Of a stretch of DNA of 64,000 nt, positions 1 through 64,000 are shown in pieces (the stretch's first letter is position 1; the number at the start of each line of letters is the position of its first letter). The DNA comes from an uncultured Amylibacter sp. (GTDB taxonomy: Bacteria > Pseudomonadota > Alphaproteobacteria > Rhodobacterales > Rhodobacteraceae): positions 744,001 through 808,000 of the forward strand of contig CANMGS010000001.1 of assembly GCA_947497475.1 (NCBI GenBank), given 5' to 3'. The notes under the pieces are model-generated. The model ran no database searches and had not been told where the DNA came from. It saw nothing but the letters and a program-made list of their open reading frames with translations. The translations under genes were made by a program, and so were the position numbers.

Positions 1-21
1 AATGCAGGGCTGATCAACTAG
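1..21 (+). CDS. 3' end of an upstream gene, probably dapA (partial)
   Basis: The first seven codons read N-A-G-L-I-N followed by TAG, five bases before the next ATG. An ending close to HAGL(L/I)N is, from memory, common for 4-hydroxy-tetrahydrodipicolinate synthase (DapA). In alphaproteobacteria dapA often lies directly upstream of smpB, which follows here after one small gene. Only six residues are visible, so identity is inferred from the tail and the neighbourhood. Confidence 0.4.
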   Translation, partial: NAGLIN

Positions 22-25
22 GTCT

Positions 26-538
26 ATGACATCCCCAGCATTTGACATCCACCTTGTGTGTGGCGCTACAGGTGCTGGGAAATCCACTTATTCACGTAAG
101 CTAGCAAAGTCTCTTGGTGGCATTCGGTTTTCCATTGATGAGTGGATGCAGTGTTTGCACAATATGGATCAACCAGAGGAAATTAGCTTTGATTGGTTTT
201 ATGAGCGCGTACAGCGCAACTATAATCAAATGCGCAACATGGCAGACCAGCTGACACAGATAGGTGTTCCATCTATTTTCGATTGTGGATTAACGAATTC
301 AAAAGATCGCAAACTATTCACGGATTGGGCTTTAAAGAAATCCTATTCCGTTCAATTACATTTTGTAGATGTTCCAACAGAAACGCGTTGGCAACGGGTA
401 CAAAAACGAAACACAGAAAAAGCCGAAACATTTCAATTTGAAGTAACTCGCGAAATGTTTGACTTTATTGAAACGATCTGGGAAGCACCTAGCTCAACAG
501 AAATGGATGCTTTTTCAGGAAAGCATATAACAGACTAA
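26..538 (+). CDS. P-loop kinase-like ATP-binding protein (zeta-toxin/AAA_33 type)
   Basis: A 170-residue protein with an N-terminal Walker A loop, GATGAGKST at residues 13-21, preceded by a hydrophobic beta strand. Length and layout fit the small P-loop kinase group (AAA_33/zeta-toxin-like) that phosphorylates small molecules or polynucleotide ends; the substrate cannot be told from sequence. A later RWQRV/KRN segment could act as an arginine-bearing lid. The gene starts five bases after the preceding stop, and its TAA shares its last base with the ATG of smpB, so translation of the three is probably coupled. No antitoxin-like partner is visible, so a toxin role is not supported. Confidence 0.7.
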
Positions 539-1020
539 TGGCCGCAAAGAAAAAGAAACCTACGGACAACAACAAACTGATCGCTGAAAATCGGCGGGCT
601 CGGTATGATTATGCCATCGAGGACACGATTGAATGCGGTATGGTTTTGATGGGGTCCGAGGTGAAATCCCTGCGCGGTGGTGGTGCGAATATCACCGAAA
701 GTTATGCGGATGTTGAAGACGGTGAATTGATGCTGATCAACAGCTCTGTTGCATTGTATCCCCAAGCCCGCAACTTTGGACATGAAGAACGTCGTCGTCG
801 TAAATTATTGGTCTCAAAACGCGAGTTGTCGAAGTTATGGCAAGCGATTGGGCGCCAAGGTATGACACTTGTACCCTTGAAGATGTACTTCAACGAAAAA
901 GGCCGCGTGAAGCTTTTGTTGGGTGTCGCTAAGGGTAAAAAGAACGCTGATAAACGCGATACGGAAAAGAAACGTGATTGGCAGCGCCAAAAGTCCCGCT
1001 TGATGCGCGATCATGGGTAA
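538..1020 (+). CDS. smpB: SsrA-binding protein SmpB
   Basis: SmpB binds tmRNA and delivers it to ribosomes stalled on broken mRNAs, so that the nascent chain is tagged and the ribosome released. The 160-residue product has the family layout: a lysine-rich start, the NRRARYDY segment, GSEVKSLR, an oligonucleotide-binding barrel and a basic C-terminal tail ([11 protein letters not shown]) that enters the mRNA channel. Length is normal. The ATG overlaps the previous stop by one base. No tmRNA gene is visible in the window. The alternative rescue factor ArfB is encoded about 4 kb downstream. Confidence 0.97.
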
Positions 1021-1077
1021 CAGCCCCGTTTTTCAAGTTTTCTTGCAAAATTTGCGATTTTTTCTATGGTAAAGCCA

Positions 1078-1099
1078 CAGATCACAGTCCCGTGATCTG
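1078..1099. promoter_or_regulatory. Perfect 8-bp inverted repeat in the 5' region of the small membrane protein gene
   Basis: Arms CAGATCAC and GTGATCTG are separated by AGTCCC, 24 bases before the ATG at 1124. No T-run follows, so it does not look like a terminator for smpB. It could be an operator or a hairpin in the leader of the downstream mRNA. The downstream Shine-Dalgarno (AAAGGGGACT) lies outside the hairpin. Confidence 0.45.
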
Positions 1100-1123
1100 A
1101 ATAAACATAAAAGGGGACTAAAA

Positions 1124-1381
1124 ATGGAAGCTTTGATTATACAACTCGTTTCCGGAGCAGTTGGCGGCAATCTCGCTGGCGCCGCTTTAAAAAACCTCAA
1201 TATGGGCGTGTTATTAAATTCCATAGCAGGCATCGTTGGTGGTGGCGTAGGTGGTAATATTTTGAGTGCAGTCGCAGGCGGCGGTATGGACGGCATCGTT
1301 GGCCAAATCGCAGGCGGTGGTGTTGGTGGTGCAGTCGTGCTGGCAATCGTAGGCGCTGTAAAAAATATGATGAATAAATAA
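1124..1381 (+). CDS. Small glycine-rich hydrophobic membrane protein, unknown function
   Basis: An 85-residue protein of repeated glycine-rich hydrophobic stretches (SGAVGGNLAGAAL, GIVGGGVGGNIL, GQIAGGGVGGAVV), ending in a short lysine/asparagine tail. Two or three membrane-inserted helices with GxxxG-like packing are likely, and no catalytic motif is seen. Similar short proteins occur across Proteobacteria as hypothetical membrane proteins. The gene has a strong ribosome binding site (AAAAGGGGAC), an upstream inverted repeat and its own terminator, so it is probably an independently transcribed single-gene unit. The ORF on the other strand (1033-1512) is an artefact of this repetitive sequence. 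Confidence 0.75.
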   Translation: MEALIIQLVSGAVGGNLAGAALKNLNMGVLLNSIAGIVGGGVGGNILSAVAGGGMDGIVGQIAGGGVGGAVVLAIVGAVKNMMNK

Positions 1382-1405
1382 AGGGGCATCACACCCTGAA
1401 ATTTT

Positions 1406-1442
1406 AAACGCGCATGTCCAATCCCATGCGCGTTTCTTTTTG
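1406..1442 (+). terminator. Rho-independent terminator
   Basis: Arms AAACGCGCATG (1406-1416) and CATGCGCGTTT (1425-1435) form a perfect 11-bp stem with an 8-base loop, followed by CTTTTTG. It ends the small membrane protein transcript and insulates sseA. Confidence 0.9.
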
Positions 1443-1503
1443 TCCACTTGCATCCCCTTCGCGACAGGTTTAGGTGGAGACGAACGACAAAGAGGCTGGG
1501 ATC

Positions 1504-2355
1504 ATGATTCATTCAGATCCGAAAATTTTAGTTACAACCGATTGGTTGGCGCAGAACCTGTCAGACCCAAACATTCGGGTTTTAGACGGCTCTTGGCATT
1601 TACCCACCGAAAACCGTGACCCATTTGCAGAGTTCCAAGCAGAGCATATTATAGGGGCGCAGTTTTTCGATATTGATGCGATCAGCGATACCTCGTCTGA
1701 CTTACCACACATGATCCCATCAGCGGATCAATTCGCACAGCAAGTCGCAGCTTTGGGTATTTCAAATGACAGTCAGATCGTTGTCTATGATACCGAAGGT
1801 CTGTTTTCAGCCGCGCGCGTTTGGTGGCTGTTCCGTTATTTCGGCCATATGGATATTGCCGTTTTAGATGGTGGCTTGAAAAAATGGAAAACCGAAGAGC
1901 GCGAGACAACAGATCAGACCCTTGCGGCCCCTGCTGCAAATATGTCTGCAACTGCGACCCCGACAATGGAGCGCAAGTCCGCAGAAGTTTTAAATGCCAG
2001 CAAAACACTAAGCGCACAAATCTTAGATGCCCGCGCCCCTGCCCGTTTCAAAGGTGAAGTTCCAGAACCACGTGCAGGGTTGCGTTCGGGCCATATGCCA
2101 AATGCAATCAATGTGTTTTTCAAGTCGCTCTTGAATGACGATGGCACATTAAAATCTATCGACGAATTGCACGCGTTATTCAAAGCGCAAGGCGTCGACC
2201 TTAATAAACCGATCATCACCTCTTGTGGGTCAGGCGTAACAGCCTCTGTCATTATGCTGGCTTTACAGATGGTCGGACACACAGATAACGCACTCTATGA
2301 TGGCTCTTGGTCAGAATGGGGTGGGCTTCATGATTATCCCGTTGAACAGGGCTAA
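1504..2355 (+). CDS. sseA: 3-mercaptopyruvate sulfurtransferase (tandem rhodanese)
   Basis: Two rhodanese domains in 283 residues. The N-terminal one is inactive, and the C-terminal one carries the active-site loop CGSGVTA with the persulfide-forming cysteine at residue 241. That loop is the signature of 3-mercaptopyruvate sulfurtransferases rather than of classical thiosulfate sulfurtransferase. The enzyme transfers sulfur from 3-mercaptopyruvate to acceptors such as cyanide or thiols in the cytoplasm. I chose the ATG at 1504, preceded by AAAGAGG; an in-frame GTG at 1474 would add ten residues without conserved content. The next gene, an aminotransferase that could make mercaptopyruvate from cysteine, follows after 18 bases, so co-transcription is likely. 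Confidence 0.93.
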   Translation: MIHSDPKILVTTDWLAQNLSDPNIRVLDGSWHLPTENRDPFAEFQAEHIIGAQFFDIDAISDTSSDLPHMIPSADQFAQQVAALGISNDSQIVVYDTEGLFSAARVWWLFRYFGHMDIAVLDGGLKKWKTEERETTDQTLAAPAANMSATATPTMERKSAEVLNASKTLSAQILDARAPARFKGEVPEPRAGLRSGHMPNAINVFFKSLLNDDGTLKSIDELHALFKAQGVDLNKPIITSCGSGVTASVIMLALQMVGHTDNALYDGSWSEWGGLHDYPVEQG

Positions 2356-2373
2356 GGCCCAAAAGGAACTCAT

Positions 2374-3555
2374 ATGTTAAACAATCTTAAACCACGTCCA
2401 GCTGATAAAATTCTTATGCTGTCCACTTTGTTCCGTGCAGATGATCGCGCAGAAAAAATCGATCTTGGTGTAGGCGTTTATAAAAACGCCGAAGGGCACA
2501 CACCGATTATGCGTGCTGTGAAAACTGCGGAAAAGCAGCTGTGGAATGAAGAAGATACAAAAACATACACAAGCCTGCCAGGTGATGCTGGGTTTCACAA
2601 AGTCATGGCCGATATGGTTTTGGCCGATAGCGTTGATCGCGACCGTGTTTCATTCTGTGCAGCACCAGGTGGCACAGGTGCCATTCACAATGTTTTGGAA
2701 ACCATCCTAGCAGCGCACCCAGACACAACGGTTTGGTTAAGCAACCCATCATGGGGCAACCACCAATCTATGTTGAACCACTTGGGCATGAAATCAGTTT
2801 CTTATGATTACTTCGATGCAGAAGCCTGTGCCGTGGATTACCCAGCAATGCTTGCAAGCCTTCAAGGTGTTAAAGCAGGTGATGTTGTGTTGCTACATGG
2901 CTGCTGTCACAACCCAACGGGTGCAAACATCAACAATACGCAATGGGAAGAAGTTGCAGAGTTGCTATTGGCAAAGGGTGCAATTCCATTTGTAGATATT
3001 GCTTACCAAGGTTTTGGGAATGGTCTGGAAGAAGATGCCTTTGGCACACGTCTATTGGCGTCTAAATTCCCAGAAATGATGATCGCCGCAAGCTGTTCTA
3101 AAAACTTCGGCATCTACCGCGAACGTACAGGTATCGTAATGGCTATTTCTGCGGATGCGGAAACTGCAAAAGTGACACAACAAACATTGTCACACATGAA
3201 CCGTCAAAACTTTAGCTTCCCTCCAGATCACGGCGCACGTCTTGTAACCATGGTTCTAAGTGATCCAGAGTTGCGCGCAGAATGGGCAGCGGAACTGGAA
3301 GAAGTGCGCACAGGTATGTTGGCATTGCGCCAACAATTGGCCGATGCGCTGAAAGCAGAAACAGGCTCTGATCGTTTTGGATTTATTGCAGAGCACCGTG
3401 GAATGTTCTCTCGTTTGGGTTTGACAGAAGACCAAGTGATTAAAATTCGCGAAGATAACGCAATTTATATGGTGGGTGATAGTCGCATCAATATCGCTGG
3501 TTTAACGCAGAAAAACGTACCTATTATTGCAAAAGCTGTGGCTGCAGTTCTCTAA
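2374..3555 (+). CDS. Aromatic/aspartate aminotransferase (class I, PLP)
   Basis: A 393-residue fold-type I aminotransferase of the AspC/TyrB type. It has the N-terminal DLGVGVYKN motif, the HNPTG substrate/cofactor motif, and the SCSKNFGIYRER motif holding the PLP lysine at residue 243. It transfers amino groups between aromatic or acidic amino acids and 2-oxoglutarate. Sequence alone does not separate aspartate from tyrosine preference. SseA lies 18 bases upstream, which would fit cysteine transamination to 3-mercaptopyruvate, a known side activity of these enzymes; this link is inferred. The ATG is preceded by AAAAGGAACTCAT. Confidence 0.92.
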   Translation: MLNNLKPRPADKILMLSTLFRADDRAEKIDLGVGVYKNAEGHTPIMRAVKTAEKQLWNEEDTKTYTSLPGDAGFHKVMADMVLADSVDRDRVSFCAAPGGTGAIHNVLETILAAHPDTTVWLSNPSWGNHQSMLNHLGMKSVSYDYFDAEACAVDYPAMLASLQGVKAGDVVLLHGCCHNPTGANINNTQWEEVAELLLAKGAIPFVDIAYQGFGNGLEEDAFGTRLLASKFPEMMIAASCSKNFGIYRERTGIVMAISADAETAKVTQQTLSHMNRQNFSFPPDHGARLVTMVLSDPELRAEWAAELEEVRTGMLALRQQLADALKAETGSDRFGFIAEHRGMFSRLGLTEDQVIKIREDNAIYMVGDSRINIAGLTQKNVPIIAKAVAAVL

Positions 3556-3694
3556 ATATAGGGGCTGATCACATCTCTTTCTCAACATTTTGCGCAATCG
3601 TTACAAAAAAACGTTTGGAGATTTCGCAAAGTCGTTGCATGATTCAGGTATCGGCAACAGCCGGTCGTAAGAAACAATCAGAAAGGAGGTGCCA

Positions 3695-3751
3695 ATGATT
3701 ATTGGGAAACAGGAGCAGCTGGTGAAGGATACGTGCGAGGTGACGACCTAG
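3695..3751 (+). CDS. Possible 18-residue small protein or leader peptide
   Basis: An ATG directly after a near-ideal Shine-Dalgarno (AAAGGAGGTGCCA, 3682-3694) opens an 18-codon frame reading MIIGKQEQLVKDTCEVTT, then TAG. The ribosome binding site can pair with 3801-3811, so translation may depend on RNA conformation. The peptide matches nothing I know. The strength of the Shine-Dalgarno is the main argument for translation; an anti-anti-SD RNA function without translation is the alternative. Confidence 0.35.
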   Translation: MIIGKQEQLVKDTCEVTT

Positions 3752-3824
3752 GGGGCAGCCCCTCTACTAGACATCTGGCTTCAAGATTTTCTAATCTTGC
3801 TTGGCCACCTCTAACTCTCGAGAC

Positions 3825-3853
3825 GAGCCCGCATTCCTTGGTGCGGGCTCTTT
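3825..3853 (+). terminator. Rho-independent terminator
   Basis: Arms GAGCCCGCA (3825-3833) and TGCGGGCTC (3842-3850) form a perfect GC-rich 9-bp stem with an 8-base loop, followed by TTTC. It ends the candidate RNA, and perhaps aminotransferase read-through, 59 bases before the lacI-type gene. Confidence 0.88.
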
Positions 3854-3912
3854 CAATTGAAGAATACTAACTTAGTCTTTATATCGGTTGCTAATGGAAT
3901 AAGGACTAAGTC

Positions 3913-4917
3913 ATGGCACGTCGCCCGACACTTAAAGATGTTGCACAAATTGCCCGTGTCAGTGAAATGACAGCATCACGCGTTTTGCGTGGTAAAGGAG
4001 AGGCATCCGCCTATACCTGTGACCGTGTCCGCGATGCAGCGAAAACATTAGGATATGTGCCCAATCAGATTGCAGGATCGCTGTCATCTAACCGCGTGAA
4101 TTTGGTGGGCGTGATTGTACCATCTGTCAGCAGCTCTGTGTTCTCCGAAGTCCTAACAGGGATCATCAATGTCTTGAAAGAAACACAGTTGCAGCCAGTG
4201 TTTGGTGTAACTGGTTACGATCTGGACACCGAAGAAACCGTGATCCGTCAGATGCTATCATGGCAGCCAAGCGGTGTTATTCTGGCTGGGTTAGAGCATA
4301 CAGATGCTGCCCGTCGTATGTTGAAAAACGCAGGTATTCCTATCGCCGAGATCATGGATACGGATGGTGATCCCGTTGATATGAACATCGGTATTTCGCA
4401 TGAAAAAGCGGGATACGAGATGGGGCAGATGTTTGTAGAACGCGGTTATAAAAAAATCGGGTTTATAGGAACGAAAACAGAAACAGATTACCGCGCCACA
4501 AAACGTCTGCGTGGTTTTGAACGGGCATTATCCGAAGCAAACTTATCTATTGTTGATCGTGAATTCTATACGGGCTCATCTTCGTTAATCATCGGTAAAG
4601 ATATCACCAAGATGTTGCTGGATCGCAATCCAGATTTGGATTGTATTTACTACTCGGGCGATATGATGGCCTCTGGCGGTTTGATGCATTGCCTGCAAAA
4701 CGGCATTTCAGTCCCTGATCAATTGGGATTGGCGGGCTTTAATGGTTTGGACATTCGCGAGGGTTTACCTGCGTTAACAGCCACAACATATGCCTTTCGC
4801 AAAGAAATCGGCGAGACCGCCGCAAAGATGATTGTAGATGCAAAGAATTCGGACAAAGCGCGCACAGGTGGAAAAGTCAGCTTTGATCCTGTGATCCATA
4901 TCGGCGATACTTTGTGA
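3913..4917 (+). CDS. LacI-family transcriptional regulator (GntR/gluconate-like)
   Basis: A 334-residue repressor with an N-terminal LacI helix-turn-helix (LKDVAQIARVSEMTASRVL, about residues 7-25), hinge region (PNQIAGSLSS) and periplasmic-binding-protein-like sugar domain. Segments such as VFSEVLTGI, MLSWQPSGVIL and LAGFNGLDI resemble the gluconate regulator GntR as I remember it, so gluconate or a related sugar acid is a plausible ligand. No sugar-acid genes are adjacent, so the target is unknown. The stop codon is one base from the arfB start, so the two genes are co-translated. The gene follows a strong terminator and therefore needs its own promoter. Confidence 0.9.
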   Translation: MARRPTLKDVAQIARVSEMTASRVLRGKGEASAYTCDRVRDAAKTLGYVPNQIAGSLSSNRVNLVGVIVPSVSSSVFSEVLTGIINVLKETQLQPVFGVTGYDLDTEETVIRQMLSWQPSGVILAGLEHTDAARRMLKNAGIPIAEIMDTDGDPVDMNIGISHEKAGYEMGQMFVERGYKKIGFIGTKTETDYRATKRLRGFERALSEANLSIVDREFYTGSSSLIIGKDITKMLLDRNPDLDCIYYSGDMMASGGLMHCLQNGISVPDQLGLAGFNGLDIREGLPALTATTYAFRKEIGETAAKMIVDAKNSDKARTGGKVSFDPVIHIGDTL

Positions 4918-4918
4918 C

Positions 4919-5335
4919 ATGATAAAAGTTTCCGACAGTATCACATTAGAGGACTGGGAAATTACCGAAAGTTTTCACCGTGCATCGGGCCCAGGAGGGC
5001 AAAATGTGAATAAGGTTTCTACAGCTGTAGAATTACGGTTTGAGGCAGCGCGGTCCCCAAATTTACCACCCTATGTGAAAAACCGCCTGCGTACTTTGGC
5101 AGGGCGGAAATGGACCAAGGATGGCGCGTTGATCATCACTGCCGAAAAGCATCGATCACAGGCCATGAACCGTGAATTGGCGATGGAAAAACTAGTGGCT
5201 TTGATCCTGAAAGCAACGGAGCGCCCTAAGCATCGGATCAAAACGCGCCCGACACTTGCGTCAAAACGTCGAAGACTTGAAGGTAAAAAGCAGCGTTCAC
5301 AGATTAAATCGTTGCGCGGTAAAATCTCTGAATAA
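4919..5335 (+). CDS. arfB: Alternative ribosome-rescue factor ArfB (YaeJ-type peptidyl-tRNA hydrolase)
   Basis: A 138-residue protein with a release-factor catalytic domain carrying the GGQ motif (GPGGQ, residues 24-28) and a lysine/arginine-rich C-terminal tail (KRRRLEGKKQRSQ). It has no stop-codon-recognition domains. That layout is diagnostic of ArfB, which inserts its basic tail into the empty mRNA channel of stalled ribosomes and hydrolyses peptidyl-tRNA. Length matches the E. coli protein. The gene begins one base after the LacI stop. It complements the smpB system encoded at the left of the window. Confidence 0.95.
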   Translation: MIKVSDSITLEDWEITESFHRASGPGGQNVNKVSTAVELRFEAARSPNLPPYVKNRLRTLAGRKWTKDGALIITAEKHRSQAMNRELAMEKLVALILKATERPKHRIKTRPTLASKRRRLEGKKQRSQIKSLRGKISE

Positions 5336-5395
5336 ACCTTAACACCTTATTCATTTTATCTACGCATTCTAATGGCTCACTAAGGCCTGAAAGAT

Positions 5396-6217
5396 ATGTT
5401 AAGCAGATCATCGTTAATGATTACCTACTTTTTAACGATCTTATTTTGCCTATTCCCCCCAAATATATCTTTTGCATCCGAACCAAAACTGTCTTTCACA
5501 ACTGCGGGCACTTTGCGGTTTCCATATTCTTTGCAACCTAATGACGATAACAATATTTACTTTGAAACCTTCTTCAAAGCGGCTTTGCCCGTCTGGAAAA
5601 CAGATAAGGCCAAGGTTTCTCTCTTTGTCCGCGGATTCTATAGCGGCGACAGCCAAGAGTTTAGTTTCAATAATCGCGCCAAGATTTCTGTCGGCGCTTC
5701 CTATAATCGCAAGCTGACGAAGACATTAAATATCTCACTAGATCTGCAATATGATATCGATAATCGCTACACTACGCAGCAAACCCAAACGGGTTGGCGT
5801 GGGAAACTCTCATATTTCTATTACGATAATATTTGGCGCAATCGTCCCAAAGGACATAAAGGTTGGTTTCGCCAGAACTCTTGGGCAAAAACATGGGGTG
5901 TTTTCACATTTCCTGAAAGCTTAGAAGACGGAAACCGCAATCTGGCATTCATAACCGGTGGTGAGTTGGCGACAGCATTTGCACGCCCCAATTCAAAGCT
6001 CCAATACGTGCCCTTTGTTGATCTGATCCTTGCCAAGGATAGTTATAAATTGGCAGCGAATAACAAAGCGATTTTCGGGATGGGATTTAAGTTACGTAAA
6101 TCCATCAAAGGCGGCGAAATCTCTGCTGGGGTGAAATACGCTTTTGATCGCCGTTGGACGCGCGGCACAACGCAAAGCGGGATTGTTGTAACAAGTGGCT
6201 GGTACAAATCCTTTTAG
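5396..6217 (+). CDS. Predicted outer-membrane beta-barrel protein, unknown function
   Basis: A 273-residue protein with an N-terminal signal peptide (hydrophobic to about residue 27, cleavage near SFA-SEP). Alternating amphipathic strands rich in Tyr, Trp and Phe follow, and the last residue is Phe, the usual outer-membrane barrel end signal. Strand-turn patterns such as VSLFVRGFYSG and ISLDLQYDI suggest a small barrel. It weakly resembles the C-terminal barrel of bacteriophage N4 receptor NfrA-type proteins, but I would not assign that. The downstream trhO gene begins 40 bases later. Confidence 0.6.
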   Translation: MLSRSSLMITYFLTILFCLFPPNISFASEPKLSFTTAGTLRFPYSLQPNDDNNIYFETFFKAALPVWKTDKAKVSLFVRGFYSGDSQEFSFNNRAKISVGASYNRKLTKTLNISLDLQYDIDNRYTTQQTQTGWRGKLSYFYYDNIWRNRPKGHKGWFRQNSWAKTWGVFTFPESLEDGNRNLAFITGGELATAFARPNSKLQYVPFVDLILAKDSYKLAANNKAIFGMGFKLRKSIKGGEISAGVKYAFDRRWTRGTTQSGIVVTSGWYKSF

Positions 6218-6257
6218 CCCTCTGGACGACTCTGATTTGCAGGCGTATAGGGCGCTT

Positions 6258-7163
6258 ATGTCAAAATTTGTTGTTGCCGCCCTATATCACTTTACAAAGT
6301 TTGAAGACCATAAAGCTCTTCAAATGCCGCTTCAGGCTGTTTGTGATGAACACGGCGTCAAAGGCTCGTTGTTGCTGGCCTTTGAAGGTATTAACGGCAC
6401 CATTGCTGGAACACGCAAAGGGATTGATGCAGCACTTGCTGCGATCCGTGCGTTACCTGGCTGTAAAAATTTTGAACACAAAGAAAGCTTCGCAAGCCAC
6501 ATGCCGTTTTTACGCATGAAAGTGAAGCTGAAGAAAGAGATCGTTACATTAGGCCAGCCATCCGTCGACCCAACAGCCCATGTTGGGCATTATGTTGCGC
6601 CAGAGGATTGGAACGATCTGATTGAACAAGATGATGTTGTGGTCATTGATACGCGCAATGATTACGAGGTTGATATTGGCACTTTCAAGGGTGCGATTGA
6701 TCCAAAAACAAAATCATTTGGTGAATTCCCAGCGTGGTGGGAAGAGAACAAAGAACGCTTTCATAACAAACGCGTTGCAATGTTCTGTACTGGCGGCATT
6801 CGCTGCGAAAAGTCGACAAACTTTTTGATGAATGAAGGCGTTGAAGATGTGTACCACTTAAAAGGTGGCATATTGAAATACCTTGAAGAAGTGCCCGAGG
6901 AAAACAGCACATGGGATGGCGAATGCTTTGTGTTCGACAGCCGTGTATCTGTGAAACACGGGTTGGAAGAAGGCAAATATGAATTGTGCTTTGCCTGCCG
7001 TATGCCATTAGCACCCGAAGATTTTGACCGCCCTGAATTTGAACATGGCGTTACATGCCACCAATGCATCAACGACCATTCCGAAGCGCGCAAAGAAAGC
7101 TTTCGCGAACGTCAAAAACAAATCCGTTTGGCCGAAGAGCGCGGTACAAAACATATTGGCTGA
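6258..7163 (+). CDS. trhO: tRNA uridine(34) hydroxylase TrhO (rhodanese-related, YceA)
   Basis: A 301-residue protein with an N-terminal YceA-specific domain, a central rhodanese domain with catalytic loop CTGGIRC (Cys177, Cys183), and a C-terminal cysteine cluster (CFACRMPL and CHQC) typical of the family. TrhO uses oxygen to hydroxylate uridine 34 of certain tRNAs. The frame opens at 6195 inside the previous gene, but the ATG at 6258 gives the family's usual MSKFVVAALYHF start and avoids the overlap. Length is normal for TrhO. Confidence 0.93.
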   Translation: MSKFVVAALYHFTKFEDHKALQMPLQAVCDEHGVKGSLLLAFEGINGTIAGTRKGIDAALAAIRALPGCKNFEHKESFASHMPFLRMKVKLKKEIVTLGQPSVDPTAHVGHYVAPEDWNDLIEQDDVVVIDTRNDYEVDIGTFKGAIDPKTKSFGEFPAWWEENKERFHNKRVAMFCTGGIRCEKSTNFLMNEGVEDVYHLKGGILKYLEEVPEENSTWDGECFVFDSRVSVKHGLEEGKYELCFACRMPLAPEDFDRPEFEHGVTCHQCINDHSEARKESFRERQKQIRLAEERGTKHIG

Positions 7164-7229
7164 GCAATCAATAATTGACACAAACACCTTTTTTATTCCA
7201 ATCTTAAGGAATACATTTTAAGGAAGTGA

Positions 7230-8288
7230 ATGCCTTATAGCTCTCTATCAAAAGAAGCCTTTTGGAAAAACTGTCGAGACACAGAGTCTTTTGCCAGTGA
7301 CTTAATATATCATCCAAAATTTCAATTTACCCCAGATACAGCGATTGCGACTGCAGGCAGCTGTTTTGCCCAAAACATAGGTCGCTATTTACGCCGTTCA
7401 TCAGCAACATTTTTAGATGCAGAACCTGCACCGCACGGCTTATCAAAAACAAACGCAGCACGATTTGGGTATGGTCTGTATTCTGGTCGATATGGCAATA
7501 TTTACACTGCTAAACAATTAATGCAGCTCACAGAAGAAGTGCTTCAACAAGAGACACGCACAGACATTGTTTGGACAAAAGAAGATCGATTTTACGATGC
7601 CTTACGCCCCAACATAGAACCCAAGGGGCTTGGAGCACCAGAAGAGGTTTTAGGCCAACGTGCAGATCACATTCGTAGACTATATCGATTGTTTAAAAAG
7701 ACAGATATATTCATATTTACACTGGGTTTGACAGAGTGTTGGCAATCCAGCGAAACTGGTCTTGTCTACCCATCTTGCCCTGGTGTCATTGCTGGGCAAT
7801 ACGATCAAAAACAATACCAGTTTCATAATGCGCGCTACACTGAGATTTATGATGATCTCATGAATGCTTTTGCACATTTGAAACTGTTAAATCCAGATAT
7901 GAAATTTTTATTAACTGTTTCGCCTGTACCACTAACCGCAAGTGCATCTGGTGAGCATGTATTGTCAGCAACGACTTATTCCAAATCTGTTCTGCGTGCC
8001 GTTGCAGGTGATTTAGCGAATGATGAAACAGACGTGGATTATTTCCCATCCTATGAGCTGATCACGGGAGCTCCTTTTAGCGGTCAGTTTTTCGAAGATA
8101 ACTTGCGACAAGTTACAGATGCAGGGGTCGATTTTGCAATGTCTGTATTCTTTGGCGCACATCCAAGTCTGGAATGTCAAACAGGCACAGAAAAACCAAC
8201 ACAGCCTCAGTCGCACCCACAAGGCAATGAAGAACTAGAAGATCGTGATGTTTGCGAAGAAGTTCTATTGGATTCATTTCGAGAATGA
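7230..8288 (+). CDS. GSCFA-domain protein (SGNH-hydrolase-like)
   Basis: A 352-residue protein named by its motif GSCFAQNIG (residues 43-51), the defining sequence of the GSCFA family, a relative of SGNH hydrolases often found near surface-polysaccharide genes. A second block (FTLGLTECW) and the VSPVPLTAS segment are also family features. The substrate is unknown. The start follows AAGGAAGTGA. Its TGA overlaps the next ATG (ATGA), so the two proteins are translationally coupled and probably act together. No signal peptide is seen, which suggests a cytoplasmic role. Confidence 0.9.
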   Translation: MPYSSLSKEAFWKNCRDTESFASDLIYHPKFQFTPDTAIATAGSCFAQNIGRYLRRSSATFLDAEPAPHGLSKTNAARFGYGLYSGRYGNIYTAKQLMQLTEEVLQQETRTDIVWTKEDRFYDALRPNIEPKGLGAPEEVLGQRADHIRRLYRLFKKTDIFIFTLGLTECWQSSETGLVYPSCPGVIAGQYDQKQYQFHNARYTEIYDDLMNAFAHLKLLNPDMKFLLTVSPVPLTASASGEHVLSATTYSKSVLRAVAGDLANDETDVDYFPSYELITGAPFSGQFFEDNLRQVTDAGVDFAMSVFFGAHPSLECQTGTEKPTQPQSHPQGNEELEDRDVCEEVLLDSFRE

Positions 8289-9040
8289 AGAACGGACTTA
8301 TTATCGGCAATTCGCACGTCGCGATGATTTCAAAGGCCATAAACCTTGAAGCATCTACCTATGCAGATATGGCCTTAGATTTTTTTGCTTGCCCTGGGAT
8401 AGGTCCAGAAGGTGTTGTATTTAATGGCAGCAAAATGTCAGCTGTTGATCCTGAGTTGCAAAAGTATTTAACACTGACGCAATCCGCCCATGAGGTTGAT
8501 TTAAACACCTATGACTTCATTACAATAGTGGCCTGCGGCGTTAGTATATTTCCTGTCGTCCAATTAATATCTGCGACCAGATTATGGGATCACGCCAAAG
8601 ACAACCGTCCCTTAATTTCACACGATTGCTTTGAAACCGCGTTGAATGATGCGTTTATAAATACTCTGGCCAGAAAGCTTGTTACATCCCTATCAGCGCA
8701 TACAAACGTTCCGATCTATCTGATATGCCAACCTTACCCATCCGAAAATATTCAGGCACAAAATAGGAAACATTTTACAAACTTGGGCAAATATAATGAA
8801 ACGGCGCATACAGCAGCAGCCTTTCAAGCCGCAGTCCGCAATGTATTTTCAGACATCCCAGAAACACAGATTATTTGGCAAATCAACGAAGCGCTGCAAG
8901 ATCATATCTACACAAAAGAAGCATATTCTGTAGGTTCCGTCAGGTTGCATAATATCAATCAACAACACCCTACCGATGACATATTACATGCCAATCATTT
9001 ATATGGCGCGGCAATCCTTAAGCATTTAAAAAACATATAA
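8285..9040 (+). CDS. SGNH/GDSL-like protein coupled to GSCFA
   Basis: A 251-residue protein that begins LIIGNSHVA. Here GNSH (residues 8-11) occupies the place of the GDS(L) nucleophile block of SGNH hydrolases, and a C-terminal HANHLYG block could supply the catalytic histidine. It is therefore a plausible esterase or acyltransferase-like enzyme, but residues between the blocks are not diagnostic. I chose the ATG at 8285, which overlaps the GSCFA stop (ATGA), over an earlier in-frame codon at 8252. Close linkage to the GSCFA protein suggests a shared substrate, perhaps an acylated surface glycan. Confidence 0.65.
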   Translation: MKNGLIIGNSHVAMISKAINLEASTYADMALDFFACPGIGPEGVVFNGSKMSAVDPELQKYLTLTQSAHEVDLNTYDFITIVACGVSIFPVVQLISATRLWDHAKDNRPLISHDCFETALNDAFINTLARKLVTSLSAHTNVPIYLICQPYPSENIQAQNRKHFTNLGKYNETAHTAAAFQAAVRNVFSDIPETQIIWQINEALQDHIYTKEAYSVGSVRLHNINQQHPTDDILHANHLYGAAILKHLKNI

Positions 9041-9133
9041 AATATTAATTATTATACTTTGAATGCATCCGTGTGTTTTTACTTTTGAATAACAAGTAAT
9101 GCCTAGGCTTTCCAAAACAGGAAAGACCACATT

Positions 9134-10297
9134 ATGAGAACCCCAATCTATATTCTAGCTGGCCAAAGCAACGCAAATGCAATCAGAGCAGAATTCCAAG
9201 ATGCATTAGATGCGCGTATTCCAGATGGTGATTATCATTTTGCAATAGTTGCAACAGGCGGTGCTCCTTTAACATGGCAAAGAAGCCGTGATGATTGGTA
9301 TAATGACACTGAATTACGTCAAACCTTATTTACAACAATTAAAGATATTCTGGATGCCGATCCCAATGCCTATCTTGCTGGTGTTGCATGGGTACAAGGT
9401 GAAGCCGATACCTATACAATTGCACGCGCACAGACATACGCAGAAGCTATGAATGAATTGTTTGACGAGGTGCGACAAAGCCTTAACGATGAATATGGTG
9501 ACCGTGATGTAAATGCAGATGACTTTGATGTCGTGATATCTGGTTTATCTGATAATGCTCCAGACGCACCTAGCCGAGAAAACTGGGACAACATCCAACA
9601 GCAACAAGAAACGGTCGCTGCACAACAAGACACTTTCCATCTGGTTGACCCCGACGATGTTGCAATTGAAAATGGCGTAACACACCAAGAGATGTTTAAA
9701 GATGGTTTGCATTATAGCAATTCTTTTCAACAGACTTTAAGCGATGCTTTAGTCGAAACTTTAATTCTAGAAAATGAAGTCGACACAGGGAATACATTGC
9801 AATCTACAGGAATGGTTTCATTGCATCAATATTCTGGAGCATATCAAAATATAGAACTTTTAGCAGGCGCAAATATAAGTGCTTTTGGCGACGCCCAAAA
9901 TAACGGCATAGAAGGCAATTCAGGTCGAAATATACTAAAAGGTCAGTCTGGTAATGACACGATTACAGGCCATGCAGGCAATGACCGATTATTTGGTGGT
10001 GATGGTGATGACATCTTAGAAGGTGGAACTGGCTGGGACAGATATAATGGAGGTGCTGGGGCCGATACATTCGTCTTTCGAGACGATGATACGCGTTGGG
10101 GCGAACGTGTGACAGATTACCAACCAACAGTGGACAGCATTCATATCGATGCAGAGGGTATTGATGATTTCGGAGACTTAAGGATTTTTGAACATGCGAC
10201 AATACCAGGTGTAGTTGTCAATTATCAATCCAGTTCATTTATACTTCTGAACACGGAAATAACTGACATCGTAGAAAGCGACTTCGTTTTCATTTAA
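9134..10297 (+). CDS. Secreted sialate-O-acetylesterase-like (SASA) protein with RTX calcium-binding repeats
   Basis: A 387-residue acidic protein in two parts. Residues 1-210 form a carbohydrate-esterase domain of the SASA/SGNH type: nucleophile block GQSN (Ser12), WVQGEAD (86-92), and Asp190/His193 in DGLHYS. Residues 258-311 carry hemolysin-type nonapeptide repeats (GGDGDD, GGTGWD, GGAGAD) ending in DTFVF, which bind calcium and mark substrates of type I secretion. There is no N-terminal signal peptide, consistent with that route. No ABC exporter gene is nearby. It probably deacetylates an extracellular carbohydrate. An AT-rich gap of 93 bases precedes it. Confidence 0.82.
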   Translation: MRTPIYILAGQSNANAIRAEFQDALDARIPDGDYHFAIVATGGAPLTWQRSRDDWYNDTELRQTLFTTIKDILDADPNAYLAGVAWVQGEADTYTIARAQTYAEAMNELFDEVRQSLNDEYGDRDVNADDFDVVISGLSDNAPDAPSRENWDNIQQQQETVAAQQDTFHLVDPDDVAIENGVTHQEMFKDGLHYSNSFQQTLSDALVETLILENEVDTGNTLQSTGMVSLHQYSGAYQNIELLAGANISAFGDAQNNGIEGNSGRNILKGQSGNDTITGHAGNDRLFGGDGDDILEGGTGWDRYNGGAGADTFVFRDDDTRWGERVTDYQPTVDSIHIDAEGIDDFGDLRIFEHATIPGVVVNYQSSSFILLNTEITDIVESDFVFI

Positions 10298-10353
10298 ATA
10301 ATATCGAAATTAGCTCCTATACAGTCAAAAACAGTATTGATAGACGTATAGGA

Positions 10354-11106
10354 ATGGAAGACCCATCACTTTGGATATACGCGGCCTTGATTGCAGTGGC
10401 CTTTTTTGCTGGTGCAATTGATGCAATCGCAGGAGGTGGCGGACTATTGGTTTTACCTGCGCTTTTATTAGCGGGGATTCCACCTTTGGAAGCTTTAGCA
10501 ACAAATAAAATTCAAGGGCTGTTTGGGACTGGCTCCGCAACACTGACCTTTGCACGTAAAGGTCTATTGGATATCCGTACAGAACTGCCTTTTGCGATTG
10601 CCTGTTTCTTTGGGTCCGTGGTTGGCGCTATTATGGCTACATTACTGCCTACAGAATTTCTAAGCGCAATGATGCCAATCGTTTTGATAGCAATTGCATT
10701 GTACTTCTTGTTTCAAAGGAACCTTTCAGATGAGGATCGAAAATCCTATGTTTCTCCATTTCTAATGGGCTTCGCAATCCTGCCAATGGTTGGGTTCTAC
10801 GACGGTATCTTTGGCCCTGGCGCTGGCAGTTTCTATATGCTTGCTTTGGTCTCTTTGGGTGGCTTTGGAATACTAAAAGCCACGGCACGTACAAAATTTA
10901 TGAATTTCGCATCCAATGTAGGTGGCGCCGTCAGCTTTGCAATCGCAGGGGCTGTTATCTGGCCTATTGGCCTTTCTATGGCATTTGGTCAGGTTTTAGG
11001 GGCAAATGTTGGCGCAAGGCTAGCCATCAACAATGGCGCTAAATTGATCCGTCCTTTGTTGGTTGTGATGTGCATAGCATTGGCAATTAAGCTGCTGGTG
11101 CAATAG
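10354..11106 (+). CDS. TauE/SafE family sulfite/anion exporter
   Basis: A 250-residue integral membrane protein with the TauE/SafE signature near the N-terminus (AGAIDAIAGGGGLLVLPALL) and its internal repeat (YDGIFGPGAGSFYMLALV). Eight or so hydrophobic helices are evident. The family exports sulfite, sulfoacetate or related organosulfur anions across the inner membrane. No sulfonate genes are adjacent, so the substrate is open. Its last 20 bases overlap the end of the convergent MFS gene. Confidence 0.87.
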   Translation: MEDPSLWIYAALIAVAFFAGAIDAIAGGGGLLVLPALLLAGIPPLEALATNKIQGLFGTGSATLTFARKGLLDIRTELPFAIACFFGSVVGAIMATLLPTEFLSAMMPIVLIAIALYFLFQRNLSDEDRKSYVSPFLMGFAILPMVGFYDGIFGPGAGSFYMLALVSLGGFGILKATARTKFMNFASNVGGAVSFAIAGAVIWPIGLSMAFGQVLGANVGARLAINNGAKLIRPLLVVMCIALAIKLLVQ

Positions 11107-12343
11107 TTGCCCGCTCTTTCAGCGGCTTTTCCCAAATAGGAAGGTGCACAACTGCTGAGAACGCGCCAACACCCACACCGACCCACCATACAGTCGTATA
11201 GCTGCCGTATAGATCATACAGGCGGCCACCAAGCCAGACACCAAGGAATGATCCCAACTGATGGCTGAAAAATACGATACCATAAAGCGTACCCATATAT
11301 CTTAGGCCATAAATATAGCCGACCAGACCAGATGTAAGAGGAACCGAAGCAAGCCATAAGAAGCCCATTGAGGATGCGAATAATAAAACCGTCGTTGGTG
11401 TCATGGGGAACATTATAAAGAGCGCACCAATAATGGTTCGCAGTGTATAAATCCCTGCTAGTAAATATTTCTTTGTATATGTTTGCCCTAATTTACCTGC
11501 TAAAATTGTGCCTGCAATGTTTGCAGCACCAATGACAGCAATAGATGCAGCCCCCAGTGCTGAAGTCGTTTTGATACCGATGCTTGCAAGCAAACCATCT
11601 TGTGCAATAGGGCCACAAACCTCTGTAACAAAGGCAGGAAAATGCGCAGTGATAAAAGCCAACTGGAAACCACATGAAAAGAAACCCAAAAAGATCAATG
11701 TGAAAGATGGGTCTTTAAAAGCTTTACCTAAAATCTCAGATAAAGTTTCATCCAATTCGGCCTTATTTGTAATTTCTGGCGATCTTAAAAATGGCAGCAG
11801 CATCAAAGTTGCTAAAATTGCCACTGCAAATATCAGGAACACAACGCTCCAATTCATATATCCCAACAATATTTCTGCAATCGGCGGACCTATAATTTGC
11901 CCCGCAGACCCAAAAGCCGTTGCGACCCCCAAGGCCATTGATCTGTTTTCATCAGATGCAGCTCGCCCAACAATGGCTAAGATCACGCCGAAACCTGTAC
12001 CTGCAATACCAAAACCAACCAGTATTTCTAAGAATTGATGTGCGCCTGTCGTCGTGGCAAAGCTAGATAGCACCAGCCCTAGGGCATATACAAATGCACC
12101 AAGAATAATTGCTTTACGATCTCCGAACTTTTCAGCAAATGCCCCAAAAAGTGGCTGACCAATACCCCAAGCCAAGTTTTGAATGGCGATTGCTAATGAA
12201 AATTCAGACCGCAACCACCCAAACTCTTCAGCAATTGGAATTTGAAAAACACCGAAAGTTGCTCGAATAGCAAAGCTGACCAACAAGATCAAAGATCCAG
12301 CAATCAAGACTGGCGTGAATAGAGGTGTTTTTGATTGTCCCAT
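11087..12343 (-). CDS. Major facilitator superfamily transporter
   Basis: A 418-residue, twelve-helix MFS carrier. The loop between helices 2 and 3 carries the MFS motif (GAFAEKFGDRKAII). The N-terminal helix (FGVFQIPIAEEFGW) resembles the monocarboxylate/oxalate-formate antiporter branch. The start is the ATG at 12343, preceded by ACGGAGAATACT; upstream codons in frame lack a binding site. It lies head to head with zapE and tail to tail with the TauE gene. Substrate unknown. Confidence 0.85.
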   Translation of the reverse strand: MGQSKTPLFTPVLIAGSLILLVSFAIRATFGVFQIPIAEEFGWLRSEFSLAIAIQNLAWGIGQPLFGAFAEKFGDRKAIILGAFVYALGLVLSSFATTTGAHQFLEILVGFGIAGTGFGVILAIVGRAASDENRSMALGVATAFGSAGQIIGPPIAEILLGYMNWSVVFLIFAVAILATLMLLPFLRSPEITNKAELDETLSEILGKAFKDPSFTLIFLGFFSCGFQLAFITAHFPAFVTEVCGPIAQDGLLASIGIKTTSALGAASIAVIGAANIAGTILAGKLGQTYTKKYLLAGIYTLRTIIGALFIMFPMTPTTVLLFASSMGFLWLASVPLTSGLVGYIYGLRYMGTLYGIVFFSHQLGSFLGVWLGGRLYDLYGSYTTVWWVGVGVGAFSAVVHLPIWEKPLKERATIAPAA

Positions 12344-12423
12344 AGTATTCTCCGTTGTCGGATACTGTGTTAATTGGTAAAGGTCGTCAAAAGAAATATA
12401 TCTGGGGAAGCTGAAAAATCGTG

Positions 12424-13500
12424 ATGTCACCTATCACAGAATATGAACAGCGCGTTGCGGCTGGCGATATTACGAACGACCCAAATCAACGCGGTGCGCT
12501 AGAGTTGTTAGACAGCCTACACAAAAGTTTATCGTCCTACCGCCCCCCCAAAATGGGTTTTCTAACATCATTTTTTGCAGGTAACCGCCGTGCTCCTAAG
12601 GGGCTTTATATATATGGCGGGGTTGGGCGTGGAAAATCCATGTTGATGGACATGTTTTATGATCTGGCAACAACCAAAGCCAAACGGCGCGTTCACTTTC
12701 ATGCCTTTATGCAAGAAATCCATGAACACATGCATGAAGTTCGAAAAACAGGTGTTGAGGATGCATTAAAGCCCGTAGCGCAAGCCATTATCAATGATAC
12801 AGATTTACTGTGCTTTGATGAAATGCAGATCACAGACATCACTGATGCAATGATTGTTGGGCGTTTGTTTGAAGCACTGTTTGCAGCAGGTGTAGTTGTT
12901 GTAACCACATCAAACCGCCATCCAAGTGAGCTGTATAAAAACGGGTTAAACCGCTCTTTATTTCTGCCATTTATTGCCACGATTGAGGAACGCTTAACAG
13001 TCTATTGCTTAGACAGCGAAACGGATCATCGCCAAGATCGTTTGACCGATCAGCAACTGTATTTCCACCCTTTAGATGAAGCAACGCAGTTTGCAGTAGA
13101 TCATTTGTGGCAAGACTTATCTGGTGGAGCATCCGAACCGCTGATCATCAAACGTAAGGGCCGTGATGTGGTTGTCCCGGAGTTCAGCAGCGGTGTCGGC
13201 AAAGCAACATTCAAAGACCTCTGCGCACTTCCTTTAGGTCCTGGAGATTATCTAGAGATTGCCAAAAGCGTACGCGTCATCATCATTACAGACGTTCCAA
13301 AGCTTAGCAAAGAGAACAACAACGAAGCAAAGCGGTTTGTGACGTTGATTGACGCTTTATATGAAGCCGGAACCAAGTTGATAGTATCCGCTGATGCTGA
13401 TCCCGAAAATCTATATGTTGACGGGACAGGTGCATTCGAATTCGAACGCACCGCCAGCCGCTTACGTGAAATGCAATCTGCAGATTGGGCGAACGCTTAA
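12424..13500 (+). CDS. zapE: Cell division protein ZapE (AFG1-like ATPase)
   Basis: A 358-residue AFG1/ZapE ATPase with Walker A GGVGRGKS (residues 65-72) and Walker B LLCFDE (128-133) followed by the family motif MQITD. The motifs HFHAFM and TSNRHP, and a long C-terminal region ending EFERTASRLREMQS, are typical. ZapE associates with the Z-ring in E. coli and is the bacterial relative of the mitochondrial AFG1/LACE1 ATPase. A GTG sits immediately before the chosen ATG at 12424. The stop overlaps that of the convergent transglycosylase gene by four bases. Confidence 0.94.
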   Translation: MSPITEYEQRVAAGDITNDPNQRGALELLDSLHKSLSSYRPPKMGFLTSFFAGNRRAPKGLYIYGGVGRGKSMLMDMFYDLATTKAKRRVHFHAFMQEIHEHMHEVRKTGVEDALKPVAQAIINDTDLLCFDEMQITDITDAMIVGRLFEALFAAGVVVVTTSNRHPSELYKNGLNRSLFLPFIATIEERLTVYCLDSETDHRQDRLTDQQLYFHPLDEATQFAVDHLWQDLSGGASEPLIIKRKGRDVVVPEFSSGVGKATFKDLCALPLGPGDYLEIAKSVRVIIITDVPKLSKENNNEAKRFVTLIDALYEAGTKLIVSADADPENLYVDGTGAFEFERTASRLREMQSADWANA

Positions 13501-14702
13501 CGCACGCGTCGGCGCAATTCTTTTAAGAATTCTTGATCCGCTTTGCTGTTGGGTGTCTGACCCCATGACGCTTGGATTGCGTTTACGGCATCCAGTGTCT
13601 TTGGCCCAATGATGCCATCAGGTTCACCCACATCATATCCAGCACTATTCAGCAGTTCTTGCACTGCAAGCTTTTCAGCAAGCTTTAGCGCACCCGGACC
13701 ACGCGGCCATTCTTTGACAAACTCGCCCTGCCCTTTGATCTTGCCCGCCAAATGCCCAACGCCCATCGCATAGGAATTTGCATTGTTATAGCGTTTGATC
13801 ACACCAAAGTTTTTAAACACGATGAAAGCAGGGCCATCAGAACCCGCAGGTAGGAATACAGATCCCTTACCGTGGTTTGGAATTTTCTTTCCATCGATTG
13901 TGCGCACACCCAATTCTGTCCATCTTGCAGGTGTTGCCTTTACCTTCAAGCTTGCATTGCCGTGATAGAAATCTTTGGGCAGTTTTACCTCGATACCCCA
14001 AGGTTGGTTTTGCACCCAACCAGAGCGTTTGAAATAATTTGCCGTTGATGCCAATGCATCGGATGGATCATTTTCATCCCATACATTGCGCTTTCCGTCA
14101 CCGTCGAAATCTTGAGCAAAAGCTTCGTAACTGGTTGGGATAAATTGTGTGTGCCCCATCGCACCTGCCCATGATCCGTTCATACGGTTTGGTGTGATGT
14201 CGCCATTTTGAATGATCTTCAAAGCTTGTAATAACTGCTGGCGTCCAAATTTTTCACGACGCCCATCATAAGCCAATGTTGCCAAAGCTTCGACGATATT
14301 GATGTTGCCCATATTGGCACCATAACCAGATTCCATACCCCACACGGCCAGAACCACCTCTTTATCAACACCGTATTTTCGCTCGATCTGGCGCAACGTA
14401 TTGCCATGCTTTTTCAATGCAGCGCGACCATTTTTCACGCGTTTTGGAGATGTTGCTGTATCTAGGTAATCCCAAATTTCACGCGAAAACTCTGCTTGTT
14501 TGCGGTCTAATTTCACAACACGTTCATTCAATGTGACGCCGCGAAATGCACGATCATAAACGCGTGCTGATATACCGTTTTTCAACGCAGTACTGCGAAA
14601 TTGTTCCACCCAAGCTTGAAATCCTGCTTCTGTTTGGGCATTGGCGGTTTGAATGCCACCAAAACTTAATGCCAAAATGACGGCTGCTGATAATAGTTTC
14701 AT
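13497..14702 (-). CDS. Lytic murein transglycosylase (MltB type) with peptidoglycan-binding domain
   Basis: A 401-residue exported protein. The signal peptide spans residues 1-22 (cleavage after ANA), then comes the SLT_2/MltB catalytic domain with the glutamate in WGMESGYG and the segment GAMGHTQFIPTSY. A C-terminal peptidoglycan-binding domain follows (LLNSAGYDVGEPDGIIGPKT). It cleaves glycan strands to 1,6-anhydro ends in the periplasm. The ATG at 14702 has an excellent binding site (AGGAGATATACAT). There is no lipobox, so it is soluble rather than a lipoprotein as in E. coli MltB. Confidence 0.92.
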   Translation of the reverse strand: MKLLSAAVILALSFGGIQTANAQTEAGFQAWVEQFRSTALKNGISARVYDRAFRGVTLNERVVKLDRKQAEFSREIWDYLDTATSPKRVKNGRAALKKHGNTLRQIERKYGVDKEVVLAVWGMESGYGANMGNINIVEALATLAYDGRREKFGRQQLLQALKIIQNGDITPNRMNGSWAGAMGHTQFIPTSYEAFAQDFDGDGKRNVWDENDPSDALASTANYFKRSGWVQNQPWGIEVKLPKDFYHGNASLKVKATPARWTELGVRTIDGKKIPNHGKGSVFLPAGSDGPAFIVFKNFGVIKRYNNANSYAMGVGHLAGKIKGQGEFVKEWPRGPGALKLAEKLAVQELLNSAGYDVGEPDGIIGPKTLDAVNAIQASWGQTPNSKADQEFLKELRRRVR

Positions 14703-14822
14703 ATGTATATCTCCTGCTCGAGATGGATTTATTGTTATTTTCTTTGAGTGTAGCGCAACATTTCCAAACTCCAAGCTTAAAAATAGAGTATCCCAATCAC
14801 TATGCGGAGAGCCGCTTATGTT

Positions 14823-15512
14823 TTAGCAGTTTTCGGACTGTATCTGTTCCAGACATTCGCGCAGCATACCAACGCGCCTTGGCTTGAAAGATATATCGGT
14901 GAAATTCAGCTCTTGAATGCGGTCAACACGAAACATTCTGTAATCTTTGCGCAACTGGCAATAGGCCAACAAAACCAAGCTTTCATCCATAAATACAATC
15001 GATAGCGGCCAAATGGTACGTGTTGTGATCGCTTCTTTCTGATCCCTATATAAAATATCTAAAACCTGCTCCTCTCGGGTAGCTTTGCGAAGAGCGGCAA
15101 TATCAATTTTGATCGGGTGAAGCTTGCGAAACTTCTTTGCATGTAAAACCGCATTTTGTAACTGTTGTTGCATTCTTTTAGGTAATGATGCGTTTACTTT
15201 AGACAGCACATTTCGAGCTGCATCTGCCAATATAGGATCGGCCACCTGTTGCACTTCTCGCAACCCTAACACCAATGCTTCAATTTCATCTTGGTTGAAC
15301 ATCATCGGTGGCATGGCGGCATCTTCGACAACCGTAAACCCATACCCCGCGGCACCATCAATCACAGCACCTGCAGCCCGTAGATTTTCTATATAACGGT
15401 AAATCGTACGTTCCGATGCATCCAATTCCTGCGCCAATTGCGTTGCCGTCACAGGGGACGGCAACGTGCGCAGCAATTGCATCAATTCTAATAATCGGTC
15501 ACTTTTAGCCAT
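14823..15512 (-). CDS. YafY-type transcriptional regulator (HTH_11 plus WYL domain)
   Basis: A 229-residue regulator with an N-terminal winged helix-turn-helix (ATQLAQELDASERTIYRYI, about residues 23-41) and a C-terminal WYL-type ligand-sensing domain (RTIWPLSIVFMDESLVLLAY and RMFRVDRI). It is transcribed divergently from the glutathione S-transferase gene. The 85-base gap holds two overlapping inverted repeats that are likely its operators, so it probably controls itself and the GST. The inducing ligand is unknown. Confidence 0.9.
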   Translation of the reverse strand: MAKSDRLLELMQLLRTLPSPVTATQLAQELDASERTIYRYIENLRAAGAVIDGAAGYGFTVVEDAAMPPMMFNQDEIEALVLGLREVQQVADPILADAARNVLSKVNASLPKRMQQQLQNAVLHAKKFRKLHPIKIDIAALRKATREEQVLDILYRDQKEAITTRTIWPLSIVFMDESLVLLAYCQLRKDYRMFRVDRIQELNFTDISFKPRRVGMLRECLEQIQSENC

Positions 15513-15519
15513 ATCAAAT

Positions 15520-15554
15520 GTATAGATAGCTATACTGACAGTTTTTGTCAGTAT
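15520..15554. promoter_or_regulatory. Overlapping inverted repeats, probable operator of the WYL regulator
   Basis: Arms ATACTGACA (15532-15540) and TGTCAGTAT (15546-15554) form a perfect 9-bp dyad around GTTTT. GTATAG (15520-15525) and CTATAC (15530-15535) form a second dyad overlapping the first. Both lie midway between the divergent starts, the expected place for a shared operator. Dyads of the TGACA/TGTCA type are plausible for HTH_11 regulators, but binding is inferred. Confidence 0.65.
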
Positions 15555-15597
15555 GGTTTGTTAGAGATGCACCATTATTATTTTCAAAGAGGTTATA

Positions 15598-16299
15598 ATG
15601 TTAAAACTCACGATCTTCCCCGAAGGATTTAACGAACCATCTGGCAGCCCATTTGCTGTCAAAGCTTTATGTTTGGTGGAAAACTCAGGCCAACCTTACG
15701 AGGTTATTGTCACACCAGATCCGCGCAAAGCACCAAAACAAAAACTGCCCGTTTTGGAAGATGGTGCAAACATCATTCCAGATAGCGATCAAATTCGCGA
15801 TTACCTTGAAAGCACATATGATATCGATTTTGACAAAGGGCTTTCTGCTGAACAACGCGCCGTCTCCCGCAGCATCATCCGTATGATGGAAGAGCACGTG
15901 TATTTCGCGATTTATTCTGATCGTTGGCAAGACGATGATAATTGGTCGCTGACGAAGAATATTTATTTCAACGATATGCCGCCTGTCATCGGTGGGTTCA
16001 TCACCAATCAAATCCGCAAAGGAGCTGTCGCCCAAATCACGGGTCAAGGTATGGGGCGCCATAGCCCAGCGGAACAAGCAGCGCGTATTGAAAAAGACTT
16101 TGCAGCTGTTGAAACCATCTTGGGTGATAAACCGTTTTTGTTTGGCGAAATACCAACTGCAGCGGATTATACAGCTGTTCCGTTTTTGGCAGCAGCGGCA
16201 GCATTTCCGTCAGAAACTCAACTTACAAAAATCGTTCAGTCACGCCCGAACCTGATGGCATATATCGCACGCGGTAAGGATGCATTTTATCCGAAATGA
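15598..16299 (+). CDS. Glutathione S-transferase family protein
   Basis: A 233-residue protein with an N-terminal thioredoxin-like domain (strand LTIFP, then KLPVLEDGANIIPDSDQIRDYLE, where the cis-Pro and the Asp-Ser glutathione-binding pair are visible). An all-helical C-terminal domain follows (FLFGEIPTAADYTAVPFLAA, the N-capping box motif). It probably conjugates or reduces electrophiles with glutathione. The start follows AAAGAGGTTATA. It is divergent from the WYL regulator and is the probable target of that regulator. Confidence 0.86.
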   Translation: MLKLTIFPEGFNEPSGSPFAVKALCLVENSGQPYEVIVTPDPRKAPKQKLPVLEDGANIIPDSDQIRDYLESTYDIDFDKGLSAEQRAVSRSIIRMMEEHVYFAIYSDRWQDDDNWSLTKNIYFNDMPPVIGGFITNQIRKGAVAQITGQGMGRHSPAEQAARIEKDFAAVETILGDKPFLFGEIPTAADYTAVPFLAAAAAFPSETQLTKIVQSRPNLMAYIARGKDAFYPK

Positions 16300-16306
16300 T
16301 ACCCGC

Positions 16307-16336
16307 AAACGCAGACGTTATTTACGCCTGCGTTTT
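16307..16336. terminator. Bidirectional terminator-like hairpin between GST and rnr
   Basis: Arms AAACGCAG (16307-16314) and CTGCGTTT (16328-16335) with a T-run on each strand (TTTT on the plus strand; AAA before the left arm). It overlaps the rnr stop codon and serves the two convergent genes. Confidence 0.7.
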
Positions 16337-18558
16337 AAAACCCGTTTGCGGCTTTTGCCTTTGGACGCTGGTTTACGGCTGCGCGAAAACTTTTTACCCC
16401 CCGTACCTTTGGGCATTGGTTTTCCATCCAGTTCCAACATTTCTAATGTCAGTCCGCCTGTTACAGCCGTGGCATCCACGAGTGACACCTTACAAGGCAT
16501 TCCAACCGCAATGATCCGATTGCTTTCATCACCCTTTAGTGTGCCGTCACGTTCATTGTAGCGCCAATATTCACGTCCCAAATGTGCCAGCGGAATAATC
16601 CCATCTGCACCTGTTTCCAGCAGCTTTACAAACAAACCGAACTTGGCAATGCCAGACACACGCCCTTCAAACTCATTGCCCACACGTTCAGATAGGAACG
16701 CCGCCAGATAGCGATCTGTAGTGTCCCGTTCAGCCAACATAGAACGACGTTCTGTTTCAGAAATCCATTCGCCTGTTTGCCCCAACTCTTCGATATCATC
16801 TGGCGTTAAACCATCATCGGCCCAACCATGTGCTGTGATCAGCGCGCGGTGCACGATTAAATCTGCATAACGGCGAATAGGGGATGTGAAATGGGCATAG
16901 CGGCGCAAGTTCAAACCAAAGTGACCCAAGTTATCTGGCGCATAATACGCCTGTTTCATAGAGCGCAGAACCGTCATGTTGATCACCTCTGCATCCTCAG
17001 AACCAGCGGCACCATCAAGAAGCTTATTCAAATGCTGCGTCTTAACACCCTGCCCTTTGGCAAGTTGTAATCCAGCAGAATCCGCCACTTCGCGGAGTGT
17101 TTCCAGTTTTTCTGGTGTGGGTTCTTCGTGGACGCGGTAAATCAGCGGTTGTTTTTTCGCTTCAAGCGTTTCTGCGGCACAAACATTCGCAGTCACCATA
17201 AACTCTTCAACCAATTTATGTGCATCAAAACGTTCTTTGAATGCCACGGACAAAACTTTACCTTCATCCGAAAGAACAATCTGACGTTCTGGCAGGTCAA
17301 GGTTCAATGGTTGACGCAAATTACGCGCTTTAACAGCAGAAGCATAAGCAGCAAATAAATCATCAATAGCGCCCGCCAATGGTTTGGTCGCCTCATCATA
17401 ATCACCCTGTGAAGCTGCTTGCGCTTGTTCATATGACAATGACGCGGGCGAGCGCATCAAACCACGGAAAAATTCATGCCCCAGCTTTTGCCCTTTGGAA
17501 TCCAGAACAATACGAACGGCCATACATGCGCGGTCTACACCTTCGTGCAACGAACACAAATCACCCGACAACGCATCAGGCAACATCGGCACAACACGGT
17601 CTGGGAAATAGCTGGAGTTGCCGCGTTTACGCGCCTCTTTATCCAGCTGTGATCCACCCTGCACATAGTGCGCTACATCGGCGATAGCCACCCAAACAAT
17701 ATGCCCACCAGCATTCTTTGGATCATCATCAGGGAGTGCGCAAATCGCATCATCATGATCACGGGCATCAGATGGGTCGATTGTGAACAGTGGCAAATCA
17801 CGCAAATCTTTGCGTTGACCCAATTCAACAGGTTCTGCTGCTTCTGCTTCGGCAATCACCGCATCAGGGAAATCATCTGGAATGCCGTGTTGATGGATGG
17901 CAATCAGCGACACCGCTTTGGGTGCCATAGGATCGCCCAATACATCTGTAATCCGCGCACTTGGCAATCCCATGCGTGACTTTGGCCCTGTTTGTTCAGC
18001 CTCAACCAATTCACCATCTTTGGCATTGGCAGAGTTCTCTTTGCTCACAGTCCATTCACTGGTCGATTTCTTATCCACGGGCACAATGCGCCCACCTTCA
18101 GAACCCAAACGATAAAGGCCAATAATTTTCTGCGGCCCACCCGCCAAACGGCGGATCAAACGGGCATCATAATCAATGTCAGGGTCTGGTGAAGCCGTTA
18201 GGCGACATAAAACACGGTCTCCTTCTTTCAGTGCTGGATCACCTTTTTTAGCCACAAAATAAATCTTGGGTTCAGGATCATCACTGCTCCATTCCATAGG
18301 TGCAGCCCATAGGTCGCCATCTTTATCGGGCGACAGCATCCGCAAAACAGATACAGGTGGCAATGCCCCAGCCGCATCATAAGTCCTGCGCGTTTTGGTC
18401 AGATGACCTTCGGCGGTCAGTTCTTTTAGAATACGTTTCAGATCAATACGTGCAGCACCTTTGATGCCAAAGGCCTTACCAATATCGCGTTTTGATGTTT
18501 TGTCTGGATGATCCTGAATCCATTGCAGGATATCTTCTTTACTGGGCATTTTTTTCAT
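16318..18558 (-). CDS. rnr: Ribonuclease R
   Basis: A 746-residue RNase II/R family 3'-5' exoribonuclease. An N-terminal winged-helix segment (KEDILQWIQDHPDKTSKRDI) and cold-shock domains precede the catalytic RNB domain, with metal-binding aspartates in IDPSDARDHDDAI. A C-terminal S1 domain (GNEFEGRVSGIAKFGLFVKL) and a lysine/arginine-rich tail follow. Length and tail indicate RNase R rather than RNase II. It degrades structured RNA, including in ribosome and tmRNA quality control, which fits the smpB/arfB functions elsewhere in the window. It is the last gene of an operon that starts with the RluA-type gene. Confidence 0.96.
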   Translation of the reverse strand: MKKMPSKEDILQWIQDHPDKTSKRDIGKAFGIKGAARIDLKRILKELTAEGHLTKTRRTYDAAGALPPVSVLRMLSPDKDGDLWAAPMEWSSDDPEPKIYFVAKKGDPALKEGDRVLCRLTASPDPDIDYDARLIRRLAGGPQKIIGLYRLGSEGGRIVPVDKKSTSEWTVSKENSANAKDGELVEAEQTGPKSRMGLPSARITDVLGDPMAPKAVSLIAIHQHGIPDDFPDAVIAEAEAAEPVELGQRKDLRDLPLFTIDPSDARDHDDAICALPDDDPKNAGGHIVWVAIADVAHYVQGGSQLDKEARKRGNSSYFPDRVVPMLPDALSGDLCSLHEGVDRACMAVRIVLDSKGQKLGHEFFRGLMRSPASLSYEQAQAASQGDYDEATKPLAGAIDDLFAAYASAVKARNLRQPLNLDLPERQIVLSDEGKVLSVAFKERFDAHKLVEEFMVTANVCAAETLEAKKQPLIYRVHEEPTPEKLETLREVADSAGLQLAKGQGVKTQHLNKLLDGAAGSEDAEVINMTVLRSMKQAYYAPDNLGHFGLNLRRYAHFTSPIRRYADLIVHRALITAHGWADDGLTPDDIEELGQTGEWISETERRSMLAERDTTDRYLAAFLSERVGNEFEGRVSGIAKFGLFVKLLETGADGIIPLAHLGREYWRYNERDGTLKGDESNRIIAVGMPCKVSLVDATAVTGGLTLEMLELDGKPMPKGTGGKKFSRSRKPASKGKSRKRVLKRRRK

Positions 18559-18570
18559 GCCCCACCCATA

Positions 18571-19176
18571 TCACGATTGTTGGTTTATACCATCTAAATC
18601 GCGAATGGTGTCCACATCTTGTAGGGTGTCAATCATCGCAACACGCATATCACCAAGAGTAGCGATGGTATCTGTTAAGGCATGTTCTGTTGACCAGCGC
18701 ACGTTTTCGAACATCTTGGGCGGTACAGCATTTACGCCATTTTTTAACCCAATCAACCAATACCCCCCATCAGGTGCTGGGCCAAAAACAGCATCATGGT
18801 TACCCAATGCACGGAACGCTTTGTTGATGAGTTGTGGTGTGATGTTCGGAATATCCGCACCAACAATCACGATTGGTCCATGGGGGGCTTCACGAAAGAT
18901 ACGCCCCATTCGATCACCAAGATCGCCCTGCCCTTGTGGCCAACGTGGCAGATCAGCAGGCCATATGCGGCTTTGCAAACCTTCGCGATCAGGGGAAACC
19001 GCAAGTACCGTTTGCCATCTTGCATCGCGTGCAACTGTGCGAATTAATTTACGGGTTTGATGTCTGAACCACCATGCTGCTGATGTCAGGCCAAGATCAC
19101 GCCCAAGACGTGTTTTTACACGGCCCGGGTGGGGTTCTTTGACCATGATAAAAAGTGTTGGCTTTATAAGGGGCAT
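18571..19176 (-). CDS. DUF2064 glycosyltransferase-like protein
   Basis: A 201-residue protein of the TIGR04282/DUF2064 family with a nucleotide-sugar-transferase-like fold: start FIMVKEPHPGRVKTRLG, the motif GADIPNITPQ (a metal-binding DxD-like position) and PDGGYWLIGL. Relatives act as glycosyltransferases, for example near arsenosugar biosynthesis genes, but no arsenic genes are here. It overlaps the upstream GNAT gene by 13 bases and ends 12 bases before rnr, so it belongs to the same operon. Molecular role not established. Confidence 0.82.
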   Translation of the reverse strand: MPLIKPTLFIMVKEPHPGRVKTRLGRDLGLTSAAWWFRHQTRKLIRTVARDARWQTVLAVSPDREGLQSRIWPADLPRWPQGQGDLGDRMGRIFREAPHGPIVIVGADIPNITPQLINKAFRALGNHDAVFGPAPDGGYWLIGLKNGVNAVPPKMFENVRWSTEHALTDTIATLGDMRVAMIDTLQDVDTIRDLDGINQQS

Positions 19177-19586
19177 GTCATGTCTTTATGCGGAATGCCC
19201 GCATCATCATATTCAGCGCCATAAGCGGTGAACCCTAATCGTTCGTAGAATCCAATAGCATGAGTTTGTGAACCAAGTTTTGCGGTTTTTATATTGGGTT
19301 GTTCACGCAAAACGTCTAGGCATTTTTGAATCAACTTCGCGCCCAGACCTGTACCGCGTTGGTCTTTTAAAACGCAAACACGACCTATCTTTCCGACCGT
19401 ATCAACCAATATGATCCGCGCACTACCAACAGGCCGTTTATCCACAGCTGCGAGAATATGGATAGCTTCACTATCCAAATCATCCAGTTCTTCGTCCTCA
19501 GAAACATTTTGTTCCTCGATAAAGACCCTACGACGCAAAGCGTGGCAGGCTGCGATATCGTCTGTTACAAAAATCTCAAGCGTCAT
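19164..19586 (-). CDS. GNAT family N-acetyltransferase (ElaA/YjcF-like)
   Basis: A 140-residue single-domain acetyltransferase: N-terminal helix [16 protein letters not shown], central strands GSARIILV and IGRVCVL, the acetyl-CoA pyrophosphate loop [11 protein letters not shown], and C-terminal [11 protein letters not shown]. The RRRVFIEEQ segment is typical of the YjcF/ElaA branch, whose acceptor is unknown. It overlaps dapE by four bases upstream and DUF2064 by 13 bases downstream. Confidence 0.88.
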
Positions 19587-20725
19587 GCAAAATAGTCCTG
19601 CAAGATTTTTGTATAGATGGATTTTAGCTGTTCAATCTGAATGACCTCAACACGCTCATCCACTTGGTGCATTGTTTTTCCCACAAGGCCAAACTCCACC
19701 ACAGGACAGTGGTTTTTCACAAAACGTGCATCCGATGTGCCACCCGATGTAGATGCTTCAGGCGTAATTCCTGTTTCGGCTTTCACGGCTTTTGCAATCA
19801 GATCAGACAGTTCGCCGGGCGGCGTGACAAAACTTTCGCCAGAGACCTGCACACGCATATCAATTTCAATACCTGTGCTGACAGCAACTTTATCAGCCTC
19901 AGCATGCAACCATTCGGTGATTTTTTCAGAGGTATGCGCGTCATTGAAACGGATATTAACCGTCGATTTCGTTTCCGCGGGGATCACATTATTTGCAGGG
20001 TTGCCTGTATCAATCGTTGTCACCGCCAAAGTGGACGCATCAAAATGATCCGTACCTTGATCCAGCTCATGTGCAGCCAAAGTCGCCATCAGTTGCGCCA
20101 TTGCAGGGATCGGATTTTTCGCGCGGTGTGGATAGGCCGAATGTCCTTGCACACCTTTGCATGTGAAATAGGCTGTCATCGATCCACGGCGCCCGATTTT
20201 CATCATCTCGCCCATATTACTTGGGCATGTTGGTTCACCAACCAAGCAATGATCGATACGTTCGTTGTGCGTATCCATCCAGTCTAACAACGCAACCGTT
20301 CCGTCAGTTGCAATACCCTCTTCATCGCCAGTGATTGCCATCACAATAGACCCATCTGGTGGTGTATCTGTCACAAAATCAATGGCAGCGGCAGCAAATG
20401 CTGCAACACCAGATTTCATATCCGTCGCACCACGGCCGTACATAAAACCATCTTTGATCTCAGCCCCAAACGGATCAACCGTCCATGCATTGCGGTCGCC
20501 CAAAGGCACCACATCGGTGTGACCGTTAAAGCCAAATGTGCGCCCGTTCGCCCCGGCACCCCAGCGGGCGAAAAGGTTGGAAATACCGTTGCGATCCACG
20601 CGGGTGCAAGTAAAGCCAGCCTCTGACAAAAGCTTTTCAAGCAGCACCAAAGCACCACCCTCTTCGGGTGTTACAGAAGGGCAGCGGATAAGGTCAGCGG
20701 TCAGGGCGACGGGATCAATAGTCAT
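19583..20725 (-). CDS. dapE: Succinyl-diaminopimelate desuccinylase
   Basis: A 380-residue M20 metallopeptidase-family enzyme that releases succinate from N-succinyl-LL-diaminopimelate in lysine and peptidoglycan precursor synthesis. Zinc-ligand motifs are visible: GHTDVVP (His69, Asp71), ATDMKSG (Asp102) and the catalytic glutamate pair in GDEEG (135-136). It also has the DapE-typical SGGTSDARF segment. Length is normal. It lies between an RluA-type gene and a GNAT gene in one operon, away from the probable dapA at the window start. Confidence 0.95.
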
Positions 20726-20762
20726 AGTGTTTCCTTTGGTTACCTTGAGATACCGATTTCCC

Positions 20763-21425
20763 CTAAAACGGGCAAGGGGCTGTTATCGTCAGCCAATCGC
20801 CGCCATCAGGGTGGCGCAGGCTAAGATCATAAGCATGCAGTTGTAAACGATCCGCTTTTGCGATCACTGCATCGGTTCCATAAAAACGATCACCCAAAAT
20901 CGTATGCCCGATTTTCAACATATGAACACGTAATTGATGGCTGCGCCCCGTTTCAGGTTTCAACTCTATGCGTGTTGCATCTGTTTCACGTTCTAGCACT
21001 GTCCAGTGCGTAATGGATGGTTTTCCCGTCTCATGGCAAACCTTTTGCAACGGGCGATTTGGCCAATCTACGATCAGTGGTAAATCAACTGTTCCTGTAT
21101 CCTCGGAAACCACACCATCCACACGGGCGATATAAGTCTTTTTCAAATACCGCTTCGCGAATTGACCGCCAATGTGCTTTTGAGCATGAGGTGTGCGCCC
21201 AAAGATCATCACACCAGAGGTGTCCATATCCAAACGATGCACCAAAAGCGCATCAGGATAGGCCGTTTTCACACGCGTTTCCAAACAATCGCGGTGTTCC
21301 AAAGCTTTGCCAGGGACAGAGAGTAAACCTGAGGGTTTGTTGACCGCTAGGACTTGATCGTCGATGTGCAAGACATCTAAATCATCCATAGGCGGCGCAT
21401 AAAGAAAGGGCGGGTTTGCTGACAT
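20763..21425 (-). CDS. RluA-family pseudouridine synthase
   Basis: A 220-residue pseudouridine synthase with the RluA motif HRLDMDTSG (residues 63-71; catalytic Asp66), the preceding [13 protein letters not shown] motif and the C-terminal [10 protein letters not shown] block. There is no S4 domain and the length is close to E. coli RluA (23S rRNA U746 and tRNA U32), but rRNA and tRNA targets cannot be separated by eye. It is the first gene of the minus-strand operon that continues through dapE to rnr. Confidence 0.9.
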
Positions 21426-21464
21426 ACCCGCCCTTTACATGGAATAATTCTATTTTGCTACGTC

Positions 21465-23912
21465 TTAAGCTTTAACGCGCTCAGATGTTGGGTCGTACAT
21501 TGGTTTCATGGAAACTTCTGCTTTGACCTTTGTGCCAGCAACGTCGATTTCATATGTGGATGCCAAAACATCCGCCAATTTTTCGCCTTCGCTTGGAACA
21601 TAACCCAAACCAACAGCACCACCCAATGTGTGACCGTAGTTACCTGATGTTAGGTAGCTAACAACTTCACCGTCGCGCAAGATAGGCTCAGCGTGGTACA
21701 ATAGTGGCTCTGGGTCAGTCAGTTTGAACTGAAGCATACGGTTGTGTGGGCCGCTTTCTTTGCGTGCGATCACAGCTTCACGACCGATAAAGTCTGGCTT
21801 GTCCACTTTCACAGCAAAGCCGATGCCTGCATCAATCACGTGATCTTCACATGTGATGTCGTGACCGAAGTGACGGTAGCCTTTTTCGATACGCAAGCTG
21901 TCCATCATGTGCATACCGCATAATTTCAGATCAAGCTCTTTACCTGCATTATGCAATGTGTCGAACACGTGACCAGCCATGTCAGAAGAGGCATAAACCT
22001 CCCAGCCAAGCTCACCTACGTATGTCACACGGTGAACACGTGCTAGACCCATACCAAGTTCGATTTCTTGAGCTGTACCGAATGGATTGTTCTCATTTGA
22101 GAAGTCACCAGATGAAACCATTTCCAACAACTTACGAGAGTTTGGACCCATAACTGCCAAAACAGCCTCGCCGTTTGTCACGTCTGTGATCATCACATTG
22201 AAGTCGCCTTTGTGACGTTCCATCCAAACTTGATCCGCTTGACGTGTCGCTGCTGGAGTCACCACCAAGTAAGCTGTTTCAGTGATACGTGTGATTGTGA
22301 CATCAGCTTCGATTCCACCACGAGAGTTTAGGAATTGAGAGTAAACGATTTTACCAACTGGTACGTCGTACTGACCACCTGCAACGTAATTCAAGAACTC
22401 AGTTGCTTGTGGGCCTTCAACGCGGATTTTACCGAATGAAGACATGTCGTACATGCCAACGTTTTCGCGAACCGCTTTGTGCTCTGCTGCAACGTTGTCA
22501 AAGAAGTTTTGACGCTTCCATGAATATTCGTATTCCGCTTTTTGACCTTCATTAGCAATCCAGTTTGCACGTTCCCAACCTGCAAATTCACCCATAACCG
22601 CACCATTGGCGATCATTTCGTGGTGAACTGGCGAGCGGCGAATGCCACGTGCAGTTTCTTTTTGCTTGAACGGGAAGTGATCCTTGTAAAGCAGACCCAA
22701 TGTTTCAACAGAACGCTCTGCCAAATATTGTTTGTTGCTTTGGAATGGTTGCATACGTGCGATATCAACGTCACCCAAATCGAATGGTTTCTCGCCAGTG
22801 TCCATCCATTCAGCCAATGCACTACCAGCACCACCCGCAGATTGGATACCGATAGAGTTAAAGCCTGCTGCAACCCAGAAATTGTCCAACTCTGGTGCTA
22901 GACCTAAGTGATACGCATCATCAGGTGTAAAGCTTTCTGGGCCGTTAAAGAATGTGTGAATACCAGCCTCTGCCAACAATGGAACGCGGTCACATGCCAT
23001 TTCTAGAATTGGCTCAAAGTGATCGAAGTCTTCTGGCAATTGATCAAATTCAAAGCTTTCAGGAATGCCGTCGATCGCCCAAGGTTTCGCAACAGGCTCA
23101 AATGCGCCTAGCAAAATCTTACCAGCATCTTCTTTGTAGTATGCATATTCATCAGGTACGCGCAAAACAGGGAGCTGTTCCATGCCGTCGATATTTTCAG
23201 TCACGATGTAGAAGTGTTCACAAGCTTGCAATGGAACGCTGACGTCAGCCATTTTGCCAACTTCACGGCCCCACATACCGCCACAATTTACAACCATGTC
23301 GCATTCGATGTGGCCTGTTGAACCGTCTTCTGCTGTCCAATCAACACCCGTTACTGTTTTGCCGTCTTTGACAATGCCCGTTACTTTTACGCGTTCTTTA
23401 ACCAACGCACCGCGCTGACGTGCACCTTTGGCCAATGCCAATGCGATGTTTGCTGGATCACCTTGACCATCCAATGGCAGATAAACAGCAGCTTTTACGC
23501 CTTCTAGGTTAATGTGTGGGTAAAGCTCTTGGACGCGCTCGTTTGAAATTTCTTCAACTTCAACACCGAATGCACGCGCCATAGCAGCCTGACGGTAAAT
23601 CTCTTCTTTACGCTCTTCTGTCAGCGCAACAGTGATCGAACCACAGCGTTTGAAACCAGTGGCAACACCTGTTTCTTCTTCCAAAGTGCCATAAAGTTCT
23701 TGGCTGTATTTAGCCAACTTCGTCATGTTTTTGGTTGCGCGCAACTGCGCGATCAAACCAGCAGCGTGCCATGTTGTACCAGAGGTCAATTGTTTACGCT
23801 CTAGCAACACAACATCTTCCCAACCAAGCTTGGTCAGGTGATAAGCAACGGAACAGCCAATAACGCCACCACCAATGATGACAACGCGGGCTTTTTTAGG
23901 AAGATCTGACAT
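21465..23912 (-). CDS. Sarcosine/dimethylglycine dehydrogenase-like flavoprotein (FAD plus GcvT domains)
   Basis: An 815-residue protein with an N-terminal FAD-binding DAO domain (VVIGGGVIGCS), a covalent-flavin histidine in TTWHAAG (His49), an FAO_M linker, and C-terminal GcvT folate-binding domains (NYVAGGQYDVPVGKIVYSQ, KGYRHFG). The block LTSGTTWHAAGLIAQLR followed by EEETGVATGF resembles mitochondrial sarcosine dehydrogenase more than dimethylglycine dehydrogenase. It would demethylate an N-methylglycine and pass the one-carbon unit to tetrahydrofolate. It is a paralogue of the gene at 25880. A hairpin separates it from the AraC-type gene upstream. Exact substrate is inferred. Confidence 0.85.
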   Translation of the reverse strand: MSDLPKKARVVIIGGGVIGCSVAYHLTKLGWEDVVLLERKQLTSGTTWHAAGLIAQLRATKNMTKLAKYSQELYGTLEEETGVATGFKRCGSITVALTEERKEEIYRQAAMARAFGVEVEEISNERVQELYPHINLEGVKAAVYLPLDGQGDPANIALALAKGARQRGALVKERVKVTGIVKDGKTVTGVDWTAEDGSTGHIECDMVVNCGGMWGREVGKMADVSVPLQACEHFYIVTENIDGMEQLPVLRVPDEYAYYKEDAGKILLGAFEPVAKPWAIDGIPESFEFDQLPEDFDHFEPILEMACDRVPLLAEAGIHTFFNGPESFTPDDAYHLGLAPELDNFWVAAGFNSIGIQSAGGAGSALAEWMDTGEKPFDLGDVDIARMQPFQSNKQYLAERSVETLGLLYKDHFPFKQKETARGIRRSPVHHEMIANGAVMGEFAGWERANWIANEGQKAEYEYSWKRQNFFDNVAAEHKAVRENVGMYDMSSFGKIRVEGPQATEFLNYVAGGQYDVPVGKIVYSQFLNSRGGIEADVTITRITETAYLVVTPAATRQADQVWMERHKGDFNVMITDVTNGEAVLAVMGPNSRKLLEMVSSGDFSNENNPFGTAQEIELGMGLARVHRVTYVGELGWEVYASSDMAGHVFDTLHNAGKELDLKLCGMHMMDSLRIEKGYRHFGHDITCEDHVIDAGIGFAVKVDKPDFIGREAVIARKESGPHNRMLQFKLTDPEPLLYHAEPILRDGEVVSYLTSGNYGHTLGGAVGLGYVPSEGEKLADVLASTYEIDVAGTKVKAEVSMKPMYDPTSERVKA

Positions 23913-23978
23913 CTTATGCGAATCCTTCGGAAATTATACAGTTTAATTCATAGTTCAGATGGTGCCAAAAACACCTTT

Positions 23979-24003
23979 AAAATGCGACAAAAGGCTGTCG
24001 CAT
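23979..24003 (-). terminator. Hairpin between the AraC-type and sarcosine dehydrogenase-like genes
   Basis: Arms ATGCGACA (23982-23989) and TGTCGCAT (23996-24003) form a perfect 8-bp stem. On the minus strand it is followed by TTT. The T-run is short, so it may only partly terminate the regulator transcript or protect an mRNA end. Confidence 0.45.
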
Positions 24004-24020
24004 CCTAACATTTTAAGGGA

Positions 24021-24998
24021 TTACATCTTATCAATCTGGGCGCGGCGCACTTGGTGCGGCGTTTGACCAAATGATTGACGATACGCCACAGAGAAACCTG
24101 ATTGATATCCACAGGCCAAAGCGACCTCTTGAATACTCATATTCGTGTTCAGCAAAAGGTTATGCGCGTGGCTTAAACGTAGCTCGCGGTAATAGCGACC
24201 AGGGCTACAGCCCGTGAGCGACTTGAAATTTCGCTCCAGCCAACGTGGTGTGCGACCAATGCTTTTGGCAAGGTCGGTCATAGTCACAGGTTCTTCGATG
24301 TTTTCCTGCATGATTTTGACCGCTTTGTTCAAAATACGTGCGTCCGTATTCAGGGTCGCAAGAATTTCTGGCTGTAAAGTGTCAAACGCACGAATGCGGT
24401 CATGCAGAATGATTTTCGATACAATCATCAGTTTTGCACTGGAAACATAACGCCCCAACAATGCCAAAGCCAAATCGGCAGTTGCACCCATACCTGCACT
24501 TGTGATCACCTTATCCTGTGTCACTGCTAGGGATGAACGGATACCATAAATACCTTGCTCTTCTTCCAACAACGCACGGTTTTCCCAGTGTGTTGTATGC
24601 AAAATAGCATTGTCTTGATTTGATGAAATGTAACGGCTAGCAGCCTCTGCCAATAGGATCACAAGCGCACCACCATGGCGGTAACGAGCCGCGAATTTTT
24701 CCACATCCAAAGACATGTAAAACGGATCAGCGCTACCGATAAATACCACATGATCTGGGCGCGGGTTTTCAGGAATAGCTTCTGTTTCAACATATGCACC
24801 AATGCTGGATGTCACGCGCCCACCATTTTCAGAACGGAACTGCCATTTGAACTTTTCAAAGCTCAACACACGGTTTGCAATCCGCAATACATCCACGATG
24901 CCAGACAACTCCATCATGACAAAGTCCTCTGACAAAACGACATCAAAAGTAACAATTTCTTTTGATGTGTCTAAAGCCGTATTCGCTTGTTTTTCCAT
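24021..24998 (-). CDS. GlxA/GbdR-type AraC-family regulator (class I GATase-like plus AraC HTH)
   Basis: A 325-residue regulator with an N-terminal DJ-1/PfpI amidotransferase-like domain (DHVVFIGSADPFY; ITSAGMGATADLALALLG) and a C-terminal AraC DNA-binding domain with two helix-turn-helix units (MTDLAKSIGRTPRWLERNF; MSIQEVALACGYQSGFSVAY). This architecture is shared with GbdR and CdhR, which activate betaine and carnitine catabolism in Pseudomonas in response to dimethylglycine or betaine. Its place between the betaine methyltransferase gene (12 bases upstream) and a sarcosine dehydrogenase-like gene supports that role. The ATG at 24998 follows a GTG in frame. Confidence 0.9.
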   Translation of the reverse strand: MEKQANTALDTSKEIVTFDVVLSEDFVMMELSGIVDVLRIANRVLSFEKFKWQFRSENGGRVTSSIGAYVETEAIPENPRPDHVVFIGSADPFYMSLDVEKFAARYRHGGALVILLAEAASRYISSNQDNAILHTTHWENRALLEEEQGIYGIRSSLAVTQDKVITSAGMGATADLALALLGRYVSSAKLMIVSKIILHDRIRAFDTLQPEILATLNTDARILNKAVKIMQENIEEPVTMTDLAKSIGRTPRWLERNFKSLTGCSPGRYYRELRLSHAHNLLLNTNMSIQEVALACGYQSGFSVAYRQSFGQTPHQVRRAQIDKM

Positions 24999-25010
24999 CA
25001 CTTAATCTCT

Positions 25011-25883
25011 CTATGACGCAAAATTCTTGGCTAACAACGCAATATGCGCTGGTCCAACTTCACAACAACCACCCACAATCGTGGCACCCTCATTAACCCA
25101 GTCTTGGGCGAATTCTAAATAGGCTTCTGGACCTAAATCATTTCGTGTTTCCAACACATCTACCGTTGCTCCGATGTGATCAAACACATCTGAAATATTC
25201 ACAAAACCGTTCGCATAAGCGCCAACTGGCAAATCATTTCCAACCAGAATTGGAACTGCTTTTGATACTGCTTCTGGAACTGAACAATTCACCAAAACAG
25301 CAGCTGGGCCGTATTCTTTTAGCAAAGGCAAAACATCACTTACAGCTTCACCCGAACGTAATTTGGTACCATCTTTGTCATCAACGGATATAGCGACCCA
25401 TACAGGTATATCATATTCAGTTGATGCCATCAAAGCACCGCGCACCTGATCCACAGATGCCATGGTTTCACATATAAACATATCCACGAATTTGGCCTGT
25501 ACATCACAGACCCGCCGATATGCATCTGCTGCCTGTTTTGCTGGTGGGCATTTGTCAGGTTGGTATGAAAACCCCTGTGGTCCCAGTGATCCAGCAACCA
25601 ATCCCGCGCCATGTGCATCACGCGATTGAACAGCTTGTTGGCAAGCAATCTCAGTCAGCTCTTGTAAACGATCGCCCAACCCATGGTGGGAAAGGCGATC
25701 TGGTAGAACCGAATACGTATTGGTCGTTGCAATCTGTGCACCTGCTTTAAAATAAGCATCATGCACATCCCGCACCCAATCTGGATGATCCAACAGGGCT
25801 TGTACTGACCAAAGCGAAGTCGCTTTGCCGGCACGGGCCACCAATTCTTGGCCCATGCCTCCATCAAGTATGGCTATGCTCAA
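25011..25883 (-). CDS. Betaine-homocysteine S-methyltransferase-like protein (TTG start)
   Basis: A 290-residue Pfam Methyltransf_2-type homocysteine S-methyltransferase with the three zinc cysteines of the family: Cys200 (VNCS) and Cys273/Cys274 (GGCCEVG). The N-terminus DGGMGQEL is conserved and requires the TTG at 25883-25881 as start; this TTG overlaps the stop of the upstream dehydrogenase (TTGA), giving translational coupling. It would move a methyl group from glycine betaine to homocysteine, yielding dimethylglycine and methionine, with dimethylglycine consumed by the neighbouring flavoprotein. S-methylmethionine is the main alternative donor; context favours betaine. Confidence 0.85.
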   Translation of the reverse strand: MSIAILDGGMGQELVARAGKATSLWSVQALLDHPDWVRDVHDAYFKAGAQIATTNTYSVLPDRLSHHGLGDRLQELTEIACQQAVQSRDAHGAGLVAGSLGPQGFSYQPDKCPPAKQAADAYRRVCDVQAKFVDMFICETMASVDQVRGALMASTEYDIPVWVAISVDDKDGTKLRSGEAVSDVLPLLKEYGPAAVLVNCSVPEAVSKAVPILVGNDLPVGAYANGFVNISDVFDHIGATVDVLETRNDLGPEAYLEFAQDWVNEGATIVGGCCEVGPAHIALLAKNFAS

Positions 25884-28333
25884 GCCATGATTCTTTCGTT
25901 AGAAGGATCCCAAAGTGGTTGGTCTTCTTGAACAACTGCTTTGAAACGGTTGCCATAGATTTCCAATTCTAACTCTGTACCAGGAGCTGTACAGTCAGCG
26001 CGAACAACGCCCAATGCAATACTTGCATTCACACGGTAACCATAGTTACCAGATGTTGTTTCACCCACACGCTCACCGTCTTTCCAAACGATTGACATGT
26101 ATGGCGCATCGATCTCTGGTGTATCCACGATCAGAGTAACAAAGCCTTTCTTAGAACCCGCTTGCTTCTCTGCTTGCAATGCAGCTTTACCTGGGAAGTC
26201 TTGTTCTTTGTTCAAACGTGTGAAACGCTCAAGACCGCCTTCTAGCAATGTGTAATCTGTTGAAAGATCACCTTTCCATGTGCGGTAGCCTTTTTCGATA
26301 CGCATTGAATCAAGCGCGAACATACCGAATGGTGTGGCACCTGCTTCACGAATAGCTTCGTAAGCATTTGCAGCATCTTCCATTTTTGTATGAACTTCCC
26401 AGCCCAATTCACCACCGAAACAGATACGCATCAATTTCGCAGGCTTGCCTGCAAATGTTGCATCTTGGTGTGTCAACCAACCTGTAGACAAGTCAGCATC
26501 TGTCAAACCTGCCAACAATTCACGTGACTTCGGACCACATACAAGATGTGTGCTGTAATCAGCTGTGATGTCGATCAACTCAAGCGAACCATCCGCAGGC
26601 AATGCTGCACGTAGGAACTCAAGATCGTGCCATTGTGCAACAGCCGCTGTCATCAACATGAAGTCATCTTCGCCAAAGCGAATGATAGTAACCTCTGTTA
26701 CCGTACGACCGCGTGTGTCAGAAAAGTAACCAAGTGTCATACGGCCAGCTTTTGGAAGTGCACCAGCAACCTGTGTGCGTAGCCATTCAGCAGCGCCTTC
26801 GCCTTTCAAGGTATAGCGAGAGAAACCCGGCATGTCCAAAACGCCAACGTTGTCGCGGCATGCTTCAACTTCTTCTTTCACACGGATCGCCCATGGACCA
26901 TTACGTTCCCATGTTTCTGTGCCTTCTTCAGAAGTGTCGTCACCGTCTTTTGCGAACCAGTTTGCACGTTCCCAACCGTTGTACGCACCCATTTGACCAC
27001 CATCAGCCAACAAACGGTCGTGGTTTTGTGATAGCTTCTTATCACGACCAGCAGGCCATTCGTGGTGTGGGAAGTGCATTGCATATTCGTGACCATATGT
27101 TTCCATAGCCTTTTGGTAGCAGAAGTCGTGATCCGCGTGGTCTGTGTAACGACGCGGGTCGATAGCCCACATATCCCACTCTGTTTCGCCGTGCATAATC
27201 CACTCAGATAGGATTTTACCTGTACCACCACCTTGGGTGATGCCGAATGTGAATGAATGTGCTTCGAATGCGTTTTTAACACCTGGCATTGGGCCAACCA
27301 TTGGCAAACCATCTGGTGCGTATGGGATAGGGCCGTTGATATTGCGGCTAACACCACCTGTACCCAACAATGGCACACGCTCACATGCATCCATGATGTA
27401 CCACTCAAGACGATCCAAATCATCTGGGTAAAGTTGGAAGCTGAAATCATCTGGCATTGGATCATCTGGGTTCACCCAGTGTGCCTTACAATTGCGCTCG
27501 TATGGACCCAAGTTCAGACCATAGTTATCTTGGCGCAAGTAGTATGAGCTGTCCACGTCACGCAACATTGGGATGTGCTGGCCACCATTACCGACTGTCC
27601 ATTCTTTCAGCTCAGGAATTTCTTCTGTTAGGAAGTACTGGTGAGACATTGTGATCATTGGAACTGTACGGCCACCGTATGGTTTGAACCATTCACCAAT
27701 ACGCTGCGCATAGTAACCACCAGCGTTCACGACATATTCACAACGAATGTCGCCTTTGTCTGTGTGTACAACCCATTCGTCGCCATCACGTGTAACACCA
27801 GTTGCTGGTGTGAAACGTTGGATTGAACCGCCTGCATCACGTGCGCCTTTTGCAAGTGCTTGTGTTAGCTGTGCTGGGTCGATGTCACCATCCAATGGGT
27901 CCCAAAGACCGCCCGCCAAATCATGTGTTTCCATGAATGGGAAGTGTTTTTGCAACTCTTCAGGTGTACACATGTCCATTTCAAGACCTTGGTAACGCGC
28001 CATAGATGCCACGTGTTCAAACTCTTGCATACGTTCTTTGTTGTGCGCCAAACGCACAGCACCAGTTACGTGGTAGTTGATTGGGTAATCCACCAATTCA
28101 GCCAAATCACGGTACATTGCCAATGAATAACGCTGCATGTTCATCACAGCCCAGTTCGCTGCAAAGTTAGGAGTGTTACCAGCCGCGTGCCATGTAGACC
28201 CTGCTGTCAATTCGTTCTTTTCCAAAAGAACACAATCTTTCCAACCAGCTTTCGCTAGGTGGTACAACGTAGAAACGCCGACGACGCCGCCGCCGATGAT
28301 GACAACTCGCGCTGTCGTTGGAAAATCAGACAT
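25880..28333 (-). CDS. Dimethylglycine dehydrogenase-like flavoprotein (FAD plus GcvT domains)
   Basis: An 817-residue protein with the same architecture as its paralogue at 21465: FAD loop VVIGGGVVGVS, flavinylation histidine in STWHAAG (His49), FAO_M linker, and C-terminal aminomethyltransferase domains (RTQVAGALPKAGRMTLGYF, KGYRTWKGDLS). The LTAGSTWHAAG block matches dimethylglycine dehydrogenase as I remember it. The reaction oxidises dimethylglycine to sarcosine and loads a one-carbon unit onto tetrahydrofolate. It overlaps the methyltransferase gene by four bases. The start has a good site (AAGGGAGAAAACT). Confidence 0.88.
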   Translation of the reverse strand: MSDFPTTARVVIIGGGVVGVSTLYHLAKAGWKDCVLLEKNELTAGSTWHAAGNTPNFAANWAVMNMQRYSLAMYRDLAELVDYPINYHVTGAVRLAHNKERMQEFEHVASMARYQGLEMDMCTPEELQKHFPFMETHDLAGGLWDPLDGDIDPAQLTQALAKGARDAGGSIQRFTPATGVTRDGDEWVVHTDKGDIRCEYVVNAGGYYAQRIGEWFKPYGGRTVPMITMSHQYFLTEEIPELKEWTVGNGGQHIPMLRDVDSSYYLRQDNYGLNLGPYERNCKAHWVNPDDPMPDDFSFQLYPDDLDRLEWYIMDACERVPLLGTGGVSRNINGPIPYAPDGLPMVGPMPGVKNAFEAHSFTFGITQGGGTGKILSEWIMHGETEWDMWAIDPRRYTDHADHDFCYQKAMETYGHEYAMHFPHHEWPAGRDKKLSQNHDRLLADGGQMGAYNGWERANWFAKDGDDTSEEGTETWERNGPWAIRVKEEVEACRDNVGVLDMPGFSRYTLKGEGAAEWLRTQVAGALPKAGRMTLGYFSDTRGRTVTEVTIIRFGEDDFMLMTAAVAQWHDLEFLRAALPADGSLELIDITADYSTHLVCGPKSRELLAGLTDADLSTGWLTHQDATFAGKPAKLMRICFGGELGWEVHTKMEDAANAYEAIREAGATPFGMFALDSMRIEKGYRTWKGDLSTDYTLLEGGLERFTRLNKEQDFPGKAALQAEKQAGSKKGFVTLIVDTPEIDAPYMSIVWKDGERVGETTSGNYGYRVNASIALGVVRADCTAPGTELELEIYGNRFKAVVQEDQPLWDPSNERIMA

Positions 28334-28400
28334 AGTTTTCTCCCTTAGTCCATTCCTTGCTTTGCAGCTGCACTACAAAACATTTACCTAAAAATTCAGT

Positions 28401-28793
28401 TCAGTACTGGTCCAACTGCTTTGGGCCAGTCTCGATTTCGTAATAGTCACCTTTGTCCGCCACAAAGATATGACGGTCTGTATTCAAACCTGTTTCACCA
28501 TCCAGTGTGCCTGTCGCAACGGATGTTTCGTCTTCACTATCCAGCTGCCAAAACATGCTGGAACCACATTCTTTGCAAAATGCGCGGCGTGCTGTGTCGG
28601 ATGAGCGGAACCATTTCAAACCCGCATCTTTCGTCACAACAAAATTCTCATTTGAAACCTGTGTCGCAGACCAATAATGTCCACTGGTTTTACGGCATTG
28701 CGAACAATGACATGCAACGGACGGGCGCAAAACGCCGTGTAATTCATATTCTACTGCGCCGCAGTAGCAGGATCCTTTATGAACTTCAGTCAT
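28401..28793 (-). CDS. GFA family zinc protein (glutathione-dependent formaldehyde-activating-like)
   Basis: A 130-residue cysteine-rich protein with the GFA zinc motifs CYCG (Cys9, Cys11), CHCSQC (Cys28, Cys30, Cys33) and CKEC (Cys73, Cys76). Members of the CENP-V/GFA family include Gfa, which accelerates glutathione-formaldehyde adduct formation in Paracoccus, although most members are uncharacterised. The ATG at 28793 has a near-perfect site (TAGGAGGGTTTGAT), 11 bases after the XRE regulator stop. Beside demethylating flavoproteins, which can leak formaldehyde, a detoxifying role is reasonable but unproven. Confidence 0.85.
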   Translation of the reverse strand: MTEVHKGSCYCGAVEYELHGVLRPSVACHCSQCRKTSGHYWSATQVSNENFVVTKDAGLKWFRSSDTARRAFCKECGSSMFWQLDSEDETSVATGTLDGETGLNTDRHIFVADKGDYYEIETGPKQLDQY

Positions 28794-28804
28794 ATCAAAC
28801 CCTC

Positions 28805-29374
28805 CTAATACACTGGCGGTGCGATAACCCACACAGCAACCGCTTCCACGGCATGTGGGTTCGACCATTTAAAAGGTTCACCTTTGATCCGAAAACTATC
28901 ACCCGGTGACAGATCAAACTTCTTATCATCAATCCAAAGCGTCAGATTTCCAGACAACATATACCCAACCTCTTGTGTTGGGCGTGTCACGTAATCTGGC
29001 AATACCGCACCCGGCTCAAATACAGAATGGATCATCTCGAAATCATCCGTAAGATCAGGAGATAAAAGTTCCTCAACCAATCCAACAGCGCCACCACCGA
29101 TTTTACGGCGAGTGTCTTTACGAACCACATACCCCACTTCATCTGAATGCGCTTCAGCCTGACCAAAGAAGATAGAAACAGGGACAGTCAAAACCTTGGC
29201 GATAGCGCGCAGTTCTTCAATCGAGGGCTCAGAGATATCTCGTTCAACTTGGCTCATCCAGCCAACAGATCTGTCTAGTGTTTCTGACATCTCAATCAAC
29301 GTTATGCCGCGCGATTTTCGTATGCTGCGTACATCTGCGCCTAAAGATCCAGATTTTTGTGTAATATATGTCAT
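28805..29374 (-). CDS. XRE-family regulator with C-terminal cupin domain
   Basis: A 189-residue regulator: N-terminal Cro/C1-type HTH (VRSIRKSRGITLIEMSETL then VGWMSQVERD, about residues 15-45) and a C-terminal cupin_2 domain (RPTQEVGYMLSGNLTLWID then LSPGDSFRI). Such proteins commonly repress amine or amino-acid catabolic operons and sense small ligands in the cupin pocket. It heads the minus-strand run GFA, dimethylglycine dehydrogenase, methyltransferase, AraC, sarcosine dehydrogenase-like, so it is the likely local regulator together with the GbdR-like protein. It is divergent from a Crp-family gene across 132 bases. Confidence 0.9.
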   Translation of the reverse strand: MTYITQKSGSLGADVRSIRKSRGITLIEMSETLDRSVGWMSQVERDISEPSIEELRAIAKVLTVPVSIFFGQAEAHSDEVGYVVRKDTRRKIGGGAVGLVEELLSPDLTDDFEMIHSVFEPGAVLPDYVTRPTQEVGYMLSGNLTLWIDDKKFDLSPGDSFRIKGEPFKWSNPHAVEAVAVWVIAPPVY

Positions 29375-29506
29375 AATCTTCCGTGAAATTTATCGTTAAA
29401 ATTTCATATGAGCAAGGAAAATATGAAGTCTAAAAACGACCTGATCTTGTCGCTGACATTAAAAACATTAATAATTTCTGTAACACTTTGCATAAAACAG
29501 TGATTT

Positions 29507-30238
29507 ATGTCACTATTTTCAAAAATCGAATCTCAAGATCCTATGCAACGTAACGAACACACATTCAAAAGCGACTCATTTCTTGGCAGCATCAACCAAG
29601 AAAGCTGGGAAATGATATCAAAGGTATGGACAGCGCACACTTATAAACCTGGCCAATTTTTGATCTCTGCCGATGATGATAATACAGATATATTCTTTAT
29701 CCTAAATGGCAGTGCAAAAGTAACCATATACACCCCCGCTGGCCGCGAAGTATCTTTTGCTTCTATATCTACTGGTGATAGTTTCGGGGAATATTCCGCA
29801 ATTGATAACGCACCAAGATCAAGCAGTGTTGTCGCTATAGGGGATTGTTATGCTGCTTCTTTAAAAGCAGAACAATTTCGCCATTTATTATTAAATAATT
29901 CGGATATTTCCTTTTCATTACATAAAGTTATGGTTTCTCACTTACGCAAGCTTTCCAAAAGGGTAATAGATTTTAATGCAAAATCTGCGGATCAGAGGTT
30001 ACAAGAGACCCTTCTGGAATTAGCCGAAAATCAGGCCTCTGGATTAGACGCTGTTTTGCTTGAAAGACCCCCAACGCAAAACGAGTTAGCAGCTTATATC
30101 TTCACATCTCGCGAAGGCGTTGCACGTGAAATGGGGCGCTTACGCAAAGCAGGGATCATAGAGCGGCAAAAACGTAATCTATTCATACCATCAATACAGA
30201 AACTACGTGATTTAATTGACGAAAACCGCCAATCCTAA
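29507..30238 (+). CDS. Crp/Fnr-family transcriptional regulator
   Basis: A 243-residue regulator with an intact cyclic-nucleotide-binding domain; the phosphate-binding cassette is visible as GDSFGEYSAIDNAPRSSSV. A long dimerisation helix and a C-terminal winged helix-turn-helix (TQNELAAYIFTSREGVAREMGRL) follow. No cysteine cluster for an FeS centre is present, so cAMP or another nucleotide is more likely than oxygen sensing. It is divergent from the XRE-cupin gene and overlaps the convergent yaaA stop by four bases. Target genes unknown. Confidence 0.9.
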   Translation: MSLFSKIESQDPMQRNEHTFKSDSFLGSINQESWEMISKVWTAHTYKPGQFLISADDDNTDIFFILNGSAKVTIYTPAGREVSFASISTGDSFGEYSAIDNAPRSSSVVAIGDCYAASLKAEQFRHLLLNNSDISFSLHKVMVSHLRKLSKRVIDFNAKSADQRLQETLLELAENQASGLDAVLLERPPTQNELAAYIFTSREGVAREMGRLRKAGIIERQKRNLFIPSIQKLRDLIDENRQS

Positions 30239-30993
30239 GCTTGCTTACGTGTAAACACCCAATCGTTTTCGCCAGATAGTTTAGGCTGGAATTTATATCC
30301 GTCGACATCAAAATCCTTCAAGCCTTCTGGGGTATCAATACGATTTTGCACCATATAGCGCGCCATAGACCCACGTGCTTTCTTTGCAAAGAAACCGATC
30401 ATCTTTAATCCATCTTCACGCTCTTCTTTAAACGCAGGGACAATAACACGCGAAGTCATATTTTTACCTGTGGCTTTGAAATATTCATTCGACGCACAGT
30501 TCACGACGACACCATTCGACACCTCATCCAAAGCCGTACCAACTTTATCACCCCAATAAGCGTAAAGGTTGGTACCAATAGCATTCTTCAAACGGCTGCC
30601 CATTTCCAAACGGTATGGCTGAATACGATCCAGCGGACGCAACACTCCGTAAAGACCAGATAGAATACGCAAATGATCTTGGGCATACTCAACATCACCT
30701 GTATCCAAACTGTCAGCTTGCAAACCGGTGTATGTATCACCCGCAAATGCATAGGCGGCTTGTTTTGAGTTCCGATCATCCGATTTCGGCGCAAAAGCAG
30801 CAAAACGGTCTTTGTTCAAGCTTGCCAAATCTTCGCTGATTTTCATCAAATTCCGCAGATCAGAAACAGATAGTTTACGTGCCACTTCAGCCAATTCATT
30901 CGCATTTTCCTGAAAGTCAGGCATGGTTTGTCCAAAGCCATCTTCAAGTGGATCAAAATTCAGTTTCTTAGCAGGGGATAAAACAGCCAGCAT
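30235..30993 (-). CDS. yaaA: Peroxide stress protein YaaA
   Basis: A 252-residue YaaA (DUF328/UPF0246) protein: start MLAVLSPAKKLNF, then SGLYGVLRPLDRIQPYRLEMG, NCASNEYFK and a C-terminal FFAKKARGSMARYM block, all strong family features. In E. coli YaaA lowers free iron and protects DNA during hydrogen peroxide stress and belongs to the OxyR regulon; an OxyR/KatG pair is encoded about 20 kb away. The gene is single and converges on the Crp-type gene. Confidence 0.95.
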   Translation of the reverse strand: MLAVLSPAKKLNFDPLEDGFGQTMPDFQENANELAEVARKLSVSDLRNLMKISEDLASLNKDRFAAFAPKSDDRNSKQAAYAFAGDTYTGLQADSLDTGDVEYAQDHLRILSGLYGVLRPLDRIQPYRLEMGSRLKNAIGTNLYAYWGDKVGTALDEVSNGVVVNCASNEYFKATGKNMTSRVIVPAFKEEREDGLKMIGFFAKKARGSMARYMVQNRIDTPEGLKDFDVDGYKFQPKLSGENDWVFTRKQA

Positions 30994-31035
30994 CGTACAG
31001 CCTCAAAATTCAAAGTTGAAATAGAACATAGCACT

Positions 31036-31053
31036 CTTGGCGTCCGCGCCAAG
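31036..31053 (-). terminator. Possible weak terminator after recQ
   Basis: CTTGGCG and CGCCAAG form a perfect 7-bp stem with loop TCCG, two bases beyond the recQ stop on the minus strand. No T-run follows, so it may be an mRNA-end hairpin rather than a true terminator. Confidence 0.4.
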
Positions 31054-31054
31054 G

Positions 31055-33100
31055 TTATTCTGCTGTCAGAACGTTCAAAAAAGCTTGCCCAAAGCGTTCA
31101 GCTTTTTTCGCCCCCATACCTTGGATATTTTCAAGCTCCGATAAGCTGCGCGGACGACGTTGTGCAATCTGCGAAAGTGTAGAGCTTGTGCAATTCAAAT
31201 AGGTATCAAACCCACTTTCACCCTTTGCCAAACGTACTTGTGCTTCTTGCAATTGATCAAACACTTCACCCGCATCACGCCCCGCCAAACGGCGACGCTG
31301 TGGGTGTACCTCTTCTACATTCCCTGCAATCACCTCTAGGAACGCCTTGCCATAACGTTCCAGCTTTTTCGCCCCCACACCTGGAAGCTGTAAAAAAGCA
31401 TCCAAATCCATCGGTTTCATCGTGGCCATGGCAATCAATGTGCTGTCAGGAAACACTACATAAGCGGGTGCTTGAATGGCTTCTGCCAAAGCGCGGCGTT
31501 TGGCTTTTAATGCTGACATCAACGCCTCATCCTCTTCTGCAACCAGTGCTTTTACACGCGGCACGCGGCGTGATTGTTTCACAATCGTATCACGGCGCAA
31601 TTCGATCTTTTCCTCATCCCGTAAAATAGGACGCGCCGCTTCCGTCATACGCAAAGCACCATAACGCTCCATATCTGGGCGGATCAGATCATAGCCCATC
31701 ATTTGTCTGAAAATCGCTTGCCATTGGGCGCGATCATAATCCTTGCCCACGCCATAAGTTGGCAAATCCTGATGACCTTTTGCTTTGATTTTATCTGTTT
31801 CTTTGCCAAGCAAGATATCGATCAAATGCCCCGCACCAAACCATTCACCCGTGCGCAAAATCGCGGACAAAGCCATACGCACAGCCGTGGTTCCATCAAA
31901 CAATTCTGGTGGACTGTCGCACAAATCACAATTGCCACAGCTTTCCATCTCATCGCCAAAATAGCGCAATAGAACACGACGCCGACACCGACGTGCCTCT
32001 GCCAACCCAAGCAAAGCATTTAATCGCCCATGATCCGCTTGTTTACGCTCCGCAGGCGCCATACCTTCGTCAATTTGACTGCGCCGCAAACGCACATCAT
32101 CAGCCCCATAAAGCGTCAATGTTTCTGCGGGCGCCCCATCACGCCCAGCGCGGCCAATTTCTTGGTAATAAGACTCCATCGATTTTGGCAAATCCGCATG
32201 TGCCACCCAACGGATATCTGGCTTATCAATGCCCATGCCAAAAGCAACGGTCGCACAAACGATCAGCCCATCTTCGCGTTGAAACCGTGTTTCTGCCAAC
32301 CGCCGATCATCTGGATCCATACCTGCATGATAATGCAGCGCAACATGCCCCTCAGCACGCAAAGCCTGCGCCAAAGTTTCTGTTTTCGCCCGAGATCCAC
32401 AATAGATAATCCCCGATTGATCTTTGCGCGCAGATACAAAATCCAACAATTGCTTGCGCGGGCTATTCTTTGGGGCAAAAGCCAAATGAATGTTTGGGCG
32501 ATCAAACCCTTTCAGGAAAACCTGCGCATCACGCCCCTTAAACAGACGTTCACCAATCTCATCACGCGTCTCTTGATCCGCAGTCGCCGTAAACGCCGCC
32601 AGTGGCACATTCAACGCATCGCGCAATTCGCCGATACGCAGATAATCAGGGCGAAAGTCATGCCCCCATTGACTGACACAGTGCGCTTCATCCACTGCAA
32701 TCATCGACACGTTTGCTTTGCGCAGCAATATCGTTGTACCTGGATTGGCAAGCCGTTCAGGCGCGATATACAAAAGCTTCAAACGCCCCTCTTCAATCGC
32801 TTGAAACACCAGTTCGGTTTCTTCTTCGGTATTGCCAGAAGTCAGTGCACCCGCTTCGACCCCAATCGCTTGTAATGCATTCACCTGATCCCGCATCAAC
32901 GCAATCAGCGGTGAGATCACAACCGTTACACCTTCACGCACTAAAGCGGGTAATTGGAAACATAGGGATTTACCACCGCCCGTTGGCATGATCGCCAGCA
33001 CATCTTTACCATCGGACACAGCCGCAACAATTTCTTCCTGTCCCTCACGGAACTGGTCAAAACCAAAGACATCTTTCAAAAAAGAGGTGTGTGCGTTCAT
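31055..33100 (-). CDS. recQ: ATP-dependent DNA helicase RecQ
   Basis: A 681-residue superfamily 2 helicase with Walker A (MPTGGGKSLCFQLPAL), DEAHC box, motif VI (QEIGRAGRDG) and the RecQ zinc-binding cysteines (RCRRRVLLRYFG, then CGNCDLC). A winged-helix RQC region follows. The C-terminus carries two HRDC-like segments (LDAFLQLPGVGAKKLERYG; LENIQGMGAKKAERFGQAFL), one more than E. coli RecQ. It unwinds recombination and replication intermediates. The start is the ATG at 33100. Single gene. Confidence 0.96.
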   Translation of the reverse strand: MNAHTSFLKDVFGFDQFREGQEEIVAAVSDGKDVLAIMPTGGGKSLCFQLPALVREGVTVVISPLIALMRDQVNALQAIGVEAGALTSGNTEEETELVFQAIEEGRLKLLYIAPERLANPGTTILLRKANVSMIAVDEAHCVSQWGHDFRPDYLRIGELRDALNVPLAAFTATADQETRDEIGERLFKGRDAQVFLKGFDRPNIHLAFAPKNSPRKQLLDFVSARKDQSGIIYCGSRAKTETLAQALRAEGHVALHYHAGMDPDDRRLAETRFQREDGLIVCATVAFGMGIDKPDIRWVAHADLPKSMESYYQEIGRAGRDGAPAETLTLYGADDVRLRRSQIDEGMAPAERKQADHGRLNALLGLAEARRCRRRVLLRYFGDEMESCGNCDLCDSPPELFDGTTAVRMALSAILRTGEWFGAGHLIDILLGKETDKIKAKGHQDLPTYGVGKDYDRAQWQAIFRQMMGYDLIRPDMERYGALRMTEAARPILRDEEKIELRRDTIVKQSRRVPRVKALVAEEDEALMSALKAKRRALAEAIQAPAYVVFPDSTLIAMATMKPMDLDAFLQLPGVGAKKLERYGKAFLEVIAGNVEEVHPQRRRLAGRDAGEVFDQLQEAQVRLAKGESGFDTYLNCTSSTLSQIAQRRPRSLSELENIQGMGAKKAERFGQAFLNVLTAE

Positions 33101-33173
33101 CTATCTATTATCATTGGGCTGCTCGTTACCCATAAGACTCGCATATTGAGAATCTATGAACAAGGACGAAGTC

Positions 33174-34001
33174 TTATTTCGTGATAAAACCTGACGCCAT
33201 CAGCTCATCCATCGAAGGTGTCCAAAGATTACGCGCATCCGTGGAAAACGCTTTATCCAAAAATGCCGCCTGAATGCCCCGTGTTAACAAATAAGCTTTA
33301 TCTTTTTCCTGCTCCTCAATCGGATCAACGGATTGGAAACGGTATGGCATATCAAAGCTATATCCATGAAACCCAATATCAGCGTCTTTTGAGACCGTTC
33401 TTTCAGTGCCAGCGGAAAAAACTAGGGTGCAGGCCGAATAACAGCGATCGTTTATCCGTGTTGCCAATGCGCGTTCCTTAATCAACTTCCCAATTGAACG
33501 TGCCGCAAAAACGATGCCGCCATGACTGTTTAAAGAGACCGCTTTGATCTCATCCTGTTCACTCAAGATGATCAATAACGCTTGATACATCAGGTAATTG
33601 ATTTCCCCGCCCAGATGGATTGTATTGCCTTTCAACTCTGCCGAAAAATCATCGTCCCCGAAAATCGTTTTCGCTGGCGGCTCTACAAACAAACGATCGG
33701 ACACAATATCCAACACTTGGAAACCCACCATTACAATGGCCACACTTAGCCCCGCATAAATGCCCCAAACACTGTTACTCGCCGCTTCTTCTGTCTGCAT
33801 ACGATTGGCACACCGCCACCCACCAAGGAGTTGCCATATTAAGATCAGGCATAAGATCAACACGGTGATAACAGCCGCCCAATCTGGCAGGTTATCTATT
33901 GTGAAAAGCGAAATGAGAAAGCTTAGACCAATCAGGTTCACAAACAGCGTAGCGCTAAAGCCCAATTGCCCTGTCCAATGATTTAAAAGGTAATCGCGCA
34001 T
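33174..34001 (-). CDS. Membrane-anchored ClpP/crotonase-fold protein (COG3904-like)
   Basis: A 275-residue protein with three hydrophobic helices in its first ~110 residues and a soluble C-terminal domain resembling the ClpP-like fold of COG3904 proteins. Visible blocks are LNSHGGIVFAARSIGKLI (oxyanion strand-turn), DRCYSACTLVFSAG (serine in the SAC position) and IGFHGYSF (histidine). Family members are typically secreted or membrane proteins of unknown function, with a possible serine peptidase-like triad. It sits alone between recQ and rsmD. Activity is inferred from motif similarity only. Confidence 0.65.
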   Translation of the reverse strand: MRDYLLNHWTGQLGFSATLFVNLIGLSFLISLFTIDNLPDWAAVITVLILCLILIWQLLGGWRCANRMQTEEAASNSVWGIYAGLSVAIVMVGFQVLDIVSDRLFVEPPAKTIFGDDDFSAELKGNTIHLGGEINYLMYQALLIILSEQDEIKAVSLNSHGGIVFAARSIGKLIKERALATRINDRCYSACTLVFSAGTERTVSKDADIGFHGYSFDMPYRFQSVDPIEEQEKDKAYLLTRGIQAAFLDKAFSTDARNLWTPSMDELMASGFITK

Positions 34002-34040
34002 TCAACATGTCCCGCTGGTAAGGTGGTTATAACACGTAAT

Positions 34041-34601
34041 TTATACGGCGCGCAAAATATGCACCCATGTGTCGCCATACTTGCGGGCATCCAGCATTTC
34101 AAAACCCTCTGGTGCAACTTGTTCGCTGCCCTCTTCCCAGACAATCAAAGCATCATCAGCCAACCAACCGCCCTCTTTGGCAGCCTTCAATGCTTTAGCG
34201 CCTAGGTTTTTGCCATAAGGAGGATCCAGAAAGATCAGATCAAACGGGTCGGTTTTAGAAAGCCCCATTTTGGTGGCATCACGGCGGAATAGTTTTGTGG
34301 TGCCAATTACACGCAAAATATCAATATTCTGACGGATCAAAGCGCGTGATTTCACCCCGTCGTCCACGAACAATGCAAACGCAGCACCCCGCGATAACGC
34401 CTCAAACCCCAGCGCACCTGTGCCAGCAAACATATCCAGTACACGGGCGTCCGTAATAGGATCACCGTAGCCACCGTTTACCAGTAAATTGAAAATACTT
34501 TCTCGAACGCGGTCCGTTGTTGGGCGCAAATGCGCACCGCTGTCACCTTTGCCAACAGACGCAAGTGCAGTGCTTTTATATTTGCCCGCAACAATCCGCA
34601 T
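34041..34601 (-). CDS. rsmD: 16S rRNA (guanine(966)-N2)-methyltransferase RsmD
   Basis: A 186-residue SAM-dependent methyltransferase with the RsmD start MRIVAGKYKS, the family element RPTTDRVRESIFNLL, the SAM-binding loop VLDMFAGTGALGFEALSRGA and the catalytic motif DPPYG. It methylates N2 of G966 in 16S rRNA during small-subunit assembly. The start codon overlaps the last base of the upstream reductase gene, so the two are co-translated. Confidence 0.95.
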   Translation of the reverse strand: MRIVAGKYKSTALASVGKGDSGAHLRPTTDRVRESIFNLLVNGGYGDPITDARVLDMFAGTGALGFEALSRGAAFALFVDDGVKSRALIRQNIDILRVIGTTKLFRRDATKMGLSKTDPFDLIFLDPPYGKNLGAKALKAAKEGGWLADDALIVWEEGSEQVAPEGFEMLDARKYGDTWVHILRAV

Positions 34602-35809
34602 TACATAAAAGACTTCAGATCAGCGTCTGGATCAGCGACAGCTGCTTTATCAATCGTCTTACCAGCTTCGATAACACGCTTGCCAATCATATACCCACGC
34701 GGATCATTCATCGCATCCACAGCCAGCAATTCATCACCCTTGTAATACCAGTAAGACACCATGCCTTCTTTATCACCCTGACGTGTGACGACATCATCAT
34801 AGCCTGTGTTTAGGCCTGCAATTTGCAGTTTCACATCATACTGATCCGACCAAAACCATGGCTTTGCGACATAGGGTTTATTCGCACCCATAATATTTTC
34901 GGCAACAACTTCTGCTTGATCAATCGCGTTTGGAACAGACTCCAAACGAATGCGATTTCCTTTGTATGGGAAAGACGCGCAATCACCTGCGGCCCAAATA
35001 TTCGAAAAGGACGTGCAGCCATAAGCATCCGTTGCAATACCATTATCAATCTCAACACCTGCATCTTCTGCTACATCAATGTTTGGCAAAATGCCCACGC
35101 CAACGATTGCAAAATCGATGTCCAGCTCAGTGCCATCTGACAGTTTTGCACCTACAACACGCCCATCATCACCAATCAAGTGATCCAAGCCAACACCCTC
35201 GATGATGTTCACGCCTTTTGATCTGTGCAACGCGCGAAAATAATAAGACGTCTGCGAACACGCAACCCGTTGCAGAATACGATCTGCCATTTCCACCAAG
35301 GTCACTTTTAAACCCTTAGCGGACGCCACAGCTGCGGCTTCCAACCCAATGTAGCCACCGCCGATAACCAGCACATGTTTACCTTCAGCAAACTCTGGTT
35401 CCATCGCATCCACATCGGCCAGACCGCGCACACCGAATACACCATCCAAATCACCACCGATTGAAGCAGGCAAATAGCGCAATTTGGAACCTGTCGTGAA
35501 GACAAGGTGATCATATTTCAACTCTTCACCAGAAACCGTAATCGTGCCCTTATAAACGTCCAAAGCTGAAACCGTTTCACCTGTGCGCAAATTGATTTCA
35601 TTCTCTGCATAAAATGATTCTGGTTTTAGGTACAAACGTTCCAAATCCATCTCACCCAAAAGGTACTTTTTGGACAAAGGCGGGCGTTGATAAGGCGGTG
35701 CTTGCTCTTCACCGATCAAAGTGATTTGTCCATCAAACCCTTGATTTCTAAGCTTAACAACCAAAGAACTGCCCGCTTGACCAGCGCCAATTACAACGAC
35801 ATGTGACAT
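34601..35809 (-). CDS. FAD-dependent ferredoxin reductase-like oxidoreductase
   Basis: A 402-residue pyridine nucleotide-disulfide oxidoreductase fold protein with FAD loop VVIGAGQAGSSL near the N-terminus, NAD(P)H loop VIGGGYIGLEAAAVA, the WAAGDCASF FAD motif and a C-terminal reductase domain (NPRGYMIGKRVIEAG). It belongs to the putidaredoxin/rhodocoxin reductase group that passes electrons from NADH to ferredoxins for P450 or dioxygenase systems. No ferredoxin or oxygenase gene is adjacent. It overlaps rsmD by one base and is divergent from the peroxiredoxin gene. Confidence 0.88.
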   Translation of the reverse strand: MSHVVVIGAGQAGSSLVVKLRNQGFDGQITLIGEEQAPPYQRPPLSKKYLLGEMDLERLYLKPESFYAENEINLRTGETVSALDVYKGTITVSGEELKYDHLVFTTGSKLRYLPASIGGDLDGVFGVRGLADVDAMEPEFAEGKHVLVIGGGYIGLEAAAVASAKGLKVTLVEMADRILQRVACSQTSYYFRALHRSKGVNIIEGVGLDHLIGDDGRVVGAKLSDGTELDIDFAIVGVGILPNIDVAEDAGVEIDNGIATDAYGCTSFSNIWAAGDCASFPYKGNRIRLESVPNAIDQAEVVAENIMGANKPYVAKPWFWSDQYDVKLQIAGLNTGYDDVVTRQGDKEGMVSYWYYKGDELLAVDAMNDPRGYMIGKRVIEAGKTIDKAAVADPDADLKSFM

Positions 35810-35900
35810 TTAGTTAGTACCCTAATTAATTTACTGGTCTAAAACCATTCAACGATCTATATATATTCATAATGCAAACTCAACTTAGAAAGTGAACCCT

Positions 35901-36389
35901 ATGTCATTATCTGCTGGCGATACATTACCAGACGCAACTTTGATGCATCTTGGCGCTGAAGGCCCTGAAGAAATTAACCTAAATGAATTGGTAGCTGGCA
36001 AGAAAGTTGTCATCTTTGCCGTACCAGGTGCATACACCCCAACATGTTCATCCGCACATATGCCAAGCTTTGTGAAAAATGCTGATGCATTGAAAGCAAA
36101 AGGCGTAGACGAAATTATCTGTGTATCCGTAAACGATGTGTTCGTGATGAATTCATGGGGCAAAGATATGGGTGCAGATGCCGCTGGCATTCACTGTTTC
36201 GCAGATGGCGATAGCAGTTTTACCAAAGCAATCGGTATGGATTTTTCTGCGCCACCTGTTGGTCTTATCGACCGTTCAAAGCGTTACGCAATGGTTGTGA
36301 ATGACGGTACAGTCACAGCATTCCAAGCCGAAGAAAGCCCAGGTGTTTGTGACGTTTCAGGCGCTGAACACATCATGGATGCTCTGTAA
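35901..36389 (+). CDS. Peroxiredoxin (Prx5/type II)
   Basis: A 162-residue thioredoxin-fold peroxidase of the Prx5 type with the active-site segment PGAYTPTCS (peroxidatic Cys49) and a C-terminal cysteine (SPGVCDVSG). It reduces hydrogen peroxide and alkyl peroxides using glutaredoxin or thioredoxin. I chose the ATG at 35901 over an in-frame GTG nine bases upstream because MSLSAGDTLPDATL matches the family start. It faces phhB tail to tail. Confidence 0.92.
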   Translation: MSLSAGDTLPDATLMHLGAEGPEEINLNELVAGKKVVIFAVPGAYTPTCSSAHMPSFVKNADALKAKGVDEIICVSVNDVFVMNSWGKDMGADAAGIHCFADGDSSFTKAIGMDFSAPPVGLIDRSKRYAMVVNDGTVTAFQAEESPGVCDVSGAEHIMDAL

Positions 36390-36391
36390 AA

Positions 36392-36688
36392 CTATTCGGC
36401 CAGTTTGTTCATCATCTTGGCCAATTTAATATCCAATTCTGACAACCCGTCCACATCATGGGTTGTCAGTACAACCTCTACGCGGTTGTAAACATTCGAC
36501 CACTCAGGATGGTGGTTCCATTTTTCCGCATACATCGCAACACGGGTCATCCAACCAAAGGCTTGGTTGAACGTTTTGAATTTGAAACTTTGGGAAATCG
36601 CATCGCGATCACCCACCATCGCCCAACCTTCATTCAGAAGTTCCGCCAAAACCGTTTCGCGTTCTTGTGACGTTAATAGTTCAGCCAT
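36392..36688 (-). CDS. phhB: Pterin-4a-carbinolamine dehydratase
   Basis: A 98-residue protein of the PCD/DCoH family. The active-site motif [14 protein letters not shown] with its paired histidines and the later [11 protein letters not shown] are diagnostic. It dehydrates 4a-hydroxytetrahydrobiopterin formed by aromatic amino-acid hydroxylases. No hydroxylase gene is visible here. The start at 36688 overlaps the end of the upstream COG3146 gene by eight bases; a start nine bases further upstream is possible. It is last in the RidA-GDPD-COG3146-PhhB operon. Confidence 0.93.
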
Positions 36689-37862
36689 CTTGTTCACCTT
36701 CCACTTTTTTAAACGGGCCGTAATCCGTTAGAATTTCGATTTCTTCATCTATGGCCTCACGTTCCGCCTGTAGATACTTTCCAACAGCGTTCCGAAACCC
36801 TGGATCAGCAAACCAATGCAATGAATATGTTGGCTTAGGCAAATATCCACGCGCCAATTTGTGTTCGCCTTGCGCGCCCGCCTCTACCCGTTTCAAACCA
36901 TGTCTGATCGCGTAATCAATGGCCACATAATAACACACTTCGAAATGCAAACACGAATGATGCTCAATACAGCCCCAATAACGACCATACAGGCAATCCT
37001 GTCCGATGAAATTCAAAGCACCCGCAACCCAGCGTCCTTCACGTTCACAAAGCACCAGCAAAACATCATCACGCATATGCTCTTGGACATGATCAAAGAA
37101 TTCGCGCGTTAAATAAGGTGACCCCCATTTACGCATTCCAGTGTCTTGGTAAAACACCCAAAACGCATCCCAATGTTCGGGCTGAATATCATGCCCAGTC
37201 AGCTCAACAATACGTCCACCAAACGCCTGCGCTTCTTTGCGTTCTTTGCGGATATTTTTACGCTTGCGGGATGACAGTGCGGCCAAGAAATCATCAAAAG
37301 AACCATAGCCATCATTCAACCAATGAAACTGCTGTCCCGTTCTTTGCAGAAGTCCAATCTGTTCCCCAACCTCGAACTCTTCATGTGTACAAAACGTCAT
37401 ATGAAACGACGAGAGTTGATTGTTCGCTGCAATCTGAACCGCACCTTGCGCAAGCGCAGATTGACCAATCACCTCAAACCCTTTGCGGCACAAAAAGCGT
37501 GATCCTGTAACGGGTGTGAATGGAACAGCAGATTGTAATTTCGGATAATACCGCCCACCTGCATTTTCATAGGCATGCGCCCAATTGTGATCAAAGATAT
37601 ATTCGCCCTGTGAATGCGACTTGGCATAAAGCGGCATTACCGCGATCAATTCACCATCTTGGCGCGCAACCAAATGATGCGCTTGCCACCCTGTGCCCGC
37701 ACCAACAGAACCGCTGTCTTCTAAAGCTTTTAAAAACCGATGCGTTGTAAAAGGGTCATTTGCGCGCCCACCCGTATGTTGAACGCAAGCATCCCAATCT
37801 ACAGCCGAAATATCAGATAAACCGCTTAACACATCGATGGTAATTTTTTCTGGGTCAGACAT
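36681..37862 (-). CDS. COG3146/FemAB-like GNAT acyltransferase
   Basis: A 393-residue protein of the COG3146 (PF04339) family. Diagnostic segments are [32 protein letters not shown], the [17 protein letters not shown] block and the C-terminal [19 protein letters not shown]. The fold is a double GNAT domain like FemAB peptidyltransferases, and peptidoglycan-related function is often suggested but unproven. It lies eight bases after the phosphodiesterase gene and overlaps phhB, so it is part of the same operon. Confidence 0.88.
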
Positions 37863-37870
37863 AGGCTCGC

Positions 37871-38620
37871 TTAAGCTAGATACCTTTCAAAGGTAATATT
37901 CTGCGCCACTTGTCGAGCGATTTTTTCCTGCTCCGCAGATCTAACAGTCCAACATAGAATATCAGCGCCCAGCGCCTTAATACGCGCAACAGGTGCATCC
38001 GTCAGATGGTTTACATTATGCGAAATAAAACTAGCACCTACCCTTTCATAATCGGGTATTTCCGCCAATTCTTTACGTCTAACCTCTGGAATAAGTGGCC
38101 AATTTTCCTTCAAATACGGGTCTGTCACAATCCCACGCACAATATCAGGTGACCACTTTGCACATTTCGCAACCGTATGCGGATTAAAAGACATCAACGC
38201 CTTATCCCCATCATATGCGTTCATCAATGCGCATGTCGCCTTGGCCAATTTCCCAACTTTCGGCCCCAAAGCACCATCTTGATCTTTGATCTCGACCAAC
38301 AGGGGAACTTGCCCTTTTACCTCAGCCAAAAACGCTTCAAGCGTGGGAATACCTTCATCTCCACCCTTTAAGGCAACATTGCTTAATTCCGCGGCATTAC
38401 ATTGCGCGACAACACCATTGGCGTGGGTCAAACGTTCCAATGAATAGTCATGAAAGACCATCGGCACGCCATCTTTGGACAATTGCAGGTCAATCTCTAT
38501 CCCATAACCACGTTCGATAGCCGCCCGCGCGCCCGCAATAGAGTTTTCAGGCCGTCCATCTGTCACATCATGCAATGTGCGATGCGTAATAGGGGCCTGA
38601 AAAAAGGATTTTGCTAACAT
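37871..38620 (-). CDS. Glycerophosphodiester phosphodiesterase
   Basis: A 249-residue GDPD-family enzyme. Catalytic motifs are visible in the N-terminal third: HR in THRTLHDV, the ENS segment, EIDLQLSKDG (metal-binding Glu/Asp) and HDYSLERLT; a later EIKDQ supplies another metal ligand. It hydrolyses glycerophosphodiesters to glycerol-3-phosphate and an alcohol. No signal peptide is present, so a cytoplasmic UgpQ-like role is likely. Its ATG overlaps the last base of the RidA gene. Confidence 0.92.
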   Translation of the reverse strand: MLAKSFFQAPITHRTLHDVTDGRPENSIAGARAAIERGYGIEIDLQLSKDGVPMVFHDYSLERLTHANGVVAQCNAAELSNVALKGGDEGIPTLEAFLAEVKGQVPLLVEIKDQDGALGPKVGKLAKATCALMNAYDGDKALMSFNPHTVAKCAKWSPDIVRGIVTDPYLKENWPLIPEVRRKELAEIPDYERVGASFISHNVNHLTDAPVARIKALGADILCWTVRSAEQEKIARQVAQNITFERYLA

Positions 38621-39087
38621 TATGCAGAGATTTGGAAGATGCCTTCCACCTCAACAGACACATTGAACGGTAATGATCCACAGCCAACAGCCGCACGCGC
38701 ATGCGCGCCAAGATCACCAAAAACTTCGCCCATCAGGTCAGACGCGCCGTTCACAACAGCAGGGTGATTCTCAAAATCTGGAGTTGCGTTCACGAATCCA
38801 CCCAATTTTACGACTTTTTTCACGCGATCTAGGTCACCACCACAAGCTTCACGCAGTTGAGCGATAAGATTTAGGCCACAAACACGCGCAGCAGCCGCGC
38901 CATCCTCAATAGAGGCGCTATCACCCAGTTTTCCAGTCATCAAACCACTCGAATCTTTCGAAACTTGGCCTGAAATATAGACCATATCGCCAACAATCAC
39001 GTATGGTACGTAGTTTGCAGCAGGTGCAGGTGCTTCTGGCAATTCTATGCCCAATTCCGCTAAGCGTGCTTCGATTTTACCAGCCAT
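38620..39087 (-). CDS. RidA family protein (YjgF/YER057c/UK114)
   Basis: A 155-residue RidA-superfamily protein of the longer type: MAGKIEARLAELGIELPEAP start, YISGQVSKDSSG, KVVKLGGFVNATPDF and C-terminal GSLPFNVSVEVEG. The usual RidA arginine that binds imine acids (R105 of E. coli) is not obvious: the corresponding segment reads ARAAVGCGSLP, so the deaminase activity may differ. The ATG at 39087 has a clear site (AAAGGAGAGCCAA), preferred over an upstream codon at 39120. It is the first gene of a four-gene operon and is divergent from mlaA. Confidence 0.88.
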   Translation of the reverse strand: MAGKIEARLAELGIELPEAPAPAANYVPYVIVGDMVYISGQVSKDSSGLMTGKLGDSASIEDGAAAARVCGLNLIAQLREACGGDLDRVKKVVKLGGFVNATPDFENHPAVVNGASDLMGEVFGDLGAHARAAVGCGSLPFNVSVEVEGIFQISA

Positions 39088-39239
39088 TTGGCTCTCCTTT
39101 AACAAATCGTCTTTGTGCATTGATGCAACAGAATTTATCAGGCGTCATCAATAATCGTGACATTTGTCATATGTTAGATGGACAGTTTCGTTCAAAAGGC
39201 TATTATTAAGTCTGATTTAAACAATTAAGAAGTAGTTCC

Positions 39240-39980
39240 GTGTTTTTTAATAAGCCTCCCCGCATTGGATACACGCTAAAAGCCGCAGGATTGGTTGCAA
39301 CAGCAATTATGCTATCTGCATGCACCCAACCTGTATCTAAATCTGCGTTTAATGACCCATACGAACCGCAAAACCGTAAAGTTCACGCATTCAACAAAGG
39401 CTTAGATAGAGCCCTCGTTGGTCCAACAGCGAAGGGCTATGGTTTCATAACTCCACCAGTTTTGGTAAACATGGTGGATAACGTCGCTGGTTATCTAGGC
39501 TTACCTGGTCAAGCAGTGAACAATATTCTTCAAAATGATGCTAAAGGCTTAGGACAAACAGTTCTGACCTTTACACTTAATACATTGACCTTTGGCTTAG
39601 GTGATTTGGCGACAAATGCTGGCGTACCAGACAATAATGCTGACTTTGGGCAGACATTAGACGTATGGGGCTTTCGCCAAGGTATTTATCATGAGGTTCC
39701 TGTATTGGGACCAAGCACAGAGCGCGATACAATCGGATTTATTGTAGATACGGCATTAAACCCGACAAGCTTAGTTGTTCCTGCAGGTGTTTCCACTGGC
39801 TTTAGCGTATTGGATCGCCTTGGCGACAGGAACGAATTTTCTGATGTTATTGAAGAAACACTATACGAATCAGAAGATAGTTACGCGACCGCACGATCAC
39901 TTTACTTGCAAAACCGTAACTTCAAATTAAACAATGGCGTAAACGAAGACAGTCTGGAGGATCCCTTTGCTGATTTCTAA
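39240..39980 (+). CDS. mlaA: MlaA/VacJ family outer-membrane lipoprotein
   Basis: A 246-residue lipoprotein starting at GTG, with a signal sequence and lipobox LSAC (acylated Cys28). The family features DPYEPQNRKVHAFNKGLD, QAVNNILQNDAKGLGQT and the TERDTIGF region follow. MlaA removes misplaced phospholipids from the outer leaflet of the outer membrane and hands them to MlaC. Its end overlaps the mlaC-type gene by 14 bases. The inner-membrane MlaFEDB genes are not in this window. Confidence 0.92.
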   Translation: MFFNKPPRIGYTLKAAGLVATAIMLSACTQPVSKSAFNDPYEPQNRKVHAFNKGLDRALVGPTAKGYGFITPPVLVNMVDNVAGYLGLPGQAVNNILQNDAKGLGQTVLTFTLNTLTFGLGDLATNAGVPDNNADFGQTLDVWGFRQGIYHEVPVLGPSTERDTIGFIVDTALNPTSLVVPAGVSTGFSVLDRLGDRNEFSDVIEETLYESEDSYATARSLYLQNRNFKLNNGVNEDSLEDPFADF

Positions 39981-40578
39981 TACATCAAACCGCAGATCAT
40001 TTCTGTTAGGTGCCGCTGCAACAGCTGGCATGGCAACTTTGCCAACGGCAAGCTTTGCTTTGACAACTGCAGGTGCTGAAAAACTTATCAATGCACTGAC
40101 AGCTGATATTTTTAAAGTTATTAACTCAGGCAAAAAAGGTCCTGCGTTATATAAAGAGTTTAACCGCATCTTTAATCGCTATGCAGCGGTAAGTGCGATT
40201 GCACGGACAACATTAGGCCCACCATGGCGATCAGCTACGAATGATCAAAAAGAAGCTTATGTTCAAGCTTTCGGCGGATACCTATCCCGTAAATATGGGA
40301 AAAGGTTTCGTGAATTTATTGGCGCCGAAATTAAAGTGCTTAGCGCTAAATCCGTAAAGCGCGGCGTTTTGGTTAAAAGTAATGTGAAGCTCAAAGGTAA
40401 GTCACCATTCGTCGTTGAATGGCAAGTCTTTGATCGCGGCAACAACCCACAAATGTTTGATCTTTATATCGAAGGCATTAGCATGATCAAAACAGAGCGC
40501 GAAGAAATCGGCTCTTTGTTTGATCGCAGCGGTGGCAAGATGGATAAATTCATCGCACGCCTAAAGAACGCTGGCTAA
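39967..40578 (+). CDS. mlaC: MlaC/Ttg2D-type phospholipid-binding protein (TTG start)
   Basis: A 203-residue periplasmic protein of the MlaC (toluene tolerance Ttg2D) family: signal sequence with a twin-arginine-like motif (NRRSFLLG), then FNRYAAVSAIARTTLGPPW, FGGYLSRKYGKRF and IEGISMIKTEREEIGSL. It shuttles phospholipids between MlaA and the inner-membrane Mla complex. The only start that keeps the signal peptide is TTG at 39967, inside mlaA and six bases after GGAGG. Its stop overlaps the convergent PBP1A gene by four bases. Confidence 0.88.
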   Translation: MLISNTSNRRSFLLGAAATAGMATLPTASFALTTAGAEKLINALTADIFKVINSGKKGPALYKEFNRIFNRYAAVSAIARTTLGPPWRSATNDQKEAYVQAFGGYLSRKYGKRFREFIGAEIKVLSAKSVKRGVLVKSNVKLKGKSPFVVEWQVFDRGNNPQMFDLYIEGISMIKTEREEIGSLFDRSGGKMDKFIARLKNAG

Positions 40579-42716
40579 TTCTTACGCCCAAAGATGTTGC
40601 CGAGAACTTTTTTCAAAATAGTCTCGGCATCATCTTCTATACGTCTCAACTCTTCATCTATTTTCTGACCTAAGTTCCCACCACCAATTCTGGTAGATGG
40701 GCGTCCTTCTGGTGTTTCATCAATGATGTCTGCCACTACAGGCAATGGATGTATCATTGGCAAAGTTTTAGATGGTAACCCTTCGTGAACACGTTCCATC
40801 GTTTCGCGCCAAATATCAGCCGGTAATCCACCACCAGTAACACCCGTCAGCTTAGAGTTATCATCATAACCCATCCAAACGCCTGCAACATAATCAGCCG
40901 TAAAACCAATAAACCAAGCATCCCGAGCGCCTTGTGTTGTACCCGTTTTACCAGCCGCTTCGCGCCCCTTTAGCTTTGCTCTGCCCCCAGTGCCATTTTC
41001 TACAACTTGGTTCATCATATACATCAATTCTGCAGCAGAACGATCATTGATCACACGTTGACCATTACCCGATGTTTTACCCATAAGCGGTGTACTATCC
41101 CCCTGAATGGTTAGCTCCATCACCCCATATGGTTTTGCGCTCACACCAGAATTTAGCAGGCCAGCATAAGCACCCGTCATTTCTAACAACGTAGATTCAG
41201 AAGCACCCAGCGCCAGTGCAGGGCCATCAGCCAATTTATTTGCAATCCCAAAATCTTGCGCAAGAACGCGCACTTTTTCTCGGCCTACATTCTCCGACAC
41301 ACGCACAGCCGCAGTATTAACAGACTCTGCCAAAGCTTCTGTGAATGTGATCGGACCCAAATACTTTTTCGTATAATTTTTTGGGCACCACTCGCCTGAC
41401 CCAGGAACATTAAGACAAAGAGGTTCATCAATCACAATAGAATCGTAATTCATTCCATTTTCCAAAGCCGCAGCATAAACAAAAGGCTTAAAAGAAGACC
41501 CTGTTTGGCGCAACGCCTGTGTGGCCCGGTTGAAGCCACCAGCAATCCCAAGGTTACGCCCACCCACGATTGCACGCACAGCACCATCGCGAGACATGAC
41601 AACAATCGCAGCCTGCGCCTTTGACCCCTCACGCACTTTTTCCGTAAATATGTAGTCTAGCGCGCTTTCCGCAGCCCGCTGCACACGCTCATCAAACGTC
41701 GTTTTGATCACGATATCTTCGGTTGTATCTTTCAGAATAAAGTCAGGACCAGATTCCATAATCCAATCTGCAAAATACCCACCAGCACGCTTCTCAGCCA
41801 CGGCAGACAATTTAGCAGGGTTATTACGCGCAGTGATAGCTTCGCCTTTTGTCAGATATCCTTGATCTTCCATCAATCCAACAATCAGATTGGCACGCCC
41901 TTGTGCTCTGCCAATGTCTCGTGTTGGCGCAAAACGACTTGGGGCTTTCAACAAACCCGCCAGCATCGCAGCTTCGGATGCATTAACAACACGCGCTGAC
42001 TTTGCAAAATACCTTTGGCTCGCCGCTTCAAATCCATAAGAGCCAGCACCCAGATAAGCGCGGTTCAAATAAATCGTCAGAATTTCTTCTTTCGTGTACT
42101 TCAATTCCATCGCAATGGACATTGGTACTTCTTTTAACTTCCGCTCCTTGGATGGAAGATCAGAAAAGAACACACGCTTTGCCACCTGTTGCGTAATCGT
42201 GGAACCGCCATTGCCAGATAACGGCGAACGACCAGCACGCATATTAATACGTATCGCACTTGCGATACCGCGTGGGGAAATCCCGAAATGTCTGTAGAAT
42301 CTTTTATCCTCTGTCGCAACGACAGCATCCTTCAAATAAGGCGATACCGTTTCCGAAGACACCAAACCGCCGAATTGATCACCCCGCCATGCAAACACTT
42401 CACCCTGATGATCCCTCATAGTCACAGAGCCGCGCTTGCGATCATCCATCAACGCAACCGCATCAGGCAAGTCTTTATAATAATAAGCTGTTGCAGCACC
42501 GATAACCAATGCCAATAGGACAGCAACCGTTAACCCGATCTTCCAAAAAAGCCGCAAAATAGAAAATAGAATGCCTTTAAAGAAACCAATAACACCACCT
42601 TGGCGTTTTTTAGGCTGTTTTCTAGGCTTCTTCTTTTTAGGGGCCTTTTTTGGTGGCTCGTCGAAATGTTTCATCGGCGCCACCAATGGAGGCTTGTTGA
42701 TACCTTTGTTTGCCAT
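40575..42716 (-). CDS. Penicillin-binding protein 1A family (bifunctional transglycosylase/transpeptidase)
   Basis: A 713-residue class A PBP. A very basic proline/lysine cytoplasmic tail (residues 20-40) precedes one transmembrane helix (about 58-80), the GT51 domain with catalytic ATEDKRFYRHFG (Glu136) and NGGSTITQQVAKR, and the transpeptidase domain with SxxK (TGSSFKP), SxN (ESVNTAAV) and KTG (GKTGTTQGARD). It polymerises and crosslinks peptidoglycan. It is shorter than E. coli PBP1a, lacking the OB-like insertion. Single gene. Confidence 0.93.
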   Translation of the reverse strand: MANKGINKPPLVAPMKHFDEPPKKAPKKKKPRKQPKKRQGGVIGFFKGILFSILRLFWKIGLTVAVLLALVIGAATAYYYKDLPDAVALMDDRKRGSVTMRDHQGEVFAWRGDQFGGLVSSETVSPYLKDAVVATEDKRFYRHFGISPRGIASAIRINMRAGRSPLSGNGGSTITQQVAKRVFFSDLPSKERKLKEVPMSIAMELKYTKEEILTIYLNRAYLGAGSYGFEAASQRYFAKSARVVNASEAAMLAGLLKAPSRFAPTRDIGRAQGRANLIVGLMEDQGYLTKGEAITARNNPAKLSAVAEKRAGGYFADWIMESGPDFILKDTTEDIVIKTTFDERVQRAAESALDYIFTEKVREGSKAQAAIVVMSRDGAVRAIVGGRNLGIAGGFNRATQALRQTGSSFKPFVYAAALENGMNYDSIVIDEPLCLNVPGSGEWCPKNYTKKYLGPITFTEALAESVNTAAVRVSENVGREKVRVLAQDFGIANKLADGPALALGASESTLLEMTGAYAGLLNSGVSAKPYGVMELTIQGDSTPLMGKTSGNGQRVINDRSAAELMYMMNQVVENGTGGRAKLKGREAAGKTGTTQGARDAWFIGFTADYVAGVWMGYDDNSKLTGVTGGGLPADIWRETMERVHEGLPSKTLPMIHPLPVVADIIDETPEGRPSTRIGGGNLGQKIDEELRRIEDDAETILKKVLGNIFGRKN

Positions 42717-42881
42717 AATGGTTCTTCTGCTGCTCTTTTTTATCCGAATCTATGCTTTCTAAGCCCATTTGTGGAGTACCTAAGATCGGAATTACAAAAT
42801 ACTTTTTGCACATTTTTTAAACAAAATCTATTCTGCGTCTATTTTTTAGGCATATATGTTAATTTTTACCACGAATTGTCT

Positions 42882-42898
42882 GTGGTTTCATTGAAGCC
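42882..42898 (+). promoter_or_regulatory. Possible sigma-54 (-24/-12) promoter upstream of glnK
   Basis: GG at 42884-42885 and GC at 42896-42897 are separated by ten bases, the invariant sigma-54 spacing, with TGTGG upstream and GAAGC downstream. Other consensus positions match poorly. The implied transcript would start near 42909, about 60 bases before glnK, a gene usually under nitrogen control. Confidence 0.3.
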
Positions 42899-42933
42899 CA
42901 AACATACTGCCTATCTTTTAACCCTCATTGAAA

Positions 42934-42952
42934 GCGCACCACGTTGGTGTGC
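42934..42952. promoter_or_regulatory. NtrC-site-like dyad in front of glnK
   Basis: GCGCACC and GGTGTGC flank five bases (ACGTT), one mismatch from a perfect dyad and close to the NtrC consensus GCACC-N5-GGTGC. It lies only 18 bases before the ATG, so it may be a leader hairpin or an autoregulatory site rather than an upstream activator site. Confidence 0.35.
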
Positions 42953-42969
42953 CCATGAAAGAGGGTCAA

Positions 42970-43308
42970 ATGAAACTTATCATTGCAACCATTAAGCCGT
43001 TCAAATTGGAAGAAGTGCGTGAAGCAGTCACCAAAGCGGGCGCAACGGGCATGATGGTCTCCGAAATCAAAGGATACGGAGCACAGTCAGGTCACACAGA
43101 AATTTATCGCGGTGCGGAGTATGCTGTAAACTTCGTTCCTAAAATCCGCATCGAAGTCGTTGTCGCAGACGATCTTGCGGACACAATCGTTTCCACCATC
43201 GAAGACACTGCCAAAACAGGCAAAATCGGTGATGGCAAAATCTTTGTCCTAAACGTGGAAGAAGCCGTACGCGTGCGTACTGGCGAAAAAGGCGCTGACG
43301 CCGTCTAA
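42970..43308 (+). CDS. glnK: Nitrogen regulatory protein P-II (GlnK)
   Basis: A 112-residue PII protein starting MKLIIATIKPFKLEEV. The T-loop carries the uridylylation tyrosine Tyr51 (RGAEYAVNF), and the C-terminal GKIFVLNVEEAVRVRTGEKG motif is intact. PII senses 2-oxoglutarate, ATP/ADP and glutamine. Co-transcription with amtB, 16 bases downstream, marks it as GlnK, which plugs AmtB when nitrogen is sufficient. The ATG at 42970 follows GAGGGTCAA and gives the standard length; the frame extends 42 bases further upstream without conserved sequence. Confidence 0.96.
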   Translation: MKLIIATIKPFKLEEVREAVTKAGATGMMVSEIKGYGAQSGHTEIYRGAEYAVNFVPKIRIEVVVADDLADTIVSTIEDTAKTGKIGDGKIFVLNVEEAVRVRTGEKGADAV

Positions 43309-43324
43309 AACTAATCCTGAGGAA

Positions 43325-44647
43325 ATGAACATGAACTCTTTAACAAAAACTCTTGGTCTTGGTTTGGCCGCAACAGCATTGCCTGTCGCTGCTCTTGCAC
43401 AAGACGCCCCTGCTGCTGTACCAACAGAAGTGGGCTACATCCTTACAACTGTCCTATTCCTAGTCGGCGGTTTCTTAGTATTCTTTATGGCAGCTGGTTT
43501 TGCCATGCTAGAGGCTGGACTTGTCCGTTCTAAAAACGTGACAATGCAGTTGACAAAAAACATGGGGCTTTTTGGCCTAGCAACAATCTTTTACTACCTC
43601 ATTGGCTTCAACCTAATGTACCCAGGTGACGGTTGGACAGTAGCAGGCGTACTTGGTGCATTCGCGCCAACAGTACTAGAGCCAGTTGGCCTAGCAGCTG
43701 CAGACGCTGACTTATCATACGCAACAGTTGGTTCAGACTTCTTCTTCCAGTTGATGTTCTGTGCGGCAACAGCCTCTATCGTTTCTGGTGCTTTGGCTGA
43801 ACGTATCAAATTATGGCCATTCCTGATCTTTACAGTTGTATTAACTGCAGTGATCTACCCAATCCAAGCATCTTGGAAATGGGGCGGTGGTTTCTTGGAT
43901 GCTGCTGGTTTCTTGGACTTCGCTGGCTCAACAGTTGTTCACTCTGTAGGTGGCTGGGCTGCTTTGGCTGGTGCTTTGATCCTAGGCGCACGTATCGGCA
44001 AATACAAAGATGGCCGTACAATCCCTATGTTGCCTTCAAACCTTCCATTAGCAACTTTGGGTACATTCATCCTTTGGTTGGGTTGGTTCGGCTTTAACGG
44101 CGGCTCACAGCTTGCTATGGGTACAGTAGGCGACGTTGCAGACGTATCTCGCATCTTCGTAAACACAAACGCTGCTGCTGCGGCTGGTGCTATCGCTGCC
44201 TTGATCCTTACACAAGTTCTATACAAAAAGCCTGACCTAACTATGGTTCTAAACGGCGCATTGGCTGGTCTAGTATCCATCACGGCAGAACCACTTACAC
44301 CAAGCATTGGTGCAGCATCATTGATCGGTGCAGTTGGTGGTGTGGTCGTAGTCTTCGGTGTTCCATTCTTGGACAAACTGAAAATCGACGATGTTGTTGG
44401 TGCGATCCCTGTTCACCTATTCGCAGGTATCTGGGGCACAATCGCTGTAGTATTCACAAACGGTGACGCTTCATTGGGCACACAGTTGTACTCAATCGTA
44501 GTGGTCGGTGTGTTCACATTCGTAGCTTCAGCCATCCTTTGGTTCATCTTGAAAGCGGTCATCGGCATCCGTGTCAGCGAAGAAGAAGAAGTCATGGGCT
44601 TGGATAAATCTGAGCTTGGTATGGAAGCATATAACATCGAAGGTTAA
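43325..44647 (+). CDS. amtB: Ammonium transporter AmtB
   Basis: A 440-residue ammonium channel with a cleavable signal peptide (to about residue 27, ALA-QDA) and eleven membrane helices. Family blocks include FFMAAGFAMLEAGLVRSKN, VHSVGGWAALAGALILG (first pore histidine region) and VHLFAGIWGTIAVVF (second pore histidine region). The C-terminal EEEEVMGLDKSELGMEAYNIEG tail is the canonical GlnK-interacting end. Two in-frame ATGs lie at 43325 and 43331. A strong terminator follows. Confidence 0.97.
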   Translation: MNMNSLTKTLGLGLAATALPVAALAQDAPAAVPTEVGYILTTVLFLVGGFLVFFMAAGFAMLEAGLVRSKNVTMQLTKNMGLFGLATIFYYLIGFNLMYPGDGWTVAGVLGAFAPTVLEPVGLAAADADLSYATVGSDFFFQLMFCAATASIVSGALAERIKLWPFLIFTVVLTAVIYPIQASWKWGGGFLDAAGFLDFAGSTVVHSVGGWAALAGALILGARIGKYKDGRTIPMLPSNLPLATLGTFILWLGWFGFNGGSQLAMGTVGDVADVSRIFVNTNAAAAAGAIAALILTQVLYKKPDLTMVLNGALAGLVSITAEPLTPSIGAASLIGAVGGVVVVFGVPFLDKLKIDDVVGAIPVHLFAGIWGTIAVVFTNGDASLGTQLYSIVVVGVFTFVASAILWFILKAVIGIRVSEEEEVMGLDKSELGMEAYNIEG

Positions 44648-44673
44648 TCCCTGACCTTCATATCCTCCCAATC

Positions 44674-44700
44674 AAACCAGCCCTTCGGGGCTGGTTTTTT
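44674..44700 (+). terminator. Rho-independent terminator of glnK-amtB
   Basis: Arms AAACCAGCCC (44674-44683) and GGGCTGGTTT (44688-44697) with a stable TTCG tetraloop, and a six-base T-run that begins within the right arm. The hairpin core is identical to the one at 47374. It also lies just beyond the convergent histidine kinase stop. Confidence 0.93.
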
Positions 44701-46036
44701 ATTTAACAGGCAGCGAAACGCAAACCGCTAAGCCGCCAAGATGATCACTGCGTTTCAGCTCAAGCTGCCCATCATAAAGATGCACCATGGCTTTTACGAT
44801 ACTCAACCCAAGCCCTGCACCATCTGGATTAACAGCATCATTATTTGGCCGTTCCAACCCGTTCTCAATTACAGCCGTTTCTGCACGGTAAAACTCTTCT
44901 GTGAAACGGTGCATTTGATCATTCGATAACCCGGCGCCATTATCCTCAATACATACGGTAATGGCATCTTCCCTTTGCCCACATGTAATTAAGATTTTCT
45001 GGCCAAGAGCAGTTTCAGGGTTTCCATACCATTTTGCATTGTCCAACAAGTTTCGAAAGATAACCTCTATTGCAAACATATCTGCAGAAACAGTCAGCGA
45101 TGTATCACCTGCCATTTGCAAATCAATATCACCGTGCGGCCCGATCACTTCTGCTGCTGTCTGTCGGATCACTTCGCATATGTCGAACCGTTCATCATTC
45201 GTTTTTAACGCGGCTGTATTCTTTGATTTTGCAAGTGCCAGAAACTGATTAGCAACACGCACAGTCCGATCCGCACAAGACCGCACATTCGCCAGCTTAT
45301 CCTGTGTTGCTTGATCAAGATCATCCAAACTCTGCATCTGCGAAACTAGGCCTGCAATGGGAGTACGGATTTCATGAGCATAGGTGTTTAAAAAGCCACG
45401 TTCTTTTTCCAGTTGAGCTTTCAAGTTCTCAATGAGTGTATTGATCGCATGAACCAACGGTTGCAATTCCTGATCAACATTTTGATCCGGTAACTTTTCA
45501 AGCTTATCCAAATCGGCAGCATTAACCTGTTCAGTCAGCGCATTTAAGGGTCTTAACGCCGTTTTTACAGCGGCTATTGCTGCTATCAAGCCAATCGCAA
45601 ATATGAAAAATAAGGGCAGGTAAATTGAAACCAAAAGCCATCTAACCGCATATTTCCTATCAGTGTCTCGTATTCCTACACTCAAACATAAATCCTGTGA
45701 GCATCTTGAGGAGAGCACCCATTTTTCACCAGATACGTCTTGAAGAACATCCACATTTTCAGATGGTTTCTCCAAAAGAATTTCACCCTTTGAGAACATA
45801 AGCTTATCTTTCACCCACACCGCTAACATTTCATTTTCACGGCCAGTTAAATGAACACCAGTCAACGCGTTCCCAGGGAGAACAGCAATCAAACTATCTG
45901 CAACAGTCTTGGTTTCCTCAACAAGAAACTGCCGCGATTTTTTAAAAGCTACCATCTTTGTAAAAACGGTAGCCCCAGTCCATGTAACAGATAAAATCAA
46001 AGCAATTGGCACAATAAGCCGCGTTTGAATTTTCAT
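44699..46036 (-). CDS. Sensor histidine kinase
   Basis: A 445-residue membrane kinase: TM helix 1 (about residues 7-27), a periplasmic domain of some 110 residues containing the pair SRCSQDLC, TM helix 2, a HAMP linker (ALRPLNALTEQVNAADL), the phospho-acceptor histidine in YAHEIRTPIAG, and a C-terminal ATPase domain (NLLDNAKWYG, DNGAGLS, GAGLGLSIVKAM). Its ATG overlaps the regulator stop (ATGA), so the pair is co-translated. The resemblance is to the QseC/PmrB class. The signal is unknown; the divergent periplasmic cupin gene is a possible target. Confidence 0.92.
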   Translation of the reverse strand: MKIQTRLIVPIALILSVTWTGATVFTKMVAFKKSRQFLVEETKTVADSLIAVLPGNALTGVHLTGRENEMLAVWVKDKLMFSKGEILLEKPSENVDVLQDVSGEKWVLSSRCSQDLCLSVGIRDTDRKYAVRWLLVSIYLPLFFIFAIGLIAAIAAVKTALRPLNALTEQVNAADLDKLEKLPDQNVDQELQPLVHAINTLIENLKAQLEKERGFLNTYAHEIRTPIAGLVSQMQSLDDLDQATQDKLANVRSCADRTVRVANQFLALAKSKNTAALKTNDERFDICEVIRQTAAEVIGPHGDIDLQMAGDTSLTVSADMFAIEVIFRNLLDNAKWYGNPETALGQKILITCGQREDAITVCIEDNGAGLSNDQMHRFTEEFYRAETAVIENGLERPNNDAVNPDGAGLGLSIVKAMVHLYDGQLELKRSDHLGGLAVCVSLPVK

Positions 46037-46725
46037 GATTTTATACTCGGTGCAGAATATCCAATGCCACGAATTGTTTTGATAACATCGGGCCAAAGCA
46101 GTTTCCGTAGCTGTGATACGTAAACCTCAATCGTGTTTTCTGCGACTGAGTCATCCCATGAATAAAGTGTTTCAATGATCTGCTGCTTTGTCTTAACACG
46201 CCCCTCAGATTCGATCAGATATTGTAACAACCGCAATTGGCTGATCGGGATATTTACGGCGACTCCAGAAAGCCGCGCTTCCATCTTTTGGGGTTCTAGG
46301 ACCAAATCACCATAGCATATTTCTGGCATCGTACGCCCCGAACGACGGCGCAATAATGCGCGAATCCGTGCAACCAATTCATCCATGTCAAAAGGCTTTG
46401 CTAAGTAGTCATCAGCCCCAAGATCCAAGCCTTCGACCCGTTCACGCGGCTTATCTCGTGCCGTTAAAATAAGCACAGGGATTTCTTTACCATATGCACG
46501 TAGCTTTCTTAGAAACGACAGCCCATCCCCATCTGGCAAATTCAAATCCAGAATGATCAATTCAAACGCATAAGTATCAATTGCGTGTTGCGCATCTGTA
46601 AGCGAATGCACCGCATCAATAGCCAGTTCTGTCTTTCGAATAGATCTCAAAATTGCATCTGAAATCATCAAATCATCTTCGATAAGTAAAAGTTTCAATG
46701 AACGCGCCCTTATATTTGATCTCAC
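46033..46725 (-). CDS. OmpR/PhoB-type response regulator
   Basis: A 230-residue regulator with a receiver domain (LLLIEDD acidic pocket; phospho-acceptor Asp60 in IILDLNLPDGDG; LTARDKPRERVEGLDLGADDYLAKPF) and a C-terminal winged helix (VNIPISQLRLLQYLIESEG; ENTIEVYVSQLRKLL). The first possible start is GTG at 46725, but TTG at 46698, which gives the usual LKLLLIEDD start and follows AAGGG, is at least as likely. It is co-translated with the histidine kinase and divergent from the cupin gene. Confidence 0.92.
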   Translation of the reverse strand: MRSNIRARSLKLLLIEDDLMISDAILRSIRKTELAIDAVHSLTDAQHAIDTYAFELIILDLNLPDGDGLSFLRKLRAYGKEIPVLILTARDKPRERVEGLDLGADDYLAKPFDMDELVARIRALLRRRSGRTMPEICYGDLVLEPQKMEARLSGVAVNIPISQLRLLQYLIESEGRVKTKQQIIETLYSWDDSVAENTIEVYVSQLRKLLWPDVIKTIRGIGYSAPSIKS

Positions 46726-46892
46726 ACTCTTAAACCGAAAGACTATAAAGCCTGAACCTGATTCTTAGCTGAAAATTCTCATGTAATGTTTCACGATAGC
46801 TTTATATTCAAATCAGTTTTAAATCAGCTTTTAAACTTACCTTCTCGGCATGGATGTTTTTATCCAATTTCGCATTACCATGAGGATTTACC

Positions 46893-47297
46893 ATGTACTT
46901 GAAAACACTAATCACGATCGCCGCTTTAACTGCATCTCCTGTTCTTGCAGGCGACCTTGAACACATTACGGAGCCCACAGAAAGCAAAGGTATCACTATC
47001 GAACCATTGCAAAAAAGCGATCTTGTCGAGCAGCTACCAGAGTTCAAAGGATACGACTTCCGCGCACGCCGTCTGACCTTTGCTGCAGGCGCATCATTTC
47101 CAAAACATAACCACGCTGTCCGCCCTGGATTTGTTTATGTGGAAAGCGGTGAAATCATCGAAAGCCGCAATGGTGTGGCACGCAAATTCAAAGCTGGCGA
47201 TACATGGATTGAAACAGCCGATACAGAGCATTGGATCCGCAACATTTCGGACAAAGACACTGTAATTATTGCAGTTGATTTACCAAAACAAAAGTAA
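46893..47297 (+). CDS. Periplasmic cupin-domain protein
   Basis: A 134-residue protein with a signal peptide (residues 1-19, cleavage LA-GDL) and one cupin barrel: FPKHNHAVRPGFVYVESGEI carries the metal-binding His-x-His and Glu of cupin motif 1, and GDTWIETADTEHWIRNIS carries motif 2. A small metal-binding stress or sensor-accessory role is plausible; no substrate can be named. It is divergent from the two-component genes across 167 bases, which suggests regulation by them. The start follows ATGAGGATTTACC. A terminator follows at 47374. Confidence 0.82.
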   Translation: MYLKTLITIAALTASPVLAGDLEHITEPTESKGITIEPLQKSDLVEQLPEFKGYDFRARRLTFAAGASFPKHNHAVRPGFVYVESGEIIESRNGVARKFKAGDTWIETADTEHWIRNISDKDTVIIAVDLPKQK

Positions 47298-47373
47298 ACC
47301 TATTTAGCAGAAACTTTCTCCCCAAACTGGGCATAAAAGGGTCATCCCCATCTTCTTTGCAATAGCCCAGCTC

Positions 47374-47400
47374 AACCAGCCCTTCGGGGCTGGTTTTTAT
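47374..47400 (+). terminator. Rho-independent terminator of the cupin gene
   Basis: Arms AACCAGCCC (47374-47382) and GGGCTGGTT (47387-47395) with TTCG loop and TTTTTA. The core matches the amtB terminator at 44674 exactly. Confidence 0.92.
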
Positions 47401-47785
47401 TGACCGTACGCACACATAAGAAACCTTAAACCATTACCACTGTATAAAGTTTCCGTTGCAACAAACGTGGACTATGGGTTTTCAAAGGGCGGGTAACAGC
47501 GTCAAATGCGAAAACCACCGAAATGACAGGTCAAACTAGGTACAAGGGTTATCACCCCTTGGCAGGCTATATCCCACAACGGTGGCGCCACCTTTTATAA
47601 CCTTAGATACGATAGATATGCGGAACCATTCGAATATGTCGCGTGGCAGCGTTTTCGCACGCCTACATTTTCTTTTTTCCCTAAATATTCCCCGCGCGGA
47701 GCGCATATAAACCGACATATCCATGTCGGTATTCTGGTAGGCAATACATATGATTTCGGCTTTGCTGTGTATAAGGAGATACATC
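47401..47785. other. Non-coding region with several hairpins before the class II aldolase gene
   Basis: No convincing gene is present. Visible structures are CAAGGG/CCCTTG (47543-47561) and the 12-base palindrome GGTGGCGCCACC (47581-47592) followed by TTTTAT. A bulged hairpin GCGT..GCG-TTTT-CGC-ACGC (47641-47662) precedes a T-rich run. A perfect 8-bp dyad ACCGACAT/ATGTCGGT (47711-47730) lies 55 bases before the aldolase start. The last may be an operator. The earlier elements could belong to an unannotated small RNA. A 92-codon minus-strand frame (47536-47814) has no recognisable features. Confidence 0.5.
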
Positions 47786-48544
47786 ATGCCAGAAAACATC
47801 GCCCGCCTACCCAACCTACCCCATAAACAAGAACGTATAGATATGGCCGCGGCCTTTCGTTGGACAGAGCGTTATAATCTGCACGAAAGCGTTGCCAACC
47901 ATTTCAGCCTTGCGGTGAACGACGATGGTACGCAATTCCTGATGAACCCCAATCAAATGCATTTCAGCCGCATCAAAGCTAGTGACCTGTTATTGCTTGA
48001 TGCGAATGACCCTAACACACTCAATAAACCTGACGCCCCTGATATCACCGCATGGGGACTTCACGGCGCGATCCACCGCCATTGCCCGCATGCCCGCTGT
48101 GCCATGCATGTCCATTCAATTCACGCAACTGTGCTTGCATGCCTTGCAGACAGCAACATACCAGCTATTGATCAAAACACTGCGATGTTTTTCAAACGCT
48201 ACGTGATTGACGAAAACTTTGGTGGTATTGGCACTGATGAAGAGGGGGAACGTTGCGCGCAACTGTTTCAAAACCCTGCGCATAAAGTGATGATCATGGG
48301 CAATCACGGCATCATGGTGATCGGGAACAGTGTCGCCGACACATTCAACCGAATGTATTATTTCGAACGCGCCGCAGAAACCTATATTCGCGCCCTTCAA
48401 ACAGGGCAAGAACTGCGTGTATTATCAGATGAGATTGCAGAAAAGACCGCCCAAGAATTGGATGATTATCCAGATCAAGCGGACAAACATTTAAGCGAGC
48501 TTAAGGCAATATTAGATGCTGAAGACGCAGATTACTCTTCATAA
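47786..48544 (+). CDS. Class II aldolase/adducin family protein
   Basis: A 252-residue protein of the class II aldolase/adducin N-terminal fold: NHFSLAVNDDGTQFLMNP near the N-terminus, zinc-binding histidines in HARCAMHVHSIHATV, and NHGIMVIGNSVADTFNRMYY with a further conserved histidine. Members are sugar-phosphate aldolases, decarboxylases or dehydratases; this longer form with an N-terminal extension is often a stand-alone enzyme of unknown substrate. The ATG at 47786 has a strong site (AAGGAGATACATC). Confidence 0.85.
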   Translation: MPENIARLPNLPHKQERIDMAAAFRWTERYNLHESVANHFSLAVNDDGTQFLMNPNQMHFSRIKASDLLLLDANDPNTLNKPDAPDITAWGLHGAIHRHCPHARCAMHVHSIHATVLACLADSNIPAIDQNTAMFFKRYVIDENFGGIGTDEEGERCAQLFQNPAHKVMIMGNHGIMVIGNSVADTFNRMYYFERAAETYIRALQTGQELRVLSDEIAEKTAQELDDYPDQADKHLSELKAILDAEDADYSS

Positions 48545-48627
48545 TTACTTTCGAAAACGGTGACAAAAATTACTCTCACAGCCGCTTACCTAGCGTAAGC
48601 TTGGGCATTCAAGTCGGGGAGAGAACT

Positions 48628-49275
48628 ATGGAGATCACGCAAATTTTCGGCGTTAGCGGCGCAATTATATACCTTGTTTCATATATCCTATTACAAACAG
48701 GTTGGATTAAAGGCGAAGGAAATCTCTATGCAGGGTTAAACATGCTGGCTGCAGTTTTTGTGTTGATCAGCCTAACAACAAAATTCAACATTGGTTCATT
48801 TTTAATCCAAGTTTCATTTATCTCTCTAAGCCTATATGCAATCTTGCGCAGCTTTTTGTCACGCCGCCCAGTACAGATAAGTCCTGCGGAACAACAACTG
48901 GCAGACACAATATTACCCGGCTTGCCTTATAGACGCGCATTAAAGCTTATCCGCAATGGTGTCTGGAAAACCGAAGAAGACGCAATATTGGCCAGCCAAG
49001 GAGAACCCCTGAACCAAGTCTCGGTTTTGATCAATGGCAATGCTGTGGTTAGGAAAAATGGTCAAAGAATTGCAGAAGTGAAATCAGGGCAAATTATTGG
49101 CGAGATAACTTGCTTAGAAGCAAAGCCAGCCACTGCGGAAGTTTCCCTAGCAGGCTCTGCACGTTATTTTGCCATCCCAAGTAATGCCTTGCGCGATATC
49201 CTATTTAAGAACCAAGATATCTTATCCGCCTTTGAATTAGGGCAGAAAAAACAAATGGCACTAAAACTGGCATAA
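48628..49275 (+). CDS. Three-TM protein with cyclic-nucleotide-binding-like domain (CBU_0592/Popeye-like architecture)
   Basis: A 215-residue protein. Three hydrophobic helices fill residues 8-75 (GVSGAIIYLVSYILL; LNMLAAVFVLISL; FLIQVSFISLSLYAIL). A soluble domain with the beta-roll layout of a cyclic-nucleotide-binding domain follows (ILASQGEPLNQVSVLINGNAV; VKSGQIIGEITCLEAKPATAEV). The GE of the phosphate-binding cassette is present but the usual arginine is replaced (PATAEV), so nucleotide binding is uncertain. The same arrangement, three helices then a cNMP fold, is found in Popeye-domain proteins. The ATG at 48628 follows GGGGAGAGAACT. Confidence 0.72.
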   Translation: MEITQIFGVSGAIIYLVSYILLQTGWIKGEGNLYAGLNMLAAVFVLISLTTKFNIGSFLIQVSFISLSLYAILRSFLSRRPVQISPAEQQLADTILPGLPYRRALKLIRNGVWKTEEDAILASQGEPLNQVSVLINGNAVVRKNGQRIAEVKSGQIIGEITCLEAKPATAEVSLAGSARYFAIPSNALRDILFKNQDILSAFELGQKKQMALKLA

Positions 49276-49278
49276 ATG

Positions 49279-49309
49279 AAAAACGGGGCACATGCTTCCA
49301 TGCACCCCG
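49279..49309 (-). terminator. Terminator of the DUF533 gene
   Basis: CGGGG..CATG and CATG..CCCCG (49284-49309) pair around CTTC with a two-base internal mismatch. On the minus strand the hairpin is followed by TTTTT, making it a good terminator for the gene ending at 49335. Confidence 0.78.
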
Positions 49310-49334
49310 CTCAATTTCTAAGCACGTTTATGTA

Positions 49335-50189
49335 TTAACCATACAAAGCTGGCTCACCCATTTGCGCATGGATTTGGTTCACAGTGTTTTCCTGCAACCC
49401 CAAAGCCACAGCGAAACTGTTTAGGTACTGCGCTTCTGCATCGCTATCCAAATCACAGGCGATCAGTGACATCGCATATGTTTGTGCTTCTGCCCCTTGC
49501 GGAACTTCTCGCGCCAATGCCTTTGCATCCACTGGTGCTTGCATAACCTGATTAACAAATTCCATATCCTCTGGGCCTGCATCCCCTAGATTTTCCATCA
49601 ATGCCTTTTGCTCGGCTGCATCAATACGACCATCAGATTTCGCCGCTTGCAACATTGCTTTCAGCATCACACCTGCTGTCGCATCTTGCTCGGCTGATGG
49701 GGCTGCTTGCGGTTCACCAAAACGTTCAAAAGATTGGTTCAGCATGTCGCCAATACCACCTGAGCCAGTACCGCCTGAGCCAGTACCACCAGCGGCACCT
49801 TTACCTGCAAGGCTGTCCAGCATACCGCCCAGACCACCTACGCCACCTGCGGAAGGTGCATTTTTAAACACGCCACCCATCATATTTTCCAAACCTAAGC
49901 CACCACTTTTACCAGCGCTTTGTCCACCAGAGAGTTGGCCCAGTAAATCACCAAGACCGCCGCCACCTGATTGCGCCTGACCAGCGCCGCCAAGCTGACC
50001 CAATAGATCACCAAGACCGCCACCAGATTGACTGCGGCCTGCAGAACCACCACCAAGTTGGCCTAAAAGATCGCCCAAGCCACCACCACCTGTTGATGAT
50101 GATGCACGACCGCCACCAGCCATGCTTTTGACGCCTTTTGCAACGGCCATACCAATTGCAACCTTAGCTAAAGTACCCATTAAACTCAT
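49335..50189 (-). CDS. DUF533/TerB-like protein with glycine-rich tandem repeats
   Basis: A 284-residue protein. After a short hydrophobic start (LAKVAIGMAVAKGVKS) come three near-identical copies of GGGLGDLLGQLGG (about residues 35-90) and more glycine-rich linker. A C-terminal helical domain of about 120 residues follows (VMLKAMLQAAKSDGRIDAAEQKALMENL; AQTYAMSLIACDLDSDAEAQYL), typical of the DUF533/YebE family related to TerB, with acidic residues that could bind metal. Membrane association is likely and function is unknown. The repeats make slippage or copy-number change possible. Confidence 0.82.
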   Translation of the reverse strand: MSLMGTLAKVAIGMAVAKGVKSMAGGGRASSSTGGGGLGDLLGQLGGGSAGRSQSGGGLGDLLGQLGGAGQAQSGGGGLGDLLGQLSGGQSAGKSGGLGLENMMGGVFKNAPSAGGVGGLGGMLDSLAGKGAAGGTGSGGTGSGGIGDMLNQSFERFGEPQAAPSAEQDATAGVMLKAMLQAAKSDGRIDAAEQKALMENLGDAGPEDMEFVNQVMQAPVDAKALAREVPQGAEAQTYAMSLIACDLDSDAEAQYLNSFAVALGLQENTVNQIHAQMGEPALYG

Positions 50190-50363
50190 TGAAGTTTCTC
50201 CCTATGGATTTTTAAATAATTACTTACCTTTAAATATATAGGAGCAAATAACGATTCTTACGAGGTTAGCACCTATATTTATTGAGAAATTTTAAAACTG
50301 AATATCTTAATATGTTCGCATGTTGTGCAATCTAACATCATATAAGAGGCAATGATATTCAAC

Positions 50364-51281
50364 CTATGATTGTGATAAGTGTTGTTCTCGCAACATTTCC
50401 GCTGATGCTTTAACCACTTCAGAAACTTGCAAAAGGTTATCCGCCAACGGGCTCGTCTTGCGCCATACCATGCCAATCGTACGTGATGGCTGTGGGCCTT
50501 TAAAGCGTGCCACAGACACTGGCGCAGAACGTGTTTCAACAGAAACTGCCATTTCTGGTATCAACGTTACACCAATGCCAGCACCCACCATCTGTACCAA
50601 TGTCGACAAAGAGCTGCCATCCATACCATCGCGTGAAAGCGCCGAACGAATACTGCAAAAAGACAATGCTTGATCTCGAAAGCAGTGTCCCTCTTCGAGC
50701 AACAACAATCTCATCTCTGCCAAAGATTGGCTGTCGGGCACAGGTTGATCTTTATCTGCTTCACTGCGAACCAATACAAAATCTTCATCAAATAACGCCA
50801 CCTCGGTCAACGAAGGCTCTGAAATTGGCAAAGCTACAATCGCAGTGTCCAAATGCCCATCTGCCAATTCTTGTATCAGTTTTTGCGTCAGTGTTTCGCG
50901 GACGTTTATTTCAAACCCTGAATGCATTCGCGTCATGTTGCCGATTATTGTCGGCAACAAATAAGGCGCAATTGTTGGTATCACGCCAATACGCAACCGA
51001 CCAACCGATTGATCCCGCGAAGCGCGGGCAAAATCACCCAATTCATCAACTGACAATAAGATTTCGCGCACACGCAATGCAAACGATTCACCAAATTGAG
51101 TTAGTCGGATTTTGCGCGGTACGCGTTCAAACAATTCAACACCCAGAGTTTCCTCTAATTCTTTTATCTGCATCGACAACGCAGGTTGCGAAATAGCACA
51201 CGCTTCTGCTGCATGTTTAAAATGGCCATGCCGCGCCAAAGCTTCGAAATATCGAAAATGTTTAAGTGTTAAATTTTTCAT
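50364..51281 (-). CDS. oxyR: Hydrogen peroxide-sensing LysR regulator OxyR
   Basis: A 305-residue LysR-type regulator with an N-terminal HTH (FKHAAEACAISQPALSMQIKELE). The redox pair of OxyR is intact: Cys200 in EEGHCFRDQ and Cys209 in LSFCSIRS, matching Cys199/Cys208 of E. coli. Peroxide oxidises the pair to a disulfide and switches the protein to activation. It is divergent from katG, its classical target. A dyad overlapping its start codon may be an autoregulatory site. Confidence 0.94.
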   Translation of the reverse strand: MKNLTLKHFRYFEALARHGHFKHAAEACAISQPALSMQIKELEETLGVELFERVPRKIRLTQFGESFALRVREILLSVDELGDFARASRDQSVGRLRIGVIPTIAPYLLPTIIGNMTRMHSGFEINVRETLTQKLIQELADGHLDTAIVALPISEPSLTEVALFDEDFVLVRSEADKDQPVPDSQSLAEMRLLLLEEGHCFRDQALSFCSIRSALSRDGMDGSSLSTLVQMVGAGIGVTLIPEMAVSVETRSAPVSVARFKGPQPSRTIGMVWRKTSPLADNLLQVSEVVKASAEMLREQHLSQS

Positions 51282-51294
51282 AAGTATTACTTAT
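51280..51294. promoter_or_regulatory. OxyR half-site-like palindrome at the oxyR start
   Basis: ATAA-N7-TTAT (ATAAGTATTACTTAT) is a perfect dyad with the half-site spacing of the OxyR motif ATAG-N7-CTAT. It overlaps the oxyR ATG on the minus strand and lies 130 bases before katG. A second half-site at the expected spacing is not clear. Confidence 0.4.
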
Positions 51295-51413
51295 CGAAAC
51301 AATCAGGAAATACAACTTTAAACTATGGTATTTTTGCGCAATTATAGCCAAGACGATTAAAGATTCTCACTAAATGATTACTCTTTTGAACAGCCAAAAC
51401 ATATACGCCATGA

Positions 51414-53621
<2,208 letters not shown>

Positions 53622-53631
53622 TCAACAATCT

Positions 53632-53670
53632 AAAAAGCCCTAGAGCATTATGCGTGCTCTAGGGCTTTTT
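53632..53670. terminator. Bidirectional rho-independent terminator
   Basis: AAAAAGCCCTAGAGC (53632-53646) and GCTCTAGGGCTTTTT (53656-53670) form a perfect 15-bp stem, giving a T-run on both strands. It ends katG on the plus strand and the alcohol dehydrogenase operon on the minus strand. Confidence 0.95.
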
Positions 53671-53694
53671 ATTCAAACCATTTGGTTTTTTATT

Positions 53695-54840
53695 TTATAA
53701 ACAAGCTTCAAAGAGTTTCTTTGTATTTTCATATGTCATCTCAACAGGGTTACCACCTACACTTGGGTCTTCCAAAGCTGACTTTGTAAGTGCCTCTATG
53801 TCAGGGTTTTCTACACCTAATTCAGTCAAGTTTTTCGGAATGCCAAGGCTGTCAATAAACGTCTCAACAAAACCATAAAACCCGTCAAACCCTCCAGAAA
53901 TACCCAAATAGTTTGCAGCGTCTGTTATACGCTCTTCGATAGCGCGTCGGTTGAATTTCAAAACCTCTAGCATAACCACAGCATTCGTTGTGCCATGATG
54001 CGTATTGTGATTGGCGCCAATTGGATGTGACAAAGCATGAATGGCACCCAGCCCTTTTTGAAACGCAGTTGCCCCCATTGCTGCAGCTGACATCATATGT
54101 GCACGCGCTTCGATATCTGCACCATCAGCATACGCAAGTGGCAAATTTTCTTTGACAAGCTTCATGCCCTCCAAAGCCATTCCTTGGCTCATGGGGTGAT
54201 AATGCGGCGAACAATATGCTTCTAAACAATGGGCGAAAGCATCCATGCCAGTGCCAGCCGTTATAAATTTTGGCATTCCAACTGTTAGTTCCGGATCACA
54301 GATCACAACTGTTGGCAGGAACTTAGGGTGAAAAATAATCTTTTTCTCATGGGTAGCTGAATTCGTAATAACAGATGCACGACCAACCTCTGATCCTGTC
54401 CCCGCTGTCGTTGGCACAGCTACAATTGGGGCTATCGCATCTGCATCTGCACGTGTCCACCAATCATCGATATCTTCAAAGTCCCAAAGCGGGCGTGTTT
54501 GCCCTGCCATAAATGCCAAGCATTTTCCAAGGTCCAAACCAGAACCGCCACCAAAAGCGACAACACCATCGTGACCACCTGCACGATAGACCTTCAATCC
54601 CTCTTCAACATTCAAATCCGTCGGGTTCGGATCAACATCTGAAAACATAGCGCGCCCCAAACCAGCGGCATCTAATAAGTCTAAAGTTCCTTGTGTAATT
54701 GGCATATCAGCCAAGCCTTTGTCCGTCACCAAAAGTGGTTTCTGAATGCCCGCAGCTGCACAAGCGTCCGCGATTTCAGAAATACGGCCCGCACCAAATC
54801 GGATTGCCGTTGGATATGACCAGTTTGTATTAAGTGTCAT
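53695..54840 (-). CDS. Iron-containing alcohol dehydrogenase
   Basis: A 381-residue group III (Fe-type) dehydrogenase. It has an N-terminal NAD-binding region with GGGSGLDLGK, the metal-binding helix DAFAHCLEAYCSPHYHP, and the second metal motif HALSHPIGANHNTHHG. It interconverts alcohols and aldehydes with NAD(P). The first residues (TNWSYPTAIRFGAGRISEI) are family-typical. It is the last gene of the amidohydrolase-TRAP-ligase-ALDH-ADH operon, five bases after the aldehyde dehydrogenase stop. In that context it may oxidise the hydroxyl of a gamma-glutamylated amino alcohol. Confidence 0.92.
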   Translation of the reverse strand: MTLNTNWSYPTAIRFGAGRISEIADACAAAGIQKPLLVTDKGLADMPITQGTLDLLDAAGLGRAMFSDVDPNPTDLNVEEGLKVYRAGGHDGVVAFGGGSGLDLGKCLAFMAGQTRPLWDFEDIDDWWTRADADAIAPIVAVPTTAGTGSEVGRASVITNSATHEKKIIFHPKFLPTVVICDPELTVGMPKFITAGTGMDAFAHCLEAYCSPHYHPMSQGMALEGMKLVKENLPLAYADGADIEARAHMMSAAAMGATAFQKGLGAIHALSHPIGANHNTHHGTTNAVVMLEVLKFNRRAIEERITDAANYLGISGGFDGFYGFVETFIDSLGIPKNLTELGVENPDIEALTKSALEDPSVGGNPVEMTYENTKKLFEACL

Positions 54841-54844
54841 GATC

Positions 54845-56224
54845 TTATGCCTTTTTCATATGATAGGATTTTGGACGTGTCAGGTTGTGAAAGCCAATAA
54901 CTGACAATCCACCACCACGCCCTGTGTCTTTGCAACCCGTCCAACACAGGGCAGGATCAAGGTAATCACAGCGATTGGTAAACACTGTGCCTGTTTCAAG
55001 TTGATCTGCGATCTTTTCAGCCCGCGCATAATCTTTGGTCCATAAAGATGCTGTTAAGCCAAAGTCGCTGTCGTTCATCAATGCAATCGCTTCTGCATCA
55101 TCTTTGACTTTCATGATACCAACAACAGGTCCAAAACTTTCATCGCGCATAACGCGCATCGAATGATCTACATTCACCAAAATTTGCGGCATCAAATATG
55201 CCCCGTCATCGTTTGGAAATACTGCAGGGTCAATCAGGGCTGTCGCACCCACAGCAATCGCTTCTGACGTTTGCGCCCTTACTTCATCTGCAAAACGTAC
55301 ATGGGCCATTGGTCCAAGTGTCGTTTCAGGATCGAGTGGGTTACCAAGCTTATAGCCACTTACAATTGCCACGGCTTTTTCTACAAATGCATCAAACAGG
55401 CTTTCGGCAACATAAATCCGTTCTATACCACAACAACACTGCCCAGAATTGAACATCGCACCGTCAATTAATGTATCAACTGCAACATCCAAATCAGCGT
55501 CTTCCATAACATAACCAGGATCTTTGCCACCCAATTCCAAACCCAACCCAGTGAAAGTACCAGCCGCAGCTTGTTCCATAGCTTTGCCACCCCCAACTGA
55601 GCCTGTGAAATTTACAAAACCAAAGGATTTTGCGGCAATCAAAACAGACGTCGTACCGTGATCTAGGAACACATTTTGAAATACATCGGCTGGGATGCCC
55701 ACAGATTGGAAAGCTTCGGCCATACGTTCACCAACCAATAACGTTTGTGACGCATGCTTTAATAATACCGCATTTCCTGCAATCAAAGCAGGTGCCACAG
55801 TATTTACCGCAGTCATGTATGGGTAATTCCAAGGCGCCACGACTAAGACAACACCATGCGGAACGCGTTTGATATATCTGTGAAACTCTGCGCTATCTTC
55901 GATCTGGATAGGCTCCAATGCCTCCGACGCAATATCCGCCATATGGTTTGCACGTTCGCTAAATCCACCAAACTCGCCACCATACCTAATAGGTCGCCCC
56001 ATTTGATGCGCAAGCTCGGGAACGATTTCATCATTCATAGCACCAACAGCTTGAACAGCCGCACGGACAAGCTCAATACGTTCATCTAATGGTCGTGCAG
56101 CCCATGCAACCTGCGCTTCTTTTGCGCGCACGACAGCCGCCTTTGCCTCTGTCTGTGATAAAACAGGACGTTCGGCAAAAACAGAACCATCTATGGGCGA
56201 TATACATTTAACAGTATCTGTCAT
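54845..56224 (-). CDS. Aldehyde dehydrogenase family protein
   Basis: A 459-residue NAD(P)-dependent aldehyde dehydrogenase with the catalytic cysteine region FNSGQCCCGIERIYV, the general-base motif LELGGKDPGYVM, and the cofactor region VVAPWNYPYM. It has a short N-terminus compared with the commonest ALDHs. The start at 56224, one base after the ligase stop, gives MTDTVKCISPIDG; an earlier frame opening lies inside the upstream gene. In this operon it may oxidise a gamma-glutamylaminoaldehyde, the role of PuuC in putrescine utilisation; this is inferred. Confidence 0.93.
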   Translation of the reverse strand: MTDTVKCISPIDGSVFAERPVLSQTEAKAAVVRAKEAQVAWAARPLDERIELVRAAVQAVGAMNDEIVPELAHQMGRPIRYGGEFGGFSERANHMADIASEALEPIQIEDSAEFHRYIKRVPHGVVLVVAPWNYPYMTAVNTVAPALIAGNAVLLKHASQTLLVGERMAEAFQSVGIPADVFQNVFLDHGTTSVLIAAKSFGFVNFTGSVGGGKAMEQAAAGTFTGLGLELGGKDPGYVMEDADLDVAVDTLIDGAMFNSGQCCCGIERIYVAESLFDAFVEKAVAIVSGYKLGNPLDPETTLGPMAHVRFADEVRAQTSEAIAVGATALIDPAVFPNDDGAYLMPQILVNVDHSMRVMRDESFGPVVGIMKVKDDAEAIALMNDSDFGLTASLWTKDYARAEKIADQLETGTVFTNRCDYLDPALCWTGCKDTGRGGGLSVIGFHNLTRPKSYHMKKA

Positions 56225-56225
56225 T

Positions 56226-57593
56226 TTATGCTCTTTCAAATCCGCGTGCGACTTCATAATCGGTCACAACACGGTCAAACTCTTCTTGTTCCCATTCCGC
56301 AGCCCGAGTGTAATGGTCAACGACATCGTCACCCAAAGCCGCTCTTAGGAACTTAGAATTACGAAGCGTTTCTGTCGCCGCCCGCAAGGAGCGTGGGATT
56401 TCAGAAACACCGCTTTGTTCGTACACATCGCCTTTGGTTGGCGCTTGAAGCTCTAACTTCTCTTCCAAACCTTGAATGCCAGCAGCCAATTGTACTGCCA
56501 AAGCCAAATAGGGATTCAAATCAGACCCACCAATACGGCATTCAACCCGAACGCCCTTTGTATTTGCGCCACACAAACGAAATCCAGCCGTGCGATTATC
56601 TACTGACCAAACCGTTTTAGTTGGTGCGAATGTGCCCTTAGAAAAACGTTTATAACTGTTGATATAAGGTGCTAAGAAATAGGTGTAATCTGGTGCGTAT
56701 TTAATAAGCCCAGCCAAATAATGCTTCATCGTATCTGACATCGCCAGATCATCATCTGCATCATAAAACGCGCTTGAGCCATCCATATTCCACAATGATT
56801 GATGTACATGCGATGAGCTGCCGACTTTATCATGATGCCATTTTGGCAAGAATGACGCGGCATGACCTTGCTGCCAAGCAACCTCTTTGGTTGCATGCTT
56901 TGCAATGGTGTGAAAATCAGCGCAATTCATTGCCACATCATACCTAATATTTAATTCTTCTTGGCCTGTTTCTGCTTCACCTTTTGAGTTCTCAATTGGC
57001 AATCCAGCTGCAAACAGATGATTACGCAAGGGACGCATCACATGCTCTTCTTTTGTCGTCTGAAGGATATGATAATCTTCGTTATAACCGCTAATTGGCT
57101 CTAAATCCCGAAACCCTTCTTTGCGAATTTCATCAAAGCTTTTCTCGAATAAGAAAAACTCTAATTCCGTTGCCATTTTTGCTGCAAATCCAAGATCAGC
57201 CAAACGCGTAATCTGTTTCTTCAAAACAGCACGAGGCGAGTGCGACACCTCTTTATGCGTATGATGATCCAAGACATCGCACAGCACCATAACCGTTCCT
57301 TCAAGCCATGGCACAGTGCGTAACGTATCCATGTCGGGCTTCATTACATAGTCGCCATATCCTGTTTCCCAACTGGACGACGCATATCCTTCTGGTGTGG
57401 CCATTTCCAAATCGGTTGCCAGTAAATAATTGCAACAATGAGTTTCTTCCCATGAGTGATCTATGAAGTTTTGCGCGTGAAAACGCTTTCCCGCTAAACG
57501 GCCCTGCATATCAACCAAACAGACAAGAACCGTATCAACGGTTCCTTCGGATACTTGGGATTTCAAGGCATCAAAACTTATATTTCCAGACAT
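56226..57593 (-). CDS. Glutamine-synthetase-family gamma-glutamyl-amine ligase (PuuA/GlnT-like)
   Basis: A 455-residue type III-like glutamine synthetase relative with ATP and metal motifs: MATELEFFLFE (metal glutamates), GKGEAETGQEELN-type segment (SKGEAETGQEELNIRYD), KVGSSSHVHQSLW and NRTAGFRL with the phosphate-binding arginines. Unlike housekeeping GlnA it lacks the adenylylation tyrosine loop. Its neighbours (aldehyde and alcohol dehydrogenases, an amidohydrolase, a transporter) point to ligating glutamate to an amine substrate. The start follows TAGGAATTCGA. A stable hairpin separates it from dctP. Confidence 0.88.
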   Translation of the reverse strand: MSGNISFDALKSQVSEGTVDTVLVCLVDMQGRLAGKRFHAQNFIDHSWEETHCCNYLLATDLEMATPEGYASSSWETGYGDYVMKPDMDTLRTVPWLEGTVMVLCDVLDHHTHKEVSHSPRAVLKKQITRLADLGFAAKMATELEFFLFEKSFDEIRKEGFRDLEPISGYNEDYHILQTTKEEHVMRPLRNHLFAAGLPIENSKGEAETGQEELNIRYDVAMNCADFHTIAKHATKEVAWQQGHAASFLPKWHHDKVGSSSHVHQSLWNMDGSSAFYDADDDLAMSDTMKHYLAGLIKYAPDYTYFLAPYINSYKRFSKGTFAPTKTVWSVDNRTAGFRLCGANTKGVRVECRIGGSDLNPYLALAVQLAAGIQGLEEKLELQAPTKGDVYEQSGVSEIPRSLRAATETLRNSKFLRAALGDDVVDHYTRAAEWEQEEFDRVVTDYEVARGFERA

Positions 57594-57617
57594 TCGAATT
57601 CCTACTTAATAAGATGA

Positions 57618-57644
57618 TGTTGGGCGTGCCGACCACGCCCAACA
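57618..57644. repeat. Perfect 11-bp hairpin between dctP and the ligase gene
   Basis: Arms TGTTGGGCGTG and CACGCCCAACA enclose five bases, starting nine bases after the dctP stop on the minus strand. No T-run follows. It probably stabilises the 3' end of upstream mRNA or lowers downstream expression, a known arrangement next to abundant binding-protein genes. Confidence 0.7.
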
Positions 57645-57652
57645 CAAAATGC

Positions 57653-58687
57653 TTAGCCGTAACGATACGGGCGGCCAGCTTTAACCATATCCGCATTGTA
57701 TTGCTTAAAGATGTTAACCACTTTTGCTTTTGTCTCAGACTCAGCCGCGATCTCATCCCAAAACTTCAAAGCAGCTTCTTCAACAGTCGCCCATTCCTCA
57801 TCAGGAATAGAGGTCAGTTCCATCTTAGGTCCATTCACACGAAGGGATGCTTCACCACCCCAATACCACCACTGACGGTAGTAATGAGAGCTGTCCATTG
57901 CAAGTTGTAACAACTGCTTCAAGTGGTCTGGCAATTCTTGATAGCGATCCATATTCGCAAAGAACGAACCAGCCCATGCACCAGAGATGTTATTGGTTAA
58001 GAAATAGTTTGTCACATCTGCCCAACCAACAGTGTAGTCCTCAGTAATCCCTGACCACGCGATACCATCAAGTTCGCCCGTTTGCATAGCAACCTCAATG
58101 TCCTCCCATGGCAGTGTTACTGGAACCACACCAAACTGGGTCAGGAAGCGCCCAGCCGTTGGGAAGGTAAACACACGTTTGCCTTTTAGGTCAGCCAAAC
58201 TGGTGATCGGGTCTTTGGTCGCGAAATGGCATGGGTCCCAAGCACCAGCAGACAGATGTTTTACACCAACCTTGGAATACTCCGCATCCCAAATTTCATT
58301 TAAACCATATTGGTTGAACAACACAGGTACATCTAATGAATAACGGCTTGCGAATGGGAAATATCCGCCAAAAACTGTCACCTCTGTCGGTGATGCCATA
58401 GAGTCGTCATCTGATTGCACTGCATCAATTGTTCCCTTTTGCATTGCGCGAAACAATTCACCTGTTGGCACCAATTGATCTGCAAAGAACAACTCGATTT
58501 CCATCTCATCGCCTGCGACTTTGTTAAACGCATCAATAGCAGGTTTCACAACATGTTCTGCCAAAGCGGGCCCAGCATAGGTTTGCATACGCCATTTGAT
58601 CTTGGATTGTGCGATCGCAGGGGCTGCTAAGCTAGCACCCACAGCACCCACCCCAGCGGTGGTTAAAAACTTACGTCTTGTTGTCAT
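57653..58687 (-). CDS. TRAP transporter solute-binding protein (DctP family)
   Basis: A 344-residue periplasmic binding protein with a twin-arginine-type signal (TTRRKFLTTAG, cleavage near AIA-QSK). TRAP features are GELFRAMQKGTIDAVQ, LADLKGKRVFTFPTAGRFL with the conserved arginine that usually pairs with a substrate carboxylate, and MQTGELDGIAW. It resembles the long DctP subgroup linked to keto-acid and amide substrates. The start has a strong site (AAGGAGAAGACG). Ligand unknown; the conserved arginine suggests an acidic or zwitterionic ligand. Confidence 0.92.
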   Translation of the reverse strand: MTTRRKFLTTAGVGAVGASLAAPAIAQSKIKWRMQTYAGPALAEHVVKPAIDAFNKVAGDEMEIELFFADQLVPTGELFRAMQKGTIDAVQSDDDSMASPTEVTVFGGYFPFASRYSLDVPVLFNQYGLNEIWDAEYSKVGVKHLSAGAWDPCHFATKDPITSLADLKGKRVFTFPTAGRFLTQFGVVPVTLPWEDIEVAMQTGELDGIAWSGITEDYTVGWADVTNYFLTNNISGAWAGSFFANMDRYQELPDHLKQLLQLAMDSSHYYRQWWYWGGEASLRVNGPKMELTSIPDEEWATVEEAALKFWDEIAAESETKAKVVNIFKQYNADMVKAGRPYRYG

Positions 58688-58710
58688 CGTCTTCTCCTTG
58701 TTTGGTTAAT

Positions 58711-58754
58711 GTCCAAAGGTTCTCCTCGTTACCGAGGCTCTGTGTCCCTTGGAC
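58711..58754. repeat. Imperfect hairpin between dctM and dctP
   Basis: Outer arms GTCCAA (58711-58716) and TTGGAC (58749-58754) and an inner stem CCTCG-TTAC-CGAGG (58724-58737) make a bulged hairpin in the 95-base gap. It may be a processing or mRNA-protection element for the highly expressed dctP cistron. Confidence 0.5.
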
Positions 58755-58782
58755 GGTGATATTGCTCCTGATGGAGTTCTTT

Positions 58783-60105
58783 TTATTTTCCATAAACATA
58801 ATCCGGCAGCCAAAGCGCGATCTGAGGGAAGGTCATAATCATTGCCAATGCCACGACCATGATCAGTACAAATGGCAGAATTGACCCATAAATATCACGT
58901 AGTGTTATTTCAGGTGGCGCCATTGCGCGCATAAGGAACAGGTTGTACCCAAAGGGCGGTGTCATATAGGCAATCTGCGTGGTGATCGTGTACAACACAC
59001 CATACCAAACCAGATCAAACCCCAGCACCTTTACCAACGGCACATAAAGCGGCGCTACAATAACAAGCATTGCTGTGTCGTCTAAAAATGTACCCATCAA
59101 CAGAAATGACAGCTGCATCAAGATCAAGATCACCCACGGGTCCAAACCCAATTGGTCCGTGAACAGATTGTCGATTGCTCGCACAGCACCTAAACCATCG
59201 AACACAGCTCCAAATCCAAGAGCTGCGAGTATGATCCACATGAACATACAGGAAATCGCTAATGTTTGGCGCACCGAAACTTCAAAAACTTCACGCGTCA
59301 TACGTCCCTTAACTATTGCTGCAACAAACGCAGTCATTGCACCAACTGCCGAACTTTCTACAAGGGATGTCCAACCCTTCACAAATGGCACCATCATTGC
59401 CGCAAAGATGAATACCGGCAACAAGCCGGCGCGTAGCAACTTCAATTTCTCAGACATCGTAGCTGTCCGCTCTTCTACGGGTAAAACAGGACCAAGACTT
59501 GGGTTAATTTTACAACGCACAGCGATATAAATGATAAACATCATAGCCATCATCAAACCAGGAAAAACCCCAGCCAACCAAAGTTGCCCAACTGGTTGAC
59601 GTGCGATCATCGCGTATAGAACAAGTACAACAGATGGCGGCACAAGAATACCCAGCGAAGACCCCGCTTGTATCACCCCTGTGACCATCCGCTTATCATA
59701 TCCGCGCTTTAACAGTTCGGGCAATGCAATCGTGGCACCGATGGCCATGCCAGCAACAGATAGGCCATTCATAGCGGAGACTAGAACCATTAAACCTATC
59801 GTGCCTATAGCAAGGCCACCGTGCACGGGCCCCATCCAGACATGAAACATCTTATAAAGATCGTCAGCAATCTTACTCTCGGACAGGATATAACCCATAA
59901 AAATAAACATCGGTAATGTCAGCAAAGGATACCATTTCATCAACTTCATTGCAGATGAAAAAGGAATATCCGAACCACCCGTACCCCATAATGTAAGCGC
60001 AGCAATCGCACCCACTGCGCCAATCGCACCAAAGACTCTTTGCCCCGTAAACAGCATTAACATCATGGTCGAAAACATGATTATCGCGATCATTTCATGC
60101 GACAT
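58783..60105 (-). CDS. TRAP transporter large permease (DctM)
   Basis: A 440-residue, twelve-helix DctM protein: LLTLPMFIFMGYILSESKIADDLY, the loop GLSVAGMAIGATIALPELLKRGYDK, SLGILVPPSVVLVLYA and the C-terminal YMTPPFGYNLFLM are family hallmarks. It couples sodium influx to substrate uptake together with DctQ. Its ATG overlaps the dctQ stop (TAATG), as usual for these pairs. Confidence 0.95.
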   Translation of the reverse strand: MSHEMIAIIMFSTMMLMLFTGQRVFGAIGAVGAIAALTLWGTGGSDIPFSSAMKLMKWYPLLTLPMFIFMGYILSESKIADDLYKMFHVWMGPVHGGLAIGTIGLMVLVSAMNGLSVAGMAIGATIALPELLKRGYDKRMVTGVIQAGSSLGILVPPSVVLVLYAMIARQPVGQLWLAGVFPGLMMAMMFIIYIAVRCKINPSLGPVLPVEERTATMSEKLKLLRAGLLPVFIFAAMMVPFVKGWTSLVESSAVGAMTAFVAAIVKGRMTREVFEVSVRQTLAISCMFMWIILAALGFGAVFDGLGAVRAIDNLFTDQLGLDPWVILILMQLSFLLMGTFLDDTAMLVIVAPLYVPLVKVLGFDLVWYGVLYTITTQIAYMTPPFGYNLFLMRAMAPPEITLRDIYGSILPFVLIMVVALAMIMTFPQIALWLPDYVYGK

Positions 60106-60611
60106 TACAAGTCCACCTTTTTGATTTTGGCGATGTCTTTGATCAGCTCAGAGATCGACTGTAAGAGCATCATAAAGATGCCAAAACACATGATGGTTTT
60201 GATTGGCCACAAATAGGGTCGCCATGCTGTTGGGCTCCGTTCATTGTATTGGAAAGAATAGCTTGTGCTATCTATGGCGCCGTACATCATGACACCAAGG
60301 TAAAAGATTAGAAACAAGATGGTGATCGCATCTACTTGCGCTTTTCTGTGATCTGTCCATTCACCATAAAACAAATCCATGCGCACGTTTGATCCCAGTT
60401 GAATCGAATACGGCCCACCTAAGATATAATATGCAACCATAGCAAATTGTGCGATTTCTAACGTCCATAAAGACGGTAAGAAGAATGTTTTCGAAATTGA
60501 AGACCACAGTAACACAGCAACCATTACAAAGATGCCGTACATAATGATGCGCCCCATACGGTAATTTATGGCATCAACGATCGTTACGTATTTGCGCGCG
60601 AACCCAATCAT
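60105..60611 (-). CDS. TRAP transporter small permease (DctQ)
   Basis: A 168-residue, four-helix membrane protein with the DctQ features: N-terminal helix followed by LWSSISKTFFLPSLWTLEIAQFAMVAYYILGGPYSI, then DLFYGEWTDHRKAQVD. It forms the membrane unit with DctM. It overlaps the amidohydrolase gene by four bases upstream and dctM by one base downstream, so all belong to one operon. Confidence 0.92.
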   Translation of the reverse strand: MIGFARKYVTIVDAINYRMGRIIMYGIFVMVAVLLWSSISKTFFLPSLWTLEIAQFAMVAYYILGGPYSIQLGSNVRMDLFYGEWTDHRKAQVDAITILFLIFYLGVMMYGAIDSTSYSFQYNERSPTAWRPYLWPIKTIMCFGIFMMLLQSISELIKDIAKIKKVDL

Positions 60612-61393
60612 GCTGCACCGTCAATTGTTAAAACTTCATTCATTTCCAAAATGCTTTGCTGGAGTAAGTTTGTGATAATCTGCGCGATTTCAGTTTGTTG
60701 ATCTGGGGTTTCCAATAGATCATTTCGCACTTCGATCATTACATTGATCAAACCATTGCGTGTTCCATGCAGCGCTAAGGTATGCGCAACACCATCATCC
60801 TTTGAATATGGTTCATTCAGGGACACTTTTAAGTCTGTATTCGTTTGTGCCAGCTCTACCATTTTAACAGCGAGCCTGTTGTCTTCGTCGTGTATTAAGC
60901 CGATCTCGATTGTTCTTAATTTACCAAAATATAGTGGTGTAAAACTGTGTATGGTGACCAATATAGGTTTCTGGGGGTAGGAATTGAGTGTATCCGATAG
61001 CAACTTTTTAAAAGGCTCATAAACAGTACATATGCGTTCTTTTTTGTCATCTGCGGATAGTCCTACATTGCCTTTTATGGCGATAACTTCGCTTTTTTCC
61101 GGCATCGCATCACGCGCGTTTGGTGGTCTGTTACAATCATAAACCAATCGCGATACTCCACTCATGACAACTTTTGCATCTAGTTTTTCACTTAGCTTCT
61201 CGGATAGGGCTTTAGCCCCTATATCCCAAGCCGCATGAGACCGTTTCGCAGCAGCATCTAATCCCAACCCACTATAACGGTCAGGGATATAATTGCTGGC
61301 ATGTTCACACACCAATAGCACCCGCGATTGCCCCTGCTCATTTATAAGCAATGCGGTTTGATCAGACGCAGATGATGACGTCATCAAGCTCAA
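60608..61393 (-). CDS. N-formylglutamate amidohydrolase-family protein
   Basis: A 261-residue member of the N-formylglutamate amidohydrolase (FGase) family: VLLVCEHASNYIP (metal-binding Glu/His), HAAWDIGAKAL, SRLVYDCNRPP and VTIHSFTPLYFG are typical blocks. Classical members act at the end of histidine degradation, but no hut genes are present. In this operon it may cleave an N-acyl or gamma-glutamyl amide formed by the ligase. A TTG at 61393 sits seven bases after GGGAG; an ATG at 61384 is the alternative start. It is first in its operon and is divergent from rpiR. Confidence 0.87.
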   Translation of the reverse strand: MSLMTSSSASDQTALLINEQGQSRVLLVCEHASNYIPDRYSGLGLDAAAKRSHAAWDIGAKALSEKLSEKLDAKVVMSGVSRLVYDCNRPPNARDAMPEKSEVIAIKGNVGLSADDKKERICTVYEPFKKLLSDTLNSYPQKPILVTIHSFTPLYFGKLRTIEIGLIHDEDNRLAVKMVELAQTNTDLKVSLNEPYSKDDGVAHTLALHGTRNGLINVMIEVRNDLLETPDQQTEIAQIITNLLQQSILEMNEVLTIDGAA

Positions 61394-61520
61394 AACGATT
61401 CTCCCAAAGTGTTATATGTAAAATTCTCTTCACTCTTTGCGCAGCTGTCAAATAGTTTTTGTAAAAATCTCTTCAAAAATGCAGGAGATGTCGATATATA
61501 AACAAAAAAAGGCTATTAGT

Positions 61521-62387
61521 ATGATCACTGGAACCATAGAAGAGCGCCTAAAAGCGCAATCAGAAACGTTAACCCGCGCCGAACGGCAACTGGTAGATGT
61601 GGTTTTAGAAAATTATCCCGTATCTGGTTTGGGCTCTATAACAGCGCTTGCAGAAAAGGCGGATGTGTCCACACCAACCGTTGCACGACTTGTTCAAAAG
61701 ATTGGATACAAAGGGTTCCCTGAATTTCAGCAACAACTCAGACACGAATTAGAAGCTCAAATAACAGGACCAATCGCCAAACACGATACTTGGGTAGACC
61801 AAGTACCAGACACACATATTTTAAACCGTTTCACAGAAGCCGTAATGGTTAATATTAAGAAGACCCTGAATCAAATTGATACGGGGATTTTCGATCAAAG
61901 CTGCGCACTTCTGGCAGATACCGACCGATCTATTTATGTAGTTGGAGGCCGTATTACACGTTCACTAGCAGATTATTTCTTCTTACATATGCAAGTTATT
62001 CGCCCAGATATCACTCACATTCAATCCATCTCGAATGCATGGCCACATTACCTTTTGAACATAAAAAAAGGTGATATCATCGTCGTGTTTGACATACGGC
62101 GTTATGAAAACAGTACTTTGAAACTTGTTGAACTCGCCGCCAAAAAAGGCGCAGAGATTATCCTATTAACGGACCAATGGAAGTCGCCCATTAGCAAACT
62201 TACCCCATTGGTCTTCGGGTCACGTATAACCGCACCATCAGCATGGGATTCTAATGTAGCAAACTTATTATTGCTCGAGACAATCATTGCTCAAGTACAA
62301 GAATTAATCTGGCCAGAAACAAAGGCGCGAATGGAAGAACTTGAACAGATGTTCGACGACACCAAATTCTTTCGCAAATTTACTTAA
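61521..62387 (+). CDS. MurR/RpiR-family transcriptional regulator
   Basis: A 288-residue regulator: N-terminal RpiR HTH (LTRAERQLVDVVLENYP; ITALAEKADVSTPTVARLVQKIGYKGFPEF) and a C-terminal SIS sugar-isomerase-like ligand domain (SIYVVGGRITRSLADYF; DIIVVFDIRRYENSTLKLVELA). The chosen ATG at 61521 gives the family's usual N-terminus; the frame opens 84 bases earlier with no conserved content. It is divergent from the amidohydrolase-TRAP-ligase operon across about 127 bases and is its probable regulator. Its stop lies exactly where a truncated Crp gene begins. Confidence 0.92.
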   Translation: MITGTIEERLKAQSETLTRAERQLVDVVLENYPVSGLGSITALAEKADVSTPTVARLVQKIGYKGFPEFQQQLRHELEAQITGPIAKHDTWVDQVPDTHILNRFTEAVMVNIKKTLNQIDTGIFDQSCALLADTDRSIYVVGGRITRSLADYFFLHMQVIRPDITHIQSISNAWPHYLLNIKKGDIIVVFDIRRYENSTLKLVELAAKKGAEIILLTDQWKSPISKLTPLVFGSRITAPSAWDSNVANLLLLETIIAQVQELIWPETKARMEELEQMFDDTKFFRKFT

Positions 62388-62404
62388 AAGACGCGCCGTG
62401 CCTT

Positions 62405-62824
62405 ATGTCAGCCAGAACTCTTGAGAAATCCAAGATCATTTTACTGCCTGCAATAGATGTACGAGCCGTCTTTGAAATTGATAATGCGTTTGCCAGAGCC
62501 GTCGTGACGGAACTCGCCCAATGCTACCGCGGTGTTATCAAAAACACCAAGAACCTGAAATTGCGCACATCCATTGAACGGCTCGCAAATCAATTGGTAA
62601 AGTTGTATGTCAGGTCAGGAAACTTGGCAGAGTTTCCATTAAATATCGAGAAAAAACGATTGGCTTCGTATTTAGGGATGACCCCTGAAAATCTTTCACG
62701 TGCCTTTAAAACATTACAAGCTTATGGCGTGGTGATCAAAGGACAGAATGTAAAATTGACGGATATTGATGCCCTAAAGAGTCTTGCAAAGCCAACACCA
62801 CTTATTGATGATCCTAAAAGTTAA
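62405..62824 (+). pseudogene. 5'-truncated Crp/Fnr-family regulator (sensory domain lost)
   Basis: The 139-residue frame contains only the end of the beta-roll (SKIILLPAIDVRAVFEIDNAF), the dimerisation helix and the C-terminal HTH (RLASYLGMTPENLSRAFKTL) of a Crp/Fnr protein. The cyclic-nucleotide or effector domain is missing. The matching frame continues upstream of the ATG as K-D-A-P-C-L, resembling the DAPYLMSARTLEKS stretch I remember from full-length Roseobacter homologues, up to the rpiR stop at 62385-62387. No Shine-Dalgarno precedes the ATG. It is most likely a remnant made by a deletion or insertion; a functional DNA-binding-only protein is less likely. Confidence 0.75.
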
Positions 62825-62902
62825 GCGCGTTATGATTAACGTGGCATTAAATTCAAAAATCAACGTGAATTAGAACTACACGAAGATCATACGCTCAAAC
62901 AC

Positions 62903-63571
62903 CTATTTACGATCTGTTGTTCCAAACCAACGTCTAAAAAAACCATTTATACTAGATTTTTTTTTGTTAAGTTCACTATTCGCAGATTGCGTATACTCTC
63001 CAACTGTTTCAACAGCTTCGCTGATTTGATCAGTAACTGGATCAACATGCCTATTTTTAAAGCGCTGCATAGCACGGTAGATCAGTAGAAAAATTAATAA
63101 TAAAGACGTTATGAAAACAATATTAAACCATGGGATGAGAAATACATTTGGCCCTTCGACTTGCTTGATACGATACGCATTCGGAAAGATTGAAAGTAGT
63201 TTTATGCGCCACCCATAGTGACTGATTGCAACCCAAGCTTCTTCTTTCTTTGCCAAACCTTGTGCTTTTGCATTTAAATTGCCGCTGTCAAATTTTAAAT
63301 AAGGCGGCCAAGACCAATTTGTATCTTCGTTACGATAAACTCTTGGTTCGCCATTTGGCCAAACAGCATTGATAAAACGTACATCCCTTGTGTAGTTCGT
63401 ATTTGTGCCCGCATCTGGGCTGGCCCAAAAAACAGCATATCGACCAACATCCATACGTTTTACATCGGTCCCTACGATTTGAACAATATCACGCGAAGGA
63501 AGCGTATAATTTAGGAACCCTACTAGAACAAAAAGCAATATTCCAAGTATTATGCGTTTAATCCATACCAT
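62903..63571 (-). CDS. DUF1523 family membrane protein
   Basis: A 222-residue protein with an N-terminal transmembrane helix (IILGILLFVLVGFLNYTLP), a periplasmic domain carrying the DUF1523 features DIVQIVGTDVKRM, TRDVRFINAV, EDTNWSWPPYLKFDSGNLNAKAQ and ISHYGWRIKLLSIFPNA, and a second helix (FNIVFITSLLLIFLLIYRAM) before a charged cytoplasmic tail. The family is widespread in Rhodobacterales and uncharacterised. It lies 11 bases after the next upstream gene and is probably co-transcribed with it. Confidence 0.9.
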   Translation of the reverse strand: MVWIKRIILGILLFVLVGFLNYTLPSRDIVQIVGTDVKRMDVGRYAVFWASPDAGTNTNYTRDVRFINAVWPNGEPRVYRNEDTNWSWPPYLKFDSGNLNAKAQGLAKKEEAWVAISHYGWRIKLLSIFPNAYRIKQVEGPNVFLIPWFNIVFITSLLLIFLLIYRAMQRFKNRHVDPVTDQISEAVETVGEYTQSANSELNKKKSSINGFFRRWFGTTDRK

Positions 63572-63582
63572 TGAAATACTCC

Positions 63583-63849
63583 TTAACTGCGGTTCGCTAA
63601 ATAAAGTAATAGAAAAAAGACAAATATAGGTGCTAAAAAAACACCTAATATTAGCTTAGGACGATACGATTTTTGATAATCCATCATTCCCTTTGCAATG
63701 AATTCTGACTTATCTTCTGATTTATCGGATAGTTCGTATTCATCTTTCAATTTACGACGATGTCTTTGACGCATTGAGAAAGACAAAGCTCCGTATGTGA
63801 TCATCAATATGATCATTAAGAGAACTGCATTTCTAATCCATAAAATCAT
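63583..63849 (-). CDS. Small membrane protein linked to DUF1523, unknown function
   Basis: An 88-residue protein with an N-terminal helix (NAVLLMIILMITYGALSF), a highly charged middle (RQRHRRKLKDEYELSDKSEDKSE) and a C-terminal helix (LILGVFLAPIFVFFLLLYLA). No known domain is recognised. The ATG at 63849 overlaps the stop of the upstream partial gene (ATGA); an earlier in-frame codon would lie inside that gene. Operon position suggests work with the DUF1523 protein and the upstream product at the inner membrane. Confidence 0.72.
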   Translation of the reverse strand: MILWIRNAVLLMIILMITYGALSFSMRQRHRRKLKDEYELSDKSEDKSEFIAKGMMDYQKSYRPKLILGVFLAPIFVFFLLLYLANRS

Positions 63850-64000
63850 GAGTTTCCCCCTGTTGGGCCCCAAGGCCCTATACGAATGGGTGATGGTTCT
63901 GGTTCTTCCATTGCTGGTTCTGAGCCAAATAACTCTTCACGCGCGCCAGCTTTATCAATTGCATACTCTTCGGACAGAAACTTAACGACATAGTCTTTTT
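63846..64000 (-). CDS. C-terminal end of a gene running off the window (unknown)
   Basis: An open frame enters from the right edge and ends at TGA (63848-63846), about 50 codons inside the window. The visible tail includes KDYVVKFLSEEYAIDKAGA, then an acidic proline-rich stretch (MEEPEPSPIRIGPWGP) and GGNS. Its stop overlaps the start of the small membrane protein gene, so it heads the DUF1523 operon. The family cannot be named from this fragment. Confidence 0.6.
   Translation of the reverse strand, partial: KDYVVKFLSEEYAIDKAGAREELFGSEPAMEEPEPSPIRIGPWGPTGGNS

Follow-up and report, generated by a model that had tools for sequence, protein, structure and literature searches.

The seven genes at 53695-61393 of the window, which is a stretch of 64,000 nucleotides from an uncultured Amylibacter sp., raise the question of which amine or amino alcohol their products would import, gamma-glutamylate and oxidise, and whether such a system has been described before.

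Gene content, gene order and the published counterpart

The open reading frames place seven packed genes on the minus strand with a divergent RpiR gene beside them, all eight where the first-pass annotation had put them, and Pfam names the family of every one, so that the proposed arrangement was borne out. In order of transcription, the operon opens with an FGase-family amidohydrolase (60608..61393; Pfam FGase), the predicted gamma-glutamylglycine amidohydrolase (GGAH). It is followed by the EtoV-like small permease (60105..60611; DctQ) and the EtoW-like large permease (58783..60105; DctM) of a TRAP transporter, both conserved in position, and by the EtoX-like solute-binding protein (57653..58687; DctP), the predicted ethanolamine receptor. 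The last three genes encode a GS-family ligase (56226..57593; Gln-synt_C), predicted to be a gamma-glutamylethanolamide synthetase, an ALDH (54845..56224; Aldedh), the predicted gamma-glutamylacetaldehydeamide dehydrogenase, and an iron-type ADH (53695..54840; Fe-ADH and ADH_Fe_C), the predicted gamma-glutamylethanolamide dehydrogenase. Spacing within the operon ranges from small overlaps to a gap of 95 bp. The RpiR-family regulator (61521..62387, plus strand) carries HTH_6 and SIS domains. Two of the starts differ from those of the longest reading frames. For the ALDH, whose frame extends to 56257, the internal ATG at 56224 right behind the ligase stop appears the more likely start, and for the regulator, with a frame of 61437-62387, position 61521, a few codons ahead of the HTH domain match, appears more likely.

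An ethanolamine operon (MED193_10021-10056, with etoVWX) is reported for the roseobacter Phaeobacter sp. MED193 in the order RpiR, gamma-glutamylglycine amidohydrolase, EtoV, EtoW, EtoX, ethanolamine gamma-glutamylase, gamma-glutamylacetaldehydeamide dehydrogenase and gamma-glutamylethanolamide dehydrogenase (available text of PMC10132767). According to the same text, MED193 EtoX binds ethanolamine with a Kd of 7.9 uM and does not bind phosphorylethanolamine, phosphocholine or two glycerol phosphates, phosphorylethanolamine raises five proteins of the operon, and the enzyme names are based on prediction and proteomics. Compared by family and order, the eight families of the window are identical to those of MED193, and no difference in gene content or order was found; by position the regulator, the ALDH and the ADH of the window correspond to MED193_10021, MED193_10051 and MED193_10056. 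In the locus of a named Phaeobacter (L072) the genes stand in the window's order, with a binding protein 87% and an FGase 47% identical to those of the window. The operon of the window is with high confidence an eto-type ethanolamine catabolic operon, and because the same eight families occur in the same order in MED193, it is counted as a real system that is already described in print and not as a new one. Both the route claimed by the first-pass annotation (import, gamma-glutamylation, oxidation of alcohol to aldehyde to acid, and amide hydrolysis) and its guess of an ethanolamine-like substrate agree with the MED193 operon, the latter also with the ethanolamine-binding EtoX, and are very probably right. 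A literature search found no further published work on this route beyond the studies compared here.

Binding protein, ligase and the choice of substrate

Among the 43 solved sequences that matched it, the DctP protein of the window was by far nearest to 4uab (E 1.9e-183), the next best match reaching 7.1e-14. The 4UAB structure is that of Csal_0678 of Chromohalobacter salexigens with ethanolamine bound and Glu220 in the platform, as far as given in the text available for PMC12410723. Most TRAP binding proteins take carboxylates, and Csal_0678 is reported to be without the carboxylate-selecting arginine (available text of PMC4646407). In the window, Phe173 aligns where the TRAP protein 2hzk has its arginine, and Glu216, the nearest glutamate there in the alignment, would correspond to Glu220 of Csal_0678. 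Both residues were kept in all 80 loci, these being the best 80 of at least 588 confirmed stretches. The features of an ethanolamine-type binding protein are thus found in the alignment, the carboxylate arginine being absent and a glutamate being kept in the platform stretch.

The ligase of the window was nearest to 5dm3 (Csal_0679) among solved sequences, so that one cluster, Csal_0678/Csal_0679, supplies by far the nearest solved sequences to both proteins; Vetting et al. 2015 is said to be the primary study of it. Unlike the host of the window, C. salexigens is a gammaproteobacterium (PMC5812351, in the part available). Earlier work on this pathway in C. salexigens and A. tumefaciens is called demonstrated in the available text of PMC10132767, and the C. 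salexigens route is called predicted in silico in that of PMC6529630. The latter text also gives GlnA4 of Streptomyces coelicolor as a corresponding, characterised GS-family ethanolamine ligase, and proposes two dehydrogenases and a formylglutamate-amidohydrolase-family enzyme for its pathway. It differs in being actinobacterial, and in the available text of PMC6529630 the word TRAP occurs only as an instrument name. The FGase of the window was nearest to Atu2144 (2odf, E 6.1e-62). The ADH reached no specific NCBIfam cut-off, and neither did the ALDH within the top 25 of 44 models.

Nine residues of the window ligase, which we take to be GS active-site residues, were all kept in 58 of 61 ligase homologues, the other three being cut short. 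The GS fold and the presumed glutamate and ATP residues would also suit an ordinary glutamine synthetase in an operon for carboxylate uptake, carboxylates being the ligands of most TRAP binding proteins. This reading is extremely improbable given the phenylalanine at the 2hzk arginine position throughout the best 80 of at least 588 stretches, and given that the genes for ligase, DctP and FGase lie together in one order in at least 56 of 149 family genomes. The genome itself also argues against it. It holds five GS-family genes, of which the operon copy is only the fourth by GS-profile score, and since one of the other four fits that profile far better, the housekeeping role probably falls to another gene than the operon's. 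Amine chemistry of another kind is offered by the Puu putrescine pathway, which likewise proceeds by glutamylation, aldehyde oxidation and amide hydrolysis. A GS-family ligase next to an ALDH and a hydrolase recalls PuuA, PuuC and PuuD, and the PuuA model does score 192.9 bits on the window ligase, but this is far under its cut-off of 650, and the label 'PuuA-like' given by the first-pass annotation holds only loosely. Moreover, Pfam detected neither a PuuB-type oxidase nor a PuuD-type amidase among the eight genes, the sole hydrolase of the operon being of the FGase family. The ADH would have no role in such a pathway, and the binding protein belongs to the ethanolamine type. That putrescine or a diamine like it is imported and gamma-glutamylated here has therefore next to no probability.

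A different small amino alcohol, such as alaninol, isopropanolamine or 3-aminopropanol, could be processed by this chemistry, which would not differ for other primary amines with an alcohol group, and the compounds that EtoX is reported not to bind are phosphate compounds and not amino alcohols (available text of PMC10132767). Against this stand the very close relation of the window binding protein to Csal_0678, whose solved structure contains ethanolamine, and the place of the window protein in the same operon type as the ethanolamine-binding EtoX, induced by an ethanolamine source according to the same text. Such a substrate is therefore very unlikely, and ethanolamine is retained as the almost certain substrate of the eto-type operon.

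Conservation of the block and its exceptions

Conservation was scored in the best 80 of at least 588 confirmed stretches with the closest binding proteins, a sample that leans to close relatives. Enough flank, that is at least 5000 bases before and at least 6500 after the start of the binding-protein gene, was available in 52 of these 80 loci. All eight genes were found in 37 of the 52, always ordered and oriented as in the window and with a divergent RpiR homologue at the same place (37 of 37). The other 15 were without one or more of the eight, a gene being scored as missing where tblastn gave nothing at E 1e-10, which a diverged regulator could escape. The conservation of gene order that the first-pass annotation had proposed to look for in relatives is found within this sample of 80.

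In a survey of 149 family genomes, the window's own included, the binding protein was present in 87 at E 1e-100, the ligase in 92 at E 1e-110, and both in 81. Co-location, which took in 87 binding-protein matches and 93 ligase matches, placed the two no more than 6 kb apart on one strand in 68 of the 149 (68 of the 81 holding both) and not close together in 13 of the 81. At the cut-offs used, 6 of the 149 genomes had the binding protein without the ligase, 11 the ligase without the binding protein, and 51 neither. FGase, DctP and ligase were close together, always in the order FGase-DctP-ligase, in at least 56 of the 149; the FGase matches taken in were the top-ranking ones, as far as E 4.6e-48, and that of G163, which makes FGase counts lower bounds. 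With 37 of 52 loci complete in one order and this triplet in at least 56 genomes, the arrangement is not due to chance. The co-occurrence of amidohydrolase and ligase in relatives, the lack of which would have counted against the first-pass annotation, comes out mostly on its side, with exceptions that include 8 of 15 genomes searched again.

Most of these 15 related genomes were chosen for a binding-protein locus that showed no ligase: 13 have other genes behind the binding protein, in L007 the contig ends there, and in L049 the ligase adjoins. A close ligase was absent from the whole genome in 8 of the 15, three having no ligase at E 1e-60, four only homologues of 31-33% identity and one a homologue of 43%. 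Several of the ligase-poor genomes are metagenome assemblies and may be incomplete, but there are also two named strains, Denitrobaculum tricleocarpae and Sneathiella glossodoripedis. The remaining 7 have a ligase of at least 50% identity. It adjoins the binding protein in L049 and a binding-protein fragment in L007, where it is for that reason probably also adjacent to the binding protein; in L009 it lies in a separate block with RpiR and ALDH homologues of its own, and in the four further genomes it lies away from the binding-protein locus examined.

An RpiR-FGase-TRAP block with no ligase, ALDH or ADH nearby is seen in L023, L030, L065 and L079; their genomes gave no match to EutB and, at E 1e-60, no ligase homologues other than ones of 31-33%. 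In L065 (Denitrobaculum) and in L030 and L079 (Kiloniellaceae), the nearest GS homologue (31-32%) adjoins a second FGase homologue. Transporter, FGase and regulator may be a unit of their own in these relatives, with a distant ligase taking the place of the usual one, and this could amount to an undescribed second way of glutamylating ethanolamine or some related amine; this reading, which applies to the relatives and not to the window, is unlikely. In L090, L091 and L092 a second FGase homologue (34-37%) adjoins a distant GS homologue (about 31%), possibly forming a further GS plus FGase pair.

The idea that ligase-less loci carry eutBC instead, which would have been independent confirmation of ethanolamine, was not borne out, as EutB, which alone was searched, gave no match in any of the 15 genomes. 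Nor did EutB give a match in the genome of the window, the E. coli control being positive, and a Eut-type ethanolamine ammonia-lyase was rejected as an alternative or extra route.

Predicted regulation, neighbourhood and route

De novo motif search in 50 intergenic regions, those of 49 loci and the window, gave a palindromic motif near CTGAAAA.AT.TTTTCAG. This 18-base palindrome scored 353.7 against 35.1 in the shuffled control, scores that overstate the independent support because the sequences are related and the controls were made by shuffling bases. The best motif match in the window is the predicted regulator-binding palindrome at 61458..61477, with the core TGAAGAGATTTTTACA, and the second is the copy at 61415..61434, with the core TGAAGAGAATTTTACA, both cores being read on the minus strand. 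On the strength of this motif, the RpiR protein may bind the two palindromes.

Several other genes of the region were noted. Directly behind the RpiR gene, a 139 aa reading frame (62405-62824, plus strand) matches only the C-terminal positions 94-231 of the 236-position FtrB regulator model, and since it follows so closely there seems to be no room for the N-terminal half; it is possibly a truncated gene. No tblastn homologue of it was found at E 1e-10 in the best 80 of at least 588 loci. On the other side of the operon, a gene at 51414-53621 (plus strand) reads as a catalase-peroxidase (KatG), and the divergent LysR-type regulator beside it (50364-51281, minus strand) reads as OxyR-like. An ammonium transporter family gene (43325-44647, plus strand) lies about 9 kb off the operon. 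Methylated-amine catabolism in the same region is suggested by two genes (21465-28333, minus strand) of the FAD oxidoreductase plus aminomethyltransferase type, presumably dimethylglycine/sarcosine dehydrogenase-like.

For the organism of the window we infer each enzyme step, the order of the steps, and the ligand and sites of the regulator. The EtoVWX-type TRAP transporter would import ethanolamine, probably freed from the headgroups of membrane lipids, and the GS-family ligase would couple it with ATP to the gamma-carboxyl of glutamate, giving gamma-glutamylethanolamide. The iron-type ADH and then the ALDH would oxidise the alcohol, first to the aldehyde and then to gamma-glutamylglycine. 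With the amine masked by the glutamyl group, a free aminoaldehyde would not arise on the way. The FGase-family enzyme would split gamma-glutamylglycine into glutamate and glycine. The divergent RpiR would control the operon, probably through the two palindromes between its own gene and that of the FGase. To the published system the analysis adds a testable operator prediction, which is minor, and names genomes that have the transporter and are without a close ligase. By these findings, the genes for turning lipid-derived ethanolamine into glycine appear to be complete in one more marine-type alphaproteobacterium, and the survey gives the breadth of the block in the family, binding protein and ligase lying close together in 68 of 149 genomes.
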